A stretch of 52,330 bases of DNA, from contig DUUV01000095.1 in assembly GCA_012841375.1 (NCBI GenBank), positions 1-52,330 on the forward strand, in the 5' to 3' direction. Below are positions 1 through 52,330 of the stretch, piece after piece. A program made the translations under genes and the position numbers. The first letter of the stretch is position 1. Each line of letters starts with the position of its first letter. The notes beneath the pieces were generated by a model. The model searched no databases and was not told where the DNA came from. It saw only the letters and a list, made by a program, of their open reading frames with translations. The stretch is from Candidatus Fermentithermobacillaceae bacterium. Lineage in GTDB: Bacteria > Bacillota > Sulfobacillia > Fermentithermobacillales > Fermentithermobacillaceae.

Positions 1-159
1 GAGGGGGGTGCGGATTTTGTGCCCCATGGACTGCCTTGAACGCGCAGAAAATCCACCATCAGCCTGAAACTAGCGCAGCCTCTTTTCTTTGCCCGCAAGA
101 GGCAATATGATCATACACGTTTGACGAGCATATTTCACCGATAGCTAAGGAGCGAGTAT
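1..159. other. Left edge, no gene assigned
   Basis: Short open ends in several frames (for example to a TGA at 37-39) could be the tail of a gene outside the window, but nothing supports one. GCCTCTT near 79 and AAGAGGC near 98 form a 7-bp inverted repeat without a T-run. TTGACG at 121-126 is -35-like, with no matching -10 before the first gene. Confidence 0.4.
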
Positions 160-162
160 TTG

Positions 163-579
163 ATGAAACCCCTTCAGACTGGAATTCACGGGAAGGCGAC
201 TGTCCGGGTCACGGATGCCAACGTGGCGTCTTCCGTGGGAAGCGGGGCTGTAGATGTCTTCTCGACGCCCAGCATGGTCCTTCTCATGGAAGAAGCGGCC
301 GTAGACGCCCTCAGACCTTACATAGAGGAAGGCGAGTCCACCGTAGGCTCAGCCGTCAACGTGAGACATATTTCGCCGACGCCCATCGGGCTCGAGGTGA
401 CCGCCACAGCGACTTTGACCGAAATCGACGGGCGGCGACTTGTTTTCCAGGTAGAAGCCCATGATGGAGTAGCCACGATCGGTGAGGGCACCCACGAGAG
501 ATTCCTCATCGCGATTGAGCGTTTTATTTCTCGCGCGCGGGAGAAATCCACAAGGAGAAACACATCTAGCGTAGAATAG
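163..579 (+). CDS. Hot-dog fold thioesterase (FlK-like family)
   Basis: A 138-residue protein that fits the single-domain hot-dog acyl-CoA thioesterases related to fluoroacetyl-CoA thioesterase FlK. Visible family signatures are STPSM followed by LMEEA in the N-terminal half, the VGSAVNVRHISPTPIG block, and the closing IGEGTHERF motif. The Thr, Glu and His of the FlK catalytic triad appear to be present in those first three stretches. The substrate cannot be read from sequence; most relatives are generic acyl-CoA thioesterases and not fluoroacetate resistance proteins. I chose ATG 163, with AAGGAG at 147-152 upstream; TTG 160 is an equally legal in-frame start. The gene stands alone, about 85 bases before nrdR, and nothing nearby points to a pathway. 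Confidence 0.82.
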   Translation: MKPLQTGIHGKATVRVTDANVASSVGSGAVDVFSTPSMVLLMEEAAVDALRPYIEEGESTVGSAVNVRHISPTPIGLEVTATATLTEIDGRRLVFQVEAHDGVATIGEGTHERFLIAIERFISRAREKSTRRNTSSVE

Positions 580-587
580 GGGTCTCG

Positions 588-639
588 TACCTAGATATAG
601 CGCACACATATGTTTGATTGGGCTATTTGTGGGTATACT
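588..639 (+). promoter_or_regulatory. Tandem NrdR-box-like sites over a putative nrdR promoter
   Basis: Bases 588-603 match the published NrdR box (core CwAtATaTwG) at nine of ten core positions. Bases 620-635 match at seven of ten. The box centres are 32 bp apart, about three helical turns, which is the usual geometry of paired NrdR boxes. A TATACT hexamer at 634-639 could be the -10 element and would be covered by the second box. No good -35 is seen at 17 bp spacing. Inference: NrdR represses its own transcription and that of nrdJ downstream. Confidence 0.55.
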
Positions 640-663
640 TTCCGCTGAAGGTGGAGTGACTCC

Positions 664-1152
664 TTGAAGTGCCCGTTTTGCGGCTTTTTTGACTCCAGGG
701 TGCTGGAATCTCGTCCGACCGACGAAGTAACGGCTATTCGGCGGCGTAGAGAGTGTCCGCATTGCGGTCGTCGCTTCACCACATACGAACGGGTCGAAGA
801 GACTCCCCTCTTGGTGATAAAGAAGGACGGAAGTCGAGAGATGTTTTCCCGCCAGAAGATTTTGTCGGGGATGCTGAGAGCTTGCGAAAAGCGCCCCATA
901 CCTCTGGAGACTTTGGAGAAAGCCGCGTATGAAGTCGAACGCGCTTTAAGGGAGACAGGCAGGGGCGAGGTGACCTCAAAAGAAACCGGCGAGATGGTCA
1001 TGGAAAAACTCCGGAAAATCGATGACGTTGCCTATGTCCGGTTTGCGTCGGTCTACAGAGAATTCACCGATCTCATGGGGTTCCGTGAAGAGTTGGAGAA
1101 GATTTTGGAGGATAGGGAGGGCAAAGAGAAGGGCGGAGACCGTAACGATTGA
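664..1152 (+). CDS. nrdR: Transcriptional repressor NrdR
   Basis: A 162-residue NrdR, the nucleotide-sensing repressor of ribonucleotide reductase genes. The N-terminal zinc ribbon is clear (CPFC near residues 3-6 and CPHC near 31-34), followed by the FTTYERVEE linker and an ATP-cone domain ([16 protein letters not shown], about residues 50-138). The family is usually about 150 residues, so this is full length with a slightly long charged tail. The start is TTG 664, with a purine-rich AAGGTGGAG upstream. The gene lies 104 bases before nrdJ on the same strand, the classic regulator-target pairing, and candidate NrdR boxes precede it. Confidence 0.95.
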
Positions 1153-1256
1153 AGGTCCTTCCGCAGGCTTTGGGCCTACAGGGGGGAGAGGACCAGCGGA
1201 GCCATTACATAACCAAAAGACAGACAAGGCCTTGAGCCGGTGGGAGGCAGTCAAGT

Positions 1257-4200
1257 TTGAACCTTTCTGACAATGCTGTAGAGGTGCTGGAAAAGAGGTA
1301 CCTGAAGAAGGACGAAGCGGGAAAGCCCTTGGAGAGCCCCGCTCAAATGTTCTGGCGCGTCGCCAAGAACATTGCTCTCATGGATTTGCTGTATTACCCT
1401 GAGGTCTATTCCGGGCCGCAGGAACGACCCAAAAAGGTCCGGAGTGTTGCCGGTGCTCCCGAGAAGCCGGAAGTTGCCGCCGGGCACGAGTTCGCCATCT
1501 CCGAATGGGACTGGGCGACAGTCAAGATGGCCTTCGAGCGTCTGGAATCAAAGGGGCTCATGAAAGTCTCGTGGGATGATTTCAGGCAACTGGTGGAGTC
1601 AAAAAAGGACGAAGCCCGCGGGGTAGCGGTCAGGTTCTACGAACTCATGACCGAGGCCAAGTTCCTTCCAAATTCACCGGCCCTCATAAACGCCGGGCGG
1701 GAGCTCCAACAGCTTTCTGCTTGCTTCGTGCTGCCCGTTGAGGACTCGATGGGGAGTATCTTCGACTCCCTGAAGCATGCAGCTCTCATCCACCAATCCG
1801 GTGGTGGGACAGGCTTCAGTTTTAGCCGCCTAAGGCCCAAGAACGATGTCGTGAAGTCCACGGGCGGTGTGGCGTCGGGGCCAGTCTCATTCATGAAAGT
1901 GTTCAACGCTGCTACGGAAGCGGTCAAGCAGGGGGGTGTCAGGCGCGGGGCCAACATGGGCATCCTCCGTGTGGACCACCCGGACATACTCGAATTCATC
2001 ACCTGCAAGACAGATAATGCCGAGCTTACGAATTTCAACATATCGGTGGGCATCACCGAGAAGTTCATGCAGGCCGTGGAAGCGGGCGAGGACTATGAGT
2101 TGGTGAACCCGAGAAACGGCAAGATTACCGGGAAACTGAGCGCTCGGGAAGTCTTCGAGAAGATCGTCGACCAGGCCTGGCGGAACGGCGAACCGGGCAT
2201 CATCTTCCTCGACCGGCTGAACAGAGACAACCCCACTCCCGAGATAGGGGAGATCGAGAGCACAAATCCGTGCGTCGCCGGTGATACTCTTGTGTCCACC
2301 GAAATGGGCCTTATCCCTATCAGGGAAATAGCGGAGAGGTGGTCCACGGGAGGAGTCGGGGTAGCCATTGACCGGCGTGTCTCCCACGGTCGGATGGTCC
2401 GAGAAGGGACTTCGGGGACTGTTGTCGAGACGGTGACCGGAGTGGAAGTCGTGCCCCTGTCGAGGGCTTTCCGAACGGCTGTTAAGAACGTCATTCGACT
2501 CAAGACCAGACGTGGATACTCCATAGAGGTTACAGCCGACCACAAGGTTATGACGCCTCGAGGATGGGTGCCTGCCGGAAGCCTACGGCCGGGTGTGGAT
2601 TCGGTCCTTATTCAGTCCGGCGCCGGCAAGTTCAGCCTTGACCCATCGCTGCCGGTCCCGGTGAGGAACCTGAGGACCGGAGCCAATGGCCGTACATATC
2701 GAACCGATTTTCCGACAACCTGGTCCAGAGAGCTCGGCCTTACCTTAGGGTGGCTTGTCGGCGATGGTTGGCTCATTGACTCGGGGAAGAACTCTCGCGT
2801 TGGGTTCACCTTCGCTGAACAAGACCTCCAAGTCATGGAAACGGTTAAGTCGGCTCTGGACCGGTGGTACGGACCCGTGAAGCCCGTGAGGCGCAAGAGC
2901 GGCGTCTATCACCTCGGATATCACTCGAAGTCGGTGGTCGAGTTCTTCCAGAGCCTCGGGGTCAGGCCGCTAAGATCTGGCGACAAGAGAGTGCCCGAAT
3001 CACTCTTCAGGGCTACTCGCGAAGCGGTAGCCGGTTTCCTGCAGGGGATATTCACGGCCGGCGGAACTCTGGCGAGCCAACAGAACGGTACGGCCTATGT
3101 CGGGCTTACCTCGAAGTCCAGAGCTCTCCTTGAGGATGTGCAGATCCTCCTTCTCAACCTTGGGATCCTGTCAACCATCTATGACAGATCCAGGCCTCTT
3201 CGGAAGTCCTTCGCCTACAAACCCGTTCGTGGCTCTGAGAGAGTGTATGTGACTGACGGCATGTTGTACGAACTCCAGGTGAGCGGAGATAACCTGGGAT
3301 GCTTTATCGATGAAGTGGGGTTCGCCGATGACCGCTTCGCTCGGGAGATCGGATCGCTGAGAAGACGGTCAAGAGGGTTCTACAGTCAGCCGTACGTTGA
3401 TACTGTCGAGTCCCTCGAACCTGTCGGCGAAAAAGAGGTCTTCGATCTGACCGTACCCATCAGCCACTCCTTCATAGCCAACGGAATCGTCGTATCCAAC
3501 TGCGGAGAGCAGCCGCTCTTGCCCTATGAAGCCTGCTGCTTGGGGTCAATCAACCTAGGCGCTTTCACGAAGTCGGTGTGGGGGGCGAAGGAGAGGCCCA
3601 AGTCGCTGAGCGACAACATCGACTGGGCCGGACTCGGCAAGGCTGTCCGGGCAGGCGTGCATTTCCTAGACAACCTCATTGACGCCAACAAGTACCCGTT
3701 ACCTGAGATAGATGAAATGGCTCACGGCAACCGGAAGATCGGCTTGGGTATCATGGGCTGGTCCGACATGCTCCTTGACCTCGGCATACCTTACTGCTCC
3801 GAAGAAGCCCTGGAACTGGCCGAAAACGTGATGGGCTTCATTGAGCAGGAGTCGGTGAAAGCCTCCGTGGAACTGGCAAAGTCGCGAGGGACTTTCTCGA
3901 ACTACGGGAAGAGTGTCTTCGCGGCACAGCAGAAGCCTGTGAGAAACGCCACCACTACGACAATAGCGCCGACCGGGACCATCAGCATCATCGGGAGCGC
4001 CTCATCCGGCATTGAGCCGTTGTTCAGCATCGCTTTCACCAGGCATGTCCTGGACAAGAAGGCTCTCGTGGAAGTGAACCCCCGGTTCGAACGGGTGGCG
4101 CGCACCCTCGGGTTCTACAGCGACGGGCTGATGGAGAAGATCGCCCACCACGGATCTCTCGGCGGGCTCGACGGCGTTCCCGAGGAAGTCCGAAGGGTCT

Positions 4201-5030
4201 TCGTGACTGCCCATGACATAACGCCGGAGTGGCACATTAGGATGCAGGCCGCGTTCCAGAAGTACACGCACAACGCGGTATCCAAGACGGTCAACTTCCC
4301 TAACGAAGCCACCCGGGACGAGGTCAAGGAAGTGTTCATCCTTGCCAACAAGTTGGGCTGCAAGGGTGTCACCGTGTACCGCGATGGAAGCCGTAGCGAG
4401 CAAGTGCTTACTGTTGGCGCTGACAAGCAGGCCCAGGGCGACGGTACGGGGGCTCAGCCCCAGACAACCGGTCAGCTTTTCCCAGATCCTCACGAGACAC
4501 ATGGCAAGGCGAAGATAAACGGAGTGTGGGGCCATATTAAGCCCATAGAAAGGCCCATCCGTTTGGACGGCTTCACTGCCGCCAAGGAAACGCCTGTAGG
4601 CAAGCTGTTCCTCACTCTGAACGCCCTGAACGGCCATCCGGTGGAGCTCTTTGCCCAGATCGGTAAAGCCGGCAGCGACATATCTGCGTTCACCGAGGCC
4701 ATAGCCCGGCTGATATCAACCGCCCTTAGATCCGGCGTGGATCCTCAGGAGATCGCCGACCAGCTCTTGGGAATAGGCGGTTCTCGAGCGATTGGATTCG
4801 GACCAAATCGAGTTCGCTCCGTGCCGGACGCCATAGGGCAGTTCCTCGACGAGTACCTGAGAGGCTCCGCTGATCAGGAAGAGGACGAAGAGGACGCAGG
4901 GCCCATACAGGATTCTCTGCCCTTGGCGCCGGGTAAGAAATTTGGATTGTGTCCTCAGTGCGGCACCTGGAACCTGATCCATGTCGAGGGATGCGCCAAG
5001 TGTCTGGCTTGCGGGCACAGTGAGTGTTAG
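1257..5030 (+). CDS. nrdJ: Adenosylcobalamin-dependent (class II) ribonucleotide reductase with in-frame intein
   Basis: Class II ribonucleotide reductase, which makes deoxynucleotides with a B12-generated thiyl radical and no oxygen requirement. The 1257-residue precursor holds an N-terminal part (1-338), an intein (339-748) and the C-terminal part from Cys749. Recognisable blocks are the FLPNSPALINAG and HQSGGGTGFSFS stretches, NAELTNFNISVG, the split NP/CGEQPL active-site motif, the ATTTTIAPTGTISII phosphate-binding loop, a TSCPD-type region near 1060-1190, and a Cys-rich redox tail (CPQC, CAKCLAC). Without the intein it would be about 847 residues, normal for NrdJ. The start is TTG 1257, with GGGAGG at 1242-1247. 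The excised intein must restore the radical cysteine, so activity depends on splicing. Confidence 0.95.
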   Translation: MNLSDNAVEVLEKRYLKKDEAGKPLESPAQMFWRVAKNIALMDLLYYPEVYSGPQERPKKVRSVAGAPEKPEVAAGHEFAISEWDWATVKMAFERLESKGLMKVSWDDFRQLVESKKDEARGVAVRFYELMTEAKFLPNSPALINAGRELQQLSACFVLPVEDSMGSIFDSLKHAALIHQSGGGTGFSFSRLRPKNDVVKSTGGVASGPVSFMKVFNAATEAVKQGGVRRGANMGILRVDHPDILEFITCKTDNAELTNFNISVGITEKFMQAVEAGEDYELVNPRNGKITGKLSAREVFEKIVDQAWRNGEPGIIFLDRLNRDNPTPEIGEIESTNPCVAGDTLVSTEMGLIPIREIAERWSTGGVGVAIDRRVSHGRMVREGTSGTVVETVTGVEVVPLSRAFRTAVKNVIRLKTRRGYSIEVTADHKVMTPRGWVPAGSLRPGVDSVLIQSGAGKFSLDPSLPVPVRNLRTGANGRTYRTDFPTTWSRELGLTLGWLVGDGWLIDSGKNSRVGFTFAEQDLQVMETVKSALDRWYGPVKPVRRKSGVYHLGYHSKSVVEFFQSLGVRPLRSGDKRVPESLFRATREAVAGFLQGIFTAGGTLASQQNGTAYVGLTSKSRALLEDVQILLLNLGILSTIYDRSRPLRKSFAYKPVRGSERVYVTDGMLYELQVSGDNLGCFIDEVGFADDRFAREIGSLRRRSRGFYSQPYVDTVESLEPVGEKEVFDLTVPISHSFIANGIVVSNCGEQPLLPYEACCLGSINLGAFTKSVWGAKERPKSLSDNIDWAGLGKAVRAGVHFLDNLIDANKYPLPEIDEMAHGNRKIGLGIMGWSDMLLDLGIPYCSEEALELAENVMGFIEQESVKASVELAKSRGTFSNYGKSVFAAQQKPVRNATTTTIAPTGTISIIGSASSGIEPLFSIAFTRHVLDKKALVEVNPRFERVARTLGFYSDGLMEKIAHHGSLGGLDGVPEEVRRVFVTAHDITPEWHIRMQAAFQKYTHNAVSKTVNFPNEATRDEVKEVFILANKLGCKGVTVYRDGSRSEQVLTVGADKQAQGDGTGAQPQTTGQLFPDPHETHGKAKINGVWGHIKPIERPIRLDGFTAAKETPVGKLFLTLNALNGHPVELFAQIGKAGSDISAFTEAIARLISTALRSGVDPQEIADQLLGIGGSRAIGFGPNRVRSVPDAIGQFLDEYLRGSADQEEDEEDAGPIQDSLPLAPGKKFGLCPQCGTWNLIHVEGCAKCLACGHSEC
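2271..3500 (+). mobile_element. Intein with LAGLIDADG endonuclease domain inside nrdJ
   Basis: A 410-residue intein (residues 339-748 of the precursor). It begins with Cys339 (CVAGDTLVST, block A), has a block B TADH motif, and ends FIANGIVVSN, with Cys749 as the +1 nucleophile. Two LAGLIDADG-type helices are visible: LGWLVGDGWL with acidic Asp503, and FLQGIFTAGGTL, where the expected second acidic residue is Gly602. The penultimate residue is Ser and not the usual His. Splicing residues at both ends are otherwise intact. Inference: splicing is probably still active, while homing endonuclease activity is probably lost. The insertion is at the conserved NP/C site next to the thiyl-radical cysteine, a recurrent intein site in NrdJ proteins. 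Confidence 0.93.
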
Positions 5031-5401
5031 TCCACGGTTCTTTTCCGGTTCTTCTCTGACGGCCGGTGTTGTACCGGTCTAGGAATCGGATGACCGGAGG
5101 CGCGTCAGCGGGCGAAGAGATGAAAACGGGGAGCAGACTGCTCCCCGTTTGGTTCTTGATGGATTGGTCGAATGAAGTGTCGGCCGGGCGGCGGAGAAGT
5201 CGAACCTTGCCGGCTTGGACCACCCGGTCAGATACCGTGATCTCTCGCATATCCTGGTTACCAGAGTCACCAAGGTCCCCCGCCGTCGATCGAGTAGTCA
5301 GACAAGTGGCACTTGGGCATGGATAATCAATTTTATTCCAGAAGGAAACTGCGTATTGACGGCGAAATGTCAGAGACACAAAACTGGAAGGAGGTGACGT
5401 A
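5031..5401. other. 371-bp gap between nrdJ and the membrane cluster
   Basis: No credible gene. It holds the nrdJ terminator (5124-5150), a GC-rich stretch with several short inverted repeats around 5180-5245, and an AT-rich segment (5320-5340) just before the strong ribosome-binding site of the next gene. A GATAAT at 5322-5327 could serve as a -10 element, but no convincing -35 sits at the right distance. The promoter of the membrane cluster must lie here, but I cannot place it. Confidence 0.5.
5124..5150 (+). terminator. Rho-independent-like terminator after nrdJ
   Basis: A near-perfect inverted repeat, AAACGGGGAGCAG then CTGCTCCCCGTTT, separated by one base, ending in a short T run. It lies about 95 bases after the nrdJ stop and separates it from the membrane cluster. 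The A-flanked and T-flanked arms would let it work in both directions. Confidence 0.75.
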
Positions 5402-6175
5402 ATGTCAATCGTCAGCGGTTACAGTTTCGCGTTTTGGGTGGAACTCGTTTATCTGGCTGCGGTGATCGTCATGATCACAAGGGCCCGTGGCGGCATCAAG
5501 ATCCCTGAGATCTACAAGGTCGCGGGTCTTGAGGCTATGGACGAGGCCATCGGGCGCTGCACTGAGATGGGGAAGCCGGTGCACTTTTCTCCCGGTATCG
5601 GCGACCTGCAGAACGCTCAGACGCTCGCCGCCATGTCTATCCTCGGATACGTGGCTAAGCAGTGCGCGCGTTATGACACGGATCTCATCGCCACCAACAG
5701 GAACGTCATTGTCTACCCTCTCTCAGAGGAAATCGTGAAGCAATCCTATGCCGAGATCGGCAAGTTGGACAGCTTCAAGCCCGACAACGTCCGCTGGATC
5801 TCAGACGACCAGTTCGCCTATGCCACCGGCGTTACCGGTATCATGTTCCGCGAGAAGCCCGCTGCCAACATCCTCGTTGGAGCGTTCTGGGCTGAATCCT
5901 TGATCTTCGCGGAAGTCGGCTCCATCGCCGGCGCCATCCAGATCTCGGGTACCGCCAACACCCACCAGATCCCGTTCTTCGTAGCCGCTTGCGACTACTG
6001 CCTCATCGGTGAGGAGCTTTACGCTGCCAGCGCTTACCTAAGCAAGGAGCCCGTGCTTCTCGCCAGTCTGGTCGCTCAGGACTGGGGCAAGATGGTCGGA
6101 GTGGTCCTTATCGTCATTGGCACCATCATGTTCAGCGTTGGATCTGATTCTCTCAAGGTTCTGCTCTCCAAGTAA
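5402..6175 (+). CDS. DUF6754-like membrane-anchored protein, first gene of membrane cluster
   Basis: A 257-residue protein that I recognise as DUF6754-like; the function is unknown. One hydrophobic helix is near residues 8-26 and another near 231-248, flanking a soluble or membrane-associated domain. The domain has the conserved-looking stretches LEAMDEAIGRCTEMGKPVHF and PGIGDLQNAQTLA, then a hydrophobic, small-residue-rich part (VGAFWAESLIFAEVG, AGAIQISGTANTHQIPFF). There are no recognisable catalytic or nucleotide-binding motifs. ATG 5402 is preceded by an almost perfect GGAAGGAGGTGA at 5386-5397, implying high expression. It leads four co-directional genes with short gaps (27-49 bases), so a membrane complex is likely. 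The third gene has the same helix-domain-helix plan. Confidence 0.8.
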   Translation: MSIVSGYSFAFWVELVYLAAVIVMITRARGGIKIPEIYKVAGLEAMDEAIGRCTEMGKPVHFSPGIGDLQNAQTLAAMSILGYVAKQCARYDTDLIATNRNVIVYPLSEEIVKQSYAEIGKLDSFKPDNVRWISDDQFAYATGVTGIMFREKPAANILVGAFWAESLIFAEVGSIAGAIQISGTANTHQIPFFVAACDYCLIGEELYAASAYLSKEPVLLASLVAQDWGKMVGVVLIVIGTIMFSVGSDSLKVLLSK

Positions 6176-6224
6176 CCCATGTTCCTTGTCCTAGACCGGC
6201 TCAATCCGAAAGGAGGTGTACCGG

Positions 6225-6866
6225 ATGAAAAAGGAGATACCGGTAGCGATTACCCTAATCCTGGCAATCCTCTATGTGGCAGCCAACTACTTCACGGGAG
6301 TGTCGTTCCTTGAGACTACCAAGAATCTCTTGGACCAGTGGTTTCTGATCGTAGCCGCCTGGGCGGTGCTCGTCGGTTCGGTCAACCTGACCCAGATCCA
6401 CGGCCGTAAGGTAGCTGCCAAGCGGGAAGGATGGTTCTACAGCGCCTGGCTGATAGCTTGTCTATACGGAATGATGTTCTTCGGCATCTTCGTAGCCAAG
6501 AATGCATCATATCCTGGTTGGACTTTCATGTACAACCAGCTCATCGCTCCAATGAACGCTACTGTCTATTCCACCATAGTGTTCTATATCGGCTCGGCCG
6601 CTTACAGAGCCTTTAGGGTACGTAGCCCTGAAGCGTCGGTCCTTCTAGTCACGGCTCTAATCATGATGCTAGGTCGCGTGCCGTTGGGCAGAATGCTGCT
6701 CGGCGGAAATCCAGCTCTTTCGCAGATGGCTGACTGGATTCTGAACGTGCCCAACTCAGCGGGTATGCGAGGCATCCAGGTCGGCGCCTGCTTGGGAGGC
6801 GTGGCGACCGCTCTTCGTATCGCTCTTGGAATCGAGCGCGGCCACTTGGGTGGCACGGGTGAATAA
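6225..6866 (+). CDS. Polytopic membrane protein, second gene of cluster
   Basis: A 213-residue integral membrane protein with about five or six predicted helices (roughly residues 4-22, 37-56, 72-92, 112-130, 138-157 and a weaker one near 185-200). I do not recognise a family. Small-residue and Arg motifs (MMLGRVPLGRM) sit near the fifth helix. ATG 6225 is chosen because AAAGGAGG lies at 6209-6216, an ideal spacing; the in-frame GTG 6216 falls inside that site and is unlikely to be used. It follows the DUF6754-like gene by 49 bases and precedes the third gene by 27. Its helix pattern resembles the fourth gene, so the two may be related membrane subunits. Confidence 0.82.
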   Translation: MKKEIPVAITLILAILYVAANYFTGVSFLETTKNLLDQWFLIVAAWAVLVGSVNLTQIHGRKVAAKREGWFYSAWLIACLYGMMFFGIFVAKNASYPGWTFMYNQLIAPMNATVYSTIVFYIGSAAYRAFRVRSPEASVLLVTALIMMLGRVPLGRMLLGGNPALSQMADWILNVPNSAGMRGIQVGACLGGVATALRIALGIERGHLGGTGE

Positions 6867-6893
6867 CACTCCACGATAAGGAGGTGAATAAGC

Positions 6894-7727
6894 GTGTGGG
6901 AAAAGCTCGCGAACGTTGATAGGCGTTGGATCTACGCCTTGATGATATTCGTTATCGCGCTCGCCCTGATTAAGCCCATCGGTCTTGCCATCGTACCTTC
7001 GGCCGATACCCAGAAGGTATATGACATCATCGAGAACCTTCCTCGCGGAAGTATCGTGTGGATGGGGATGGAGTTTTCGGCAGGCGGCATTCCCGAGCTC
7101 ATGCCGGCCCTCCAGTCCATGATAAGGCAAGGCTTCAAGGAGGGGCGTGACCTTAGGTTCGTGTGCGCCGGGATGTGGCAGATGGCCGGTGACATGGCTG
7201 ACCAGGCGTTCAGCATTGTAAAGGAAGAGTTTCCTCACAAGCAGTACGGGGTCGACTGGGTCAACATCGGTTATAAGCCCGGCGGAGACGTTCTCCTTCA
7301 GCAGTATCAGAACAGCATCATAGAAACTGCTAAGGGAGTCGACTTTTACGGAGATGATCTCAGTCAGTTCCCGCTCATGAAGGAATTTACCAGCCTGAAG
7401 CAGGCCGAGTTGGTGGCCATCTTCTGCACCGGTACTCCCGGTGAGAAGGAATATATCAAGCACGTGACCAGCCCCAACAAGATCCCGTTGGTGGAGGCTG
7501 CTATTTCGGTTAGTATTCCCGAGTGCATGCCCCTTGTCCAGGCAGGCCAGATCAGTGGCCTCTTGGCCGGGATGAAGGGTGCCGCCGAGTACGAGGTCTT
7601 GGTAGAGAAGCCAGGCTCGGCTACTGCAGGTATGGACGCTCAGTCGTTCTCTCACGCTCTCATCATAATCTTCATGATTCTTGGTAACCTGGGCTATGTG
7701 TTTACCAAGAACAAGAAGGAATCATAG
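6894..7727 (+). CDS. Membrane-anchored protein with alpha/beta domain, third gene of cluster
   Basis: A 277-residue protein with one N-terminal helix (about 14-34), a large domain (about 40-245) and one C-terminal helix (about 254-272). The domain looks alpha/beta in pattern (GSIVWMGMEFSAGG, RDLRFVCAGMW, AELVAIFCTGTPG), with a run of Gly-rich turns. I recognise no named family and no metal- or nucleotide-binding motif. The start is GTG 6894 behind AAGGAGGTGA (6878-6887). The plan helix-domain-helix matches the first gene of the cluster. Both also have an N-x-x-IP motif followed by an acidic, small-residue helix near the C-terminal end of the domain, so distant paralogy is possible. A role in the same complex is inferred from layout only. 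Confidence 0.82.
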   Translation: MWEKLANVDRRWIYALMIFVIALALIKPIGLAIVPSADTQKVYDIIENLPRGSIVWMGMEFSAGGIPELMPALQSMIRQGFKEGRDLRFVCAGMWQMAGDMADQAFSIVKEEFPHKQYGVDWVNIGYKPGGDVLLQQYQNSIIETAKGVDFYGDDLSQFPLMKEFTSLKQAELVAIFCTGTPGEKEYIKHVTSPNKIPLVEAAISVSIPECMPLVQAGQISGLLAGMKGAAEYEVLVEKPGSATAGMDAQSFSHALIIIFMILGNLGYVFTKNKKES

Positions 7728-7758
7728 CGGGTTGACATCCTGAGGAGGTGAAACAGAA

Positions 7759-8391
7759 ATGTCCGAAACTGCTCTTACGGTGGGGACTTGGCTTCAGGCC
7801 TTCTTCACTATCGTCTTGGTTTCCGCTGTCTTCAAGGACAACCCGCTATACCGGTTCGCTGAGCACACCTATGTAGGGCTCTACGCCGGCTATGGAGTCG
7901 CGCTCACGTACTTCAACTATATCCGCCTGAACGTCACGACGGATATAGCGAAAGACGGCAAGTATATCGTGCTTGTGCCCATCATCATCGGTCTGCTCAT
8001 CTACACCCGGTATATAAAGTCCATCTCGTGGCTTAGCCGGTACACCATCTGCTTCCAGTTGGGTATCGGTTCAGGGTACGTCCTTGCCAAGGACTTCAAG
8101 CCGTTTTTCGTGGACCAGGTCAGGGCAACGTTCCTACAGCTCTGGGGAAGCGGAGACTGGTGGGTAGATGTCTCCAACTGGATCTACGTTATCGGCACCG
8201 TCTGTTCCTTGGTCTACTTCCTGTTCACGATCCAGAAGAAGGGTTTCCAGGGCAGGGTCTCTATGGTCGGTCGCTATACAATGATGATAGCGTTCGGCGC
8301 CGCCTTCGGAAACACCGTTATGGCTCGTGTATCGCTCTTCTTGGGTAGGATGCAGTTCCTCTTGGGAGACTGGCTGCACCTAATCAAGTAA
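7759..8391 (+). CDS. Polytopic membrane protein, fourth gene of cluster
   Basis: A 210-residue integral membrane protein with about six helices (near 8-24, 38-56, 72-88, 92-110, 138-158 and 170-190). I recognise no family. A short segment near residues 110-135 (DFKPFFVDQVRATF, GSGDWWVDVSN) links two halves. The C-terminal helix has the pattern MMIAFGAAFGN followed by ARVSLFLGRM, loosely like the second gene. ATG 7759 follows GAGGAGGTGA at 7742-7751. It ends the cluster: a strong hairpin terminator starts 18 bases after the stop. The order small-domain protein, polytopic protein, small-domain protein, polytopic protein suggests a duplicated two-gene module. Confidence 0.82.
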   Translation: MSETALTVGTWLQAFFTIVLVSAVFKDNPLYRFAEHTYVGLYAGYGVALTYFNYIRLNVTTDIAKDGKYIVLVPIIIGLLIYTRYIKSISWLSRYTICFQLGIGSGYVLAKDFKPFFVDQVRATFLQLWGSGDWWVDVSNWIYVIGTVCSLVYFLFTIQKKGFQGRVSMVGRYTMMIAFGAAFGNTVMARVSLFLGRMQFLLGDWLHLIK

Positions 8392-8409
8392 CGGTCTATC
8401 TGGAAGATG

Positions 8410-8433
8410 GGGCGGCAGAGAGATCTGCCGCCC
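8410..8433 (+). terminator. Terminator closing the four-gene membrane cluster
   Basis: A perfect 10-bp stem (GGGCGGCAGA with TCTGCCGCCC) around a GAGA loop, followed by a T-rich stretch. It sits between the convergent ends of the membrane cluster and the PHP-domain gene and could serve both. Confidence 0.85.
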
Positions 8434-8487
8434 TTGTTCATGTCGGAATGAGTGCGGCGCCTGGCTCATGCTCGGCACGTACTCCCT

Positions 8488-9303
8488 CTACTTCCGCTTC
8501 CCCGACACCACTTCTTCCCACGGGGCCGTGCCCCGGAAGCCCGCCTTCCTGGCCAGTTCCTCGCCTTCCTTGATGTTGAGCCCAACCCAGCTGGGACGGT
8601 GAGCGTCCGACCCGACGACAGGCGGCCTTCCTCCCATCTCGCGGTACATCTCGAGAAACCGGAGGGAGGACCACGCGAAATGTCCGTCTCTGTTCAGCAT
8701 CGCCAGGTTGATCTCCATGCGCGAGTGCTCGGCGATGGCCTGTACGGCTTTCCGGGCAAGGGGAGCGACTGTCGGGTGTGAGAACGGGTCTGGCCACATG
8801 CCGGGGAGGTAACGCTCGTACACGTCGATATGCGCGATAATGTCAAACATCCCCGATCGAGCAGCGCCTAGAAGCTCGGTGAAGTACCAGGCAAGCGCCT
8901 GGACTCCCTTCTCCGGATCGCGCTTTAGGAGCTCTCCCGAGCGAGGGTCCCACCAGTCTACCGGAGGAGAGTCGTGGATTGAACCGATGACCACGTCGAA
9001 CTCGTGCGCCCCGAGGAACCTCCGGACCAGAGCGTTGTACTCCATCCTGTAGCCCACTTCCACTCCCAGGAGGATCTTCAACCTGCCTTCGTATGCCGCG
9101 GCCGCTTCCAGTACGGCCTGCCTGTAAGCTTCGTAGGAGCGGCAGTGGGGGCTCACGAAGCCGAACCCGGTCGGGTCTATCTCGGCGTGGTCGGTGATGG
9201 CGATGGCATGTAACCCGCGTTGCAGCGCGACCTCCAGGACCTTGGCAACCGGCGTTGACGAGTCCGGTGAGCAGTGTGTATGAGTGTGAAAGTCTGAGCT
9301 CAA
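8488..9303 (-). CDS. PHP-domain phosphatase, histidinol-phosphatase (HisJ/HisK-like) family
   Basis: A 271-residue PHP-domain hydrolase. Metal-binding motifs expected of the family are visible: HTHTHCSPDS at residues 6-15, AITDHAEI near 35-42, GVEVGY near 80, GSIHD near 107, IAHIDVY near 155 and VGSDAHRP near 230. Length and order of motifs match HisJ-type histidinol phosphatases, which dephosphorylate histidinol phosphate in histidine synthesis. No other his genes are nearby, so a different phosphoester substrate is possible. The start is TTG 9303, with a GGGGGT run upstream. It is divergent from the aldolase operon. Confidence 0.85.
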   Translation of the reverse strand: MSSDFHTHTHCSPDSSTPVAKVLEVALQRGLHAIAITDHAEIDPTGFGFVSPHCRSYEAYRQAVLEAAAAYEGRLKILLGVEVGYRMEYNALVRRFLGAHEFDVVIGSIHDSPPVDWWDPRSGELLKRDPEKGVQALAWYFTELLGAARSGMFDIIAHIDVYERYLPGMWPDPFSHPTVAPLARKAVQAIAEHSRMEINLAMLNRDGHFAWSSLRFLEMYREMGGRPPVVGSDAHRPSWVGLNIKEGEELARKAGFRGTAPWEEVVSGKRK

Positions 9304-9411
9304 GGATGCACCCCCTGCATATGTGAAACCCTGTCAAAGTTTATCATTTGCGACGCTTCACAAGAAGGACTTCCAGCGCGCGCAGAGAACTCTACCCTGG
9401 CGAACACGATA

Positions 9412-9436
9412 TGAAAAAGAGTTTCACTAGATGAAA
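9412..9436 (+). promoter_or_regulatory. Candidate IclR-family (KdgR-like) operator
   Basis: Three half-sites alternate with 5-bp spacers: TGAAA (9412-9416), TTTCA (9422-9426) and TGAAA (9432-9436). The middle half-site forms a perfect palindrome with each neighbour. TGAAA-N5-TTTCA is the geometry of the known KdgR site of the IclR family. The element ends 16 bases before the first aldolase codon, in an operon that encodes an IclR protein, so autoregulation is the natural inference. Confidence 0.5.
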
Positions 9437-9452
9437 ATGTAAGGGGGTATAG

Positions 9453-10340
9453 GTGTTGATCAAAGGTATCTTCGCACCCATAGCTACGCCGTTTGTGGAC
9501 GGGGAGATATCCTACGACCATTTGGCCAAGAACATCGCCAAGTGGAGCGAGACGGGTCTGGCGGGACTTGTGGTCATGGGATCCAACGGTGAGGCGGCCT
9601 ACCTTGATGAAGACGAGAAGGTTGAGATGTGGGCTTTCGCAAGAAAGCACATGCCTTCGGAGAAACTGCTTATCGCCGGAACGGGCCAGGAGAGCACTCG
9701 GGCGACAATCCGGCTCACCAAGAAAGCCGCCCAGGCCGGTGCCGGTGCCGCGCTTGTCCTGAGCCCGAGTTACTTCAAAGCCAATATGACTCCGGCTGCT
9801 CTGGAGCGGTTCTACTCCGACGTGGCCGATGAGTCGCCAATACCGGTACTTATCTACAACATGCCGGGCAATACCGGGGTGAACCTGACCTCTTCACTGG
9901 TAATCCGGCTGTCGACCCACCCGAACATCGCAGGAGTGAAGGACTCGAGCGGCAACATAGTGCAGATCTCGGAGACTATCGCCGGATCGCCCGACGACTT
10001 CTCGGTGTTTGCAGGGTCGGCCAGTTTCCTCTTGCCCGCCACCGTGATGGGCGCCAAAGGAGGTACCCTGGCCACGGCCAACGTAGTTCCTGACCTGTGC
10101 GTCAAGATATTTGAGCTGGCTCTGGAAGGCAAGATCGAGGAAGCCAGGGAGAGCCAGCGCAGCATCTTGAGACTCAACACCCTCGTCACGGCAAAGTACG
10201 GGGTGGCGGGCCTTAAGGCCGCTCTTGACATGGCAGGTTACTTCGGAGGCGACCCGCGAAAGCCCATGCTGCCGGCGAGTGATGAAGCAAGAGCCGAAAT
10301 CAGACAGGAATTGGAGAAGCTCGGCCGTGCCGTCCGGTGA
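9453..10340 (+). CDS. DapA/NAL-family aldolase, possibly 4-hydroxy-2-oxoglutarate aldolase-like
   Basis: A 295-residue class I aldolase/lyase of the dihydrodipicolinate synthase superfamily. The Schiff-base lysine lies in AGVKDSSGN, the catalytic Tyr in LIYNMPGNTG, and the substrate-binding loop reads GSNGEA. True DapA enzymes usually have GTTGE; GSNGE is what I recall from 4-hydroxy-2-oxoglutarate aldolase (HOGA1), which yields pyruvate and glyoxylate. The downstream aminotransferase, of a glyoxylate-using family, fits that reading. Keto-deoxy-sugar acid aldolase is the main alternative, given the KdgR-like operator. The start is GTG 9453 or TTG 9456, behind AGGGGGT. The next gene starts five bases after the stop. 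Confidence 0.85.
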   Translation: MLIKGIFAPIATPFVDGEISYDHLAKNIAKWSETGLAGLVVMGSNGEAAYLDEDEKVEMWAFARKHMPSEKLLIAGTGQESTRATIRLTKKAAQAGAGAALVLSPSYFKANMTPAALERFYSDVADESPIPVLIYNMPGNTGVNLTSSLVIRLSTHPNIAGVKDSSGNIVQISETIAGSPDDFSVFAGSASFLLPATVMGAKGGTLATANVVPDLCVKIFELALEGKIEEARESQRSILRLNTLVTAKYGVAGLKAALDMAGYFGGDPRKPMLPASDEARAEIRQELEKLGRAVR

Positions 10341-10344
10341 GAGC

Positions 10345-11094
10345 ATGACCACCGTCGCTGCAGTGAAGAAGGCTGTTGACGTGCTCCTGGCGGTCAGCCA
10401 AGGGCCGGAGCCCGTGTCCCTCTCACAAGTGGCGCGGAAGGCCGGCGTCCCTATAGCGACCGCTCGCCGCCTGCTGCTCACTCTCGTTGAGGCCTCGCTT
10501 TTGCGCAGAGAAGGCAAAGGGTATTCCCTTGGGGTGAGGGCCTTTGAGATAGGGAAGAGGGCCGAAGAGCGGATCGACCTCATTGATGTCGCAAGGCCTC
10601 ACCTCCGGAGGCTCTCGGACGAGACGGGCGAGAGCGCCAACCTTGCCGTCTTGGACGGAACCGATGTCATATATCTGGCTTGCGAAGAATGTTCGAAGAT
10701 GGTGAGGGCGTTTACCGTATCCGGCGCAAGGGTGCCCGCTCACGCGACCGGTGTAGGAAAGGTGCTGCTTTCAGGCCTTGCCGACGAAGAGATTGAGGCG
10801 CGTTACAGCGAGGCGCCTCTCGTGAAGTTTACGGAGAAGACTGCCGGCACGCTGGACGACCTTCTCAAAGAGGTCCGAAAGGCACGGCAGCGCGGGTATG
10901 CTTTTGATGAAGGCGAAAGGGAAGATGGGGTGTTGTGCGTGGCGGCTCCGGTCAGGGAGTACAGCGGCCGGTTGGCCGCAGCAGTCAGCGTGTCCGGGCC
11001 GTCGGCCCGCCTTCAACGTCAGAGGACGGCAACGCAAAAGAAGACGCTGGAATGCGCGTCTGCCATCTCTCGCCACCTGGGTTGGAGGGCGTAG
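10345..11094 (+). CDS. IclR-family transcriptional regulator
   Basis: A 249-residue IclR-type regulator. Residues about 5-60 form the winged helix-turn-helix (SLSQVARKAGVPIATARRLL, then GYSLG), and about 75-245 the effector-binding GAF-like domain (LRRLSDETGESANLAVLDG, AHATGVGKVLLSG, DEGEREDGVLCVAAPV). ATG 10345 gives the normal family length and lies five bases after the aldolase stop; the upstream part of the open frame runs inside the aldolase gene and is not used. It is probably the local regulator of the aldolase and aminotransferase, binding the TGAAA-N5-TTTCA site at 9412-9436. The effector is likely a small keto acid, unproven. Confidence 0.9.
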   Translation: MTTVAAVKKAVDVLLAVSQGPEPVSLSQVARKAGVPIATARRLLLTLVEASLLRREGKGYSLGVRAFEIGKRAEERIDLIDVARPHLRRLSDETGESANLAVLDGTDVIYLACEECSKMVRAFTVSGARVPAHATGVGKVLLSGLADEEIEARYSEAPLVKFTEKTAGTLDDLLKEVRKARQRGYAFDEGEREDGVLCVAAPVREYSGRLAAAVSVSGPSARLQRQRTATQKKTLECASAISRHLGWRA

Positions 11095-11148
11095 GCGGGG
11101 ATAGCGGGTCGTGACAAAGTCGTAACAAAATAGAAGGGAGAATCTAGA

Positions 11149-12255
11149 GTGAACCAAAGGAACCCAAAGTCAAAGCTCCTACTCGGACCGGGGCCATCCA
11201 ACACGGACCCTCGAGTCCTGCGCGCTCTCTCAGAGCCTACGCTCGGGCACCTAGACCCTGAGTTTGTGGCCATCATGGATGAGACGACAGAGCTCCTGAG
11301 ATACGTGTTCAACACCAAGAACAAGCTCACCATCCCGGTTTCGGGCACAGGGTCTGCCGGAATGGAGACCGCCATCGTCAACTCGGTTGAACCCGGCGAC
11401 AAAGCCATCATCTGTACGGCCGGTGTCTTCGGCGAGCGGATGGTTGACGTGACGGAGAGAGCGGGCGCTCAGGTCGTCAAGGTTGAGTCTCCCTGGGGCG
11501 AGCCCATCGATCCTGAAGACGTGAAAAAGGCGATCCGCAAGAACCCCGACGCCAAGATCCTCGGTATCGTCCACGCCGAGACCTCCACGGGTGTGCTCCA
11601 GCCTTTGGACGAGATCGCGGCGATGGTCCATGAAGCCGGTATGAGGATTGTGGTTGACGCGGTCACTTCCTTGGGTGGAGTAGATGTCCCCACCGATAGG
11701 CTGCAGCTTGACTTTGTCTACTCGGGCACACAGAAGTGCCTGAGCTGCCCGCCGGGACTGGCCCCGATCACCCTAGGCGAGAAGGCCTTCGAGTTTATCC
11801 AGAACCGCAAGACCAAGTGCCAGAGCTGGTACCTAGACCTGGGTATGATCCAGAGATATTGGGGGTCGGAGCGATTCTACCACCATACCGCCCCCATCAA
11901 CATGATATACGCTCTCAACGAGGCCCTCAGGATCATCAAGGAGGAAGGTCTTGAGGCCCGCATCAAGAGGCACAAAGCCGCTCAAGAAGCCCTCATTTCA
12001 GGGCTTGCCGCTCTGGGTCTCAAACCCGTGGTCAACGAACCCTACAGGTTGCCGAGCCTTACCACGGTCTATGTGCCGGAAGGAATTAATGAGGCCGCGG
12101 TCCGCAAGCAGCTTCTGGATGAGTTCGGCATCGAGATCGGCGCAGGCCTGGGAGTATTCAAGGGCAAGGTATGGCGAATAGGGATGATGGGCACCAACGC
12201 CAACAGGGCTAACGTCATCCGGCTCCTGGGCGCTTTGAAGGATATCCTCGGATAA
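11149..12255 (+). CDS. Class V aminotransferase, alanine/serine-glyoxylate type
   Basis: A 368-residue PLP-dependent aminotransferase of the alanine-glyoxylate / serine-glyoxylate / PucG group. The start LLLGPGPSNTDPRVL is typical. Other signatures are GTGSAGMETA, VHAETSTGV, VVDAVTSLGGV and the PLP lysine in SGTQKCLSCPPG. These enzymes move an amino group from alanine, serine or ureidoglycine to glyoxylate. With the upstream aldolase it could convert glyoxylate to glycine. No purine-degradation genes are near, so PucG proper is less likely. The start is GTG 11149 with GAAGGGAG at 11133-11140. It ends the operon; a hairpin follows. Confidence 0.88.
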   Translation: MNQRNPKSKLLLGPGPSNTDPRVLRALSEPTLGHLDPEFVAIMDETTELLRYVFNTKNKLTIPVSGTGSAGMETAIVNSVEPGDKAIICTAGVFGERMVDVTERAGAQVVKVESPWGEPIDPEDVKKAIRKNPDAKILGIVHAETSTGVLQPLDEIAAMVHEAGMRIVVDAVTSLGGVDVPTDRLQLDFVYSGTQKCLSCPPGLAPITLGEKAFEFIQNRKTKCQSWYLDLGMIQRYWGSERFYHHTAPINMIYALNEALRIIKEEGLEARIKRHKAAQEALISGLAALGLKPVVNEPYRLPSLTTVYVPEGINEAAVRKQLLDEFGIEIGAGLGVFKGKVWRIGMMGTNANRANVIRLLGALKDILG

Positions 12256-12269
12256 CCGTATGAAGGAGT

Positions 12270-12306
12270 CCGGCGGCCGGTTTCCCTATGGGGACCGGTT
12301 CGCCGG
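12270..12306. terminator. Bidirectional terminator-like hairpin
   Basis: A long GC-rich imperfect hairpin: CCGGCG pairs with CGCCGG and CCGGT with ACCGG, with a small loop around TATG. It lies between the convergent aminotransferase and helicase genes and is likely to stop transcription from both sides. Confidence 0.65.
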
Positions 12307-12312
12307 GCTTCT

Positions 12313-14412
12313 CTATCTTCGGCCTCGTGTTACCGCTTCCGCGACATCATCCAGGTCAAAGGTAAGTCTAGCCGGAGGAAGGCTCTGGAGTATCACTCTT
12401 CCGTAGCGCTTTGTGGCTATCCGGGGATCCAGGATCACTACCGCGCCCCGGTCGGTTTTCGAGCGGATCAGCCGTCCGAACCCCTGCTTCAGCTTGAGCG
12501 TCGCCACGGGTAAGGAGTAATGGATGAAAGGCACAAGGCCTTGGCTGCGCCAAACCTGTTCCCGGGCTTCCATTATCGGGTCGTCGGGCACGGGGAACGG
12601 CAGTTTTGTGATAACAACGCATGATAGCGCGTCTCCGGGGATGTCGACGCCCTCCCAGAACGAATCCAGGCCGAAGAGGACGGCGTTGCCCTTATCCTTG
12701 AAATCACGGAGCAGAGCATCTCGCGGGCCGTCACCTTGTTTCAGAAACGGATATCCCTTTTCCTCAACCCGGTCCCGCACAAGCTCGGCTACCCGTTCCA
12801 TGGACCTTCTGTTGGTGAAGAGGACGAACATCCGCCCGTCCGTCATCCCGGCGATCTCCAGCACCTTCTCGGCGATGTAATCGCCGAAAGGCAGGCTGTT
12901 CACGTCCAGCCCCCTGCTGTCTTTGGGGATGCACAGCCGGGCCTGTTCCCGGTAGTTGAAGGGCGAGCCGAGGATGAGCTCCCCGGCGCCCTCCAGAGCG
13001 AGCATTCTCCTTTGATACTCGAATGAGGACCCTGTCGCCAGAGTAGCCGAGGTCAGGACGGCCGCAGGCAAGCTGGACCACAACGTTTCCTGAAGGTACG
13101 ATCCTACCTCCAGCGGCGCCTTTTTCAGGACGACGTGTCCCCTCCTCATCCCTTCGATCGACTCCGCCCAGTAGACATGGGACTCTCCGTCGCCCTCAAG
13201 GTTGGATATGCTGGTAAGGTCCTGCGACAAGGCCGTGAAGCGCCGCTTGAGGGATGAGACTTCGAACCTCTCTTCGTCTGAGAGATCGAAGTCCTCCCAG
13301 TACTGGATCTCTTTCCCGAACTCCCTGATAGACTTGATTATATCCGGGTCGAAAGAACCGCCGTCTCTGAGCCTGGCCTTGTCTTTTCTTGCCGAGCGGA
13401 CGGGATTAAGGTCCTCTAGGATGCTGTTTATGGCCGCCACCCTGTTGTCCAGCGCATCACGGAGGCGCCGGATCCCTTCTCTCGTGATGCTCTTGCCGAT
13501 AGCCCCGCTCCTTGCCATGCGCACGGTATCGTCTACGAGGCGTTTCAGTCGGCCAGGGCTGACCTCCGTCCCCATGCTGTCGCGGATCGCGTCCTCCAGG
13601 TGGTGGGCCTCGTCGAAAATGACCGCCTCATACCCTGGGAGAAGACCGGTATGGCCGCCGCTCTGGTTCCATATCGCCAGGTGCGCCGCGAACAGGGCAT
13701 GGTTTACTACGATGATATGACACTCCTCCAGGCGCCTCCTGCGCTTCTGGTAGAAGCAGAACTCCCTGTTGGAGCACTTGGAGGACATGCACCGGTCGCC
13801 TTCGGAGCATATCATCGACCAGACCGAATCGGGGACAGGGGAGGGGAGGCGCTCACGATCGCCGTCCCAAGACCCGCCGGCGGCCAACTCATATATATCC
13901 TGGACTGCCTTTTCCTCGGCGTTGGCGACGAAAAGCGAGGTGGTCTGGGCGACATCTTCGCAGGCCTGCTTTAGGCGCCGCAGGCAGACGTAGTGGCCGC
14001 GGCCTTTCATGTACGAGTACCGGAGGTCGAACCCGGATTCTGAGAGGAGGTCCGCTACCATCGGGATATCTTTGTTCACCAGTTGCTCCTGGAGGTTCAC
14101 CGTTTGGGTGGATATCACTATCCTCTCGCCCGTCTGGCGACACCAGAGGGCAGACGGGAAGAGGTAGGCCAGGGATTTCCCGATACCCGTACCGGCCTCG
14201 ACCATGAGATGAGACTTGGCGACCAGTGAGTCCCACACCGCCAAGGCCATCTCCAATTGCTGGGGACGCTCCTCGAAGTCGCCGACTTTCGAAGCGAGGA
14301 GACCGCCTTGGGAAAAGGCGGCTTTGATGATGTCTTCGGGTTCACCCTCAAACGCTGTCAGTCGCTCCGGCACCAAGAGTCCCCTTACCCCCTCCTGTAG
14401 CGCTAAGAGCAT
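12313..14412 (-). CDS. DinG/XPD-family ATP-dependent DNA helicase
   Basis: A superfamily 2 helicase of the DinG/XPD group, up to 699 residues. Walker A is EAGTGIGKS and Walker B is FDEAHH. Between them lie four cysteines (CLRRLKQAC, then CSEGDRC and CSNREFC) of the kind that hold a 4Fe-4S cluster in this family. Motifs V and VI appear as FWEGVDIPG and QGFGRLIR. The likely role is DNA repair or replication-conflict resolution. No N-terminal exonuclease domain is present. The start is uncertain: ATG 14412 lacks a Shine-Dalgarno, while GTG 14373 has AAGGGGA just upstream, which would give 686 residues. It lies 48 bases after rsgI on the same strand. Confidence 0.9.
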   Translation of the reverse strand: MLLALQEGVRGLLVPERLTAFEGEPEDIIKAAFSQGGLLASKVGDFEERPQQLEMALAVWDSLVAKSHLMVEAGTGIGKSLAYLFPSALWCRQTGERIVISTQTVNLQEQLVNKDIPMVADLLSESGFDLRYSYMKGRGHYVCLRRLKQACEDVAQTTSLFVANAEEKAVQDIYELAAGGSWDGDRERLPSPVPDSVWSMICSEGDRCMSSKCSNREFCFYQKRRRRLEECHIIVVNHALFAAHLAIWNQSGGHTGLLPGYEAVIFDEAHHLEDAIRDSMGTEVSPGRLKRLVDDTVRMARSGAIGKSITREGIRRLRDALDNRVAAINSILEDLNPVRSARKDKARLRDGGSFDPDIIKSIREFGKEIQYWEDFDLSDEERFEVSSLKRRFTALSQDLTSISNLEGDGESHVYWAESIEGMRRGHVVLKKAPLEVGSYLQETLWSSLPAAVLTSATLATGSSFEYQRRMLALEGAGELILGSPFNYREQARLCIPKDSRGLDVNSLPFGDYIAEKVLEIAGMTDGRMFVLFTNRRSMERVAELVRDRVEEKGYPFLKQGDGPRDALLRDFKDKGNAVLFGLDSFWEGVDIPGDALSCVVITKLPFPVPDDPIMEAREQVWRSQGLVPFIHYSLPVATLKLKQGFGRLIRSKTDRGAVVILDPRIATKRYGRVILQSLPPARLTFDLDDVAEAVTRGRR

Positions 14413-14460
14413 TCTACGGTTTGGGGGACTCCCCGCGCAATGCGCCTCATGAAGGAGTGG

Positions 14461-16053
14461 TCATTTCCATAACCTTTTGAAGAACTCAGAGGTCCACCTG
14501 AAACGGTCAGCCAGCGACGGGCTCTTCCAGTTCGAATCGCGAGACTCAGTGTATTCCCCGAAGAACGGCAGTGTCTTTCCGTCGCCGTCCTCAACCGCGG
14601 CGCCCTTGTTGCCGGGTCCGTCATTCTTGTCAGCTTTTCCGGGCTGGGTTTTTCCCTTACTCCCTGAGCTCTTTCCTTGGTCGGAACCTGTCTTGGACTT
14701 GTCGTCTTTACTCTTTCCGCCGTCCTTTTCTTCCTTGTTGGGACCCTGAGAACCGGGACTGCCCGGTTTCCCTTGGTCCTTGCCGGGATTTTGATTTCCG
14801 GTGTTGCCCTTGGAAGGGGCGTTGGTCTGGTTGGAGGGCTTTGGTTTTCCTCCGGACCCTTTTTCCCAGTCGTCGTCCTTCCGGTCGTCATCCTTCCGGT
14901 CGTCATCCTTCCGGTCGTCGTCCTTTGCCTTGTCGGATTTCTTGGACGCCTCCTTGAGCGCCTTGAGCCATTCCTTCGTGAGCTTTTCCAGCTCCTTAGA
15001 AGCCTTCTTGGAGTCGCCCTGGCGGTTCGTATCCCAATCGAACTCAGGTAGGCTATTCCGGATCATGTCCAAGAGGGCTTGGGCGTCTTCCTTCTTCTGT
15101 TGGCCGGGGGGAACTTTGTCGGGCTTTCCGGAACCTCCGGTTCCACCCGTCGTACCCGGTTGGCCGGGGTCGATCCACTGGCCCGGTTGGGTTCCCTGGG
15201 AAGGTTCGGTGCCTGTCCCTTGATGCGGGAATTCGTGTGGTGTGGTGGCGCCTGCCGGGTCTCCGGACGTACCCGGATCATCATCGCCGCCGGAGGGCTG
15301 GGATTCGCCCGGTTCGCTATAAATCTGATGCTCGCCCTGGCCGGGTGTCGGGTCGCTTTCCGGCTCTTTGGTTTCCCACATGGCCCACGAAGCGGCGCGA
15401 CCCGCAGAAAGTCCCAGTTCCTTGGCTACAGCCCTGGTCTCCATATCGAGGACAACTGCCTGGGCTTCTTTGACCGAGTCAAACACTTGCCGGGCAAGGT
15501 TTGAGATGCGGGACGATTGTACGCCGTCTTCGCCGATCTCGTCGACGCCCAGAGGCGTATGTTGATCGTCCGGAGTCGCGGGGATGAACGCTACAACGAC
15601 CTTCCCGCCGTTTGTCATTGCCTCCTGGAGGCGGGCGAGGACCGTCTGTACAGGTTGCATCTCTATCTTTAGCCCAGTGAGGGCCTGGGCCCCGGCTTCA
15701 TCCAGGGCGACGGCCTTTTTCACCAGGCCGCGGTCGTTTACCTCAAGCTCGACGCTTCCCGGGACTTCTCCGGATGAGTCGAAAGTCACGTAGGCCAGGA
15801 CAGGACGGGCGTATAGATAATGCCGGTATCCAAAGAAAGACCCAAAAATGAGAACGACGGCGAGAGCAGCTGCCGGGACCAATCTGTGCCAAAACAGCCC
15901 TTGAAACCGCGGCGAGGGCACCAAAACCTCTTCGCCCGGCATGAGGTCGCCCCGGTCTCTCCAAGTCACGAACTCACCGCTCTTGGTGATCGCGGTCACC
16001 TTGTTGCCGTACCGCTTCACCACCAGCCCGCGTCTTTCGCTCAACTTCCTCAC
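14461..16053 (-). CDS. rsgI: RsgI-type anti-sigma factor with low-complexity C-terminal region
   Basis: A 530-residue membrane anti-sigma factor. Residues about 5-50 look like the RsgI N-terminal domain (GLVVKRYGNKVTAI, GEEVLVP), which holds SigI inside the cell. One helix (about 58-78) crosses the membrane, followed by the extracellular RsgI domain (about 85-230: VELEVNDRGLVKKAVAL). From about 240 to 500 it is low-complexity Gly/Pro/Asp/Lys, including four RKDDD-type repeats encoded by a 15-bp repeat near 14877-14930. No carbohydrate-binding module is seen. The Asn-Pro autocleavage motif known from characterised RsgI proteins appears to be missing; the aligned region reads GEVPGSVE. The start is GTG 16053, 12 bases after sigI, so the two are co-transcribed. 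Confidence 0.85.
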   Translation of the reverse strand: MRKLSERRGLVVKRYGNKVTAITKSGEFVTWRDRGDLMPGEEVLVPSPRFQGLFWHRLVPAAALAVVLIFGSFFGYRHYLYARPVLAYVTFDSSGEVPGSVELEVNDRGLVKKAVALDEAGAQALTGLKIEMQPVQTVLARLQEAMTNGGKVVVAFIPATPDDQHTPLGVDEIGEDGVQSSRISNLARQVFDSVKEAQAVVLDMETRAVAKELGLSAGRAASWAMWETKEPESDPTPGQGEHQIYSEPGESQPSGGDDDPGTSGDPAGATTPHEFPHQGTGTEPSQGTQPGQWIDPGQPGTTGGTGGSGKPDKVPPGQQKKEDAQALLDMIRNSLPEFDWDTNRQGDSKKASKELEKLTKEWLKALKEASKKSDKAKDDDRKDDDRKDDDRKDDDWEKGSGGKPKPSNQTNAPSKGNTGNQNPGKDQGKPGSPGSQGPNKEEKDGGKSKDDKSKTGSDQGKSSGSKGKTQPGKADKNDGPGNKGAAVEDGDGKTLPFFGEYTESRDSNWKSPSLADRFRWTSEFFKRLWK

Positions 16054-16065
16054 CTACCGCTCGCG

Positions 16066-16824
16066 CTATAGTTCAAGAAACTCTCGAAGGCTGCCCAAAT
16101 TGTGGGCGACAACGAGGGCGATGGCCGTTATGTAGGCCCGCTGCCGCTCCAGTGTCTTCTTTGACACCTTTAGATCATCCGGGAGAACGGACAAAATGTC
16201 GAGTATTGGCAGTCGCTTTTCCGCCAGGAACTTGTTCCGGAGGGACCGGTTGGTCGCGAGTATGTTTCCTATGCTCATGGCCCTCTGTCGAGCATCCACG
16301 TGCTTGGGGGTCGCGTTCATGACGTCATTGAGACTCAGCCTGTACTGCGTGAGAGCTTCTTGCCACCTGGCGATGTCGTCCCGCCTCTCAAGGACCTTGG
16401 ACCAACCGTCAAGGTCGTAAGTCCTTGAGACTTGGGCATCGATGGCCCAGTCTTCCCGGTCATCTTCAGGCGCGATAGAGGAAAACGGTACTTCTTCCCG
16501 GCGGTTTTCCTTGCGGTAGTAGTCGATGAGCCTGCGGCGGATGACAGTCGCCGCGAATGCCAAGAATCCCGGCCTAGGGCTTGAATAGGCGTTGATGGCC
16601 TCATCGAACGCCAAGAGAGCCACACTGACTTCGTCGTCTTTCCCAACGGTAAGGTATCTACGCGCCGCCGTTGAAGCGGTCTTCAAGATAAATGGGGTAT
16701 AGTCACGGATGAGGTCCTCCCTTGCCTGGGAGTCCCCATCTCGAGCTCTGGCGACTCTTGCCTCCACCGTCCTGGTGGAAGTCAATGTAAGAAATGACAG
16801 GATCAATGCGTTATTCACCGGCAT
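16066..16824 (-). CDS. sigI: RNA polymerase sigma factor SigI
   Basis: A 252-residue sigma-70-like factor of the SigI group. Region 2 is visible around residues 28-100 (DGDSQAREDLIRDYTPFI, DEVSVALLAFDEAINAY, GFLAFAATVIRRRLIDYYR). The C-terminal half has the characteristic SigI pattern ending in KVSKKTLERQRAYITAIALV. In bacilli and clostridia SigI responds to heat or to extracellular polysaccharides through RsgI. ATG 16824 gives the usual length; no strong ribosome-binding site is seen. It is followed at once by rsgI. I looked for a SigI-type promoter (CCCCC and CGWA) upstream but found none with acceptable spacing. Confidence 0.9.
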   Translation of the reverse strand: MPVNNALILSFLTLTSTRTVEARVARARDGDSQAREDLIRDYTPFILKTASTAARRYLTVGKDDEVSVALLAFDEAINAYSSPRPGFLAFAATVIRRRLIDYYRKENRREEVPFSSIAPEDDREDWAIDAQVSRTYDLDGWSKVLERRDDIARWQEALTQYRLSLNDVMNATPKHVDARQRAMSIGNILATNRSLRNKFLAEKRLPILDILSVLPDDLKVSKKTLERQRAYITAIALVVAHNLGSLREFLEL

Positions 16825-17043
16825 CGATCTTCTTGACCTTTACCGTAAATACCTTTTTGCCTGGGATTTGCTTTTGACAAAGGCAGATCCTCCGGGCAAG
16901 GAGGTTAAGTCTCAACATGCTCTCCAGGATGACCCCCACCTCCATCTACTACCCATATACAATCGAAAGACATCCGGTTTTGTTGGACACGGTGGGGGCC
17001 TCTAGTCTATCGAATTGTAAAGATATTTCGCAGTGCTATATAC

Positions 17044-17072
17044 TTGTAGTCCGAAGCAATTCGTAGTATGCT
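17044..17072 (+). promoter_or_regulatory. Sigma-A-type promoter for the AbrB-ABC operon
   Basis: TTGTAG at 17044-17049 and TATGCT at 17067-17072 are separated by exactly 17 bp. The transcription start would fall near 17079, about 90 bases before the AbrB-like start codon. Confidence 0.5.
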
Positions 17073-17077
17073 CATCA

Positions 17078-17093
17078 ATGTGGATGACCACAT
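17078..17093 (+). promoter_or_regulatory. Palindrome at the predicted transcription start
   Basis: ATGTGG-ATGA-CCACAT is a perfect 6-4-6 inverted repeat covering the predicted +1 of the operon. Its place suggests a repressor operator. The AbrB-like product encoded next is the obvious candidate ligand, but AbrB-family proteins do not always bind clear palindromes. Confidence 0.4.
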
Positions 17094-17166
17094 GTGTGAA
17101 GCTTCATACTTATTACAACGCGGCGTAAATTGAACCACCAATTCACAAAGGAGGGAGGGGCTACGA

Positions 17167-17421
17167 TTGACTCACATATTGCGTAACAGGTTTCTCGGTT
17201 CGGCAACCGTTGGGGAGCGGGGACAGATTGTCATCCCCGCAGGGGCGCGGAGAGAATACGGTCTGGAGATCGGAGACAAAATCATGGTCTTCGCCAGCCG
17301 GCACGGGTTGGGGCTCATGTTGATCAAAGCAGAGCACGTGACTCGAATGCTGTCAGACACAATTGACCAGCTCGGCAAGATCGTGCAGGCATCAGCCAAC
17401 CCGGATGAGGTAACGGAATAG
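17167..17421 (+). CDS. AbrB/MazE/SpoVT-family DNA-binding protein
   Basis: An 84-residue transition-state-regulator-type protein. The swapped-hairpin DNA-binding domain is clear near residues 10-52 (GSATVGERGQIVIPAGARRE, then LEIGDKIMVF). The rest is a short helical tail (VTRMLSDTIDQLGKIVQ), probably for oligomerisation. The start is TTG 17167, six bases after GGAGGGAGGGG (17150-17160). The next gene, an ABC exporter subunit, follows by 18 bases, so this protein is likely the operon's own regulator. It is not a toxin-antitoxin antitoxin here: no toxin gene is adjacent. Confidence 0.9.
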   Translation: MTHILRNRFLGSATVGERGQIVIPAGARREYGLEIGDKIMVFASRHGLGLMLIKAEHVTRMLSDTIDQLGKIVQASANPDEVTE

Positions 17422-17439
17422 CCGGAGGAGGGTGACTGT

Positions 17440-19215
17440 TTGCGTACTCTCAAGAGGCTCACGAAATTCGCCGGCCCGTACTGGAAGATCTACGTCGGTA
17501 CGCTGGTAGTGGTCTTTGGGATCACAGGCATGGAACTCGTGCAGCCGCTAATCATTAGATGGATTGTTGACGAGATATTTGGGAACAAAGCTTGGCACAG
17601 TCTTCTCTGGGGCGTCCTTCTCATGGTGGGCGCCACCGTGGTGGCCGCAGTCCTGGGCTATGTGCAACGATACGCCATGTCTTGGACAGGGCAGCGGATC
17701 ATCTTCGACATCCGCAACAAACTGTACGAGCACCTCCAGCAGCTGTCGTTCAGCTTCTACGACAAGGCTCAGACAGGGCAATTGATGTCCAGGGTGACTG
17801 CCGATGTGGAGCAGACCAGGAATTTCCTGGCCCACCAGATCATCAGGATCGTGGCAGCGACAGTCCGGTTTACTGCGTCCATAGCACTCATGCTCTCTCT
17901 TGACTGGCGGCTGACCCTTGTCTCCATGATCCCGGTCCCCTTCCTGGCTTGGAGGGTGCAAGTTTATTCGACCGTGATCCGTCCTAGGTTCTGGGCGATC
18001 CAGCAGATGTTGGCCGTCATGACGGCTACGCTGCAGGAGAACATTACCGGACAGCGTGTGGTCAAGGCTTTTGCGAGGAAGCAACACGAGACCGAGAAGT
18101 TCGAGCGTGACAACTTGGACCTCCTCGAGAGGAACATAGACACTGTCCGCGCTTCGGCAGGAAACCAGGCAGTGATGACGTTGCTTGTCGAGTCGTCGCT
18201 GGCTCTCATCCTGTTCTGGGGTGGTAGGCAGATCATAGGCGGTGCTCTCAGCGTAGGTACCCTGGTGGCGTTCAACGCGCTCATGCTCGATACTCTGAGA
18301 CAAGTGCGGATGTTGGGGATGTGGGTCAGCGGAGCCCAGCGGACCATCGCTGCGGGGGACCGCATATTTGAGATCCTCGACACCAAGGCGGATGTAACGG
18401 ATAAGCCCGATGCCAAACCTCTGCCTCCCGTGAAAGGGGCCGTCTCCTTCGAGAACGTGAGCTTCGCCTACGACGGAGAGAACATGGTGCTTCACGATAT
18501 TAATCTGACCGTCCGGCCAGGCGAGACCATCGCGGTGTTGGGTGGGACAGGATCGGGGAAATCGAGTCTCATCAACCTCATCCCCAGGTTCTACGATGTG
18601 ACTGAAGGCCGCGTGCTCGTCGACGGGCATGACATACGCGATGTGACCTTAGATAGCCTCAGGAGGAGCATAGGAGTTGTCACACAGGAGACCTTCCTTT
18701 TCTCGGCATCTCTCAGGGACAATATCGCGTACGGGAAGCCGGAAGCCACAGAGGAAGAGATTCGCAGGGCAGCGGCTGCCGCTCACATAGACGACTTCAT
18801 TGACAGCTTGCCCAACGGCTACGATACGGTCATCGGCGAGCGCGGTGTGGGACTCTCGGGTGGCCAGAAGCAGCGGGTCGCCATCGCCCGGGCCCTTCTT
18901 ATGGATGCTCGAATACTGCTCCTGGACGAGTCGACCTCAAGCGTTGACGTTGAGACCGAGATGCAGATCCAGAAGGCCTTCGCTGAACTTCTGAAGAACA
19001 GGACTTCCTTCATCATAGCTCAAAGGCTGTCCACGGTGCGGAACGCCGACAGGATCATCGTCCTGGACAAAGGCAGGATTGCCGAAGAAGGCACGCACCG
19101 GTCTCTCCTAGAGAAGGGCGGCATCTACACTGCCATCTACAACCTGCAGTTCAGGAGCCAGGAGAGAGAAGAGTTTCAGCATGAGGTCGCTTCAACGGAA
19201 GGCGGTGAGAGGTAA
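17440..19215 (+). CDS. ABC exporter half-transporter, first subunit
   Basis: A 591-residue ABC exporter with an N-terminal six-helix membrane domain (about 1-310) and a C-terminal ATPase domain (about 335-570). The Walker A motif is GGTGSGKSS, the signature is LSGGQKQR and the Walker B is ILLLDEST with the catalytic Glu present. The switch histidine is replaced by Gln (FIIAQRLST), unlike the second subunit. Together with the next gene, with which it overlaps by one base (TAATG), it should form a heterodimeric exporter for drugs, lipids or peptides. The start is TTG 17440 behind GGAGGAGGGTG. The substrate cannot be told. Confidence 0.92.
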   Translation: MRTLKRLTKFAGPYWKIYVGTLVVVFGITGMELVQPLIIRWIVDEIFGNKAWHSLLWGVLLMVGATVVAAVLGYVQRYAMSWTGQRIIFDIRNKLYEHLQQLSFSFYDKAQTGQLMSRVTADVEQTRNFLAHQIIRIVAATVRFTASIALMLSLDWRLTLVSMIPVPFLAWRVQVYSTVIRPRFWAIQQMLAVMTATLQENITGQRVVKAFARKQHETEKFERDNLDLLERNIDTVRASAGNQAVMTLLVESSLALILFWGGRQIIGGALSVGTLVAFNALMLDTLRQVRMLGMWVSGAQRTIAAGDRIFEILDTKADVTDKPDAKPLPPVKGAVSFENVSFAYDGENMVLHDINLTVRPGETIAVLGGTGSGKSSLINLIPRFYDVTEGRVLVDGHDIRDVTLDSLRRSIGVVTQETFLFSASLRDNIAYGKPEATEEEIRRAAAAAHIDDFIDSLPNGYDTVIGERGVGLSGGQKQRVAIARALLMDARILLLDESTSSVDVETEMQIQKAFAELLKNRTSFIIAQRLSTVRNADRIIVLDKGRIAEEGTHRSLLEKGGIYTAIYNLQFRSQEREEFQHEVASTEGGER

Positions 19216-21089
19216 TGGGCATGCACTTCCACGGACGCGGCAGGCTTGATGCCGACGATCTCAGCCTGGCTAATGTCAACTTCAAGCACCTGGGTAGGAC
19301 CAAGGAGTTCGTTATGCCTTTCTTATCGCGTCTGGCGGCGGCCATGGCATTGGTCATAATCCTGGGGATACTGGGGCTTCAGGGGCCCGTCATTATTGGG
19401 CGAGTAGTCGATCTTGTCGAGACTGAGACCGCCACATATGACCGGTTACATACCCTGATCGTCCTCTACGTAGGGTTGCAGGTCGCCATAGCCGTGCTGC
19501 GGTACATCCAGACGTATATCATGTCCTGGACAGGCCAGTACATGCTCTACTCCATAAGAAAGAAGCTGTTTCTACATCTGCAGGACTTGGGCCTTGACTT
19601 CTATGACAAGCTTCAGGCCGGGCGGATCATGTCCAGAGTGGTCAACGACGTGGAGTCCATCAACCACCTCCTGGCAGGAGGTTCGTTGAACCTGTTGTCG
19701 GACTTCGTGAACATCTTTGGGATCATTTACATCATGCTCAAGCTTAACGCTCGCCTGGCGATGATCACGTTCATCACGTTGCCCCTGCTTTTCTTCACCA
19801 TCTACTTCCTGCAGTCAAAGCTCACCCGCGCCTATCACAAGACCAGGCGGAGGCTGGCGGACATAGCCGCCAACCTGCAGGAGTCCATATCGGGAATGAA
19901 GATCACCCAGGCCTTTTCCCGGGAAGACCAGAACGCCGATCGCTTCAACGACACCAACCGGCAGAACTTCCAGGCTCAGATGGAAGCCGCCAGGCTCCAC
20001 GCCGTGTTTTTCCCGTTGGTGGACATCATCAGCACCATTGGTGTTGCACTTGTCTACTACTACGGCGGGATCAGGATGTCGCTGGGCGACGCCGCAGTCA
20101 CCATCGGTACGATCACGGTTTTCGTGAACTACACCAACAGGCTGTTCTGGCCCATCCGGAACCTGGTCGAGGTCTGGAACTGGGTTCTCCAGGCGGCCGT
20201 GTCATCAGAGCGTGTCTTCGAGGTGCTTGACACCGAGCCCAACGTCCAAGACAAACCTGACGCCATTGAACTGGGCAGCGTGGAGGGGCATGTAGAGTTC
20301 AAAGACATCACCTTCGGTTACGACCCGTCTCTACCCGTCCTGCACAATGTGAACATAGAGGCGAAACCCAATGAGACTATCGCGCTGGTGGGACCGACGG
20401 GAGCCGGCAAGAGCTCGGTGATCAATCTCTTGTGCCGGTTCTACGATGTCCAAGGCGGCGCGGTTGTTGTGGACGGTCACGATGTCCGCGACGTCACGAT
20501 CCAATCCCTGAGGCAAAACCTGGGGATAGTGCTCCAGGACACGGTGCTGTTCTCAGGGACCATCCGGGAAAACATCCGTTACGGCCGGCTCACTGCCACC
20601 GATGAGGAAGTCGAAGAGGCGGCCAAAGTGGTCGGAGCCCACGACTTCATCATGAGGCAGCCTGATGGCTATGACACGGAAGTGAGGGAGAGAGGGTCCA
20701 GGCTCTCGGTCGGTCAGAGGCAGCTCTTGGCGTTCGCCCGGGCTCTCCTGGCAGACCCGAGGATCCTGATCCTCGACGAAGCCACATCTTCTGTCGACGC
20801 GTACACCGAGCTTCTGATACAGCGCGCCCTCGAGAAGCTGTTCAAAGGCCGGACTTCGATCGTCATCGCCCACAGGCTTTCCACCATTAGAAACGCCGAC
20901 CGCATCTACGTCATTGATCAAGGCAGGGTTGTTGAGGTAGGAAACCACGAGGAACTAGTGGCCGAGGGCGGGCTCTACAAGTCTCTCTACGAGAAACAAT
21001 TTACGGGCGCGCCTTTGGTCGAGGAAGACCAGGCTCAAGAGAAGCCCGTCAAGGGGAGGCCGCGGCTCAGGCCGGCCACCGGGGACTAG
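19215..21089 (+). CDS. ABC exporter half-transporter, second subunit
   Basis: A 624-residue ABC exporter subunit: membrane domain about 35-340, ATPase domain about 365-600. It has Walker A GPTGAGKSS, Walker B ILILDEAT and the switch histidine (IVIAHRLST), but its signature is LSVGQ and not LSGGQ. Since ATP sites in these dimers pair Walker A of one chain with the signature of the other, this subunit's LSVGQ and the partner's His-to-Gln change fall in the same site. That gives one degenerate and one canonical site, as in known asymmetric exporters. ATG 19215 overlaps the upstream stop; ATG 19221 is an alternative. An Arg/Lys/Pro-rich tail ends the protein. Confidence 0.92.
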   Translation: MGMHFHGRGRLDADDLSLANVNFKHLGRTKEFVMPFLSRLAAAMALVIILGILGLQGPVIIGRVVDLVETETATYDRLHTLIVLYVGLQVAIAVLRYIQTYIMSWTGQYMLYSIRKKLFLHLQDLGLDFYDKLQAGRIMSRVVNDVESINHLLAGGSLNLLSDFVNIFGIIYIMLKLNARLAMITFITLPLLFFTIYFLQSKLTRAYHKTRRRLADIAANLQESISGMKITQAFSREDQNADRFNDTNRQNFQAQMEAARLHAVFFPLVDIISTIGVALVYYYGGIRMSLGDAAVTIGTITVFVNYTNRLFWPIRNLVEVWNWVLQAAVSSERVFEVLDTEPNVQDKPDAIELGSVEGHVEFKDITFGYDPSLPVLHNVNIEAKPNETIALVGPTGAGKSSVINLLCRFYDVQGGAVVVDGHDVRDVTIQSLRQNLGIVLQDTVLFSGTIRENIRYGRLTATDEEVEEAAKVVGAHDFIMRQPDGYDTEVRERGSRLSVGQRQLLAFARALLADPRILILDEATSSVDAYTELLIQRALEKLFKGRTSIVIAHRLSTIRNADRIYVIDQGRVVEVGNHEELVAEGGLYKSLYEKQFTGAPLVEEDQAQEKPVKGRPRLRPATGD

Positions 21090-21118
21090 GGCGCATGGAG
21101 ACCACAAAGATTGAAGTG

Positions 21119-21152
21119 AGACTGAGGGGCCGCGACCGTGGCCTCTCAGTCT
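21119..21152. terminator. Bidirectional terminator between convergent genes
   Basis: AGACTGAG and GGCC on the left pair with GGCC and CTCAGTCT on the right, with a one-base bulge on each side and a GC-rich loop. It sits between the ABC exporter gene and the convergent membrane protein gene. Confidence 0.7.
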
Positions 21153-21154
21153 GA

Positions 21155-23602
21155 TCACAGACCGGTATACTGCAAGACCCGCGAGGTGATCCTGTAGTAC
21201 CTGATTCCCTCCGTAACCGGGGATATGCCGGCGTATGACCTGTCAAGGTAGAGAGCTTGCATCTTGTGAGTTACTCTCGCCATTCCGTAGGGCTCTACGC
21301 CGTAGGGCAGCGAATCGGGCAGATGAACCGTATCCCACCACACTATCGAGACCGAGTAACGGGGAGGGACGTGAAGAGAGGTTTCGCCACCCAGTTCTTC
21401 GGGAGAACAGCCTAGGAGCGTATCCAGCCCATGTATCCGGAACCCCTTGGGGTGTGTTCTGGGTAATTCCGGTTCAAAGAACTCCACCGAGACGGCGTCA
21501 GCGTACTGCATGAGCCCGAAACTCGCGGCGAGCTTCACCTGCTCCTCTGTGTCGTCCTCCGCCTTCGCTTCATCTCCCTTGTACCGGGTCCTCGCCGGGT
21601 GTGCCCAGTCGAACTTTACCGTGTCGTCAAGATCTATGTATTGGAACCCCGCCAGGCTTTCGTAATCACTTGGATCACCGTGGGATTGGACCATAGTGAC
21701 CCGGTGGATGGGTACCGGTGAACTGAAGACAAGCCTGGCCTCAAAGCCGTAAGATTCCTCGGCAACCGCCCAGGCGGGGATCCGGGGGCTGTAGGGAGTG
21801 GGCACCAGGAGACCCGAGATGAGGACCAGCGCCAGGGCAGCCACTTCACAGAGGGCGAGAGGGAGAAAGGCCTTGCGCGCGACAGGGCCGGGCATCCTCA
21901 GGGTTCCGAGGACAGAGGCCGCCGTGACTCCCAGGGAAAGCGCCGAGATCATGGAACCCCAGTTGAGGCTGGTCCAAGAGGCGCGGTATAGGGCTTGGGT
22001 CCACTGCGCAAACGGGTTGCCTGCCCAGAACACTGCCAGAAGCGGTGCCAGGTAAAGGAGCCTCGCAGACCACAGGGCGTAAAGTGAGGGAGCCTGACCC
22101 TCGCCCTGCGGCTTGAGGATGAGGGTGCCCGCGCCGTGGGCCACTCCGGCTAAGGCCAGTGATGGGAGCATTTCCGATTGGGTATAGGAGGCGGCTCCTA
22201 TGAGGGTAGCCAGTACGGCGAGACCCCAGGCAGACCCCCAGACGCTTTTCTCGTCGGGCGGTCTTGTGCCGGCACGTGAGATCTCATGGACATGGTGGAT
22301 CCTTGACCTGATGCTCCACAGCCTGAGAAAAGCGGAGAGGACCAGCAGTGCGAAGATGACGAACACGAGGATGATCGAACGCCCGGGAAGGACGTCTGAC
22401 GCATACCTTACTGCCGACCTATTGCTGAAGAGAGAGTGAAGGACCATGGAGAGCGCCGCGGCCGCGCAGGTCCCGGCGCATAGAGCGAACGCCGAGAGGT
22501 CCTTCGGAAGGCGGCTGAGCGCGATGGCGAGCAGTACGGCGGCCAGGCCTAATCCGGCGCCCAACGCGACGCTTCCCGGCACGAAACGGGTTTCCCCCAA
22601 GACACTGAGCACAGGCATCTCTCCTGCAACCGGCCCCTCTGGAGGTGGGGGCGTCCCTAAGGCGGATGTGAGGGCTTCAGCCACCGCGCTGACGGTGTCC
22701 CCGACAGAAACCGCCGGGGCCGCAGCGCTCCTTGACCTGACGGTAGGGTCGGAAAAGGGCAATCCTACGGTGACGACCGGCACACCGAGATCCTCCAATA
22801 TGCCGTGCTCTCCCTGGAAACCGGCGCCCAGAGGCAAGGGCTTCTCCGGTGAAAGGCCGCCAAGGAGCCTGGACCGTCCGGCCAGGAGGTGAAGGGTCCG
22901 GTAAGTGGCGATGACCGGTTGGAGACCGGCGGTCTCGGCCGCTTCCACAAGCCTTTCCACAAACGATATGGGGGTCTCTGCCCCGGCAACCAGGGGCAGC
23001 CTGCCGTAAGCCTGAAGGTCACCCAGCACTAGGAAAGCGCCCGCCGTAATCCCTTCCTCCTCAAGGACGTCCATGAGCGCCCATAGCCCGGCTCCGTTCT
23101 GGTAGTGGCCCGAGACAAAAGCCATCCCGAGTTTCAGAGGATCCCGGTCAAGTCTATGGGCCAATTCCAGAGCCAGGGACGTTGAGACGGCGGTCGCCGA
23201 CCACGTCGAGGGGTCCTGGGGAGAATCGGGGAAAAGGTTGTCGTAGGGCGAGATGATGAGATAGTCGAGACTCCTGGCATCCGGCGATTGGAGCGCCAGA
23301 AGGTTCTCCCCGCTCACTCGAGCGTACACTATGCTCCTGTCCAAGTCGGATGCGGTCTTCGTCACATTCGTATAGGGAAGGATTCTTGTTGACCAGCCCT
23401 CTTGCTGCAGCTGGCCTGCCAGATAGGAGAGGAACCTGCCGGCCTCATAAGACGAGGTTTTCCGCTCAGGGAACGATTCCACGATTCCATAGGCCGGCGA
23501 GGATGGCGCTGCGAACGCGGGACCCGGCGACATCAAGATCTGAAGGGCGGCGAAGAGTGTAATGAGCGCTGTTAGGACCCGGAAATATGATGGCTTCCGC
23601 AT
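21155..23602 (-). CDS. Large membrane protein with degenerate M28 peptidase-like domain
   Basis: An 815-residue protein with a signal peptide (about 8-32, ending PAFAAP), an extracellular domain to about 310, a membrane part with about eight or nine helices (about 340-610), and a C-terminal extracellular beta-rich domain. The first domain follows the fold pattern of M28 aminopeptidases (LDYLIISPYDN, then SATAVSTSLALELAHRL). The metal-binding His and Asp of the family's HYD motif are not intact, and the later ligands are not seen. This resembles GPI-transamidase subunit GAA1-like proteins, which are also inactive M28 plus helices; this is a loose inference. ATG 23602 has GGAGTGAG upstream; GTG 23614 is the longer alternative. 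The function is unknown. Confidence 0.7.
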   Translation of the reverse strand: MRKPSYFRVLTALITLFAALQILMSPGPAFAAPSSPAYGIVESFPERKTSSYEAGRFLSYLAGQLQQEGWSTRILPYTNVTKTASDLDRSIVYARVSGENLLALQSPDARSLDYLIISPYDNLFPDSPQDPSTWSATAVSTSLALELAHRLDRDPLKLGMAFVSGHYQNGAGLWALMDVLEEEGITAGAFLVLGDLQAYGRLPLVAGAETPISFVERLVEAAETAGLQPVIATYRTLHLLAGRSRLLGGLSPEKPLPLGAGFQGEHGILEDLGVPVVTVGLPFSDPTVRSRSAAAPAVSVGDTVSAVAEALTSALGTPPPPEGPVAGEMPVLSVLGETRFVPGSVALGAGLGLAAVLLAIALSRLPKDLSAFALCAGTCAAAALSMVLHSLFSNRSAVRYASDVLPGRSIILVFVIFALLVLSAFLRLWSIRSRIHHVHEISRAGTRPPDEKSVWGSAWGLAVLATLIGAASYTQSEMLPSLALAGVAHGAGTLILKPQGEGQAPSLYALWSARLLYLAPLLAVFWAGNPFAQWTQALYRASWTSLNWGSMISALSLGVTAASVLGTLRMPGPVARKAFLPLALCEVAALALVLISGLLVPTPYSPRIPAWAVAEESYGFEARLVFSSPVPIHRVTMVQSHGDPSDYESLAGFQYIDLDDTVKFDWAHPARTRYKGDEAKAEDDTEEQVKLAASFGLMQYADAVSVEFFEPELPRTHPKGFRIHGLDTLLGCSPEELGGETSLHVPPRYSVSIVWWDTVHLPDSLPYGVEPYGMARVTHKMQALYLDRSYAGISPVTEGIRYYRITSRVLQYTGL

Positions 23603-23687
23603 AGAGGGGCTCACTCCATTGAGAACGGCTATGCTTTCTCATTCTACGGAAATCGCCCTTATCCTGTCCTGGGTGCGCGGGGGCCTT

Positions 23688-23954
23688 CTACCGGCCCTTG
23701 CCTTTGTCCTCAGCGACGTGCCTGAAAAGGCGGTATAGCCTGTGAAGGCCGGCCAGGAGGCCCAAGATGAGCCCAACCGGAGCGAAGAGAGCGGAGCCGC
23801 GGTTTCTGTCCAGCCAAGTTCCGATCAGGTAACCGGCCAGCGTGGACGATATCAGCGAGAAGCCCACACCCAAAACCACGCCCACCGAGATGCCCATTCC
23901 CCTGTCTGACCTCGGGGGCCTTCGGTGCCTGTCCCCACGTGGGTCACTCTTCAA
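23688..23954 (-). CDS. AtpZ/AtpI-family protein
   Basis: An 88-residue protein with two hydrophobic helices (about 22-44 and 55-72) and the family pattern GVGFSLISSTLAGYLIGTWLD, then GLILGLLAGLHRLYRL. AtpZ and AtpI accompany ATP synthase and are linked to Mg/Ca transport or c-ring assembly. No ATP synthase gene is in the window, so it is an orphan or its operon lies elsewhere. The start is TTG 23954, seven bases after GAGGAGG. It lies 73 bases upstream of, and is co-directional with, the M28-like gene. Confidence 0.82.
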   Translation of the reverse strand: MKSDPRGDRHRRPPRSDRGMGISVGVVLGVGFSLISSTLAGYLIGTWLDRNRGSALFAPVGLILGLLAGLHRLYRLFRHVAEDKGKGR

Positions 23955-24076
23955 GGAAAGCCCTCCTCGCGTGGAGATTGTGCCGCTTTGTACGGAACCA
24001 TTATAGACCTTGCCCGTTGGAAGCGGTACGATGTAAGCGTGGGTTTCTCAAACACCGGCATGGGAGGGTTTCAGAC

Positions 24077-25267
24077 ATGAAGCTTTCGTCTAGGGCCAAG
24101 TCCATCGGGGCGTCGCCCACTCTGGCGCTTGATGCCAAGACCAAAGAGCTCATCCGCCAGGGCGTGGACGTACTTAGTTTCGGAGTAGGCGAACCTGATT
24201 TCGACACTCCTTCTCACATCAAGGATGCGGCCATCCAGGCCATCAACTCCGGGTTCACCAAGTACACGCCGTCTCAGGGTATTCCTGAGCTGCGTGAGGC
24301 GGTGTGCCGGAAGCTCAAGGAAGATAACGGTCTGGAGTACAAGCCAAACGAGGTCTTGGTCTCGACCGGGGCCAAGCACTCCATCTACAACGCGGTTATG
24401 GTCCTATGTGACGATGGTGATGAGGTTATCATCCCCGAACCCTACTGGGTGAGCTATCCCGAAATGGTCCGCCTGGCCGGCGGCAAGGTAGTCACAGTGC
24501 CAACCGGCATAGATCAAGGATTCAAGATCACCGCCGAACAGCTTGAGGCGGCGATCACCGAAAAGACGTCGCTCCTCATGCTCAACACCCCGTCCAACCC
24601 GACGGGCGCCGTCTACACCGAAGAGGAACTCAGGAAGATAGCCGAAGTGTGCGTCAAGCACAACATAGCGGTCATCTCCGACGAGATTTACGAGAAACTC
24701 ATATATGAAGGAAAACACGTGTCCTTCGCTTCACTTAGCCCTCGGGCAAAGGCGTTGACTGTGACCGTTAACGGCGTCTCCAAGTCCTACGCGATGACCG
24801 GTTGGCGTATCGGCTATGCCGCAGGTCCCAGAGAAGTGATCGCGGCCATGAGCAACCTCCAGAGCCATGCGACCTCAAACGCGAACTCGATCGCACAGAA
24901 GGCGGCCGTGGAGGGACTTACCGGTCCTCAAGAGCCGCTGGAGGCGATGAGACGTGAGTTCGGCAAGCGCCGTGACTACATGGCCAAACGTCTCAACGAA
25001 ATGCCCGGTTTCAGGTGCCTGGTCCCGCCCGGAGCTTTCTACTGCTATCCCGATGTATCGGGCGTCTTCGGGCACAAGGTGAAGGGGAAACTGGTGACCG
25101 ATGACTCGGTCCTCGCCAGCATCCTCCTGGATGAAGGGCGTATCGCCGCGGTTCCCGGCATCGCCTTCGGTACCAAGGGTTACCTGCGTTTTTCCTATGC
25201 CACCTCTATGGAGATCATTGAGGAAGGTATGAACAGGCTGGCCGACGTCATGAAGACAATGGAGTAG
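24077..25267 (+). CDS. Aspartate aminotransferase (class I, PLP-dependent)
   Basis: A 396-residue fold-type I aminotransferase. Family signatures include FGVGEPDFDTP, the YTPSQGIPELREA substrate loop, NTPSNPTGAVY, ISDEIYE and the PLP lysine in VNGVSKSYAMTGWRIGY, ending with FRFS-like LRFSYATS. It matches bacterial subgroup Ib aspartate aminotransferases (AspB-type), which make aspartate from oxaloacetate and may also serve aromatic amino acids or prephenate. ATG 24077 is chosen because it follows GGGAGGG and starts at the family N-terminus (MKLSSRA); the longer open frame upstream is not conserved-looking. murD starts nine bases after the stop. Confidence 0.92.
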   Translation: MKLSSRAKSIGASPTLALDAKTKELIRQGVDVLSFGVGEPDFDTPSHIKDAAIQAINSGFTKYTPSQGIPELREAVCRKLKEDNGLEYKPNEVLVSTGAKHSIYNAVMVLCDDGDEVIIPEPYWVSYPEMVRLAGGKVVTVPTGIDQGFKITAEQLEAAITEKTSLLMLNTPSNPTGAVYTEEELRKIAEVCVKHNIAVISDEIYEKLIYEGKHVSFASLSPRAKALTVTVNGVSKSYAMTGWRIGYAAGPREVIAAMSNLQSHATSNANSIAQKAAVEGLTGPQEPLEAMRREFGKRRDYMAKRLNEMPGFRCLVPPGAFYCYPDVSGVFGHKVKGKLVTDDSVLASILLDEGRIAAVPGIAFGTKGYLRFSYATSMEIIEEGMNRLADVMKTME

Positions 25268-25275
25268 AGCCACCC

Positions 25276-26832
25276 ATGGGAGTCGGGCAAAGGTTCAAGC
25301 CTGGATGCTTCCGCGGTGCTCAGGTGGCCGTTGTGGGGATGGGCAAGTCGAACCAAGCCCTGACTCGATATTTGGTGAAAGAGGGCGCGGAGGTAACCTG
25401 TTTTGACCGGAAGACCGCCGGCGAGATAGGTCCGGCGTACGCCGAACTATCGGCTCTGGGCGTGAAGTGGAGCCTGGGCAGCGGTTACCTCTCGGCCCTT
25501 CCCTCTTTCAGGTGGGTGTTTCTAACTCCGGGGATGAAAAAGAACTTGCCTGAGATCGCGGCGGCGCGCGAGAGGGGCGCGGTGATTACCGGGGAGATAG
25601 GCCTCTTGCTTGACCGCTTGAGATGTCCCGTAGTTGCGGTCACGGGCAGCGCCGGCAAGACGACTACGTGCACTCTTGCCGGGCTAATGCTTCGCGAGAG
25701 CTTTCCCGAAAGGGAGGTCCATGTCGGCGGCAACATAGGCTCGGTCCTCATCGAACACGTGCAGGATATCCCCGAGGACGCCGTTGTCGTGTTGGAACTC
25801 TCGAGCTTCCAGTTGGAGCTTCTGACCCGGAGCCCCCGTGTATCCGCAGTCCTAAACCTCAAGCCGAACCACCTGGACGTTCACGAGAGCTACGAGGACT
25901 ACGTGGAAGCGAAGAAGAACATCTTCCGCTTTCAGGGCGCAAGTGACTGGTGTTTTCTCAACCTGGACGACGACGTGACAAGCGGCTTCGCCACCGAGTG
26001 CCCGGGCGGTCTTGGCTTCTTCACTTTTGATCCCGGCAAGATCGTTGCCGGGGCAGGAGGAGAACCGGGAGGGCGTCCGGCTGCCTGGGCCGATGGAGGG
26101 GACTTGTACGTCGCGCCGGGACCTCTCGCCGATCTTCCTTCGGCTGCATGCTGGAAGAAAGGTGGGCGCTACAGGCGGGTCGCGCGTAGAGGAGACCTGC
26201 TCGTTCCGGGCGACCACAACGTACTGAACGCCTTGGCAGCCGCCCTCCTCGCAGTGAGCGTGGGGGCTACGCCCGAAGGTATCGGCCGGGCCATCGAGAC
26301 GTTCAGAGGAGTGGAGCACCGCATCGAGTTCGTGCGGGAACTGAAGGGTGTGAAGTACTATAACGATTCCATCGCTACGGCGCCCGACCGCACCGAAGCC
26401 CTTCTGGACGCCATACAAGGTCCTCTGGTACTCATCCTCGGGGGGTACGACAAGGGGCTCACTTTCAATACGCTGGCTCGCAAGATAGTCAAGAGAGGGT
26501 GCGGAGTGGTGACCATGGGAGCGACGGCTCCCCTTATCGAGGAAGCCCTGGCGCGTGCAAAGCGGGACCTCTACGGCGATGCCGCTGAACTCGCGCTGCC
26601 GGTCATGGACCCCTTAGAGTCCGTGACGCAAAGATCTGAGCGCGGGGCACCCGGGTTGCGTACGGCCAGAGCTTCGTCTCTCGACGAGGCAGTCACGATC
26701 GCCACCGCGATGGCAAGATCACTGCCGGGAAGCTCGGTCGCTTTGTCTCCCGCATGCGCCAGTTACGATATGTTCCAGAATTACGAGGAACGCGGACGGC
26801 TGTTCAAGGAGGCCGTGGGAAGGCTTAGCTGA
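25276..26832 (+). CDS. murD: UDP-N-acetylmuramoyl-L-alanine--D-glutamate ligase
   Basis: A 518-residue Mur ligase that adds D-glutamate to the peptidoglycan precursor in the cytoplasm. The ATP loop is VTGSAGKTTT, followed by ELSSFQLE, LKPNHLDVH, the carbamylated-lysine region, HNVLNALAA, FRGVEHRIEFV and YNDSIATAPDRT. Order and motifs are those of MurD. It is 50 to 70 residues longer than usual, because of a Gly/Pro-rich insertion near residues 245-300 and another near 440-465. It stands outside a dcw cluster, next to an aminotransferase, which is uncommon but seen in some clostridial lineages. The stop is in the same reading frame as the following nth gene. Confidence 0.93.
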   Translation: MGVGQRFKPGCFRGAQVAVVGMGKSNQALTRYLVKEGAEVTCFDRKTAGEIGPAYAELSALGVKWSLGSGYLSALPSFRWVFLTPGMKKNLPEIAAARERGAVITGEIGLLLDRLRCPVVAVTGSAGKTTTCTLAGLMLRESFPEREVHVGGNIGSVLIEHVQDIPEDAVVVLELSSFQLELLTRSPRVSAVLNLKPNHLDVHESYEDYVEAKKNIFRFQGASDWCFLNLDDDVTSGFATECPGGLGFFTFDPGKIVAGAGGEPGGRPAAWADGGDLYVAPGPLADLPSAACWKKGGRYRRVARRGDLLVPGDHNVLNALAAALLAVSVGATPEGIGRAIETFRGVEHRIEFVRELKGVKYYNDSIATAPDRTEALLDAIQGPLVLILGGYDKGLTFNTLARKIVKRGCGVVTMGATAPLIEEALARAKRDLYGDAAELALPVMDPLESVTQRSERGAPGLRTARASSLDEAVTIATAMARSLPGSSVALSPACASYDMFQNYEERGRLFKEAVGRLS

Positions 26833-26871
26833 CTTCCCGCGCTTCCAGAGGAAGATAGGAGTGGATCCCCG

Positions 26872-27561
26872 CTGGCGGACAACGAGGCGAAAATTCAGGA
26901 GGTCTACCGCTTACTTGGAGCACATTATCCCATCGCTTTCTCAGGGCTCCTGGAGCCTAAGCGGGGCAACGCTGTTGACGTGTTGATCGCAACCATACTC
27001 TCTCAAGCCACAAACGACACGCTTACCGGGAGGGCATTTGCCGCCCTCAAGAGCGCCTTTCCGTCGTGGGATCTGGTGGCTGACGCCGAACCGTCCGTCG
27101 TGGAAGGGGCTTTGGCGGCCGGGGGGCTCCAGCGGGAGAAGACCAAGAAAGTGCAAGGTGCCCTGAGAAAGCTGAGAGAAGACTTCGGCGAGGTCACTCT
27201 GGATGGGCTGGCCGGGAAAAGCGTCCGGGAGTGCTTCGACTATCTGGTCTCTCTTCCCGGAGTCGGTCCCAAGACCGCTGCTTGCGTCATCGGTTTCGGG
27301 CTCGGGAAACCCGCATTTCCCGTTGACACGCACGTGCACAGACTGTCAAAGAGGCTCGGCCTTGTTCCGGAGCGGTTCACTGCCGAAAAGACCCAAAAGT
27401 ATCTCGAAGAGATAACCCCTCAAGACATCAAAATGCCGCTGCATGTATTGATGATAAAGCACGGCAGGGAAACGTGTTCGTCCCGAAGACCGAAGTGTTC
27501 AATCTGTCCGCTTTCTGATCTGTGCGGAGGATATGAGTCCCCCGAGAAGAATCTCTCATAA
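26872..27561 (+). CDS. nth: Endonuclease III (DNA glycosylase/AP lyase), probable CTG start
   Basis: Endonuclease III removes oxidised pyrimidines and cuts abasic DNA. Seen are ILSQATND, the helix-hairpin-helix LPGVGPKTA with the catalytic Lys, VDTHVHRLSKRLGL with the catalytic Asp, and the 4Fe-4S signature C-X6-C-X2-C-X5-C at the end. Family-like sequence (IQEVYRLLGAHYP and on) continues upstream of GTG 26980, the first ordinary start, which would remove about 36 residues of the first helices. No ATG, GTG or TTG exists in frame between the murD stop (26832) and 26980. CTG 26872 lies ten bases after AGGAG (26857-26861) and gives 229 residues, so I chose it. A sequencing frameshift is the alternative. 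Confidence 0.85.
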   Translation: MADNEAKIQEVYRLLGAHYPIAFSGLLEPKRGNAVDVLIATILSQATNDTLTGRAFAALKSAFPSWDLVADAEPSVVEGALAAGGLQREKTKKVQGALRKLREDFGEVTLDGLAGKSVRECFDYLVSLPGVGPKTAACVIGFGLGKPAFPVDTHVHRLSKRLGLVPERFTAEKTQKYLEEITPQDIKMPLHVLMIKHGRETCSSRRPKCSICPLSDLCGGYESPEKNLS

Positions 27562-27578
27562 AACCGGTATGGCGAGGG

Positions 27579-27776
27579 CTAACGTACCGGGTTCGTCTTA
27601 GCGGGTTTGCTGGCGGAGTTCTGATCTCGTAGAGCCTTCGCTTGGTGTATGTCGTATTCGGGTTCAGTCTTGAGCTCGGTGCCGCAGTGCGGGCACGGCC
27701 ATTTCTCGTAATGAGTGGCAGCGCTGTACGATATCTCCTTGCAGCTGGGACAGAATTTCCAGGGCACGTAGTTCAC
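27579..27776 (-). CDS. Small zinc-ribbon protein
   Basis: A 65-residue protein with two CxxC knuckles, CPSC near residue 9 and CPHC near residue 28, forming a probable zinc ribbon, followed by a charged tail (KTEPEYDIHQAKALRDQ). I recognise no named family. GTG 27776 is used; AGGAAG lies just before it at tight spacing. It is convergent with nth and divergent from dnaE. An inverted repeat across its 3' end (27562-27593, AACCGGTA and TACCGGGTT) could terminate both it and nth. Confidence 0.6.
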   Translation of the reverse strand: MNYVPWKFCPSCKEISYSAATHYEKWPCPHCGTELKTEPEYDIHQAKALRDQNSASKPAKTNPVR

Positions 27777-27852
27777 CTTCCTGATCGGTTGTCCGCCAGA
27801 CTATTGTATAACAATTTAGTCACAATTCCCATACGTTGGAGGCAAATGTTGG

Positions 27853-30800
27853 ATGCGTTTCACACATCTCCATGTCCATACAGAATACAGCCTGCTGGAC
27901 GGCGCTTGCCGCATAAGCGAGGCGCCGGCTCTGGCCAAGAAGAGGGGTATGGATTCCTTGGCCATTACCGATCACGGCGCGATGTACGGTGTGGTCGGCT
28001 TCTACGAGTCGTGTAAGGCCAACGGAGTCAAGCCCATATTCGGGTGCGAAGTATACGTGGCCCATGCCTCACGGTTGGACAAGACCGCCGGCACCAACGA
28101 CAAGCCGTACCACCTGGTCCTCCTTGCGGAGAACCGGACGGGGTACTCAAACCTCATGAAGGTAGTGTCTACCGGCTTTCTCGACGGTTTCTACTACAGG
28201 CCCCGGGTGGACCTGGAAATTCTAGCCCGGTACTCCAAGGGGCTCATAGCCTTGACGGGGTGTTTGGAAGGGGAACTGGCGGTCCGGCTCAGAGAGGGAA
28301 GGACCCGGATGGCAGAAGAGGCCTTGGGACGGTATCTCGATATCTACGGCAGGGAAAACCTCTTCATTGAGATCCAGAGGAACGGGGTTCCGGAACAGGA
28401 CGCGGTGAACGCCGGACTCATAGACCTATCCAAGCGGTTTGGACTCCCCTTGGTGGCCACCAACGACTGCCATTACCTCACCAGAGAGGACGCCCGCCCC
28501 CACGAGGTTCTCTTGGCCATTCAGACCGGCACGAACCTGAACGACCCAAAGAGGCTCACATTCACAGGCGACGAGTTTTACCTGAAGTCGCCTGAGGAGA
28601 TGGAGGCTTGCTTTAGCGATATGCCCGAGGCGTTGGAAAGCACCGCCATCATCGCGGATCGCTGCGAGGTCGAGCTCGACATAGGCCGGATCCACCTGCC
28701 CGAGTACCCTCTTCCGCCCGGCGAGAGCGCAGGTTCGATCCTCAGAAAAAAAGCCTGGGCAGGATTTCGGGAGCGTCTCGGAGGAAAGCGTGATCCTGTG
28801 CGCGAGGAGAGGCTGGAACGTGAACTCCGGATGATCGACGACATGGGCTACTCCTCCTACTTCCTGATCGTTGAGGACTTTGTCTCTCATGCCAAGAAAC
28901 AGGGGATAGCCGTTGGTCCTGGCCGAGGATCGGCTGCCGGAAGCCTGGTGGCTTACTGCCTTGGAATAACCAATATCGACCCAATCGAGTACGATCTTGT
29001 CTTCGAGAGGTTTCTAAACCCCGAGCGGGTGACCATGCCCGACATAGACATAGACTTTCAAGACGACAGGCGCGATGAGGTCATTGACTATGTGAGAGGT
29101 AAGTACGGTGAAGATAAAGTAGCTCAGATAATCACCTTTGGGACCATGGCTGCGAGAGCGGTGGTCAGGGATGTCGGGAGAGCGCTTTCCATCCCCTACG
29201 GCGAGGCCGACCGAATCGCCAAGATGATACCCGCCCAGCCCGGAATGACGCTTGAGCGAGCGATGGAGTTGTCGCCGGACTTGCGCGCCGCTTCCGGGAA
29301 TGAAGACGTGCGGAGGCTCCTAGATGTTGCCGCGCGGCTCGAGGGGATGCCCCGGCACTCATCAATTCACGCAGCCGGGATAGTGATAGGCAAAGGCCCT
29401 CTCTGGGACCACGTCCCGCTGGCAAAGACCCAGGACGGGGCAGTGGTCACCCAGTTTCCCATGGAGGATCTTGAGACACTCGGCCTCCTCAAGATGGACT
29501 TCCTAGCTCTCAGGACTTTGACCGTCATCCAAAGGGCGGTTCACCTGGTTGAGCACGATACCGGGAGCCGCTTCCAAGTGGACGCCATCCCCGTAGACGA
29601 CAAGCCAACTTACGACCTGCTTCAGAGAGGCGAATCACTAGGAGTCTTTCAGTTGGAGTCGGGATGGGTAAGAGACTTTCTAAAAGAACTGAAGCCGGAG
29701 AGGCTTGAGGACATAATCGCCACTGTAGCCTTGTGCCGCCCCGGTCCTATGCAGCAGATTCCCGAGTATCTCCGGGCGAGGAGAGGAACCCCCCATTACA
29801 TCCACCCCCTCCTCGAGCCGGTTCTGAAAGACACCTACGGTGTGCTCGTCTACCAGGAACAGATCCTCAAGCTTGTGAACGTTGTGGCGGGGTTCAGCCT
29901 TGGAGAAGCCGATATCTTAAGGCGCGCCGTCGGGAAGAAGAAACTGGACCTGCTCCTTGACTCCGAGAAGAAGTTCATGGAAGGCGCGGTGGCCAACGGT
30001 GTGCCCGAGAGAATGGCCAAAGAGATATTCGACCTGATACTCAAGTTCGCCAACTACGGCTTCAACAAGAACCACGCCGCCCCATACGCTCTGATCGCCT
30101 ACCAGACGGCCTATCTCAAGGCCAACTACCCAAAGCAGTTCATGGCTGCCCTCCTGTCATCGGTGGCAGGTATTCACGGAAAGGTGGGCATCTACCTAGA
30201 GGAAGCTCGCAAGATGGGGTTGGGCGTGCTGGGGCCGAGCGTCAACAAGAGCCGGGTGGAGTTCTCGGTGGAAGGCGGGGCCATTAGATACGGGCTTGGA
30301 GGCATCAAGAACGTGGGGGAGGCCCTGGCCCGTTCAATTGTGGAGGAACGGCAGAAAGGAGGCGCATACCTGTCTCTGGAGGACCTTACTTCCAGGCTGG
30401 ACGCGAGGCTCCTCCACAAGAAGGCGTTGGAGAGTCTCATCCGGTGCGGGGCACTGGACGACCTGGGGACCAGGTTTGACAACCTGACAAGGATGCCTGC
30501 GGCTCTCGAGTCAAGACCCAGAGCGGCGCAGGGTCAGCCGTCCCTCTTCGGCATTGAACCTTCGCTCGTTCGCCCGGATGAACGGACGCAAGACAAGGCG
30601 GCCCGAAGTCAGCCGTCGCTCTTCGGTTTTGAGCCGGTCCCCGGGCCTTCTCGGGTACCAGAGACCTCGGCCGCCAAGCGACCGCGCTCGGAGGAAAAGG
30701 TTGCCCTGGAAGTACGGCTGAACTGGGAAAGGGATCTCCTGGGCATGTATCTGAGCGGTCACCCCTTGGCGAAGTACACCGAGTTTCTCAAAAAGCACGC

Positions 30801-31128
30801 CACGCCCACCGGCGAACTGGAGTCCCTGGGCGACGGCAGAGAGATCACCATCGGAGGACGTATTTCGACCCAAAAGAAGGTTATCACGAGGTCCGGCGAC
30901 GAAATGGCGTTTATCACGGTTGAAGATGATTTCGGTTCCATCGAGGTCATCGTCTTCCCGAAACTCTATAGCAGGGTGAGAGCCGCCATATCCAAGGATA
31001 ACGTGGTCTTGGTGCGCGGGAAGGTGGAGGAGCAGGAGGAAACGCGTCGAATACTGGCAAGAGACTTGGTGCCTGTTGAGAAACTGATGGAATCGGGTGG
31101 ATTCCCGGGGAAACACTACAGCCGATAG
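27853..31128 (+). CDS. dnaE: DNA polymerase III subunit alpha (DnaE type)
   Basis: A 1091-residue replicative polymerase. The order is N-terminal PHP domain (HLHVHTEYSLLDG at about residues 4-16, AITDHGAMYG near 36), polymerase palm with PDIDIDFQDDRRDE (about 395-408) carrying catalytic aspartates, fingers with QLESGWVRDFLKEL and VYQEQILK, the helix-hairpin-helix region, and an OB-fold (about 995-1070). PHP metal-binding residues look intact, so the PHP domain may be active. Length and order fit DnaE1 and not PolC. GGAGG lies near 27838, about ten bases before ATG 27853. A small gene and pfkA follow, a common neighbourhood in Bacillota. Confidence 0.95.
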   Translation: MRFTHLHVHTEYSLLDGACRISEAPALAKKRGMDSLAITDHGAMYGVVGFYESCKANGVKPIFGCEVYVAHASRLDKTAGTNDKPYHLVLLAENRTGYSNLMKVVSTGFLDGFYYRPRVDLEILARYSKGLIALTGCLEGELAVRLREGRTRMAEEALGRYLDIYGRENLFIEIQRNGVPEQDAVNAGLIDLSKRFGLPLVATNDCHYLTREDARPHEVLLAIQTGTNLNDPKRLTFTGDEFYLKSPEEMEACFSDMPEALESTAIIADRCEVELDIGRIHLPEYPLPPGESAGSILRKKAWAGFRERLGGKRDPVREERLERELRMIDDMGYSSYFLIVEDFVSHAKKQGIAVGPGRGSAAGSLVAYCLGITNIDPIEYDLVFERFLNPERVTMPDIDIDFQDDRRDEVIDYVRGKYGEDKVAQIITFGTMAARAVVRDVGRALSIPYGEADRIAKMIPAQPGMTLERAMELSPDLRAASGNEDVRRLLDVAARLEGMPRHSSIHAAGIVIGKGPLWDHVPLAKTQDGAVVTQFPMEDLETLGLLKMDFLALRTLTVIQRAVHLVEHDTGSRFQVDAIPVDDKPTYDLLQRGESLGVFQLESGWVRDFLKELKPERLEDIIATVALCRPGPMQQIPEYLRARRGTPHYIHPLLEPVLKDTYGVLVYQEQILKLVNVVAGFSLGEADILRRAVGKKKLDLLLDSEKKFMEGAVANGVPERMAKEIFDLILKFANYGFNKNHAAPYALIAYQTAYLKANYPKQFMAALLSSVAGIHGKVGIYLEEARKMGLGVLGPSVNKSRVEFSVEGGAIRYGLGGIKNVGEALARSIVEERQKGGAYLSLEDLTSRLDARLLHKKALESLIRCGALDDLGTRFDNLTRMPAALESRPRAAQGQPSLFGIEPSLVRPDERTQDKAARSQPSLFGFEPVPGPSRVPETSAAKRPRSEEKVALEVRLNWERDLLGMYLSGHPLAKYTEFLKKHATPTGELESLGDGREITIGGRISTQKKVITRSGDEMAFITVEDDFGSIEVIVFPKLYSRVRAAISKDNVVLVRGKVEEQEETRRILARDLVPVEKLMESGGFPGKHYSR

Positions 31129-31146
31129 GGAGGAGGTAAGCTGCCT

Positions 31147-31356
31147 GTGTGGAAGGTCGTATATGTCGCTTCCGGCTGGAGCGAGGCTGAGCGTCTGAAG
31201 AACCACCTTACCAGGGACGGACTCCTTGTTATGCTTCGAACCTGCGGCTGTGACAACGACAAGCTGGCCAAGCATGTTGAGCTATTGGTTCCCGAGATCG
31301 AGGTAGCCGAGGCTCACTCCATCATCATGCAGCTTATGGGCACTGTGAGGGCCTGA
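31147..31356 (+). CDS. Small DUF2007-like protein between dnaE and pfkA
   Basis: A 69-residue protein with a beta-alpha-beta-beta-alpha pattern: VVYVASGWSEAERLKNHLTR, then LLVMLR, then VELLVPEIEVAEAHSIIMQL. This resembles the small DUF2007 or signal-transducing type proteins, whose function is unknown. Two Cys (RTCGCDND) sit in the middle loop. GTG 31147 follows GGAGGAGGTAAG by nine bases. It is spaced 18 bases from dnaE and two from pfkA, so it is co-transcribed and probably translationally linked to pfkA. Confidence 0.75.
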   Translation: MWKVVYVASGWSEAERLKNHLTRDGLLVMLRTCGCDNDKLAKHVELLVPEIEVAEAHSIIMQLMGTVRA

Positions 31357-31358
31357 CC

Positions 31359-32315
31359 TTGAAGATTGGAGTCCTGACTAGCGGCGGAGACGCACCGGGG
31401 ATGAATGCCGCGATCAGAGCGGTAGTAAGACGCGGCATTTCCCTTGGCGCAAACGTGTACGGTATCCGGCGAGGTTTCGATGGCCTGCTTGACGGTGATA
31501 TCTTCCCTATGAGAGTGGATTCTGTCGGCGATACGATTCACCGGGGTGGCACCATCTTGCACACCGCTCGATCCGACCGTTTCATGCTTCCCGAGGGACA
31601 AGACCTTGCCGCTGCTCGCGTCCGCGGCGCGGGACTTACCGGCATCGTCGTCATCGGAGGCGACGGCAGCCTCCGGGGTATGGTTGAACTCTGCAGGCGC
31701 GGAGTCAAGGCCATCGGGATACCGGGTACGATTGACAACGATATCGCCTACTCTGACTACACAATCGGCTTCGATACCGCAGTCAATACCGGAGTTGAGG
31801 CCGTGAACCGGCTCCGTGACACGGCTACTTCCCACGAACGAGTCTTTGTTGTCGAGACCATGGGGCGGCACGAAGGACATCTGGCCCTGGCGGTCGGTGT
31901 AGCCGGCGGGGCAGAGACCATACTTGTCCCCGAACTCCCGGTAAACATCGAGGAAATCTGCGACAAGCTCAAGAGAGGGCTGGACCGGGGCAAGGTCCAC
32001 AGCATAATCGTGGTTGCCGAAGGTGCGGCCAGCGGGTTTGACGTTGCCAGGCAAATTGAAGCTTGCTTGGGGATGGAACTCCGGGTGACCGTCTTGGGCC
32101 ATGTCCAGAGAGGAGGGACGCCCACCGCGTTCGACAGGTTGCTGGCGTCCAGGATGGGCGCCAGGGCGGTTGAACTCCTATATCGTGGGCAGTCCAATCT
32201 CGTGGTAGGCGTGAGCGGTCCCCGCTTAGTCGCAACCCCCACCCCCGAAGTGCTTGCCGCAAAGAAGGAACTGGACATGGACCTCTTTAACCTGGCCCAG
32301 GACTTGGCCCGCTAA
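31359..32315 (+). CDS. pfkA: ATP-dependent 6-phosphofructokinase
   Basis: A 318-residue phosphofructokinase, which phosphorylates fructose 6-phosphate in glycolysis. Motifs include TSGGDAPGMNAAIRA at the start, GGDGS (the Gly marks ATP and not pyrophosphate as donor), the catalytic PGTIDNDI, the Arg/Glu-rich VETMGRHEGHLA, and LGHVQRGGTPTAFDR. Length is normal. The start is TTG 31359, two bases after the preceding small gene. No pyruvate kinase gene follows, unlike in many Bacillota. Confidence 0.95.
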   Translation: MKIGVLTSGGDAPGMNAAIRAVVRRGISLGANVYGIRRGFDGLLDGDIFPMRVDSVGDTIHRGGTILHTARSDRFMLPEGQDLAAARVRGAGLTGIVVIGGDGSLRGMVELCRRGVKAIGIPGTIDNDIAYSDYTIGFDTAVNTGVEAVNRLRDTATSHERVFVVETMGRHEGHLALAVGVAGGAETILVPELPVNIEEICDKLKRGLDRGKVHSIIVVAEGAASGFDVARQIEACLGMELRVTVLGHVQRGGTPTAFDRLLASRMGARAVELLYRGQSNLVVGVSGPRLVATPTPEVLAAKKELDMDLFNLAQDLAR

Positions 32316-32355
32316 AACCGCCGTTCTTTGCTCCAAAGAATTCCCAAAACGCCGT

Positions 32356-32399
32356 AAGTAGCTCCGTCTCTGAGTGGTCGCTCCCCAACGCTACTTTTT
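32356..32399 (+). terminator. Possible terminator after pfkA
   Basis: AAGTAGC (32356-32362) pairs with GCTACTT (32390-32396), with a smaller GAG/CTC hairpin inside, followed by a run of T. The long loop makes it weaker than the other terminators here. Confidence 0.45.
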
Positions 32400-32512
32400 G
32401 GCACTACTTTTTCTTTGTGAAAGTCGGCTTTTTCGCCAGGAGATAGGAGGTACTCTGTAGAATACTCAAATTTGGCGGGGTAATTGGTTCATCATAGGGA
32501 GTGACCGAAGGA

Positions 32513-33613
32513 ATGGATGCACTATTCAGTGGTCTAGTCAACATGACCTGGCAACAAGGCGTTATGCTGGCCGTAGGCGGAGTCCTCATTTATCTGGCGA
32601 TCGCAAAGGAGTACGAACCCGTACTGCTCTTACCGATAGGGTTCGGAGCGATACTTGCGAACATACCGGGTTCATCGGCAATCGGCCCCCACGGCTTCTT
32701 GACAATCCTCTATGAAGCAGGAATTGTGACCGAGCTTTTCCCGATCCTCATCTTCATCGGAATAGGCGCTATGGTCGATTTCGGTCCTCTCTTGGAACAG
32801 CCGTTCATGCTGTTTTTCGGCGCGGCCGCACAGTTGGGCATCTTTCTCACAATGACTCTCGCGGTGCTCGCCAAGTTTCCCCTTCATGAGGCGGCGGCTA
32901 TCGGCATCATTGGTACCGCGGACGGGCCGACCTCCATCTACGTGGCAAGCATTCTGGCTCCCAGACTCCTTGCCCCGATTTCGGTGGCGGCCTATTCATA
33001 TATGTCGCTGGTACCCATCATCCAGCCACCCGTAGTCAGGGCGCTCACGACCCCGGCCGAGCGCAAAATCCATATGGAGCCGGTAAGGTCCAAGAAGATA
33101 TCCCGCCTGGTCCGGATCCTCTTCCCGATCATCATCACCGCGATTGCCGGCCTCGTCGCGCCGGTGAGCCTGGCGCTGGTAGGGAGCCTCATGTTCGGGA
33201 ACCTTCTGAGGGAGGCGGGAGTGGTCGAAAGGCTGTCGAAGACCGCCCAGAACGAATTGGCGAACCTGGTTTCCCTGCTGTTGGGCATCACTATCGGGGC
33301 GACCATGACGGCAAACGAGTTCCTTAACCCAGCTACTCTCCTCATCATCGGTATGGGCCTGGTAGCGTTCGTGCTGGATACCGCAGGAGGGGTCATCTTC
33401 GCCAAGATACTGAACTTGTTCCTGAAGCGTAAAGTCAACCCTATGGTCGGTGCCTGCGGGCTTTCGGCTTTCCCCATGTCGGCCAGGGTCATTCACAGGA
33501 TGGCGCAGCAAGAGGACCCGAGTAACTTCCTCCTGATGCAGGCCGTGTCGGCCAACGTGGCGGGGCAGATAGCCTCGATTATCGCGGGAGCCATGATACT
33601 GGCCCTGACATAA
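32513..33613 (+). CDS. Sodium-translocating decarboxylase, beta subunit
   Basis: A 366-residue membrane protein of the OadB/GcdB/MmdB family, the subunit that couples decarboxylation of a biotin-bound carboxyl group to Na+ export. Seen are the GTADGPTSIYVAS segment, with the essential Asp of the family, and LSAFPMSARVIHRM near the end, plus about nine helices. ATG 32513 is preceded by GGGAGTGA at suitable distance; GTG 32501 is a longer option. A small gamma-like gene follows, but there is no carboxyltransferase alpha or biotin-carrier gene in the window. The partner enzyme (oxaloacetate, methylmalonyl-CoA or glutaconyl-CoA decarboxylase) thus cannot be told. Confidence 0.9.
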   Translation: MDALFSGLVNMTWQQGVMLAVGGVLIYLAIAKEYEPVLLLPIGFGAILANIPGSSAIGPHGFLTILYEAGIVTELFPILIFIGIGAMVDFGPLLEQPFMLFFGAAAQLGIFLTMTLAVLAKFPLHEAAAIGIIGTADGPTSIYVASILAPRLLAPISVAAYSYMSLVPIIQPPVVRALTTPAERKIHMEPVRSKKISRLVRILFPIIITAIAGLVAPVSLALVGSLMFGNLLREAGVVERLSKTAQNELANLVSLLLGITIGATMTANEFLNPATLLIIGMGLVAFVLDTAGGVIFAKILNLFLKRKVNPMVGACGLSAFPMSARVIHRMAQQEDPSNFLLMQAVSANVAGQIASIIAGAMILALT

Positions 33614-33663
33614 ACCGTCATCGAAGGCCGAACGACACACTTGTTGGAACACTGGCGGACTAA

Positions 33664-33691
33664 GGGCCCAACGCAAAAGCTTGCGTGGCCC
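33664..33691 (+). other. Hairpin between the beta and gamma-like genes
   Basis: GGGCC and ACGCAA pair with TTGCGT and GGCCC around an AAGC loop, with a two-base bulge. There is no T-run, so it may be an mRNA-stability or processing element that sets beta against gamma expression; this is an inference. Confidence 0.45.
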
Positions 33692-33709
33692 GGTTCGAGG
33701 AGGATAGAC

Positions 33710-33835
33710 ATGGAGACTTTGATGCAGACGCTAAACATAATGGCCATATCGATGGCTACCGTCTTCGGCGTGATGTCCATTCTGTACGTTGTCATCCGGT
33801 TGATGGTGAGGCCCGAGAAGGAAACCCAACCGTAG
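33710..33835 (+). CDS. Small OadG-like (gamma) membrane subunit
   Basis: A 41-residue protein with a single helix (about 8-32: NIMAISMATVFGVMSILYVV) and a short charged tail. This is the plan of OadG-type gamma subunits, which stabilise the Na+-pumping decarboxylase complex. ATG 33710 follows GAGGAGG at 33697-33703. A longer open frame begins at 33641 but has no ribosome-binding site. Identity rests on size, topology and position after the beta subunit. Confidence 0.65.
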   Translation: METLMQTLNIMAISMATVFGVMSILYVVIRLMVRPEKETQP

Positions 33836-33848
33836 ACAACGTGGTTCG

Positions 33849-34265
33849 ATGAACTTCTACGGGGTGATGAGCGTGGGCCGTAAGGCGCGTTTGGGAGTCT
33901 TAGGTTTCTTGGCTTTCACGGCCCTCCCCGTGATTGAGATCGCCCTCTTGGTTGAGATGGGCAAGAGGATCGGCACGTGGTGGACCGTCTTCTTCGTGAT
34001 CGGCACGGGTCTCCTCGGAGGCGCATTGCTCGGACTTGAGGGATACGGTGTTGTCCGCAAACTCCAATCCGAGGTAAGAAGCGGGAAGATTCCTGAAGAC
34101 CCCATTATCGACGGTGTCCTTGTCGTGATTGGCGCGCTCCTTCTCATAAGCCCGGGGGTGTTGACCGACGCCACAGGCATCATCCTCATGTTCCCGCCAT
34201 CGAGGTTCCTGGTGAGGTCCGGGGTGAAGAGGTGGATCAGGAAGTTCATCATGATAAACCTGTGA
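33849..34265 (+). CDS. fxsA: FxsA family membrane protein
   Basis: A 138-residue FxsA-type protein with about four helices: FLAFTALPVIEIALLVEMG, TWWTVFFVIGTGLLGGALLG, IDGVLVVIGALLLISPGVLTD and the conserved ISPGVLTDATG segment. FxsA overproduction relieves F-plasmid exclusion of phage T7 in E. coli; its native role is unknown. ATG 33849 has no Shine-Dalgarno. GTG 33873 has GGGGTGATG just upstream and fits the usual family start, so the protein may be 130 residues. Confidence 0.88.
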   Translation: MNFYGVMSVGRKARLGVLGFLAFTALPVIEIALLVEMGKRIGTWWTVFFVIGTGLLGGALLGLEGYGVVRKLQSEVRSGKIPEDPIIDGVLVVIGALLLISPGVLTDATGIILMFPPSRFLVRSGVKRWIRKFIMINL

Positions 34266-34329
34266 TTGGGGTCTCCCGGCGCGGTCCGGCACGGGCGAGC
34301 CGCCGGTTTACAGCCCATCTGCTTTGAAC

Positions 34330-34797
34330 CTATATGCCTTGAACAGCCGCTGCCAGCACTCCGAGCGCCACGGCAGGAGCATAGGGGATCTTCTCCTTGA
34401 GCCTCGAGAGCCCGAAGCAGAGCATCAGCAAGCTCAGGATGCCGCCTGACAGGAAAGTCCAGATAAGAGCCCGGATGGTTCCGGCTGCCCCGAGGTAGAG
34501 ACCGGAGGCGGCCATCAACTTGATGTCTCCGCCGCCGATGCCACCCGAAAAGAGGAGAGACAGCCCCCAAAGGGAGGTCAGCGCGAGGAGGGCTCCCGAC
34601 AGGCAATCCAAAACGGGACCTAGACCCACCCGCGCACAAGCCTTCCAGACGGCCGTGACTGCGCCGCCGGCCGCCAATGATAGGACGAGCCGGTTGGGGA
34701 TGCGGCGGCGGTCAAGATCGGTGACAACCGCAACCGCCAGATGCCCCGCAAGATATATAAGGGAGATTAGAGGAACACCGTTCCGGATGGAGGTCAC
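34330..34797 (-). CDS. Prepilin-peptidase-like A24 membrane protease
   Basis: A 155-residue CpaA-type aspartic protease lacking the N-terminal methylase domain of full PilD. The two catalytic Asp motifs are present: TDLDRRRIPN (near residue 27) and GGGDIKL (near residue 92), with about six helices. Such enzymes cut class III or type IV prepilin leaders. No pilin, ATPase or platform gene is in the window. GTG 34797 overlaps the stop of the upstream ABC permease as GTGA, so translation of the two is coupled. It is the last gene of the ABC importer operon, which is an odd setting for a prepilin peptidase. Confidence 0.85.
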   Translation of the reverse strand: MTSIRNGVPLISLIYLAGHLAVAVVTDLDRRRIPNRLVLSLAAGGAVTAVWKACARVGLGPVLDCLSGALLALTSLWGLSLLFSGGIGGGDIKLMAASGLYLGAAGTIRALIWTFLSGGILSLLMLCFGLSRLKEKIPYAPAVALGVLAAAVQGI

Positions 34798-35867
34798 CGC
34801 CTAATGGCCATTTTGCCGCGCTGAAGCGAGTGAAGAGCAAGGCTGAACGCTATCACCGCGTAAGCCACAAACGCTCTGAAGTACTCACCGACCATAGCGC
34901 TGCCGAGCAGGTTCTGTCCGGCATACGGCGACACTATGAATAGGAGGTGGAACATGAAGGTTCCGAGGAGCGCTTGCCCCACAGTCGCCTTCGTGACCGT
35001 CGCCCCTCCCACCAAGAGAGCGGCTATGGCGAAAGTCCCCGTCTGCCCGTGGCTGTCGTAGACGTTCAGGGTGCCGATGTTCTGAAGGAAAAGGATCTGC
35101 CCGATGGCTGCGAGGACCGTGGATATGAGCATGGCGACCATCCGGGTGCGGTCAACCTGGATGCCCGCCACCTCGGCGATGCGCATGTCCTGACCTGCGG
35201 CCCTCATATCCTGACCGAGTTTGGTGGAGAAGAGCTTCGATATCCCCCAGGTGAGTAGAGCGGTCGCGGCGAACGTGGCCAAGGGAAGACTGACAGGGCC
35301 CAGCCGGACCTTGAGGAGGTTATCAAGCGCCCATTTGATGACCTGGAGGTCCACTGTATTACGCAGACCGTAACCTTGGGGGAGGATCATCTTAGGGTCC
35401 TTGATGGGCAAGATCGTCCCCGCCCCGAACAGGAACACAAGCATGTAGACACCGTTCATGAAAAACCCCAGGATCATGCCGGCGATCATCTCACGTCCCT
35501 TCGCCTTGTTCATGATGGAGCCCGCGCCCCAGCCCAACAAGAGAGCCAGAGGAAACGAAACGGCTATGGCCGTGAAGATGCCGGCAAGCCCGGTGACTTT
35601 GGCTTCGGCAACGGCAATGAGCCCCGCCTGTCCGGCCATGGCTCCGAGGACGATCGCGAAGTTCAACCCGAGCCCTGCCACAATGGGTACGACCAGCGAC
35701 AGCACGATGAACGAGTTCCTGGCCATTCGGCCGATGGTCTCCTGAAGCAGGAAGCCGAGGGGCTTCCCGCTTGCCACTACTCCCAGCCCGCAAAGGGCAA
35801 GGAACATGATGGGGACTCCGTTATCCCGGATGAATAGCCTGAGAGACCGCTTCGGTTTAGCTTCCAT
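34794..35867 (-). CDS. ABC importer permease, second subunit (sugar/nucleoside type)
   Basis: A 357-residue permease of the BPD_transp_2 family (as in NupP/NupQ or RbsC-type systems), with about ten helices and motifs GLGLNFAIVLGAMAGQAGL and GQDMRAAGQDMRIAEVAGI. ATG 35867 is chosen because GGAGGTGG lies just upstream inside the end of the previous gene; GTG 35876 is the longer option. It overlaps the first permease gene by 11 bases and the A24 protease gene by four. It pairs with the first permease to form the channel of a DUF3798-linked importer. Confidence 0.88.
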   Translation of the reverse strand: MEAKPKRSLRLFIRDNGVPIMFLALCGLGVVASGKPLGFLLQETIGRMARNSFIVLSLVVPIVAGLGLNFAIVLGAMAGQAGLIAVAEAKVTGLAGIFTAIAVSFPLALLLGWGAGSIMNKAKGREMIAGMILGFFMNGVYMLVFLFGAGTILPIKDPKMILPQGYGLRNTVDLQVIKWALDNLLKVRLGPVSLPLATFAATALLTWGISKLFSTKLGQDMRAAGQDMRIAEVAGIQVDRTRMVAMLISTVLAAIGQILFLQNIGTLNVYDSHGQTGTFAIAALLVGGATVTKATVGQALLGTFMFHLLFIVSPYAGQNLLGSAMVGEYFRAFVAYAVIAFSLALHSLQRGKMAIRR

Positions 35868-36915
35868 TGTTTCCACCTCCGGGTCCTCTGGTCAGGGCGT
35901 AGAGAACCATGCCGTTGGAGACTATGAGACGGATGATTTCACTGATATCGCCGCTGATCACGCTCTGAGAGACGGGCACTGTTATCGCCAGCAATGTTTG
36001 GAACAAGAGGGTGCCCACCAGAGCGTTTGAGATGCTGGCGGTCTTGGGAGAAGCTCCCCCGATCAGGACGGCGGCCACCGCTGGAAAAGCCATCATCAAA
36101 GGAGCCGTGTAGAGCTGCACGAAACCGTAGCTTTGAGCGTAGAAAATGATCCCCAAGGCTCCCATCGCCGTTGACATGGCGGTACCTGTGACGCGCATCC
36201 TCTCGACGTTGATGCCCGCCGCCCGGGCGAACTGCTCGTTCTGTCCGGCCAAATCCATGGCGATGCCCGCCCTGGTGTACTCAAACAACCTGTATAAGGC
36301 GGCGATGAGCCCGACGCAGAGCACTAGTCCGGTGGGGAACTTGATCGCGCCGATCTTGATCGCCAAGAGATTGTCCAGGACGTTTGAGAAGAAGTCGCTG
36401 AGACTGATGGTTACTCTCAATCCTTCGCCGCCCAACGTCCAAATGAGGCGGGGGTGCCGGAAAGGCATGAGGAGCCAGAACATGCACATACCCGAGACCA
36501 CGGCGAATCCGACGTACGTCCCTACCATCATCTCCTGCCCTTTGACCCGGTTAACTAGGTGTCCGTATAGAACTCCGAACACGGCTCCGAGCGAAAGCCC
36601 CAGCGCCGACGCCACCATAAACCCCGGGAAACCCGTAAAGCCCATCTCCATGGACAGCACCAGGCCGATGAGGCCCGCGATGATGCCCACGGGAAGACCG
36701 AAATTGGGCCCGATTCCGCACTGAATGGCCGGGACCATGGAGATGGTCAGCAGGGCGTTCATGGAGAACCGTCCGATGGAACTGTTCACCAAGTCCCCAA
36801 GTGGAACCCCCTGGATCCCGCCGACGATGAAGAGCGACACTAAGAAAAGGATGACGGTCAGGCGTGGCAGCCCCAGGTCGGACACACTTTTCGAGACACG
36901 TTCCCGCAGGCTCAC
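35857..36915 (-). CDS. ABC importer permease, first subunit (sugar/nucleoside type)
   Basis: A 352-residue permease of the same BPD_transp_2 family as the next gene, with similar helix order and motifs (GIGPNFGLPVGIIAGLIGLV, then GQNEQFARAAGINVERMR). It is probably an old duplication partner. GTG 36915 overlaps the ATPase stop as GTGA, showing translational coupling. The C-terminus is short and Gly/Asn-rich. Confidence 0.88.
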   Translation of the reverse strand: MSLRERVSKSVSDLGLPRLTVILFLVSLFIVGGIQGVPLGDLVNSSIGRFSMNALLTISMVPAIQCGIGPNFGLPVGIIAGLIGLVLSMEMGFTGFPGFMVASALGLSLGAVFGVLYGHLVNRVKGQEMMVGTYVGFAVVSGMCMFWLLMPFRHPRLIWTLGGEGLRVTISLSDFFSNVLDNLLAIKIGAIKFPTGLVLCVGLIAALYRLFEYTRAGIAMDLAGQNEQFARAAGINVERMRVTGTAMSTAMGALGIIFYAQSYGFVQLYTAPLMMAFPAVAAVLIGGASPKTASISNALVGTLLFQTLLAITVPVSQSVISGDISEIIRLIVSNGMVLYALTRGPGGGNNGS

Positions 36916-38504
36916 GCTTCACTCACCTTCTTTCCGGCCATAGCCAGGCCGAACTTGGCATTGGAGTCGTCCGGGCTTAGTATGTCTACCAGTCGTCCGT
37001 CGTAGATGATGGCAATGCGGTCGCAAACCCGCCTGAGCTCGGCCAGCTCACTACTGGTGAGAACGATGGTCACACCTTGTTGCCGGTTCATGCCGGTCAA
37101 GAGGTCAAGGATCTTTTCTTTCGCCCCCACGTCGATCCCGCGCGTCGGCTCCGAGACCAAGAGCACCTCCGGCTTAAGCGCAAGGGCCCGGGCGACGCAC
37201 ACCTTCTGTTGGTTGCCTCCGCTTAGATGCCTGAGGCGCTGGGTCGGTCCCGTGCACCTGATATCCAAGTCTTCGATAGCCCCTTCGGCATAGGCTGTCG
37301 CGGTTTTCCGGTCCCTGATGGCGGCTCCGATGGGGAGGCGCTTGAGGAAATCTCCCTTGGTCAGGGTGGCGACGACCGATATGTTGTACTCGATGGACCT
37401 ATCCAGGATAAGCCCGACTCCCTTGCGGTCTTCCGACAAGAACGCTATCCCGTGCTTGTAGGCTTCGCCGGGACGGTTCAGCGGTATCTCAAGGCCGTCC
37501 TTTTTCACAGAGCCTCTGGCGGGGAATATGCCCATGATCCCGTTGCTAAGGCCCACTTTTCCCTGGCCGGCCAGGCCGCCTATCCCCAGGATCTCTCCGC
37601 GTCGTACCGCGAGGGAGACTCCCCGCACTTCTTCTCCCGGCATGTCGACTTCCAGGTTATAGAGCTCCAGGACGATGTCGTCATCTGACGGCTCTACCGT
37701 CCGCTCGCCCAGGGGGGGCCTTTTGGTCTGCCGGCCCACCATGAGCTCGGCGATCATCGTTAGGGTCGCGCCTGCCGAAGGGGTCGTGGTCACGACTTCA
37801 CCGTCCCGGAGGACCGTGATGTTATCGCATATGGTAAGGACCTCCTCCAGCCGGTGGGATATGAAGATCACCGCCACGCCCGAGGACGCGATGCGCTTGA
37901 GGGCGGCGAGGAGTTGGCCGGCCTCGCTCTCAGTCAAGAGGGCCGTGGGTTCGTCGAATACGAGCACGCGCACCCCGGATTTGTCCACTTCCCGGGCAAC
38001 TTCAATGAACTGCATGAAGCCGATGGGGAGTCCCAGAACCGGCAGCATCTCGTCAATGCCCAGGCCGATAGTATCCAGCGCGCGGCGGGCGTCGCCCCGG
38101 ACTCGGGGCATATCCACTTTTGAAAGGCGAGTGCCCAAGAACCGCGACAGTGTCGTCGGGATGAGAGGCTCCCGGTTCAGTTTGATGTTCTCGGCGATGC
38201 TGAACCCCGGGAGCAACATGAATTCTTGATGCACCATGCCTATGCCCGCCGAGAGGGCTTCACCGGGATTGGCGAAGCGGACCGTCTCTCCGGCCAGGCG
38301 TACTTCGCCCTCGTATCCTCCCGTCGTGTGGATGACCGGCATTCCGAACAATATATTCATGAGAGTGCTTTTTCCGGCCCCGTTCTCACCGACCAGTCCG
38401 AGAATCTCGCCGGCCTTTACCTTAAGGTCGACGCCTTTGAGGACGTAGTTGCCGTGGTAATGCTTGGAGACCCCTCTCATCTCCAAAAGGTATTCGTGAG
38501 CCAT
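36912..38504 (-). CDS. ABC importer ATP-binding protein with two ATPase domains
   Basis: A 530-residue protein with two fused ATPase domains, as in RbsA/NupO-type importers. The first (about 1-230) has Walker A GENGAGKST and Walker B VLVFDEPTA, but its signature region reads LPIGFMQF instead of a clear LSxGQ. The second (about 265-510) has an altered Walker A (GLAGQGKVG) and an intact signature LSGGNQQK. One good and one altered site is usual in this class. ATG 38504 follows GGAGGGGG at seven bases; GTG or other starts up to 38525 are possible. It energises the two permeases that follow. Confidence 0.9.
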   Translation of the reverse strand: MAHEYLLEMRGVSKHYHGNYVLKGVDLKVKAGEILGLVGENGAGKSTLMNILFGMPVIHTTGGYEGEVRLAGETVRFANPGEALSAGIGMVHQEFMLLPGFSIAENIKLNREPLIPTTLSRFLGTRLSKVDMPRVRGDARRALDTIGLGIDEMLPVLGLPIGFMQFIEVAREVDKSGVRVLVFDEPTALLTESEAGQLLAALKRIASSGVAVIFISHRLEEVLTICDNITVLRDGEVVTTTPSAGATLTMIAELMVGRQTKRPPLGERTVEPSDDDIVLELYNLEVDMPGEEVRGVSLAVRRGEILGIGGLAGQGKVGLSNGIMGIFPARGSVKKDGLEIPLNRPGEAYKHGIAFLSEDRKGVGLILDRSIEYNISVVATLTKGDFLKRLPIGAAIRDRKTATAYAEGAIEDLDIRCTGPTQRLRHLSGGNQQKVCVARALALKPEVLLVSEPTRGIDVGAKEKILDLLTGMNRQQGVTIVLTSSELAELRRVCDRIAIIYDGRLVDILSPDDSNAKFGLAMAGKKVSEA

Positions 38505-38669
38505 GATAGCCCCCTCCGCAGGCAACAGGGGGAGCTCCCTCGCGCCGCTTGAGCATGGCGGGAACGGGTCTCACAAGGAGACAGCCGCCCTGATTCTAGG
38601 CGTGCGTCCAGGCAGAAGCGCCACGGATAGCCGGAATGGCGCTCAGGGGCTCCCCTATCTATTCAGACC

Positions 38670-39818
38670 CTACTTTTTGCCGAATATCACCGAATCCATA
38701 ACCGCAAGCCAGAAATTGCCCTCAGGACTGTACTTGGTGAGGGTCATCGGCACTCCGGCCTCGGCCTCCAAAGCCGCCTTGATGGCCGCTTCATCGGTCA
38801 GTTCTATCTCGCCTTCCACGGCCTTCATGGCCAGTTCGACACCGGCCCGGAGGAAGACCATGTTTATGGGCACGGGCCAGGACGCGAACCTTCCGGCGCC
38901 GCCTTCAGCTACGACCTTTTCTTCGATGGCCTGAAGGATCTTTGGCATGTCTCCCGCTATGCCTTGAACATCCAAGCCGAGGGCGTTGGGATATCCGTGA
39001 GTGGGGCTGGGGCAGCACTGCTCGGCGAAAATTGCGCCTTCCTGGAGCGCCGCCTTGATGAGCGGATCTTGCATGCCGCAGTTGGTGCTGAACACGCAGA
39101 TGTCTTTGCCTAGTTGGGCTACCTGCCTCGGAACGTCTTCCAGAATGAACCTCTGGGCACCGGGGATTCCGTCGGGACCCGTAGGATCGGGTGCGGTCAC
39201 GAAGACAAACTCAATACCGAGCTCTTGACACTTCTCTTCCATCATCGTCCTGCGCGCAGCGAGGAGTTCCATGGCCATGTGTCTCGGGAAAGAGTAGTGC
39301 AAGAAGTGGGTGGCGCCCATGTCTTTGGCCAACTGCACTATGGTGTTGCCTCGCTCCAAGTTGTTGGTCTCGAACATGAGGTCGGCCTTTCCCTCCATCA
39401 TCTTCACGTCCTCATGGGGGACGACGACGATAAAGGGGAGGTCTGGCCTGTCTTCACGGATCTTGTCGATGGCGGCGGCGGTACCGGGTACCGCCTGGCA
39501 GACCACGATGGCTTTAACATCCGGGTCGGCCGCCAGCCCCGTGAGCTGGCTGATGGTGGTCTCCTGTTCCTGCATGAAGTTGTCTGGGTATGTCACGTGG
39601 ACGATTCTGTCGCCGTATTTGGCTTTGACTTGTTCAGCGGCTCTGTATTCGTCTTCTCCTTGTGAGACTGTCCCGGTCAGGATACCGATCTTGAAAGCGG
39701 GAGTCGTCACCGGTTCCGGGCCCGGACCGGGTTCCGGGGGAGTCGCCTGCTGCGCGCAACCGGCAAGCATAACTGAAACCAGGATTACGCACATTGCCAA
39801 ACGCGAAAAGACTCTCAT
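38670..39818 (-). CDS. DUF3798 lipoprotein, substrate-binding protein of the ABC importer
   Basis: A 382-residue lipoprotein. The N-terminus has a signal with lipobox VMLAGC (Cys near residue 21), then a Pro/Gly linker, then a periplasmic-binding-type domain (FKIGILTGTVSQGEDEYRAA, DPDVKAIVVCQAVPG, ATHFLHYSFPRHMA). I recognise it as DUF3798, a family of unknown ligand with a sugar-binding-like fold. It replaces the BmpA-type protein usual for this kind of importer. ATG 39818 is the only reasonable start; the AGGAGG upstream is 17 bases away, so translation may be modest. The ATPase gene follows after 165 bases. Two Cys (CC near residue 270) are unusual for the class. Confidence 0.85.
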   Translation of the reverse strand: MRVFSRLAMCVILVSVMLAGCAQQATPPEPGPGPEPVTTPAFKIGILTGTVSQGEDEYRAAEQVKAKYGDRIVHVTYPDNFMQEQETTISQLTGLAADPDVKAIVVCQAVPGTAAAIDKIREDRPDLPFIVVVPHEDVKMMEGKADLMFETNNLERGNTIVQLAKDMGATHFLHYSFPRHMAMELLAARRTMMEEKCQELGIEFVFVTAPDPTGPDGIPGAQRFILEDVPRQVAQLGKDICVFSTNCGMQDPLIKAALQEGAIFAEQCCPSPTHGYPNALGLDVQGIAGDMPKILQAIEEKVVAEGGAGRFASWPVPINMVFLRAGVELAMKAVEGEIELTDEAAIKAALEAEAGVPMTLTKYSPEGNFWLAVMDSVIFGKK

Positions 39819-40015
39819 TGCCTTTGCTTAACGCCTCCTTGTTCTAGGGTGGTCATTGTCTATTCGTGACATCGGAAACAAATTCCTCCAATCAAGGGGA
39901 AAGATGGCTGCGGAAGTTGTTGCCCCATGGGGACCCGTTTGGGTGGGAGACATGTATGATGATGTTGCGTAGTTATTGAAGGGTTTGGTGAAAATCCCAA
40001 GGGGGTGACCGGCCG

Positions 40016-40519
40016 GTGACTCGCAATTACAAGAGTCTGAAACCGGGTCGAGGACCGTCTTTCATGGGCGGGATGAGTTCCGTCATTGCCGTCATTTTCG
40101 GCATCTTCTGGACGGCCATGGCGTTTAGGATGACGGCCGGTTCGCCGTTCGACGGGATCGGCTCCATTTTCCCGTTGTTCGGGATCTTGTTCATAGTAAT
40201 GGGTGTTGCCAATGCGATCTACAACTTCAGGAACGCGACTTCTCGCGACCGGTATTCGATGATCGACATTACCGATTCAGAGTCGGAGCCAGATCCTCTG
40301 AATGAGTTGTTCGGAAGGAAGGGAGACCTTCTCTCTAGAGGTGAGGGGACTGACGGGGATATTGATAGCGAGGCAGCGAGCAACTCCCCGGCGGCAGGTC
40401 CCGGTGAGGAGAAAGCCGCGGAGCGGCCGAAAGGAAACAGTTTCTGTCCTTACTGCGGTGAAAGGGTGGCCGACGACTACAGGTTCTGCCCGAAATGCGG
40501 GAGAGACCTTCCCGGCTAG
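40016..40519 (+). CDS. Membrane protein with C-terminal zinc ribbon
   Basis: A 167-residue protein with two helices (about 18-38 and 47-67), an acidic, disordered linker (about 85-135) and a C-terminal zinc ribbon (CPYCGERVADDYRFCPKCG, about 144-163). This layout is common among small unannotated Bacillota proteins; the function is unknown. The start is GTG 40016, with AAGGGGGTG about ten bases upstream. It diverges from the DUF3798 importer. Confidence 0.75.
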   Translation: MTRNYKSLKPGRGPSFMGGMSSVIAVIFGIFWTAMAFRMTAGSPFDGIGSIFPLFGILFIVMGVANAIYNFRNATSRDRYSMIDITDSESEPDPLNELFGRKGDLLSRGEGTDGDIDSEAASNSPAAGPGEEKAAERPKGNSFCPYCGERVADDYRFCPKCGRDLPG

Positions 40520-40525
40520 ATAGGG

Positions 40526-40628
40526 CGTTCCGGGTTTCGCGACACAAGAGTTGGGGGCCATCCCGGTAGGGAGCACCGAGAGAGCACGTTTCGGGTTTCG
40601 CGACACCAAGGGTTGGGGGCCATCCCGG
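40526..40628. repeat. Direct repeat, about 41 bp, two copies, 61-bp period
   Basis: Copies at about 40526-40566 and 40587-40628 share GGGTTTCGCGACAC and GTTGGGGGCCATCCCGG almost exactly. Each copy is bounded by CCGGG or TCGGG and CCCGG, so each could fold. It lies between the zinc-ribbon gene and the convergent zincin-like gene. Confidence 0.75.
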
Positions 40629-40644
40629 GCAGGCGATTGGAGTT

Positions 40645-41676
40645 CTAGAGAGTCATTTGACCCATCCTGTCCAGACTTTCCATGATGAACGCGTCCATTT
40701 CTTCCGGGCCGGTCCACTTCTCCCTGAAGGATTCGAGTAGTGCCGGGACATAGACAAAGCCGTCCCCGGACTCATATAGTGCCCGCTTATCTCCTTCGTA
40801 AGGGTTGAGGCGGTGCGCCATCCATATGGTAGCCGCCCGGACCAAGGTTTCTTCAAACACCCTCAGCCACGATTCGGCCCCGTCATCCCAAGCGTACTGC
40901 ATTTTGACCATGGCTTCCGCGACCGGCTTCGTGAAAAGGTCGCGGCGGCGGGCTACGATGTTCTCTCTCTGGCGTGTGATGGCTTTCTCGAACACGGTGT
41001 GGAGAATTTCATGGGCGATTGATTGGGGCCTTGGGTTGGCCAAGACTGCGTAGAGCACTCCGTCTTTCCTCACGAAATCCGCGATCTGCCTGGCCTGAAG
41101 TGGGTTGGGGATGACGGAGAAATCCGGGATATCCGCCAACGTAGTGCCAAGTCCCGTGTCTAGCCAGTCTATCGCTTCTTTCGCCGCAGCGCGGAAAGGC
41201 TCAAGTTGCTCTGGGCCCATCCATCCGGAGAAACGGCTCCATAAGACGCGGAGAGCCGGGCTCTCCTCAACGAGGCGATGGAACTGCGGATATTGCCGGA
41301 CCCATTCGATCGTGTCTGCCGCCTTGTTCCCGGGTGCCGTCGGAAAACGAGAGACAGATGTTAGGACTTTTGTCTCATCATCATACCCGATCTGTCCGCC
41401 GGGCTCCTTTCTCTCCAGGTGAAAGGTGGCTTGGAGAAGCATGGCCGCCCGCGGCCAGTAGGGGTTTACGCCTTGGCCGCCAAGACGCGCTTTGCTGAAG
41501 TAGGCCAGGGCATCCTCCGGCCATGCGTGCGCTCGGATGTCTTGAACGAGTGCCGAGAGCATGCCTCCCGGCGGGGCGCTTTTCGCAGCCAGGTCGTATC
41601 CTGAAGCCGTAAGCCCTGTATAGAGGACGAAAACAGGCCTACTCAGGCTTACGTCAAAAGGCACTCTGGATGGCAC
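40645..41676 (-). CDS. HEXXH zincin-like protein
   Basis: A 343-residue protein with a zinc-protease motif HEILH near residue 221 (SIAHEILHTVFEKA), followed about 50 residues later by WLRVFEETLVRAAT, whose Glu could be the third ligand. This HEXXH plus E-x-x-(I/V)RAAT pattern recurs in the gene at 50834-51847 (HEFSH, then FDELFIRAAT), so the two look like diverged relatives; DUF4932-like is my best guess. No signal peptide or helix is seen, so it acts in the cytoplasm unless exported otherwise. An N-terminal stretch (LSRPVFVLYTGLTASGYDL) and a mid-protein alpha-helical part have no recognisable family. Confidence 0.7.
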   Translation of the reverse strand: MPSRVPFDVSLSRPVFVLYTGLTASGYDLAAKSAPPGGMLSALVQDIRAHAWPEDALAYFSKARLGGQGVNPYWPRAAMLLQATFHLERKEPGGQIGYDDETKVLTSVSRFPTAPGNKAADTIEWVRQYPQFHRLVEESPALRVLWSRFSGWMGPEQLEPFRAAAKEAIDWLDTGLGTTLADIPDFSVIPNPLQARQIADFVRKDGVLYAVLANPRPQSIAHEILHTVFEKAITRQRENIVARRRDLFTKPVAEAMVKMQYAWDDGAESWLRVFEETLVRAATIWMAHRLNPYEGDKRALYESGDGFVYVPALLESFREKWTGPEEMDAFIMESLDRMGQMTL

Positions 41677-42064
41677 CTCCTTGTGATGCGTTACGTTAAT
41701 TCTCAGGCAAACGGCTCATATCCTCCGTTACTCAATACGGTGCCGGCGAGACGGGCGGAGGACGCGATGAGCGTGAGGCACAGGTGCGTATCTGCCATGA
41801 GTACATAACGCCTATGGGTTTGGTCAAAACGGAAGGTGTGTCAAAGAAGGTACCGCACGGATGGTACGGCACCGAAGTCTTCGCGCGGAATGTGTGTCAC
41901 AGAAGGTACGGCACCGGAGTTATCGCAGGGAAGGTATGGCACGTAAGGTACCGCGCGGATGGTACGGCAGGGAAGCCATCGCGCGGAAGGTATGGCAAGT
42001 TGCCCCAGCGTAATTGAAATGGGCGAGATCCAGACGGCGCAATACGTACTTAGGAGGTCGCGAG
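41677..42064. other. 388-bp gap with repeats
   Basis: The first half (41677-41828) shows no feature I can name. The second half is the imperfect repeat array described separately (41829-41998). The last 60 bases hold the AGGAGG of the amidohydrolase gene at 42052-42057. Confidence 0.5.
41829..41998. repeat. Imperfect GGTAYSGC repeat array
   Basis: The octamer GGTACCGC, GGTACGGC or GGTATGGC occurs seven times in 170 bases, with GCGCGGAA between copies. Two longer copies of about 53 bp (starting near 41846 and 41944) share the order GGTACCGC, CGGAT, GGTACGGC, GAAG, CGCGCGGAA. A plus-strand open frame (41784-42017) crosses it and gives repetitive RYGT-like peptide, but codons and spacing look non-coding. 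Confidence 0.7.
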
Positions 42065-43783
42065 ATGGTGAAGCGGGTTGCCCTTGTGAACGGCAAGATA
42101 TTCACGGCTCTGGAAGGTCAAGGCGAGGCTCAGGCCCTTCTGTACGAAGACGGTAGGATTTGTGAAGTCGGAAGCGATGCCAGGATACTGGAGCTGATCG
42201 GAGGGCGCGAGTCGCAATCGGCCTTGGTGGTTGACTTGGGCGGGCGCACCGCCATCCCCGGGTTCGTTGATTCCCACAACCATGTCCTGTCGGCCGCGAC
42301 CCTCCTAGAGGGCGTCAACTGCTTTGGCCTGAAGACGCTGGACGAACTGAAAGCGGCCGTGGCCGCCAAAGCCTCCAAGGCCGCGCCGGGGGAGTGGATT
42401 ATCGGGGCAGGCTGGATTGAGTCTCAGTTCGCGGAACGGCGCTTACCCAATCGGTGGGACTTGGACGAAGCTGCTCCCGACAATCCGGTGTGCCTTACCA
42501 GGCTGTTTGGGATGGTAGTGGTGAACTCCAAGGCCCTGGAACTGGCCGGGATTGGTCGCGGCTTCATCCCCGAAGCGGGGAGGGTGGATCTTGACCCCTC
42601 AGGCGAGCCCACCGGCATACTCCGGGAAGGTGCGGCAGGCTCCGTCCGTAGGGCGATGAGCTCCACCCGCGGCGCAGGTCTCTCGGGTTCCGCGGGGCCT
42701 CGTGGCACCGCTAGAAAGGCTTCGGACGGAGAAGAGACGGAACGGAGGATCGTCCTGGCCCTCAAGGAGCTCCTGAAGTACGGGACCACGTCTGTGCTTG
42801 ACCCGGGCGTCACCGGCGACACCATGCGTGCCTTTACGAGACTTTGGGCCAAGAAGGCGTTGCCCATGAGGGTGAGCGCGATGCCGGGGTGGCACGGGAT
42901 GTCGTCAATTTCCAATCCTGATTACGTGAGTCCGGCGGTTGAGGCCGGCCTACAGCCCGGAATCGGTGATGAGTGGTTCAGGGTGGGCAACCTCAAGATG
43001 GCCATAGACGGAGGGCTCGGCTCCAAGACCGCTATGATGCACGCGCCCTTCCGGGACGGTTCCCGGTCCACGGTACCGGTAAGGCTGGATCTGAACAGGC
43101 TGGGCGCCTACATTTCCGATGCCCACACATCTGGCTGGGGGGTAGGCATCCACTGCTGCGGAGACTTGGCGCAGGATATCGCCCTCTCCCACATGGTCGA
43201 CGCGCTCTCCAAGAGGAAGGCTTTGCCGCACCAGAGGCACCATATTGTCCATGGGTACTATCCGACAAACTACGCCCTGGATACCATGGCCGAGTACGAT
43301 ATCGGCGTCTCGCTACAGCCTGGGTTCATATATGTTGAGGGCGACATCTACCCGGACAACATCGACGAAAGCCTCTTGGCCGGTTTCAAGCCTGCCAGGA
43401 CGTATCTGTCCAGGGGGATTCGCGTGGCCATGAACACCGACGTAGCCTCGGGCCCGTATGACCCGTTTGTAACGCTCTACGGCGCGGTGGCCAGAAAGAC
43501 CATGGCCGGACTCGATTTCGGAAAGGCCGAAGCCCTTACCGTCAGGGAGGCTCTGCGCTGCTTCACTGTGGGCGGTGCCTATCTCGCTTACAGGGATAAG
43601 GAGTGCGGCGTCTTGGCTCCGGGGTACCTGGCCGACATCGCCATCTTGGACAGGGACATCCTTGACGCGGATCCTGAGGAACTTCTCAAAGTGAAGGTGG
43701 TCGCGACCGTCCTTGGAGGCGAGTTTGTGCACCTTACAGAGGACGGCCCTGAGGTTCCGGAGGAGATCAGGGGGAACGGGTAG
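42065..43783 (+). CDS. YtcJ-type amidohydrolase
   Basis: A 572-residue metal-dependent hydrolase of the amidohydrolase-3 branch. The N-terminal beta domain is followed by PGFVDSHNHVLS (first metal-binding HxH), GAGWIESQF and LDEAAPDNPV typical of YtcJ-like proteins, IHCCGDLAQD and HHIVHGYY (further ligands), and VAMNTDVASGPYDP, with the final Asp. Substrates of this family are mostly unknown; amides, imides and cyclic ureas are options. ATG 42065 follows AGGAGG by seven bases; the open frame extends upstream without a ribosome-binding site. No partner gene is close on the same strand (130-base gap to the next). Confidence 0.88.
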   Translation: MVKRVALVNGKIFTALEGQGEAQALLYEDGRICEVGSDARILELIGGRESQSALVVDLGGRTAIPGFVDSHNHVLSAATLLEGVNCFGLKTLDELKAAVAAKASKAAPGEWIIGAGWIESQFAERRLPNRWDLDEAAPDNPVCLTRLFGMVVVNSKALELAGIGRGFIPEAGRVDLDPSGEPTGILREGAAGSVRRAMSSTRGAGLSGSAGPRGTARKASDGEETERRIVLALKELLKYGTTSVLDPGVTGDTMRAFTRLWAKKALPMRVSAMPGWHGMSSISNPDYVSPAVEAGLQPGIGDEWFRVGNLKMAIDGGLGSKTAMMHAPFRDGSRSTVPVRLDLNRLGAYISDAHTSGWGVGIHCCGDLAQDIALSHMVDALSKRKALPHQRHHIVHGYYPTNYALDTMAEYDIGVSLQPGFIYVEGDIYPDNIDESLLAGFKPARTYLSRGIRVAMNTDVASGPYDPFVTLYGAVARKTMAGLDFGKAEALTVREALRCFTVGGAYLAYRDKECGVLAPGYLADIAILDRDILDADPEELLKVKVVATVLGGEFVHLTEDGPEVPEEIRGNG

Positions 43784-43913
43784 GACCGGGTCAGACTCGC
43801 GAACGCCTTGGGCGTAGCTCCAGGTAAGGCTGGTGGGCGAACAAGTTCAGTGAATTGCGCGTCTACTGAAGGATGAACTAGAGGAGTGAGCTCCGGAAAG
43901 GGAGAGAGGCCCG

Positions 43914-46106
43914 GTGGCAGAGAAGAACCCTGGGCTACAGGACTTGCACCCGCCTTCTGAAGTCGCACGATGTCCGGGAGGTGGCCCCGAAGCTCCGGGG
44001 CCTGCTCCGCTTGGCCCAACATCGAAGGACCCATGGATTCGGAAGGCATGGATATCTGTTGCCCTCCTTGTGGTGGTCCTTGTGTTCCTTTCGGTGTATA
44101 ACCTGGGCGATGTTCAGGGCGGGGTGGGCATCCACCAGTTTATGTACTCCCAGCAGTATGTCTTGCTGGCGGCGGTTCCCCTAGGATTGGCAATTGTCCT
44201 GGGGTTCGTGATGAGCGTCCACTTCCGGCTTTTCGGGAAGTATTGTTTTCTCTGGAGCGTTTTCGCCTTTTTCCTGTTCCAACAGGCTTTCCTCAGCCGC
44301 TTCCTTTACTTCACGCCGTTCCTCGTCTGGTGCAGCGGATTTCTTCCGAACCCGTGGGGCTGGGGCGTGACTCTTGTCTCGGCGGGGATCACCACTTACG
44401 CAGCCGGCCGAATGAGCAAGATGCTGGCGGACGGTCCCTCGAGGAAAAGACTCGCCCGGTTCGTGGTCGTTGCGTCCATCGCAATTGCTCTGGGGTCGTC
44501 CTTATCTCTGTCACCCATCTTCTACACCGAATGGAGGAAGGCGCCGGCGGTCTTAGATGATGGCTGGGAGATCGCGTGGGAGTTTTCGGTGCCTTCTCCC
44601 CGGTTCCGCTATGGGTCGGGGTTTTGGTTCGCCTCCAGACAGGAGCCTCCCAGGGGACTCCACCCCATTGGCAGGTATGGCCGGTACAGTGAGGCCCAAC
44701 GGGCCTCCGAGACAGAAGAAGCAGTGTTTCTGACAGACCACTGGATGGGGATGATCCGCCTATCTGACGGCCGGGTCGAGTGGGGCAAAGAGCTCGACTT
44801 CGATGTCTCGGGCGACAGGCCGGACGAGCTCAGCGCGTATGTAGTTCAGGACCGTGTTCACGTCATTGTCCGTGCAAGTCACGGCGACATATACACGTTC
44901 AGCAGGGAAGACGGAGAGCTTCTCTGGGAGGCCAAGGACCTCGGTTTCAAGTACGGACCCATAGGAGACTTGAGAGTGGGCGCGGTGCCGGGCCCCCACT
45001 TCATCCTGGCAACCTATGCGGACGGAAGGCCGGGATACATGGTAATCGATTCCGAGACCGGGCAAGTAGAGGAGCACGCTTTGCCCGTCCCGGTGGGGAA
45101 ACGGGTAGCGGTTACCGACATCGGGGGCTCCAGGTACATCCTAGGTCCCGCCGTCCTGGAGGGTGATTCCGGCGCACTGGCCATCGCGGCGTACTTCGTG
45201 GACGACGGTGTTGAGACCGTGCCCGACTACTGGGGGTTCGGCTCTCCCTATCCTGAAGAGGGGTACCTGTTCGGCATTGACCGCGAGACAGGGGAGGTCG
45301 TCTGGCAGGTCGCGGGCGTTGGCAACTGGCGAAGAGACCTGTCCTGGCCGCCTGAGCACCTGTGGTTTGATGGTTCCACTGTTGTATGGCTAGAAAGCTA
45401 CGACAGCGACACTATCAGGGTTTATGATGCAGCCACGGGCGGTCTCCGGTGGAGCAAGACCTTTCCCGGTGCCGGGGCGAGGACCTGTGTTCACCGTGAA
45501 GGGGTTCTGGTGAGCCCGAGTGAAGTGGGGGTCCTCCCCGATGAGGTAATCCTTCTTGACATCCAAACCGGCGAGCCGAGATGGAAGCACAAGGAAGATG
45601 GAGCCAGCGTCGAGCGGCTGTTCTTCTTGGGTGACGCATGTGTGATCGTAACCGCCGGAGACACCATATCCGTGAAGACGCTCAGGATAGCCGACGGATC
45701 GACTGCCTTCAGCATGTCCGGCTTGTCGAGATACGATATCTACGGCATCCAGGACGGTGACCTTGTCGTCCACCTTGTCAGGGACAGGGTAGCCGACGTC
45801 GTCCGCGTCAATCCTGAGACCGGCGAGCAGGCTCCTCATGGATGGGATCACCTGGCCGGGTCTTGGGAGCTCGCAACCCAAAGATACCTCCTGACCAGGA
45901 TAGAAGGATGGCCGGGTGAGGAAAGGACCAGCCACCGCCTCTTCAAGGCCAAAGGCGAGCTGCAGCTTATGAACCACTACGTGTATCCTGTTCAGACATA
46001 CGGTTCAGCGGGCGAAGTAACCAGAGAGGGTAGCATCATTGTGGTGTCCCGCGACGAGAAGGCCGGCGTGTACCGGGTGTACTGCTTGCGGTTTACCGGT
46101 ACTTGA
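43914..46106 (+). CDS. Membrane protein with PQQ-type beta-propeller
   Basis: A 730-residue protein. The first 45 residues are Pro/Gly-rich, then about five helices (near 46-62, 81-103, 108-130, 145-165 and 182-204). From about 220 to the end there are PQQ/quinoprotein-like repeats, seen as DGELLWEAKD, TGEVVWQVAG, TGGLRWSKTF, TGEPRWKHKE and further. The repeats probably form an extracellular beta-propeller for binding proteins or ligands; true PQQ binding cannot be claimed. GTG 43914 has AAAGGGAGAGAGG upstream. The 3' end overlaps the convergent next gene by 14 bases. Confidence 0.8.
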   Translation: MAEKNPGLQDLHPPSEVARCPGGGPEAPGPAPLGPTSKDPWIRKAWISVALLVVVLVFLSVYNLGDVQGGVGIHQFMYSQQYVLLAAVPLGLAIVLGFVMSVHFRLFGKYCFLWSVFAFFLFQQAFLSRFLYFTPFLVWCSGFLPNPWGWGVTLVSAGITTYAAGRMSKMLADGPSRKRLARFVVVASIAIALGSSLSLSPIFYTEWRKAPAVLDDGWEIAWEFSVPSPRFRYGSGFWFASRQEPPRGLHPIGRYGRYSEAQRASETEEAVFLTDHWMGMIRLSDGRVEWGKELDFDVSGDRPDELSAYVVQDRVHVIVRASHGDIYTFSREDGELLWEAKDLGFKYGPIGDLRVGAVPGPHFILATYADGRPGYMVIDSETGQVEEHALPVPVGKRVAVTDIGGSRYILGPAVLEGDSGALAIAAYFVDDGVETVPDYWGFGSPYPEEGYLFGIDRETGEVVWQVAGVGNWRRDLSWPPEHLWFDGSTVVWLESYDSDTIRVYDAATGGLRWSKTFPGAGARTCVHREGVLVSPSEVGVLPDEVILLDIQTGEPRWKHKEDGASVERLFFLGDACVIVTAGDTISVKTLRIADGSTAFSMSGLSRYDIYGIQDGDLVVHLVRDRVADVVRVNPETGEQAPHGWDHLAGSWELATQRYLLTRIEGWPGEERTSHRLFKAKGELQLMNHYVYPVQTYGSAGEVTREGSIIVVSRDEKAGVYRVYCLRFTGT

Positions 46107-46632
46107 AGATGACTTTAGTGTCCAATAACCGGAGGTACCGCTTAAGCTGGTTGCCTGCCTCCTGTCCCGAGAAGAAGAACAAGGAGAAGGCTTCCCAAAG
46201 AAACACCCAGCCCCCGATCGACAACCCTTCGGTAAGGATGGTGGTCAAGAGGTTGGCGGGCACACCGAGTCTTGACATGTAACGCACTGTCAGAAAGGCA
46301 AACGCCGACACGGCGTAGACCATGGTCTTTCTCCTGATGTCTGCCAATGATCTCCTTATCAAGGCGATTGAGTAGGAGAAATTGTTTCTGATGCCTTCCT
46401 CGGACAGGCGCTCCTTTTCTTCGTCTCTCACCTCTGCCGGCAAGTAGAAATGCAGCTCAAGAGGATACCGGAGCGGAATGTCGGCGGCGCTGCTTTCGAT
46501 GAAGTCCATGACCTCCGGGTCCAGGTCCCGTCTCTTCACCGGAGATGGGTCCCAGCCGTTGAATATCTCGTTGTAGCTATCGACCGACACTTCTATAATA
46601 AACCCGTCCGTGTCAGCATTTGTCTTGTACAT
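46093..46632 (-). CDS. Hypothetical membrane protein
   Basis: A 179-residue protein of unknown family. The first half is polar (DGFIIEVSVDSYNEIFNGWD, DPEVMDFIESSAADIPLRY, ELHFYLPAEVRDEEKERL). The second half has two helices (about 104-122 and 130-153), followed by a basic tail (LKRYLRLLDTKVIFKY). It is 14 bases overlapped with the convergent PQQ-propeller gene. There is no strong ribosome-binding site before ATG 46632. The gap of 246 bases to the MATE gene on the other strand shows nothing I can name. Confidence 0.65.
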   Translation of the reverse strand: MYKTNADTDGFIIEVSVDSYNEIFNGWDPSPVKRRDLDPEVMDFIESSAADIPLRYPLELHFYLPAEVRDEEKERLSEEGIRNNFSYSIALIRRSLADIRRKTMVYAVSAFAFLTVRYMSRLGVPANLLTTILTEGLSIGGWVFLWEAFSLFFFSGQEAGNQLKRYLRLLDTKVIFKYR

Positions 46633-46878
46633 CTGTCTCAGATAGTTTTCTTTGACCTGTCTGAAGGCTTTATGACCTCCCCTGTTTAAAGATAACCGGG
46701 TGTATTGGGTTGTCGCCAGCCGATTGTTTCCCTTATTTTATGGCATCGCCCTTGTCAGCGCCAGTGAACCTGGCTCATACTTGGAGAGGCACCCTGAAGG
46801 GGAGCCCGTCTCAGGATGACGAAGCACAGAACCTGCAATTCATCGTGTATCGAAATGCCTTAGCGGAGGGGTGTGCTC

Positions 46879-48276
46879 ATGTCCGCAGCTCCTGACGTCG
46901 CTACAGTTGTCTCCGAACCGTCCCAGCGTGAGCTTAGACGCAACATCTGGAACATGGTCTGGCCCGTTGCTGCAGAGAATGTCCTGCATTTCCTCATAGG
47001 CTTCGTGAACACCGCCATGGTCGGGAGGCTTGGAGCGGCCACGATCTTGGCCGTGGGCCTCTCGGGCAGAGTCGGTATGTTTGTGTGGATAATCTTCAAC
47101 GCCATCGGGACCGGCACAACGGTACTCATTGCCCAGGCTGTCGGAGCAGGTGATCCCAGGCGCGTACGCCGCGTAGCGCAGCAAGGACTTCTCTTGGCGA
47201 TTTCACTGATAGGAGTGGTGGGGGCGGCGGTGTTCTTCTTTGCCCCGTCGCTACTTCTGGCCTTCAAGGCAACACCCGAGGCACTTCCCCTAGGAGTCGC
47301 CTACCTTCGGATCCTTGTGTTCAGCATGCCTTTCCAGGTCTTGTTCATCGTGACCGCCGCGATCTTGCGCGGGAGCGGCAACACGAGGGTTCCCATGCAG
47401 ATCGCTGTAGTCACGAACGTTGTGAACGTGGCTTTGAACTCAGTGCTCATTTTCGGTCGCTTTGGCCTTCCCGCCCTTGGGTTCAGAGGCCCGGCGATCT
47501 CAACCATCGTAGGGCAAGCCGTCGGCGCGACCATTGCCATAAGGTACTTGCTGAGCGAACGTTCCGGAGTGAACATGGGGCTTCAAGGCTTCTTCTCCTT
47601 CGATTTCTCCCTGATCAAAAAGGTCTTGAGCATAGGGATTCCTTCTTCGGCCGAGATGGCGTTCTGGCAGTTAGCCAGCGTGATCCTCTTCAGACTCATA
47701 AACGGGTTTGGGACTGCCGCCGGGGCCGCCTACCAGCTGGGGCTGCAAGCGGAGGGCATTTCCTACATGCCTACGGCCGGATTCGCCATCGCCGCGACTG
47801 CGCTGGTTGGTCGCTCACTGGGAGCCCGGAACCCCGGTCTGGCCGAGCGGTACATCCGTGAGATCGTCAGGTGGGGGATTGTCCTGACCACGGTCACAAC
47901 TGCCATACTCGTCTTTGGTCCCCGAGTTCTGATGCGGTTGCTTACAGATGATGCAGCGGTCATCACCTTGGGCGCCCAGTACCTCTTGATCATGGGAATC
48001 TCACAGATCCCCCAGCAGATATCAGGCACGCTCAGCGGTTCTCTGAGGGGAGCGGGCGACACGGTTACTCCGATGATCTCGGCCGGTTTCGGGATTTGGG
48101 TCTGCCGAATTCCTCTTTCTTTCTTCCTCAGCAGCCGGTTTGGCCTCGCCGGCGTATGGTGGGCGATCAACATCGACCAGTTTGCCCGGATGATCATCGT
48201 TGGTTGGAGATACCTTGGCGGCAAGTGGAAGACCAGCGTTGGAGAAGGGCTTCAGGGGGAAGCGCCAGGAGCGTAG
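46879..48276 (+). CDS. MATE family efflux transporter
   Basis: A 465-residue, 12-helix exporter of the MATE family (NorM/DinF-like), which drives out drugs or metabolites with Na+ or H+. Typical segments are MVWPVAAENVLHFLIGFVNTAMVGRLG, here split as the first helix, GTGTTVLIAQAVGAGDPRR, ILRGSGNTRVPMQ and FGLPALGFRGPAIST. ATG 46879 has GGAGGGG seven bases before; GTG 46873 would be too close. The stop codon lies inside the first unit of a 67-bp repeat array that begins at the end of the gene. Confidence 0.92.
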   Translation: MSAAPDVATVVSEPSQRELRRNIWNMVWPVAAENVLHFLIGFVNTAMVGRLGAATILAVGLSGRVGMFVWIIFNAIGTGTTVLIAQAVGAGDPRRVRRVAQQGLLLAISLIGVVGAAVFFFAPSLLLAFKATPEALPLGVAYLRILVFSMPFQVLFIVTAAILRGSGNTRVPMQIAVVTNVVNVALNSVLIFGRFGLPALGFRGPAISTIVGQAVGATIAIRYLLSERSGVNMGLQGFFSFDFSLIKKVLSIGIPSSAEMAFWQLASVILFRLINGFGTAAGAAYQLGLQAEGISYMPTAGFAIAATALVGRSLGARNPGLAERYIREIVRWGIVLTTVTTAILVFGPRVLMRLLTDDAAVITLGAQYLLIMGISQIPQQISGTLSGSLRGAGDTVTPMISAGFGIWVCRIPLSFFLSSRFGLAGVWWAINIDQFARMIIVGWRYLGGKWKTSVGEGLQGEAPGA

Positions 48277-48475
48277 ACACTAATCAGCAAGCCGTCACCA
48301 TGACCACGGTCGAGTGCCTGAGAGCGATGTGTCGGGAGCATAGACACCAATCAGCGAGCCGCCACCATTTCCACCGTCGAGTGCCTGAGAGGGAAACGTC
48401 AGGAGCGTAGACACCAATCAGCGAGTCGTCCCCATTGTCACCGTCGAGTGTCCGACGGATGCGTTGGGAGCGTAG
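48273..48475. repeat. 67-bp tandem repeat, three copies
   Basis: Units begin TAGACAC at 48274, 48341 and 48408, with a partial fourth start at 48473 (spacings 67, 67 and 65). Shared blocks are AATCAGC, CACCAT, CGGTCGAGTG or CCGTCGAGTG, and GGGAGC or AGGAGC before the next unit. The MATE stop codon TAG (48274-48276) is part of the first unit. Confidence 0.85.
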
Positions 48476-48530
48476 ACGATCCTCAGTGCCGCATCTCGGT
48501 TCGTGTCCCAGTTTCAGTGGTGGCCTCTGA

Positions 48531-49040
48531 GGTCGGAACCCCGACAAAAGGTAAGTGTTGGGGGTTGGATCCCCGACGAAAGGTAAGTGTTCGGGGCTGG
48601 ATCCCCGACAAAAGGTAAGTGTTCGGGGTTGGAACCCCGACAAAAGGTAAGTGTTCGGGGCTGGATCCCCGACAAAAGGTAGGTGTTCGGGGTCGGAACC
48701 CCGACAAAAGGTAAGTGTTCGGGGTCGGAACCCCGACAAAAGGTAAGTGTTGGGGGTTGGATCACCGACAAAAGGTAAGTGTTCGGGGTCGGAACCCCGA
48801 CAAAAGGTAAGTGTTGGGGGTCGGAACCCCGACAAAAGGTAAGTGTTGGGGGCCGGAACCCCGACAAAAGGTAAGTGTTGGGGGTCGGATCCCCGACGAA
48901 AGGTAAGTGTTAGGGGTCGGATCACCGACAAAAGGGAACCGTCGGGCCTGAGATCACCGACAAAAGGAAAACGTCAGGTCTAGGCTCAACGACAAGAGGC
49001 AACTATCCGAGGTCTGATCCCTGACAGAAGGTAACTCGAC
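48531..49040. repeat. 32-bp tandem repeat, sixteen units in register
   Basis: The element GTAAGTGTT or its decayed form recurs every 32 bases from 48551 to 49031 without one slip. Each unit has a GGGG arm and a CCCC arm around YNGGAW, followed by GACAAAAG or GACGAAAG, so each can form a small hairpin. The last four units (from about 48920) have diverged, for example GGGAACC for GGTAAGTG. The array is directly followed by the end of purC (minus strand). No spacers exist, so it is not a CRISPR. Confidence 0.92.
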
Positions 49041-49057
49041 CGCGTATTGGCCGCAAC

Positions 49058-49759
49058 TTACCTGTCCCAGTCCGCACCCAGAAGAGCAGCGGCCAGCTCC
49101 TTCTGTAGCAACACCTCGCCGTCGCGGACCACCCTCATCCCGTCACCCGATATCTCGTCAATGATCATGGTCTTGCCGTCTACCTCGCCGAATTCGTACT
49201 TAATGTCGATGAGATCCAGACCCTTTTCGGCCAGATGGGCTTTGAGAACGGCTGTTGCCTTCTTGGCGGTCTCTTTCATGAAACTGACCTCTTGGGGCGT
49301 GACGATGTTGAGGGCAACGAGGGCATCCTCGGTGATGAGGGGATCGCCTCTCTCGTCGTCTTTGAGCGTGAACTCTACCAGAGAAGGAAGGGGAGTCCCC
49401 TGCTCGATGTACTGACCGTACCGGCGGATGAAGCTGCCCCAGGCTTTTTCCCTGCAGACGACCTCCAGATTGAACGACCGAGCGCGCTTCACGATTATCG
49501 TGTTCTGCTCCGGACCGGGGGAGATGAAGTGCGTCTCCATTCCGGCTTTCTGCAGGAGATCGAAGAAGTACATGGTGAGGCGGAACGAAGCGTTTCCTTT
49601 GCCGGCCACCTCGCCGATGACAGTGTTCGCGCCGGAGTCGATGACGTTTCCGGTTCCGGTCACTGTGTCCTTAAACTTCAGGAGGATATTTCCGTCTTCG
49701 AGCAGCATTACATCTTTGGTCTTGCCGCTGTAGATTGTCTTCACAGTTCTCGCCCCCAT
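49058..49759 (-). CDS. purC: Phosphoribosylaminoimidazole-succinocarboxamide synthase
   Basis: A 233-residue SAICAR synthetase, which joins aspartate to CAIR in purine synthesis. Motifs are IYSGKTKDV, VVCREKAWGSFIRRYG, KDDERGDPLI, LIDIKYEFGEVDG and DEISGDGMRV. Length and order are normal. ATG 49759 has no Shine-Dalgarno; GTG 49744 lies after GGGGGCGAG and fits the usual family start, giving 228 residues. No other purine genes are near, and the 32-bp repeat array lies just after its stop. Confidence 0.93.
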   Translation of the reverse strand: MGARTVKTIYSGKTKDVMLLEDGNILLKFKDTVTGTGNVIDSGANTVIGEVAGKGNASFRLTMYFFDLLQKAGMETHFISPGPEQNTIIVKRARSFNLEVVCREKAWGSFIRRYGQYIEQGTPLPSLVEFTLKDDERGDPLITEDALVALNIVTPQEVSFMKETAKKATAVLKAHLAEKGLDLIDIKYEFGEVDGKTMIIDEISGDGMRVVRDGEVLLQKELAAALLGADWDR

Positions 49760-49796
49760 GAGTGAGAGCGCGTCGCGCGCCCCTAATGAGTAGATT

Positions 49797-50465
49797 TTAC
49801 CCGATTCGATGAAGCGGCGGTTGATCCTTCAGGGAAGGCTGCGAGAATGTGGATCTATGCGGCTCGAAGTCGCGAGGCACGGGAGCAAGGACGCGGCGGG
49901 ATCCCACCAGGGGGAGTTGGAGGTCAAAGACCAGGCCATAGCGATGGACTTCCCACTGGGCTGGGATCTCCGCGGTAGTCTTGAGTGTCAGCCGGGACAC
50001 GGACCCTTGCCTTAGGTCCGGGGCTGCTTCACCTAAGGCCAGAGAAAGGCTGTAATTGGTACCTGAGGATGAAAGGGGGACACCGGGCCTGATGATGACG
50101 GGGACTCCGCCCAGCGTTACTTCTGTAACGTCCTCGAATTCCGAGAACATCCAGTTGTCGATATTCGAGAGTCGTTCCGCAGTCAACTCAAGGTCAGCGG
50201 AGCATTGGGCCGTGTACCTCTCACCAGATGCGTCAAACTCTAGTCGGACATCGAGGGAACTGAGCCGGAAGCCTGGATCAGTCTGGGTCAGGCCTAGCAT
50301 CCCCGCCCACGGGCTGAAAGTTGTGAGATCGGGCGATAGGCCTGCCGCGGCCAAAGTTGTGGGCGGCCAGATGAATAGCGTCGAGAAGAGCAGTCCTCCC
50401 GAGATTACGGCCAGTAATGCATAGGATGTGATTCTGCGAGACCCTCTCAAGCAAGAACCCCCCAC
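49797..50465 (-). CDS. Hypothetical secreted protein
   Basis: A protein of up to 222 residues with a signal peptide (about 12-38, SYALLAVISGGLLFSTLFIW, ending LAAAG) and a beta-rich extracellular part (LDVRLEFDASGERYTAQCSADLEL-like strands, split here). There is one Cys and no known motif. The C-terminus is short and basic (PSLKDQPPLHRIG). GTG 50465 lies two bases from the start of the divergent open frame at 50468, so one of these starts is probably wrong; a TTG a few codons inside is possible. The function is unknown. Confidence 0.55.
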   Translation of the reverse strand: MGGSCLRGSRRITSYALLAVISGGLLFSTLFIWPPTTLAAAGLSPDLTTFSPWAGMLGLTQTDPGFRLSSLDVRLEFDASGERYTAQCSADLELTAERLSNIDNWMFSEFEDVTEVTLGGVPVIIRPGVPLSSSGTNYSLSLALGEAAPDLRQGSVSRLTLKTTAEIPAQWEVHRYGLVFDLQLPLVGSRRVLAPVPRDFEPHRSTFSQPSLKDQPPLHRIG

Positions 50466-50467
50466 AC

Positions 50468-50830
50468 TTGCAGTACGGGAGCCGAGATACTCTGCCGGCT
50501 GAATTCGAGTTTGAATCGTCAGAATTCTTCGGGAAGAGTTGGGTCGTGCCTGCCGGGGCCGGAGAGCATACGTCGCAGGACATTCGCCGCGCCCGCTCGA
50601 AGCTACCGCCGGATCATCTAGATGACATAGACGACATGGATGACATAATGCGGCGCTGGGTGATGAATGTCGGCGCTTGTTACTATGTGGGCGCTACCAT
50701 GGCGAGTGCTATTGAGGATGTGTTAGGACGCGAGCAACTCGTGAAGAGCCTAGTCGACGTGGACGCCCTCTTCAGGGTCTATGATGAGGCGGCGCAAACG
50801 AAAGGCCTGCCAAGACTGGAGGGGATGTAG
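50468..50830 (+). pseudogene. C-terminal fragment of a zincin-like protein
   Basis: An open frame of 120 residues without a ribosome-binding site at TTG 50468. From about residue 60 it reads MRRWVMNVGACYYVGATMAS, then AIEDVLGREQLVKSLVDVDALFRVY in sense; this resembles the last helices of DUF5700-like zinc peptidases, where a G-x-x-MA-x-x-IE pattern follows the metal site. No HEXXH is present. It may be the 3' remnant of a larger zincin gene or a small gene coupled to the next one (three bases apart). The first 50 residues are acidic and lack a recognisable family. Confidence 0.45.
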
Positions 50831-50833
50831 CGA

Positions 50834-51847
50834 ATGCGCATAGTCGTTGAGATGGACGACCGTGTGAGGGCGATGGGGTCCGTGCTCCTTCTCACTGATC
50901 TCGCCAAGATGAACGATTCCTGGAAGCACCCAGAGATGAAGGCTCTCACTCTGGAGCATCTGGCCCGCCATAATGACCACCCTTGTGCCGTGGCAGCGAG
51001 GGATATTGGCCCGACGAAGTCGATGGGGAGCTCGTTTCAGTGTTATGCCGTTGGGCTGGAGTACGTCGGAGGCCGGTTCATGGAGACGGCGCCGCCGAAG
51101 GATTTCCCTTTGTTTGGCGCAACTCCCGAGCGCCACTCTTTCTCCGACCTCCTCACAGACTTCTGTGAGGCTACCGGACTTAACTCGTTCTGGCAGAGAA
51201 CGTCCCATCTGTGGGATGAGACCGTGGCCGATTGCCGCAGGATGCTCTCAGAGGAGGATCCAAGCGATTTTCTGAGCCTTCTCTATGGGGAAGTTGATGT
51301 CCGTCTTGTGGCGATACCCGCTCCTTTGAATCCCACGAGCTTCAGCTACGGACCACGGGAAGGGAGTACCGCCTATGCCATAGTGGGACCCCCGAACGTG
51401 AAGAAGGACAGCCCTGAGCCGGTAAGGTACCGGCTGCTAGGGCGCCGGTTTCAGGCACTCCTGTTCCACGAGTTTTCTCATTCGCTTCTGAACCTGGTGG
51501 AAGACTCCGCGCGGGAATCTTCGGAACGCATCTACGCGCTTTGCGGCTCAATGCCCTCAAACGCCAAGTTCCGCGACATCTACGGGCATGACCCTGACCG
51601 GATATGGTTTGACGAGCTTTTCATCCGGGCGGCCACGGCTCTTTACGACCGCGCACTCGGCAGAGAAAGTGGGGCTTTGGCGTATCTCGAACGCCAAGAA
51701 GACGAATACGGATTGGGCTGGATAAGGCCTTTGTACAACGCCTTGGAGCACTATCTTAGAATGAGAAAAGCCGGGGAGTATGCGGGACTTAGCGAGTTTT
51801 TCCCTGAGATCGAGCGTGCCCTGAGATTGAGCGTGCCCTTAGATTGA
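50834..51847 (+). CDS. HEXXH zincin-like protein (DUF4932-like)
   Basis: A 337-residue protein with HEFSH near residue 215 (LLFHEFSHSLLNLVED) and a later FDELFIRAAT whose Glu may complete the zinc site. The N-terminal region (DRVRAMGSVLLLTDLAKMND, HPEMKALTLEHLA) and the SFSYGP or AYAIVGPP segments before HEFSH resemble DUF4932, a family of unknown substrate. It has no signal peptide. ATG 50834 has GGAGGGG about nine bases upstream, inside the end of the preceding fragment. A diverged relative lies at 40645-41676. The last codons lie inside a 17-bp triplication. Confidence 0.75.
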   Translation: MRIVVEMDDRVRAMGSVLLLTDLAKMNDSWKHPEMKALTLEHLARHNDHPCAVAARDIGPTKSMGSSFQCYAVGLEYVGGRFMETAPPKDFPLFGATPERHSFSDLLTDFCEATGLNSFWQRTSHLWDETVADCRRMLSEEDPSDFLSLLYGEVDVRLVAIPAPLNPTSFSYGPREGSTAYAIVGPPNVKKDSPEPVRYRLLGRRFQALLFHEFSHSLLNLVEDSARESSERIYALCGSMPSNAKFRDIYGHDPDRIWFDELFIRAATALYDRALGRESGALAYLERQEDEYGLGWIRPLYNALEHYLRMRKAGEYAGLSEFFPEIERALRLSVPLD

Positions 51848-51862
51848 GTGTGTCTTGAGAGG
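51812..51862. repeat. 17-bp triplication at the zincin 3' end
   Basis: Three consecutive 17-base units at 51812-51828, 51829-51845 and 51846-51862 begin GAGCGTGCCCTGAG, GAGCGTGCCCTTAG and GAGTGTGTCTTGAG. The length is not a multiple of three, so each copy is read in a different frame, and the stop of the zincin gene falls at the boundary of units two and three. Confidence 0.85.
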
Positions 51863-51882
51863 CCACATTCGGGGGTGACGAC

Positions 51883-52330
51883 TTGGACGCTAGGCGAGTG
51901 AACCGTATCACATCGATGCTTCTCGAAGTGATGAGGACCTTGACGGACGAGGGCCGGGACTTGCCCATTCGCTGGAACATCATGCACATGTACTCGAGCT
52001 CGCAGATTGCGAAGGTGCTGGCTCTCAGGAGAGGAATGGGAGAGCAGGCTGCTGAACTTGCATCCATCGTCGCAGCACTACACGATATAGCGGTTGTCGC
52101 CACCAAGAAGCACGACCGGCACGCAGAGGTTGCCGGGGAGTACGTGCGTGACGCGATTGCCAAGTACAACAACGGGCCTTGGACACATCTTCCCAAGGTG
52201 ACGAAAGAAGAAGAGGATATGCTGGTGAACGCTATCGTTCAGCACAGTGAGAAAGATGTCTATACGAGCGATCCTTTTGTCGAACTTCTCAAGGACGTCG
52301 ACTCACTTGACAGATACTTGCACGGAGCGA
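51883..52330 (+). CDS. HD-domain protein, cut by the window end
   Basis: A partial gene with 149 visible residues. It starts TTG 51883 (MDARRVNRITSML), a few bases after GGGGGTGAC. HD-superfamily features are MHMYSSSQIAKVLA, the ALHDIA motif with the metal-binding HD pair, then IVQHSEKD and KDVDSLDRYLHG. HD proteins hydrolyse phosphoesters, often nucleotides or signalling nucleotides; the substrate is open. The frame has no stop up to base 52330. Confidence 0.8.
   Translation, partial: MDARRVNRITSMLLEVMRTLTDEGRDLPIRWNIMHMYSSSQIAKVLALRRGMGEQAAELASIVAALHDIAVVATKKHDRHAEVAGEYVRDAIAKYNNGPWTHLPKVTKEEEDMLVNAIVQHSEKDVYTSDPFVELLKDVDSLDRYLHGA

Follow-up and report, generated by a model that had tools for sequence, protein, structure and literature searches.

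A conserved four-gene membrane cassette containing DUF6754 as a candidate family of ATPase-free transporters

Four neighboring plus-strand genes, here called A, B, C, and D, constitute a conserved unit, in which a fixed gene set is combined with joint presence across genomes and co-evolution of its members. The cassette takes up positions 5402–8391 of the window, which is the whole stretch of 52,330 nucleotides that was analyzed (contig C126 of a Fermentithermobacillaceae genome of 2.37 Mb in 157 contigs). It encodes two proteins in which one domain is held between two transmembrane (TM) helices (A and C) and two polytopic proteins with about six helices each (B and D). Our favored reading, to which we give somewhat better than even weight, is that the cassette represents a new family of four-subunit transporters that operate without an ATPase and import peptides or modified amino acids. 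The genes are arranged as follows.

5402–6175, plus strand: gene A (DUF6754, PF20539); TM helix, six β/α units (Rossmann-like), TM helix; domain predicted to be cytoplasmic
6225–6866, plus strand: gene B; about six TM helices, N-terminus inside; without a Pfam family
6894–7727, plus strand: gene C; TM helix, six-stranded α/β domain, TM helix; domain predicted to be extracytoplasmic; without a Pfam family
7759–8391, plus strand: gene D; about six TM helices, N-terminus apparently outside; without a Pfam family

A preliminary description of the window had recognized the first gene alone, as DUF6754-like, and this is borne out by the family searches. Gene A is a full-length member of DUF6754 (Pfam PF20539; E 1.2e-95, 319.9 bits against a cut-off of 27, model positions 14–253 of 257). 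Genes C and D have no Pfam match at E ≤ 1, the Pfam matches of gene B all remain below threshold, and B, C, and D have no NCBIfam match above cut-off; NCBIfam contributes no further match above cut-off for the four genes. The assignment of gene B to TMD0_ABC in Pfam was dropped because its score is below the cut-off. Gene B starts at ATG 6225, and an earlier GTG at 6216 falls within its own Shine-Dalgarno (SD) sequence. Upstream of the cassette lies a ribonucleotide reductase gene (1257–5030) with an in-frame insert of ~410 amino acids (about 2271–3500) that begins with CVAGDTLV and ends with NGIVVSN before CGEQPL; judged by its sequence, the insert has the look of an intein.

The helix-domain-helix build of A and C had likewise been proposed beforehand, and here hydropathy agrees with confident structure models (mean pLDDT 91.2 from an alignment of 72 sequences for A, and 96.4 from 74 sequences for C). 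In the predictions, both proteins follow the same order of elements with a TM helix, six β/α units, and a second TM helix. Searches of structures and families place none of the four proteins in an unrelated known family. Compared with PDB folds, A and C yield nothing below E 0.001 except for one implausible receptor fusion match for C, and their matches to solved structures are generic Rossmann-like ones alone. Profile searches against PDB sequences give nothing significant for the core of A, B, C, or D. Two candidates were rejected. The eIF2B/ribose-bisphosphate isomerase fold bears a weak likeness to C (probability 1.0, TM 0.3) and was dropped as generic or unsupported. The resemblance of A to MtnA (profile E 0.015) was also dropped; the segment of A in question is modeled as a helix, and its MtnA counterpart is a strand.

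The domain of A is predicted to face the cytoplasm and that of C the outside, based on positive-inside charges and on exported N-terminal extensions in homologs. In gene A, the 15 residues after the first TM helix carry 4.1 Lys/Arg against 0.6 Asp/Glu, and in gene C they carry 0.9 Lys/Arg against 2.6 Asp/Glu, with a positive C-terminus. Homologs of A in diderm phyla possess an additional N-terminal part that is FN3-like in many and that starts in some with a signal-peptide-like stretch, and an exported N-terminus combined with a cytoplasmic DUF6754 domain agrees with these extensions. B looks to have its N-terminus inside and D, less clearly, outside. A and C combine an opposite charge pattern with the same helix/strand order, but profile–profile comparison gives weak values for A with C (p 0.009) and for B with D (p 0.09). 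An arrangement of A+B and C+D as two inverted half-units is attractive but tentative, any similarity within the two pairs lying at the edge of detection.

Every one of the 156 complete modules found in the survey of DUF6754 neighborhoods has its four genes on one strand in the order A-B-C-D, and incomplete modules mostly break off where the contig or the locus stops. A few DUF6754 genes are solitary, for example in L061, L085, and L086, with no B-C-D although the sequence continues downstream. The genome of the window harbors seven DUF6754 copies, full or cut; each has B- and C-like genes next to it, and then D where the contig permits. An eighth copy (L205:1814-4960) consists of B-C-D and is cut at the contig end. 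Relatives hold up to 27 cassette copies per genome. Of 121 class genomes, 47 carry A and 48 carry C; the two sets coincide save for one genome that has C without A (Fisher 5e-33), and both genes are absent from the remaining ones. Within each of three genomes that have 10–15 copies, the distance matrices of A, B, C, and D correlate with one another as well (r 0.56–0.81, reached by 0 of 2000 permutations), the four copies of the window genome being too few for this comparison. Fusions between the subunits were not found. Judged from this conservation, the four products would physically assemble into one complex, and the earlier proposal of an undescribed membrane complex is thus well supported by fixed order, co-occurrence, and the lack of a match to a known family or structure. 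That four unrelated membrane genes stand side by side by chance could be argued from the finding that A, B, C, and D share no significant sequence similarity with one another, but the fixed order in 156 modules from many phyla, the joint presence, and the co-evolution reduce this probability to a negligible one, and the conserved gene order refutes it.

The distribution of the cassette is broad. The DUF6754 scan, which used one genome per species and returned 530 confirmed places, of which 80 loci were kept, located DUF6754 in Bacillota, WOR-3/Stahlbacteria, Zixibacteria, Eisenbacteria, Latescibacteria, Cloacimonadota, Edwardsbacteria, Fermentibacteria, Coatesbacteria, and Riflebacteria. DUF6754 is also present in two metagenome-assembled genomes labeled archaeal, single records for which binning errors are possible. 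All 14 well-known control genomes lack the cassette. A tree built from 92 A sequences joins the window copy to copies of ten family genomes, each of which contributes one or two (support 0.95), and the larger clade around them (0.90) also takes in the copies of all eight single-copy class genomes. By this placement, the window cassette probably represents a widespread core type rather than one of the family-specific expansions.

The signals around the cassette that bear on its expression are listed below.

5124–5150, plus strand: terminator-like hairpin between the ribonucleotide reductase gene and the cassette; 12-pair stem; hairpin counts are not clearly above those of shuffles
5299–5327, plus strand: weak σ70-like promoter match, CAGACA-17-GATAAT; 9 of 12 positions, alone not above chance
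5389–5396, plus strand: SD sequence of gene A, AGGAGGTG
6211–6218, plus strand: SD sequence of gene B
6879–6886, plus strand: SD sequence of gene C
7743–7750, plus strand: SD sequence of gene D
8409–8434, plus strand: terminator-like hairpin 3′ of D; 11-pair stem, z −4.1, short T-run

The near-perfect ribosome-binding sites and the short gaps noted before are both found again. The SD matches at the four starts span 9–10 nt and are the four best of the window, bar one tie, and the intergenic gaps measure 27–49 bp. Only one of the 34 other gene calls of the window (40645–41676, minus strand) has an SD match of 9 nt. The motif AGGAGGTG occurs eight times in the whole window against 2.4 expected, and four of the eight are located at the cassette. 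Two paralogs, L008 and L009, have these strong SD sites in part, and L010 and L011 do not. The terminator-like hairpin upstream and the stable hairpin after D make the cassette look like a transcription unit of its own. The shared terminator that had been proposed is matched by the latter hairpin as far as its stability goes, but its T-run is short and it does not appear in the terminator scan list. The region upstream of the cassette has no Rfam match.

The claim of an expression design stronger than that of housekeeping genes holds for SD strength. Codon adaptation is high in A (rank 2 among 109 genes), C (rank 9), and D (rank 16) but low in B (rank 97). The reference was the ribosomal-protein set from the S10-spc region of the same genome, and codon and neighbor statistics were computed on sampled regions of it. 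As the ribosomal genes themselves scatter widely on this scale, codon adaptation lends weak support to high expression, and the suggested abundance of the complex draws on SD strength and, in part, on codon usage as the two lines that bear on it. Strong SD sites and the high codon adaptation of A and C suit a bulk function and argue against a sensor or receptor complex that would report amino-acid derivatives across the membrane. An α/β domain on either membrane side would suit signaling, as would many paralogs, but a receptor would hardly need two polytopic subunits, and the recurrent neighbor clusters contain no conserved regulator, kinase, or cyclase; we consider such a role very unlikely.

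The genes that adjoin the paralogs are suggestive of nitrogen-rich substrates. Within the Bacillota sample, 28 genes lie directly downstream of D on the same strand at a distance of ≤500 bp, and 11 of these 28 appear to encode C-N hydrolases (several assigned by eye), which include D-aminoacylase-like, Xaa-Pro dipeptidase-like, and creatininase-like proteins, LamB/YcsF (5-oxoprolinase subunit), γ-glutamyltranspeptidase, and M24. M19 is also among the hydrolase families that adjoin paralogs. A Pfam tally of 93 immediate neighbors counts Amidohydro_1 10 times, M20 four times, and M24 three times; the 10 of 93 for Amidohydro_1 compare with three amidohydrolases among 205 control genes (p 7e-4), where the hydrolase class was defined after inspection and partly by eye and the control regions stem from fewer genomes. 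Because the class was chosen post hoc and hydrolases accompany a part of the paralogs only, the association is suggestive. The window copy has no adjoining amidase; it is followed by a PHP-domain gene on the other strand, beyond which lie a dapA-like aldolase and then an aminotransferase of the PhnW/pyridoxamine-pyruvate type. At the eighth copy of the genome (L205:1814-4960), a D-aminoacylase-like gene is located 55 bp 3′ of D, which makes it a good case for substrate assignment.

In several diderm phyla, TonB receptors are encoded ≤1.1 kb 3′ of the cassette on the same strand (12 of 80 loci), and ExbB/ExbD lie beyond the receptor in some of these loci. The importer is the reading that fits best, given the expansion of paralogs, the paired hydrolases, the TonB receptors, one domain on each membrane side, and two polytopic subunits without an ATPase. 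The Rossmann-like domain of C would capture the substrate outside of the cell, B and D, with ~12 helices in apparently opposite orientation, would form the path through the membrane, and the similar-looking domain of A would be positioned on the inner side. The imported compounds would be small and nitrogen-rich, such as peptides or N-acylated, cyclic, or otherwise modified amino acids. Paralogs would differ in their substrate, each being paired with a cytoplasmic hydrolase that opens it, and in diderm phyla the TonB receptor would carry the substrate across the outer membrane.

The same complex could also work in the outward direction and export what the fermentation of amino acids yields, be it amino acids, organic acids, or another product, with the hydrolases feeding the same pathway. 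The published genome that named the bacterial family is that of a predicted peptide and amino-acid fermenter (PMC10215811). This speaks for the importer as well, but fermentation requires export; glycine-cleavage genes are also found nearby in several phyla. Export is nevertheless unlikely, as the TonB receptors directly 3′ of the cassette point to import, paralog-specific hydrolases of varied imported amides suit uptake, and an extracytoplasmic domain like that of C is typical of capture.

One branch of loci argues against simple uptake, since its GlmL-like and RnfC_N-like neighbors are left unexplained. Loci of other phyla repeat, partly or wholly, the order GcvPB, small protein, GlmL-like, RnfC_N-like, A-B-C-D, LplA, and TonB receptor, and in 20 of the 80 loci the RnfC_N-like gene precedes A by 4–397 bp. 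The GlmL/MutL-like ASKHA proteins and the RnfC_N-like barrel-sandwich proteins, the latter without an NCBIfam match, are encoded upstream of or near the cassette in ~20 loci of several phyla (e.g., L083:6594-9572, L093:6678-9693, and L068:13564-15390), accompanied by glycine-cleavage genes and lipoate ligase. These loci are perhaps an extended version of the cassette system. A small protein of ~110–150 amino acids with the motif VPAIFFLESxKPLSFLGxQ, which belongs to no known family, adjoins the GlmL-like gene (L109:6196-6651 and 18 further loci).

Such neighbors would be in keeping with a membrane-bound enzyme complex, in which the domains of A and C catalyze reactions on each side of the membrane and are possibly ion-coupled like sodium-pumping decarboxylases. 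Both domains have α/β folds, and their alignments retain conserved acidic residues and an Arg. The invariant columns, however, show no evident nucleotide-binding glycine motif and no evident conserved Ser, Cys, or Lys nucleophile, there is no match to an enzyme family, and 7–27 paralogs beside different hydrolases suggest varied substrates instead of one reaction. We therefore give little credence to catalysis as the main role. The alternative of an energy-coupling unit, raised in the preliminary description, finds no support; no ATPase motif is seen in the four proteins, no conserved P-loop is present in the alignments of A and C, and the pattern of paralogs and substrate enzymes suits uptake better. 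The transporter that had been suggested beside it gains indirect support from paralog expansion, hydrolases, and TonB receptors.

A search for sequence links or convincing fold links between A–D and known transporters returned none, so that the reading as a transporter rests on context and architecture, from which we infer transport, its inward direction, the substrate class, and ion coupling. An ion-binding site or energy source was not identified in the cassette. A further-reaching version of the importer, which we hold tentatively and below even weight, is an undescribed, inverted pseudo-symmetric class of transporter with A+B facing in and C+D facing out, each half-unit having one membrane-anchored Rossmann-like domain. 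It would occur in many uncultured phyla of bacteria as well as in two archaeal records, and a single genome would hold up to 27 versions that differ in their specificity for modified amino acids and peptides.

TRAP and TTT systems are secondary transporters with a binding protein. The cassette resembles them in its presumed working only: several polytopic and small subunits would sit in the membrane together with a capture domain on its outer side, an ATPase is lacking, and each genome may hold many paralogs. It differs in that it contains no subunit of the DctQ/DctM or TctA/TctB/TctC families (Pfam, NCBIfam), that two helices tether the domain presumed to capture the substrate, to which a second domain corresponds on the inner side, and that it comprises four subunits. 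ABC peptide importers (TC 3.A.1.5) have the same presumed job; A–D, however, have no ABC_tran match and include no ATPase subunit or other member of the ABC kind. The GlmL/MutL family (PF13941) adjoins the cassette in the ~20 loci named above with proteins that score below the NCBIfam equivalog cut-offs, and it has no part in the window cassette. Pfam gives no function for DUF6754 and does not mention the three partner genes, and the open-access literature, to which the search extended, holds no paper on DUF6754 or on the four-gene cassette. In the passages of PMC10215811 that were consulted, uptake is credited to ABC systems, including several peptide importers, and the cassette goes unmentioned. 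As DUF6754 has no assigned function, its three partners are covered by neither Pfam nor NCBIfam, and the cassette was found nowhere described, the system ranks as new in comparison with Pfam, NCBIfam, PDB, and the open-access literature.

If the cassette is a transporter, it would add a family with a new architecture to a broad kind of system that is already known. Its presence in many phyla, its absence from the control genomes, its up to 27 copies per genome, and its occurrence in peptide-fermenting lineages make it likely to be a main nutrient route in organisms that are common among the uncultured inhabitants of sediments and digesters. The hydrolase that adjoins a paralog would suggest what this paralog transports, so that the question can be tested directly, and knowledge of the cassette's function would sharpen metabolic predictions for genomes in which known families alone receive the credit for uptake.

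Follow-up and report, generated by a model that had tools for sequence, protein, structure and literature searches.

A four-gene membrane cassette with a DUF6754 protein, conserved in bacteria and archaea, and the partly supported duplication within it

Related systems and layout of the cassette

Many transporters are believed to derive from inverted duplications, and the two halves are often fused in one chain. The Rnf/Rsx complexes contain RnfA and RnfE, six-span proteins of opposite orientation whose membrane Cys residues ligate an iron-sulfur centre, together with RnfC, which has a barrel-sandwich domain. The YdgE/YdgF, YdgQ/YdgL, and DUF606 pairs are antiparallel heterodimers of homologous membrane proteins (PMC3962082). 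DUF6754 (Pfam PF20539) is an entry without a function, and a search for it in a paper library found no paper.

The window, which is the whole 52,330-nucleotide stretch of DNA analysed, contains four ORFs on the same strand, and their limits were confirmed as listed here.

5402..6175, + strand: gene 1 (A), DUF6754 protein of 257 aa (PF20539 match, AlphaFold2 model, K+R counts)
6216..6866, + strand: gene 2 (B), six predicted transmembrane segments, N-in/C-in (hydropathy, K+R bias, alignment)
6894..7727, + strand: gene 3 (A'), predicted Rossmann-like domain between two helices (AlphaFold2 model, K+R counts)
7759..8391, + strand: gene 4 (B'), six predicted transmembrane segments, N-out/C-out (hydropathy, K+R bias)

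Judging from the alignment with relatives, the GTG at 6216 is probably not the start of gene 2, which more likely begins at the in-frame ATG at 6225.

Complete cassettes with the identical gene order 1-2-3-4 numbered 51 and came from Bacillota and several archaeal lineages. A further 26 ran off the end of a locus or contig. The three exceptions to the order were two degenerate pieces in locus L035 and an archaeal locus containing unread bases. The identity matrices of the four gene families were correlated (r 0.85–0.91), so that the families diverge in step. The four ORFs are real genes and form one conserved unit, an undescribed membrane cassette that is intact in bacteria and archaea, and we are highly confident that they encode a conserved four-gene complex. 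Seven cassettes are present in this genome, and tandem pairs occur in other genomes. The present-day unit of duplication is the whole four-gene cassette and not the two-gene pair; no pair surviving alone was seen among the cassette loci collected. The plasmid records searched with gene 3 gave no match.

The cassette resembles the antiparallel heterodimers listed in PMC3962082 in that genes 2 and 4 are neighbours with a fixed, opposite K+R bias, as predicted here, and the mean biases are similar in size to the single values given there. However, genes 2 and 4 have six spans against four for most of the listed proteins, each half has a separate Rossmann-like subunit, and the homology of genes 2 and 4 lacks sequence support. 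Compared with Rnf/Rsx, the likeness lies in a six-span pair of predicted opposite orientation and in the weak RnfC_N matches of a partner protein, but the cassette has no redox subunits and genes 2 and 4 have no conserved Cys.

Predicted folds and membrane topologies

Gene 1 is a full-length DUF6754 member (E 1.2e-95, 319.9 bits against a cut-off of 27, residues 11–251). Genes 2–4 lie outside the coverage of this entry and matched no Pfam family above its cut-off, and no family was found for gene 3 in Pfam and NCBIfam together. Two candidate matches were rejected, namely gene 1 as methylthioribose-phosphate isomerase in NCBIfam (E 0.015, 14.4 bits against 528) and gene 2 as TMD0_ABC (19.4 against a cut-off of 27).

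The AlphaFold2 models of gene 1 (pLDDT 91.4, pTM 0.85) and gene 3 (pLDDT 92.2, pTM 0.86) were confident and displayed the plan of N-helix, domain, and C-helix that an earlier note had read from the sequence. In the gene 1 model, a six-strand Rossmann-like domain (about residues 41–214) is placed between helices 8–29 and 217–245; in the gene 3 model, such a domain (about 37–236) is placed between helices 10–26 and 242–275. The order of elements is identical in both models, including both flanking membrane helices.

Chain 1d4o matched the gene 1 domain over its whole length (Z 9.4, rmsd 3.2, 136 aligned) and also the gene 3 domain (Z 7.9, rmsd 3.8, 144 aligned). Chain 9c0q_C gave a whole-domain match to gene 1 (Z 8.8) and Z 8.3 with rmsd 3.0 and 136 aligned for gene 3. 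The Sir2 chain 1ma3_A matched gene 1 (Z 11.7, rmsd 3.3, 141 aligned). Many other Rossmann-like chains tied with the matches of both genes, and a DHS-like or Sir2-type NAD-binding domain is one candidate among them. Foldseek without refinement yielded only low-TM matches for genes 1 and 3, which included receptor chains for gene 3. Among solved structures, a sequence search with gene 1 found no match, and one with gene 3 found only two glutamate racemase chains (E 0.49 and 2). The domains of genes 1 and 3 are nearly whole-domain structural matches to those of the Sir2, transhydrogenase domain III, and CODH epsilon type, but they differ in being flanked by membrane helices, and no sequence relation to the solved chains was found. 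Because Rossmann-like folds are very common, the common fold of genes 1 and 3 need not mean a common origin.

Membrane topology was predicted from K+R charge bias and hydropathy, with nonredundant sets thinned to <70% identity. The equal number of helices noted earlier for genes 2 and 4 was confirmed, with six hydrophobic segments each in family-averaged hydropathy. The K+R bias was positive in 70/70 aligned gene 2 members and negative in 40/40 aligned gene 4 members, archaea included in both, and its mean in bacteria was +5.6 and -4.0, respectively. In the nonredundant sets, gene 2 was predicted N-in in 49/49 and gene 4 N-out in 26/26. The gene 4 prediction is fragile because one miscounted helix would flip the orientation and some of its hydrophobic segments are weak (mean hydropathy 1.06, 1.17, and 1.29). 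For gene 1, the domain side was basic in 41/42 members by a first count and 38/42 by a second, and the domain is predicted to be cytoplasmic. For gene 3, the basic residues favoured the tails over the domain side in 29/47 members (11 against, 7 tied), or in 36/47 with tighter windows (6 against, 5 tied), and the domain is predicted to be extracytoplasmic. We consider it probable that genes 1 and 3, and likewise genes 2 and 4, have opposite topologies. The pseudo-symmetric complex proposed earlier gains a new argument here, since these opposite predicted topologies suggest an inverted, pseudo-symmetric arrangement.

Evidence for and against an internal duplication

The earlier note had suggested that the cassette is a duplicated two-gene module (A-B-A'-B') and proposed profile comparison as a check. 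All six gene pairs were compared by hhalign, each with 40 block-shuffled decoys, and no pair gave a significant match. The probability was 1.49% (E 0.034) for 1 vs 3 and 1.00% (E 0.054) for 2 vs 4. The 1 vs 3 score exceeded 40/40 decoys and was the only one of the six to exceed all its decoys, and the alignments were in register for 55/62 family-3 members, with the agreement at the C-terminal helix. In contrast, the 2 vs 4 score was reached by 23/40 decoys, and reversed gene 4 outscored true gene 4 against gene 2. The 2 vs 4 alignments were off-diagonal (in register only in 3/40 and 17/70) and often paired gene 2 helices 1–2 with gene 4 helices 5–6, a pairing that was taken as chance.

Families were also ranked across all ORFs, where all scores were sub-significant and overlapping loci of one gene were included. 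With profile 1, family 3 had the best median rank (97 vs 392 and 411). Profile 3 ranked family 1 highest by median (226), yet this family placed 4 members in the top 50 against 5 for family 2. The top outsider for profile 4 was a family-2 member at 8.1 bits (E 0.48).

The motifs that had been offered in support did not hold and were rejected as evidence of duplication, being absent or non-equivalent across the families. The N-x-x-IP motif ascribed to genes 1 and 3 is N-x-x-x-I-P (186–191) in gene 1 and N-x-I-P (195–198) in gene 3, and the pattern N..IP was found in 0/42 and 0/47 nonredundant members. The IP sites are also non-equivalent in the fold, located after strand 5 in gene 1 and before strand 5 in gene 3. 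The Arg/Gly pattern supposed to be common to genes 2 and 4 falls on different helices: MMLGRVPLGRM ends the fifth helix of gene 2, and ARVSLFLGRM ends the sixth helix of gene 4. Arg is conserved in gene 4 (R190 in 24/26, R197 in 22/26) but not in gene 2, where R154 is Arg in 9/49 and Arg is outside the four commonest residues at position 159.

An old two-gene duplication is therefore only partly supported: genes 1 and 3 have predicted folds that match element by element and their score stands above the decoys, whereas B and B' have no sequence support. A common origin of genes 1 and 3 appears to us somewhat favoured, while for genes 2 and 4, where the score lies inside the decoys and the alignments are off-diagonal so that the duplication is unproved for B, a common origin is rather unlikely. 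The competing view, that four unrelated genes were assembled, with 1 and 3 sharing merely a common fold plus anchors and 2 and 4 merely six helices, is in our judgement less likely than not. It agrees with the lack of any significant profile match, the decoy result for 2 vs 4, the failure of the motifs, and the matches of genes 1 and 3 to very many unrelated Rossmann-like chains. It does not readily account for the identical element order with both flanking helices, the 1 vs 3 score above every decoy, the in-register similarity of the C-terminal helix, or the matched opposite topologies predicted for both pairs.

Partner proteins and possible function

A MutL-like ATPase and a barrel-sandwich protein lie beside the cassette in some lineages (loci L044, L045, L071, L098, L099, and L100) and elsewhere in this genome. 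Among 199 genomes of the phylum, DUF6754 was present in 16, the barrel-sandwich protein in 15, and both in 14 (Fisher P 1.6e-18, which overstates independence since these genomes are related); a MutL match of some kind was found in 99/199. The partner ATPase beside the cassette resembles the GlmL/MutL accessory protein of glutamate mutase by its match to PF13941 (E 4.7e-119), but it is about 600 aa long and stays below the NCBIfam GlmL cut-off (213.9 vs 475 bits). The barrel-sandwich partner gave weak RnfC_N matches (E 0.007 and 0.0012). In locus L052, a carboxylase subunit is encoded upstream, and a biotinyl domain protein is present in the same locus. Some paralogous cassettes adjoin genes of amino-acid and peptide catabolism.

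We propose that genes 1–4 encode one hetero-oligomeric membrane complex. According to the AlphaFold2 models and the charge patterns, genes 1 and 3 would be two-helix membrane proteins with like Rossmann-like domains, that of gene 1 facing the cytoplasm and that of gene 3 the outside, and genes 2 and 4 would be six-helix proteins inserted in opposite directions. A-B and A'-B' could then form inverted halves about a pseudo-twofold axis in the membrane plane, with B and B' contributing 12 helices that form the path. The outer A' domain might take up a small ligand, which the inner A domain would release or for which it would gate the path, and the MutL-like ASKHA ATPase with the barrel-sandwich protein might supply energy to the complex or regulate it. 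Where a genome has several paralogous cassettes, these could be versions for different substrates. A complex of inverted halves, function aside, is a tentative picture that falls clearly short of even chance. Transport is the function of the cassette that we consider most likely; it stands slightly higher but below even, and this reading is weak because the cassette neighbours are diverse, with housekeeping genes among them.

An alternative is a membrane enzyme or an electron-transfer or energy-coupling complex. The inner domain would then be the site for a nucleotide or cofactor, the barrel-sandwich partner would have a role like that in RnfC, and the MutL-like protein would serve as an activase. 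This would suit the structural neighbours of gene 1, which include chains of Sir2 (Z 11.7), RCK (Z 9.9), and transhydrogenase domain III (Z 9.6), as well as the RnfC_N matches and the carboxylase and biotinyl genes of L052. We judge it unlikely: the aligned families of genes 2 and 4 have no conserved Cys for iron-sulfur centres (the most Cys-rich column reaches 20% in gene 2 and 27.5% in gene 4), the gene 3 domain is predicted outside, where nucleotide is not expected, and the carboxylase linkage occurs in one archaeal group only. The RCK domains (MthK, GsuK) among the structural neighbours, and TrkA for gene 3, would fit a sensor or regulator complex whose RCK-like cytoplasmic gene 1 domain gates a gene 2/4 channel upon ligand binding. 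However, their Z values are tied with those of many other Rossmann-like folds, the Pfam and NCBIfam searches gave no match to a channel family, and substrate-specific uptake explains the many paralogs next to catabolic genes no less well, so that this explanation is very unlikely.

Taken at full strength, the transporter reading holds that an inverted-half complex with one Rossmann-like domain per membrane face, derived from a duplicated and flipped two-gene module, represents a class of substrate-specific transporters not described so far, in which a MutL-like ASKHA ATPase together with a barrel-sandwich adaptor drives or gates transport; we consider this long-form proposal quite unlikely, less so than the sensor alternative. 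If true, the four separate genes, with soluble domains of like fold on opposite faces, would represent an inverted duplication step in the unfused state. It would also offer an initial hypothesis about DUF6754 and about the long MutL-like proteins encoded next to the cassette.

The four-gene cassette and its inheritance

The membrane cassette consisted of four ORFs on one strand, with roughly 27 to 40 bases between neighbouring ORFs.

5402-6175, + strand: gene 1, ORF encoding a full DUF6754 protein (Pfam)
6216-6866, + strand: gene 2, ORF
6894-7727, + strand: gene 3, ORF
7759-8391, + strand: gene 4, ORF

The Pfam scan of genes 2-4 gave no match over the cut-off. The host genome is a 2.37 Mb draft, and the closest named relatives of gene 1 were found in Candidatus Fermentithermobacillaceae MAGs at 92-95% identity. 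On the 3' side, a PHP protein on the opposite strand is followed by a DHDPS-family protein, an IclR regulator, and a class V aminotransferase. Upstream, at 1236-5030 (+), a ribonucleotide reductase large subunit (barrel domain) is split by an intein that carries a LAGLIDADG endonuclease domain, and a TSCPD domain follows.

In the own genome, window included, gene 1 was found at 7 places, gene 3 at 8 matching places, and gene 4 at 7. Nine further places were fetched and added to the window. Four cassettes were complete; contig ends truncated three others within or downstream of their 5' part and another three upstream of or within their 3' part. If the contig-end halves pair up, the genome would hold seven cassettes. 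Named genomes contained 40 gene 1 loci, with archaea (Culexarchaeum, Methanomethylicota, Bathyarchaeota, and Methanosarcinales) among the hosts, and DUF6754 was present in 16 of 199 sampled genomes of the phylum.

Gene order was counted at 75 loci chosen from these sets, with one view per locus. The 1-2-3-4 order was seen in 51 complete cassettes; in 26 more, the end of the locus or contig cut the cassette short, and 3 were exceptions. The exceptions were an archaeal locus with unread bases and, in locus L035 (1273-2383), two degenerate fragments from genes 1 and 4 that lie close to an intact cassette and are likely a decayed extra copy. Two loci (L039 and L106) each carried two cassettes close together in one direction, and the pairwise identity matrices of the four gene families correlated at 0.85 to 0.91. 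The kept order, the nearby cassette pairs, and the correlated matrices therefore indicate that all four genes of the cassette are passed on and copied together.

Neighbours, partner proteins, and possible role

A MutL-like ASKHA protein and a member of a protein family in which some sequences weakly match the RnfC_N barrel-sandwich domain adjoin the cassette at six loci covering both bacteria and archaea (L044, L045, L071, L098, L099, and L100). Among the 199 genomes, 14 had both cassette and barrel-sandwich partner; the cassette occurred by itself in 2 (one a 78% complete genome), the partner by itself in 1, and neither in 182 (Fisher P 1.6e-18, a value that ignores kinship). MutL alone was widespread, with any match in 99/199 genomes.

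In the own genome, 5/6 MutL copies lie beside a barrel-sandwich-type protein. On contig C77, a small membrane protein comes before the pair; it can be aligned (23% and 30% identity) to one that lies 5' of the cassette in L044 and L045, an arrangement that looks as if the cassette may have moved away. Contig C154 (L127, ~4932-15660) carries two such pairs around an ABC ATPase and FtsX-like permeases; thus, the pair's associations are not limited to the DUF6754 cassette. In two own-genome loci, the barrel-sandwich gene is followed by an unclassified ~395-aa protein (L125, 4368-5549, -; L126, 3910-5094, -); the two are alike by eye and matched no Pfam family.

Immediate cassette neighbours were grouped to 60 nonredundant proteins, and the 43 scanned included amidohydrolases, peptidases (M24 and M42), gamma-glutamyltranspeptidase, a pyruvate/2-oxoacid ferredoxin oxidoreductase-type subunit, and housekeeping genes. 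That a genome holds several paralogs, in catabolic settings that vary, would fit substrate-specific transporters, and a redox or sensor role is a possible alternative. A carboxylase-type subunit lies upstream of the cassette in three archaeal loci (L052, 3706-5607; L053, 2106-4111; L050, 2-457), that of L052 being PYC_OADA and accompanied by a biotinyl domain protein. Small ORFs of 91 and 100 aa directly 5' of gene 1 in L098 (6777-7049) and L100 (7168-7467), both in single-cassette genomes, are similar by eye and matched no Pfam family.

Relation between genes 1 and 3 and between genes 2 and 4

AlphaFold2 models of genes 1 and 3, built on family alignments of 37 and 35 rows (pLDDT 91.4 and 92.2), confirmed the common plan read earlier by eye. 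Both run from a membrane helix and a helix through six strand-helix units to a long C-terminal membrane helix. Extra short helices occur in gene 3, N-terminally as well as between strands 3 and 4, and gene 1 has a final short helix. VIA-align placed both domains, almost whole, on common solved chains.

VIA-align matches of the gene 1 and gene 3 domains
Transhydrogenase domain III 1d4o: gene 1, Z 9.4, rmsd 3.2, 136 aligned; gene 3, Z 7.9, rmsd 3.8, 144 aligned
CODH chain 9c0q_C: gene 1, Z 8.8, rmsd 3.1, 132 aligned; gene 3, Z 8.3, rmsd 3.0, 136 aligned
Sir2 chain, top match of gene 1: Z 11.7, rmsd 3.3, 141 aligned

Because Rossmann-like folds are common, these matches indicate a shared fold and not, alone, shared descent. 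In hhalign, gene 1 against gene 3 gave a probability of 1.49% (E 0.034), and its score of 21.5 exceeded all 40 decoys of shuffled, reversed 20-column blocks (maximum 21.0). Cross-family matches were in register for 55/62 members one way and 40/68 the other, mainly at the C-terminal helix, the counts being dependent since members are related. A common origin of genes 1 and 3 is likely, though not proved.

Genes 2 and 4 have six hydrophobic segments each, in agreement with the equal helix number noted before. Homology between them was not supported by hhalign (1.00%, E 0.054), by decoys, 23/40 of which equalled or passed the score of 18.8, or by register, the cross matches being off-diagonal (3/40 and 17/70 in register). 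Reversed gene 4 even outscored true gene 4 (24.9 vs 18.8). The A-B-A'-B' duplication proposed in the earlier note is half supported: likely for genes 1 and 3, by fold and a weak sequence signal, and unsupported by sequence for genes 2 and 4. The two motifs of that note failed: N-x-x-IP is absent from both proteins and their families (0/42 and 0/47), the variants present (N-x-x-x-IP in gene 1, N-x-IP in gene 3) fall at separate places in the fold, and the Arg/Gly stretches of genes 2 and 4 lie on different helices, with the gene 2 Arg variable.

Predicted membrane topology

Topology was predicted by the positive-inside rule, with bias as odd-minus-even-loop K+R. From their sequences, gene 2 is predicted to be N-in/C-in and gene 4 N-out/C-out. 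The bias was positive in 70/70 gene 2 members (mean +8.1 in archaea, +5.6 in bacteria) and negative in 40/40 gene 4 members (-4.2 and -4.0); after thinning to <70% identity, the signs held in 49/49 and 26/26. Helices 2, 4, and 6 of gene 4 are weak, a caveat to its predicted topology. The domain side of gene 1 was basic in 41/42 members by the first count and in 38/42, with 4 tied, by the other. The gene 3 prediction was not unanimous: its tails were more basic in 29/47 members (7 tied, 11 against) by the first count and in 36 (5 tied, 6 against) by a tighter one.

From the biases of all four genes, genes 1 and 3, and likewise genes 2 and 4, are therefore predicted to be mutually inverted. This predicted inversion, absent from the earlier note, is the strongest argument for the pseudo-symmetric complex suggested there. 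Its prediction for both pairs of a strictly conserved, undescribed four-gene cassette is the most interesting point of the analysis.
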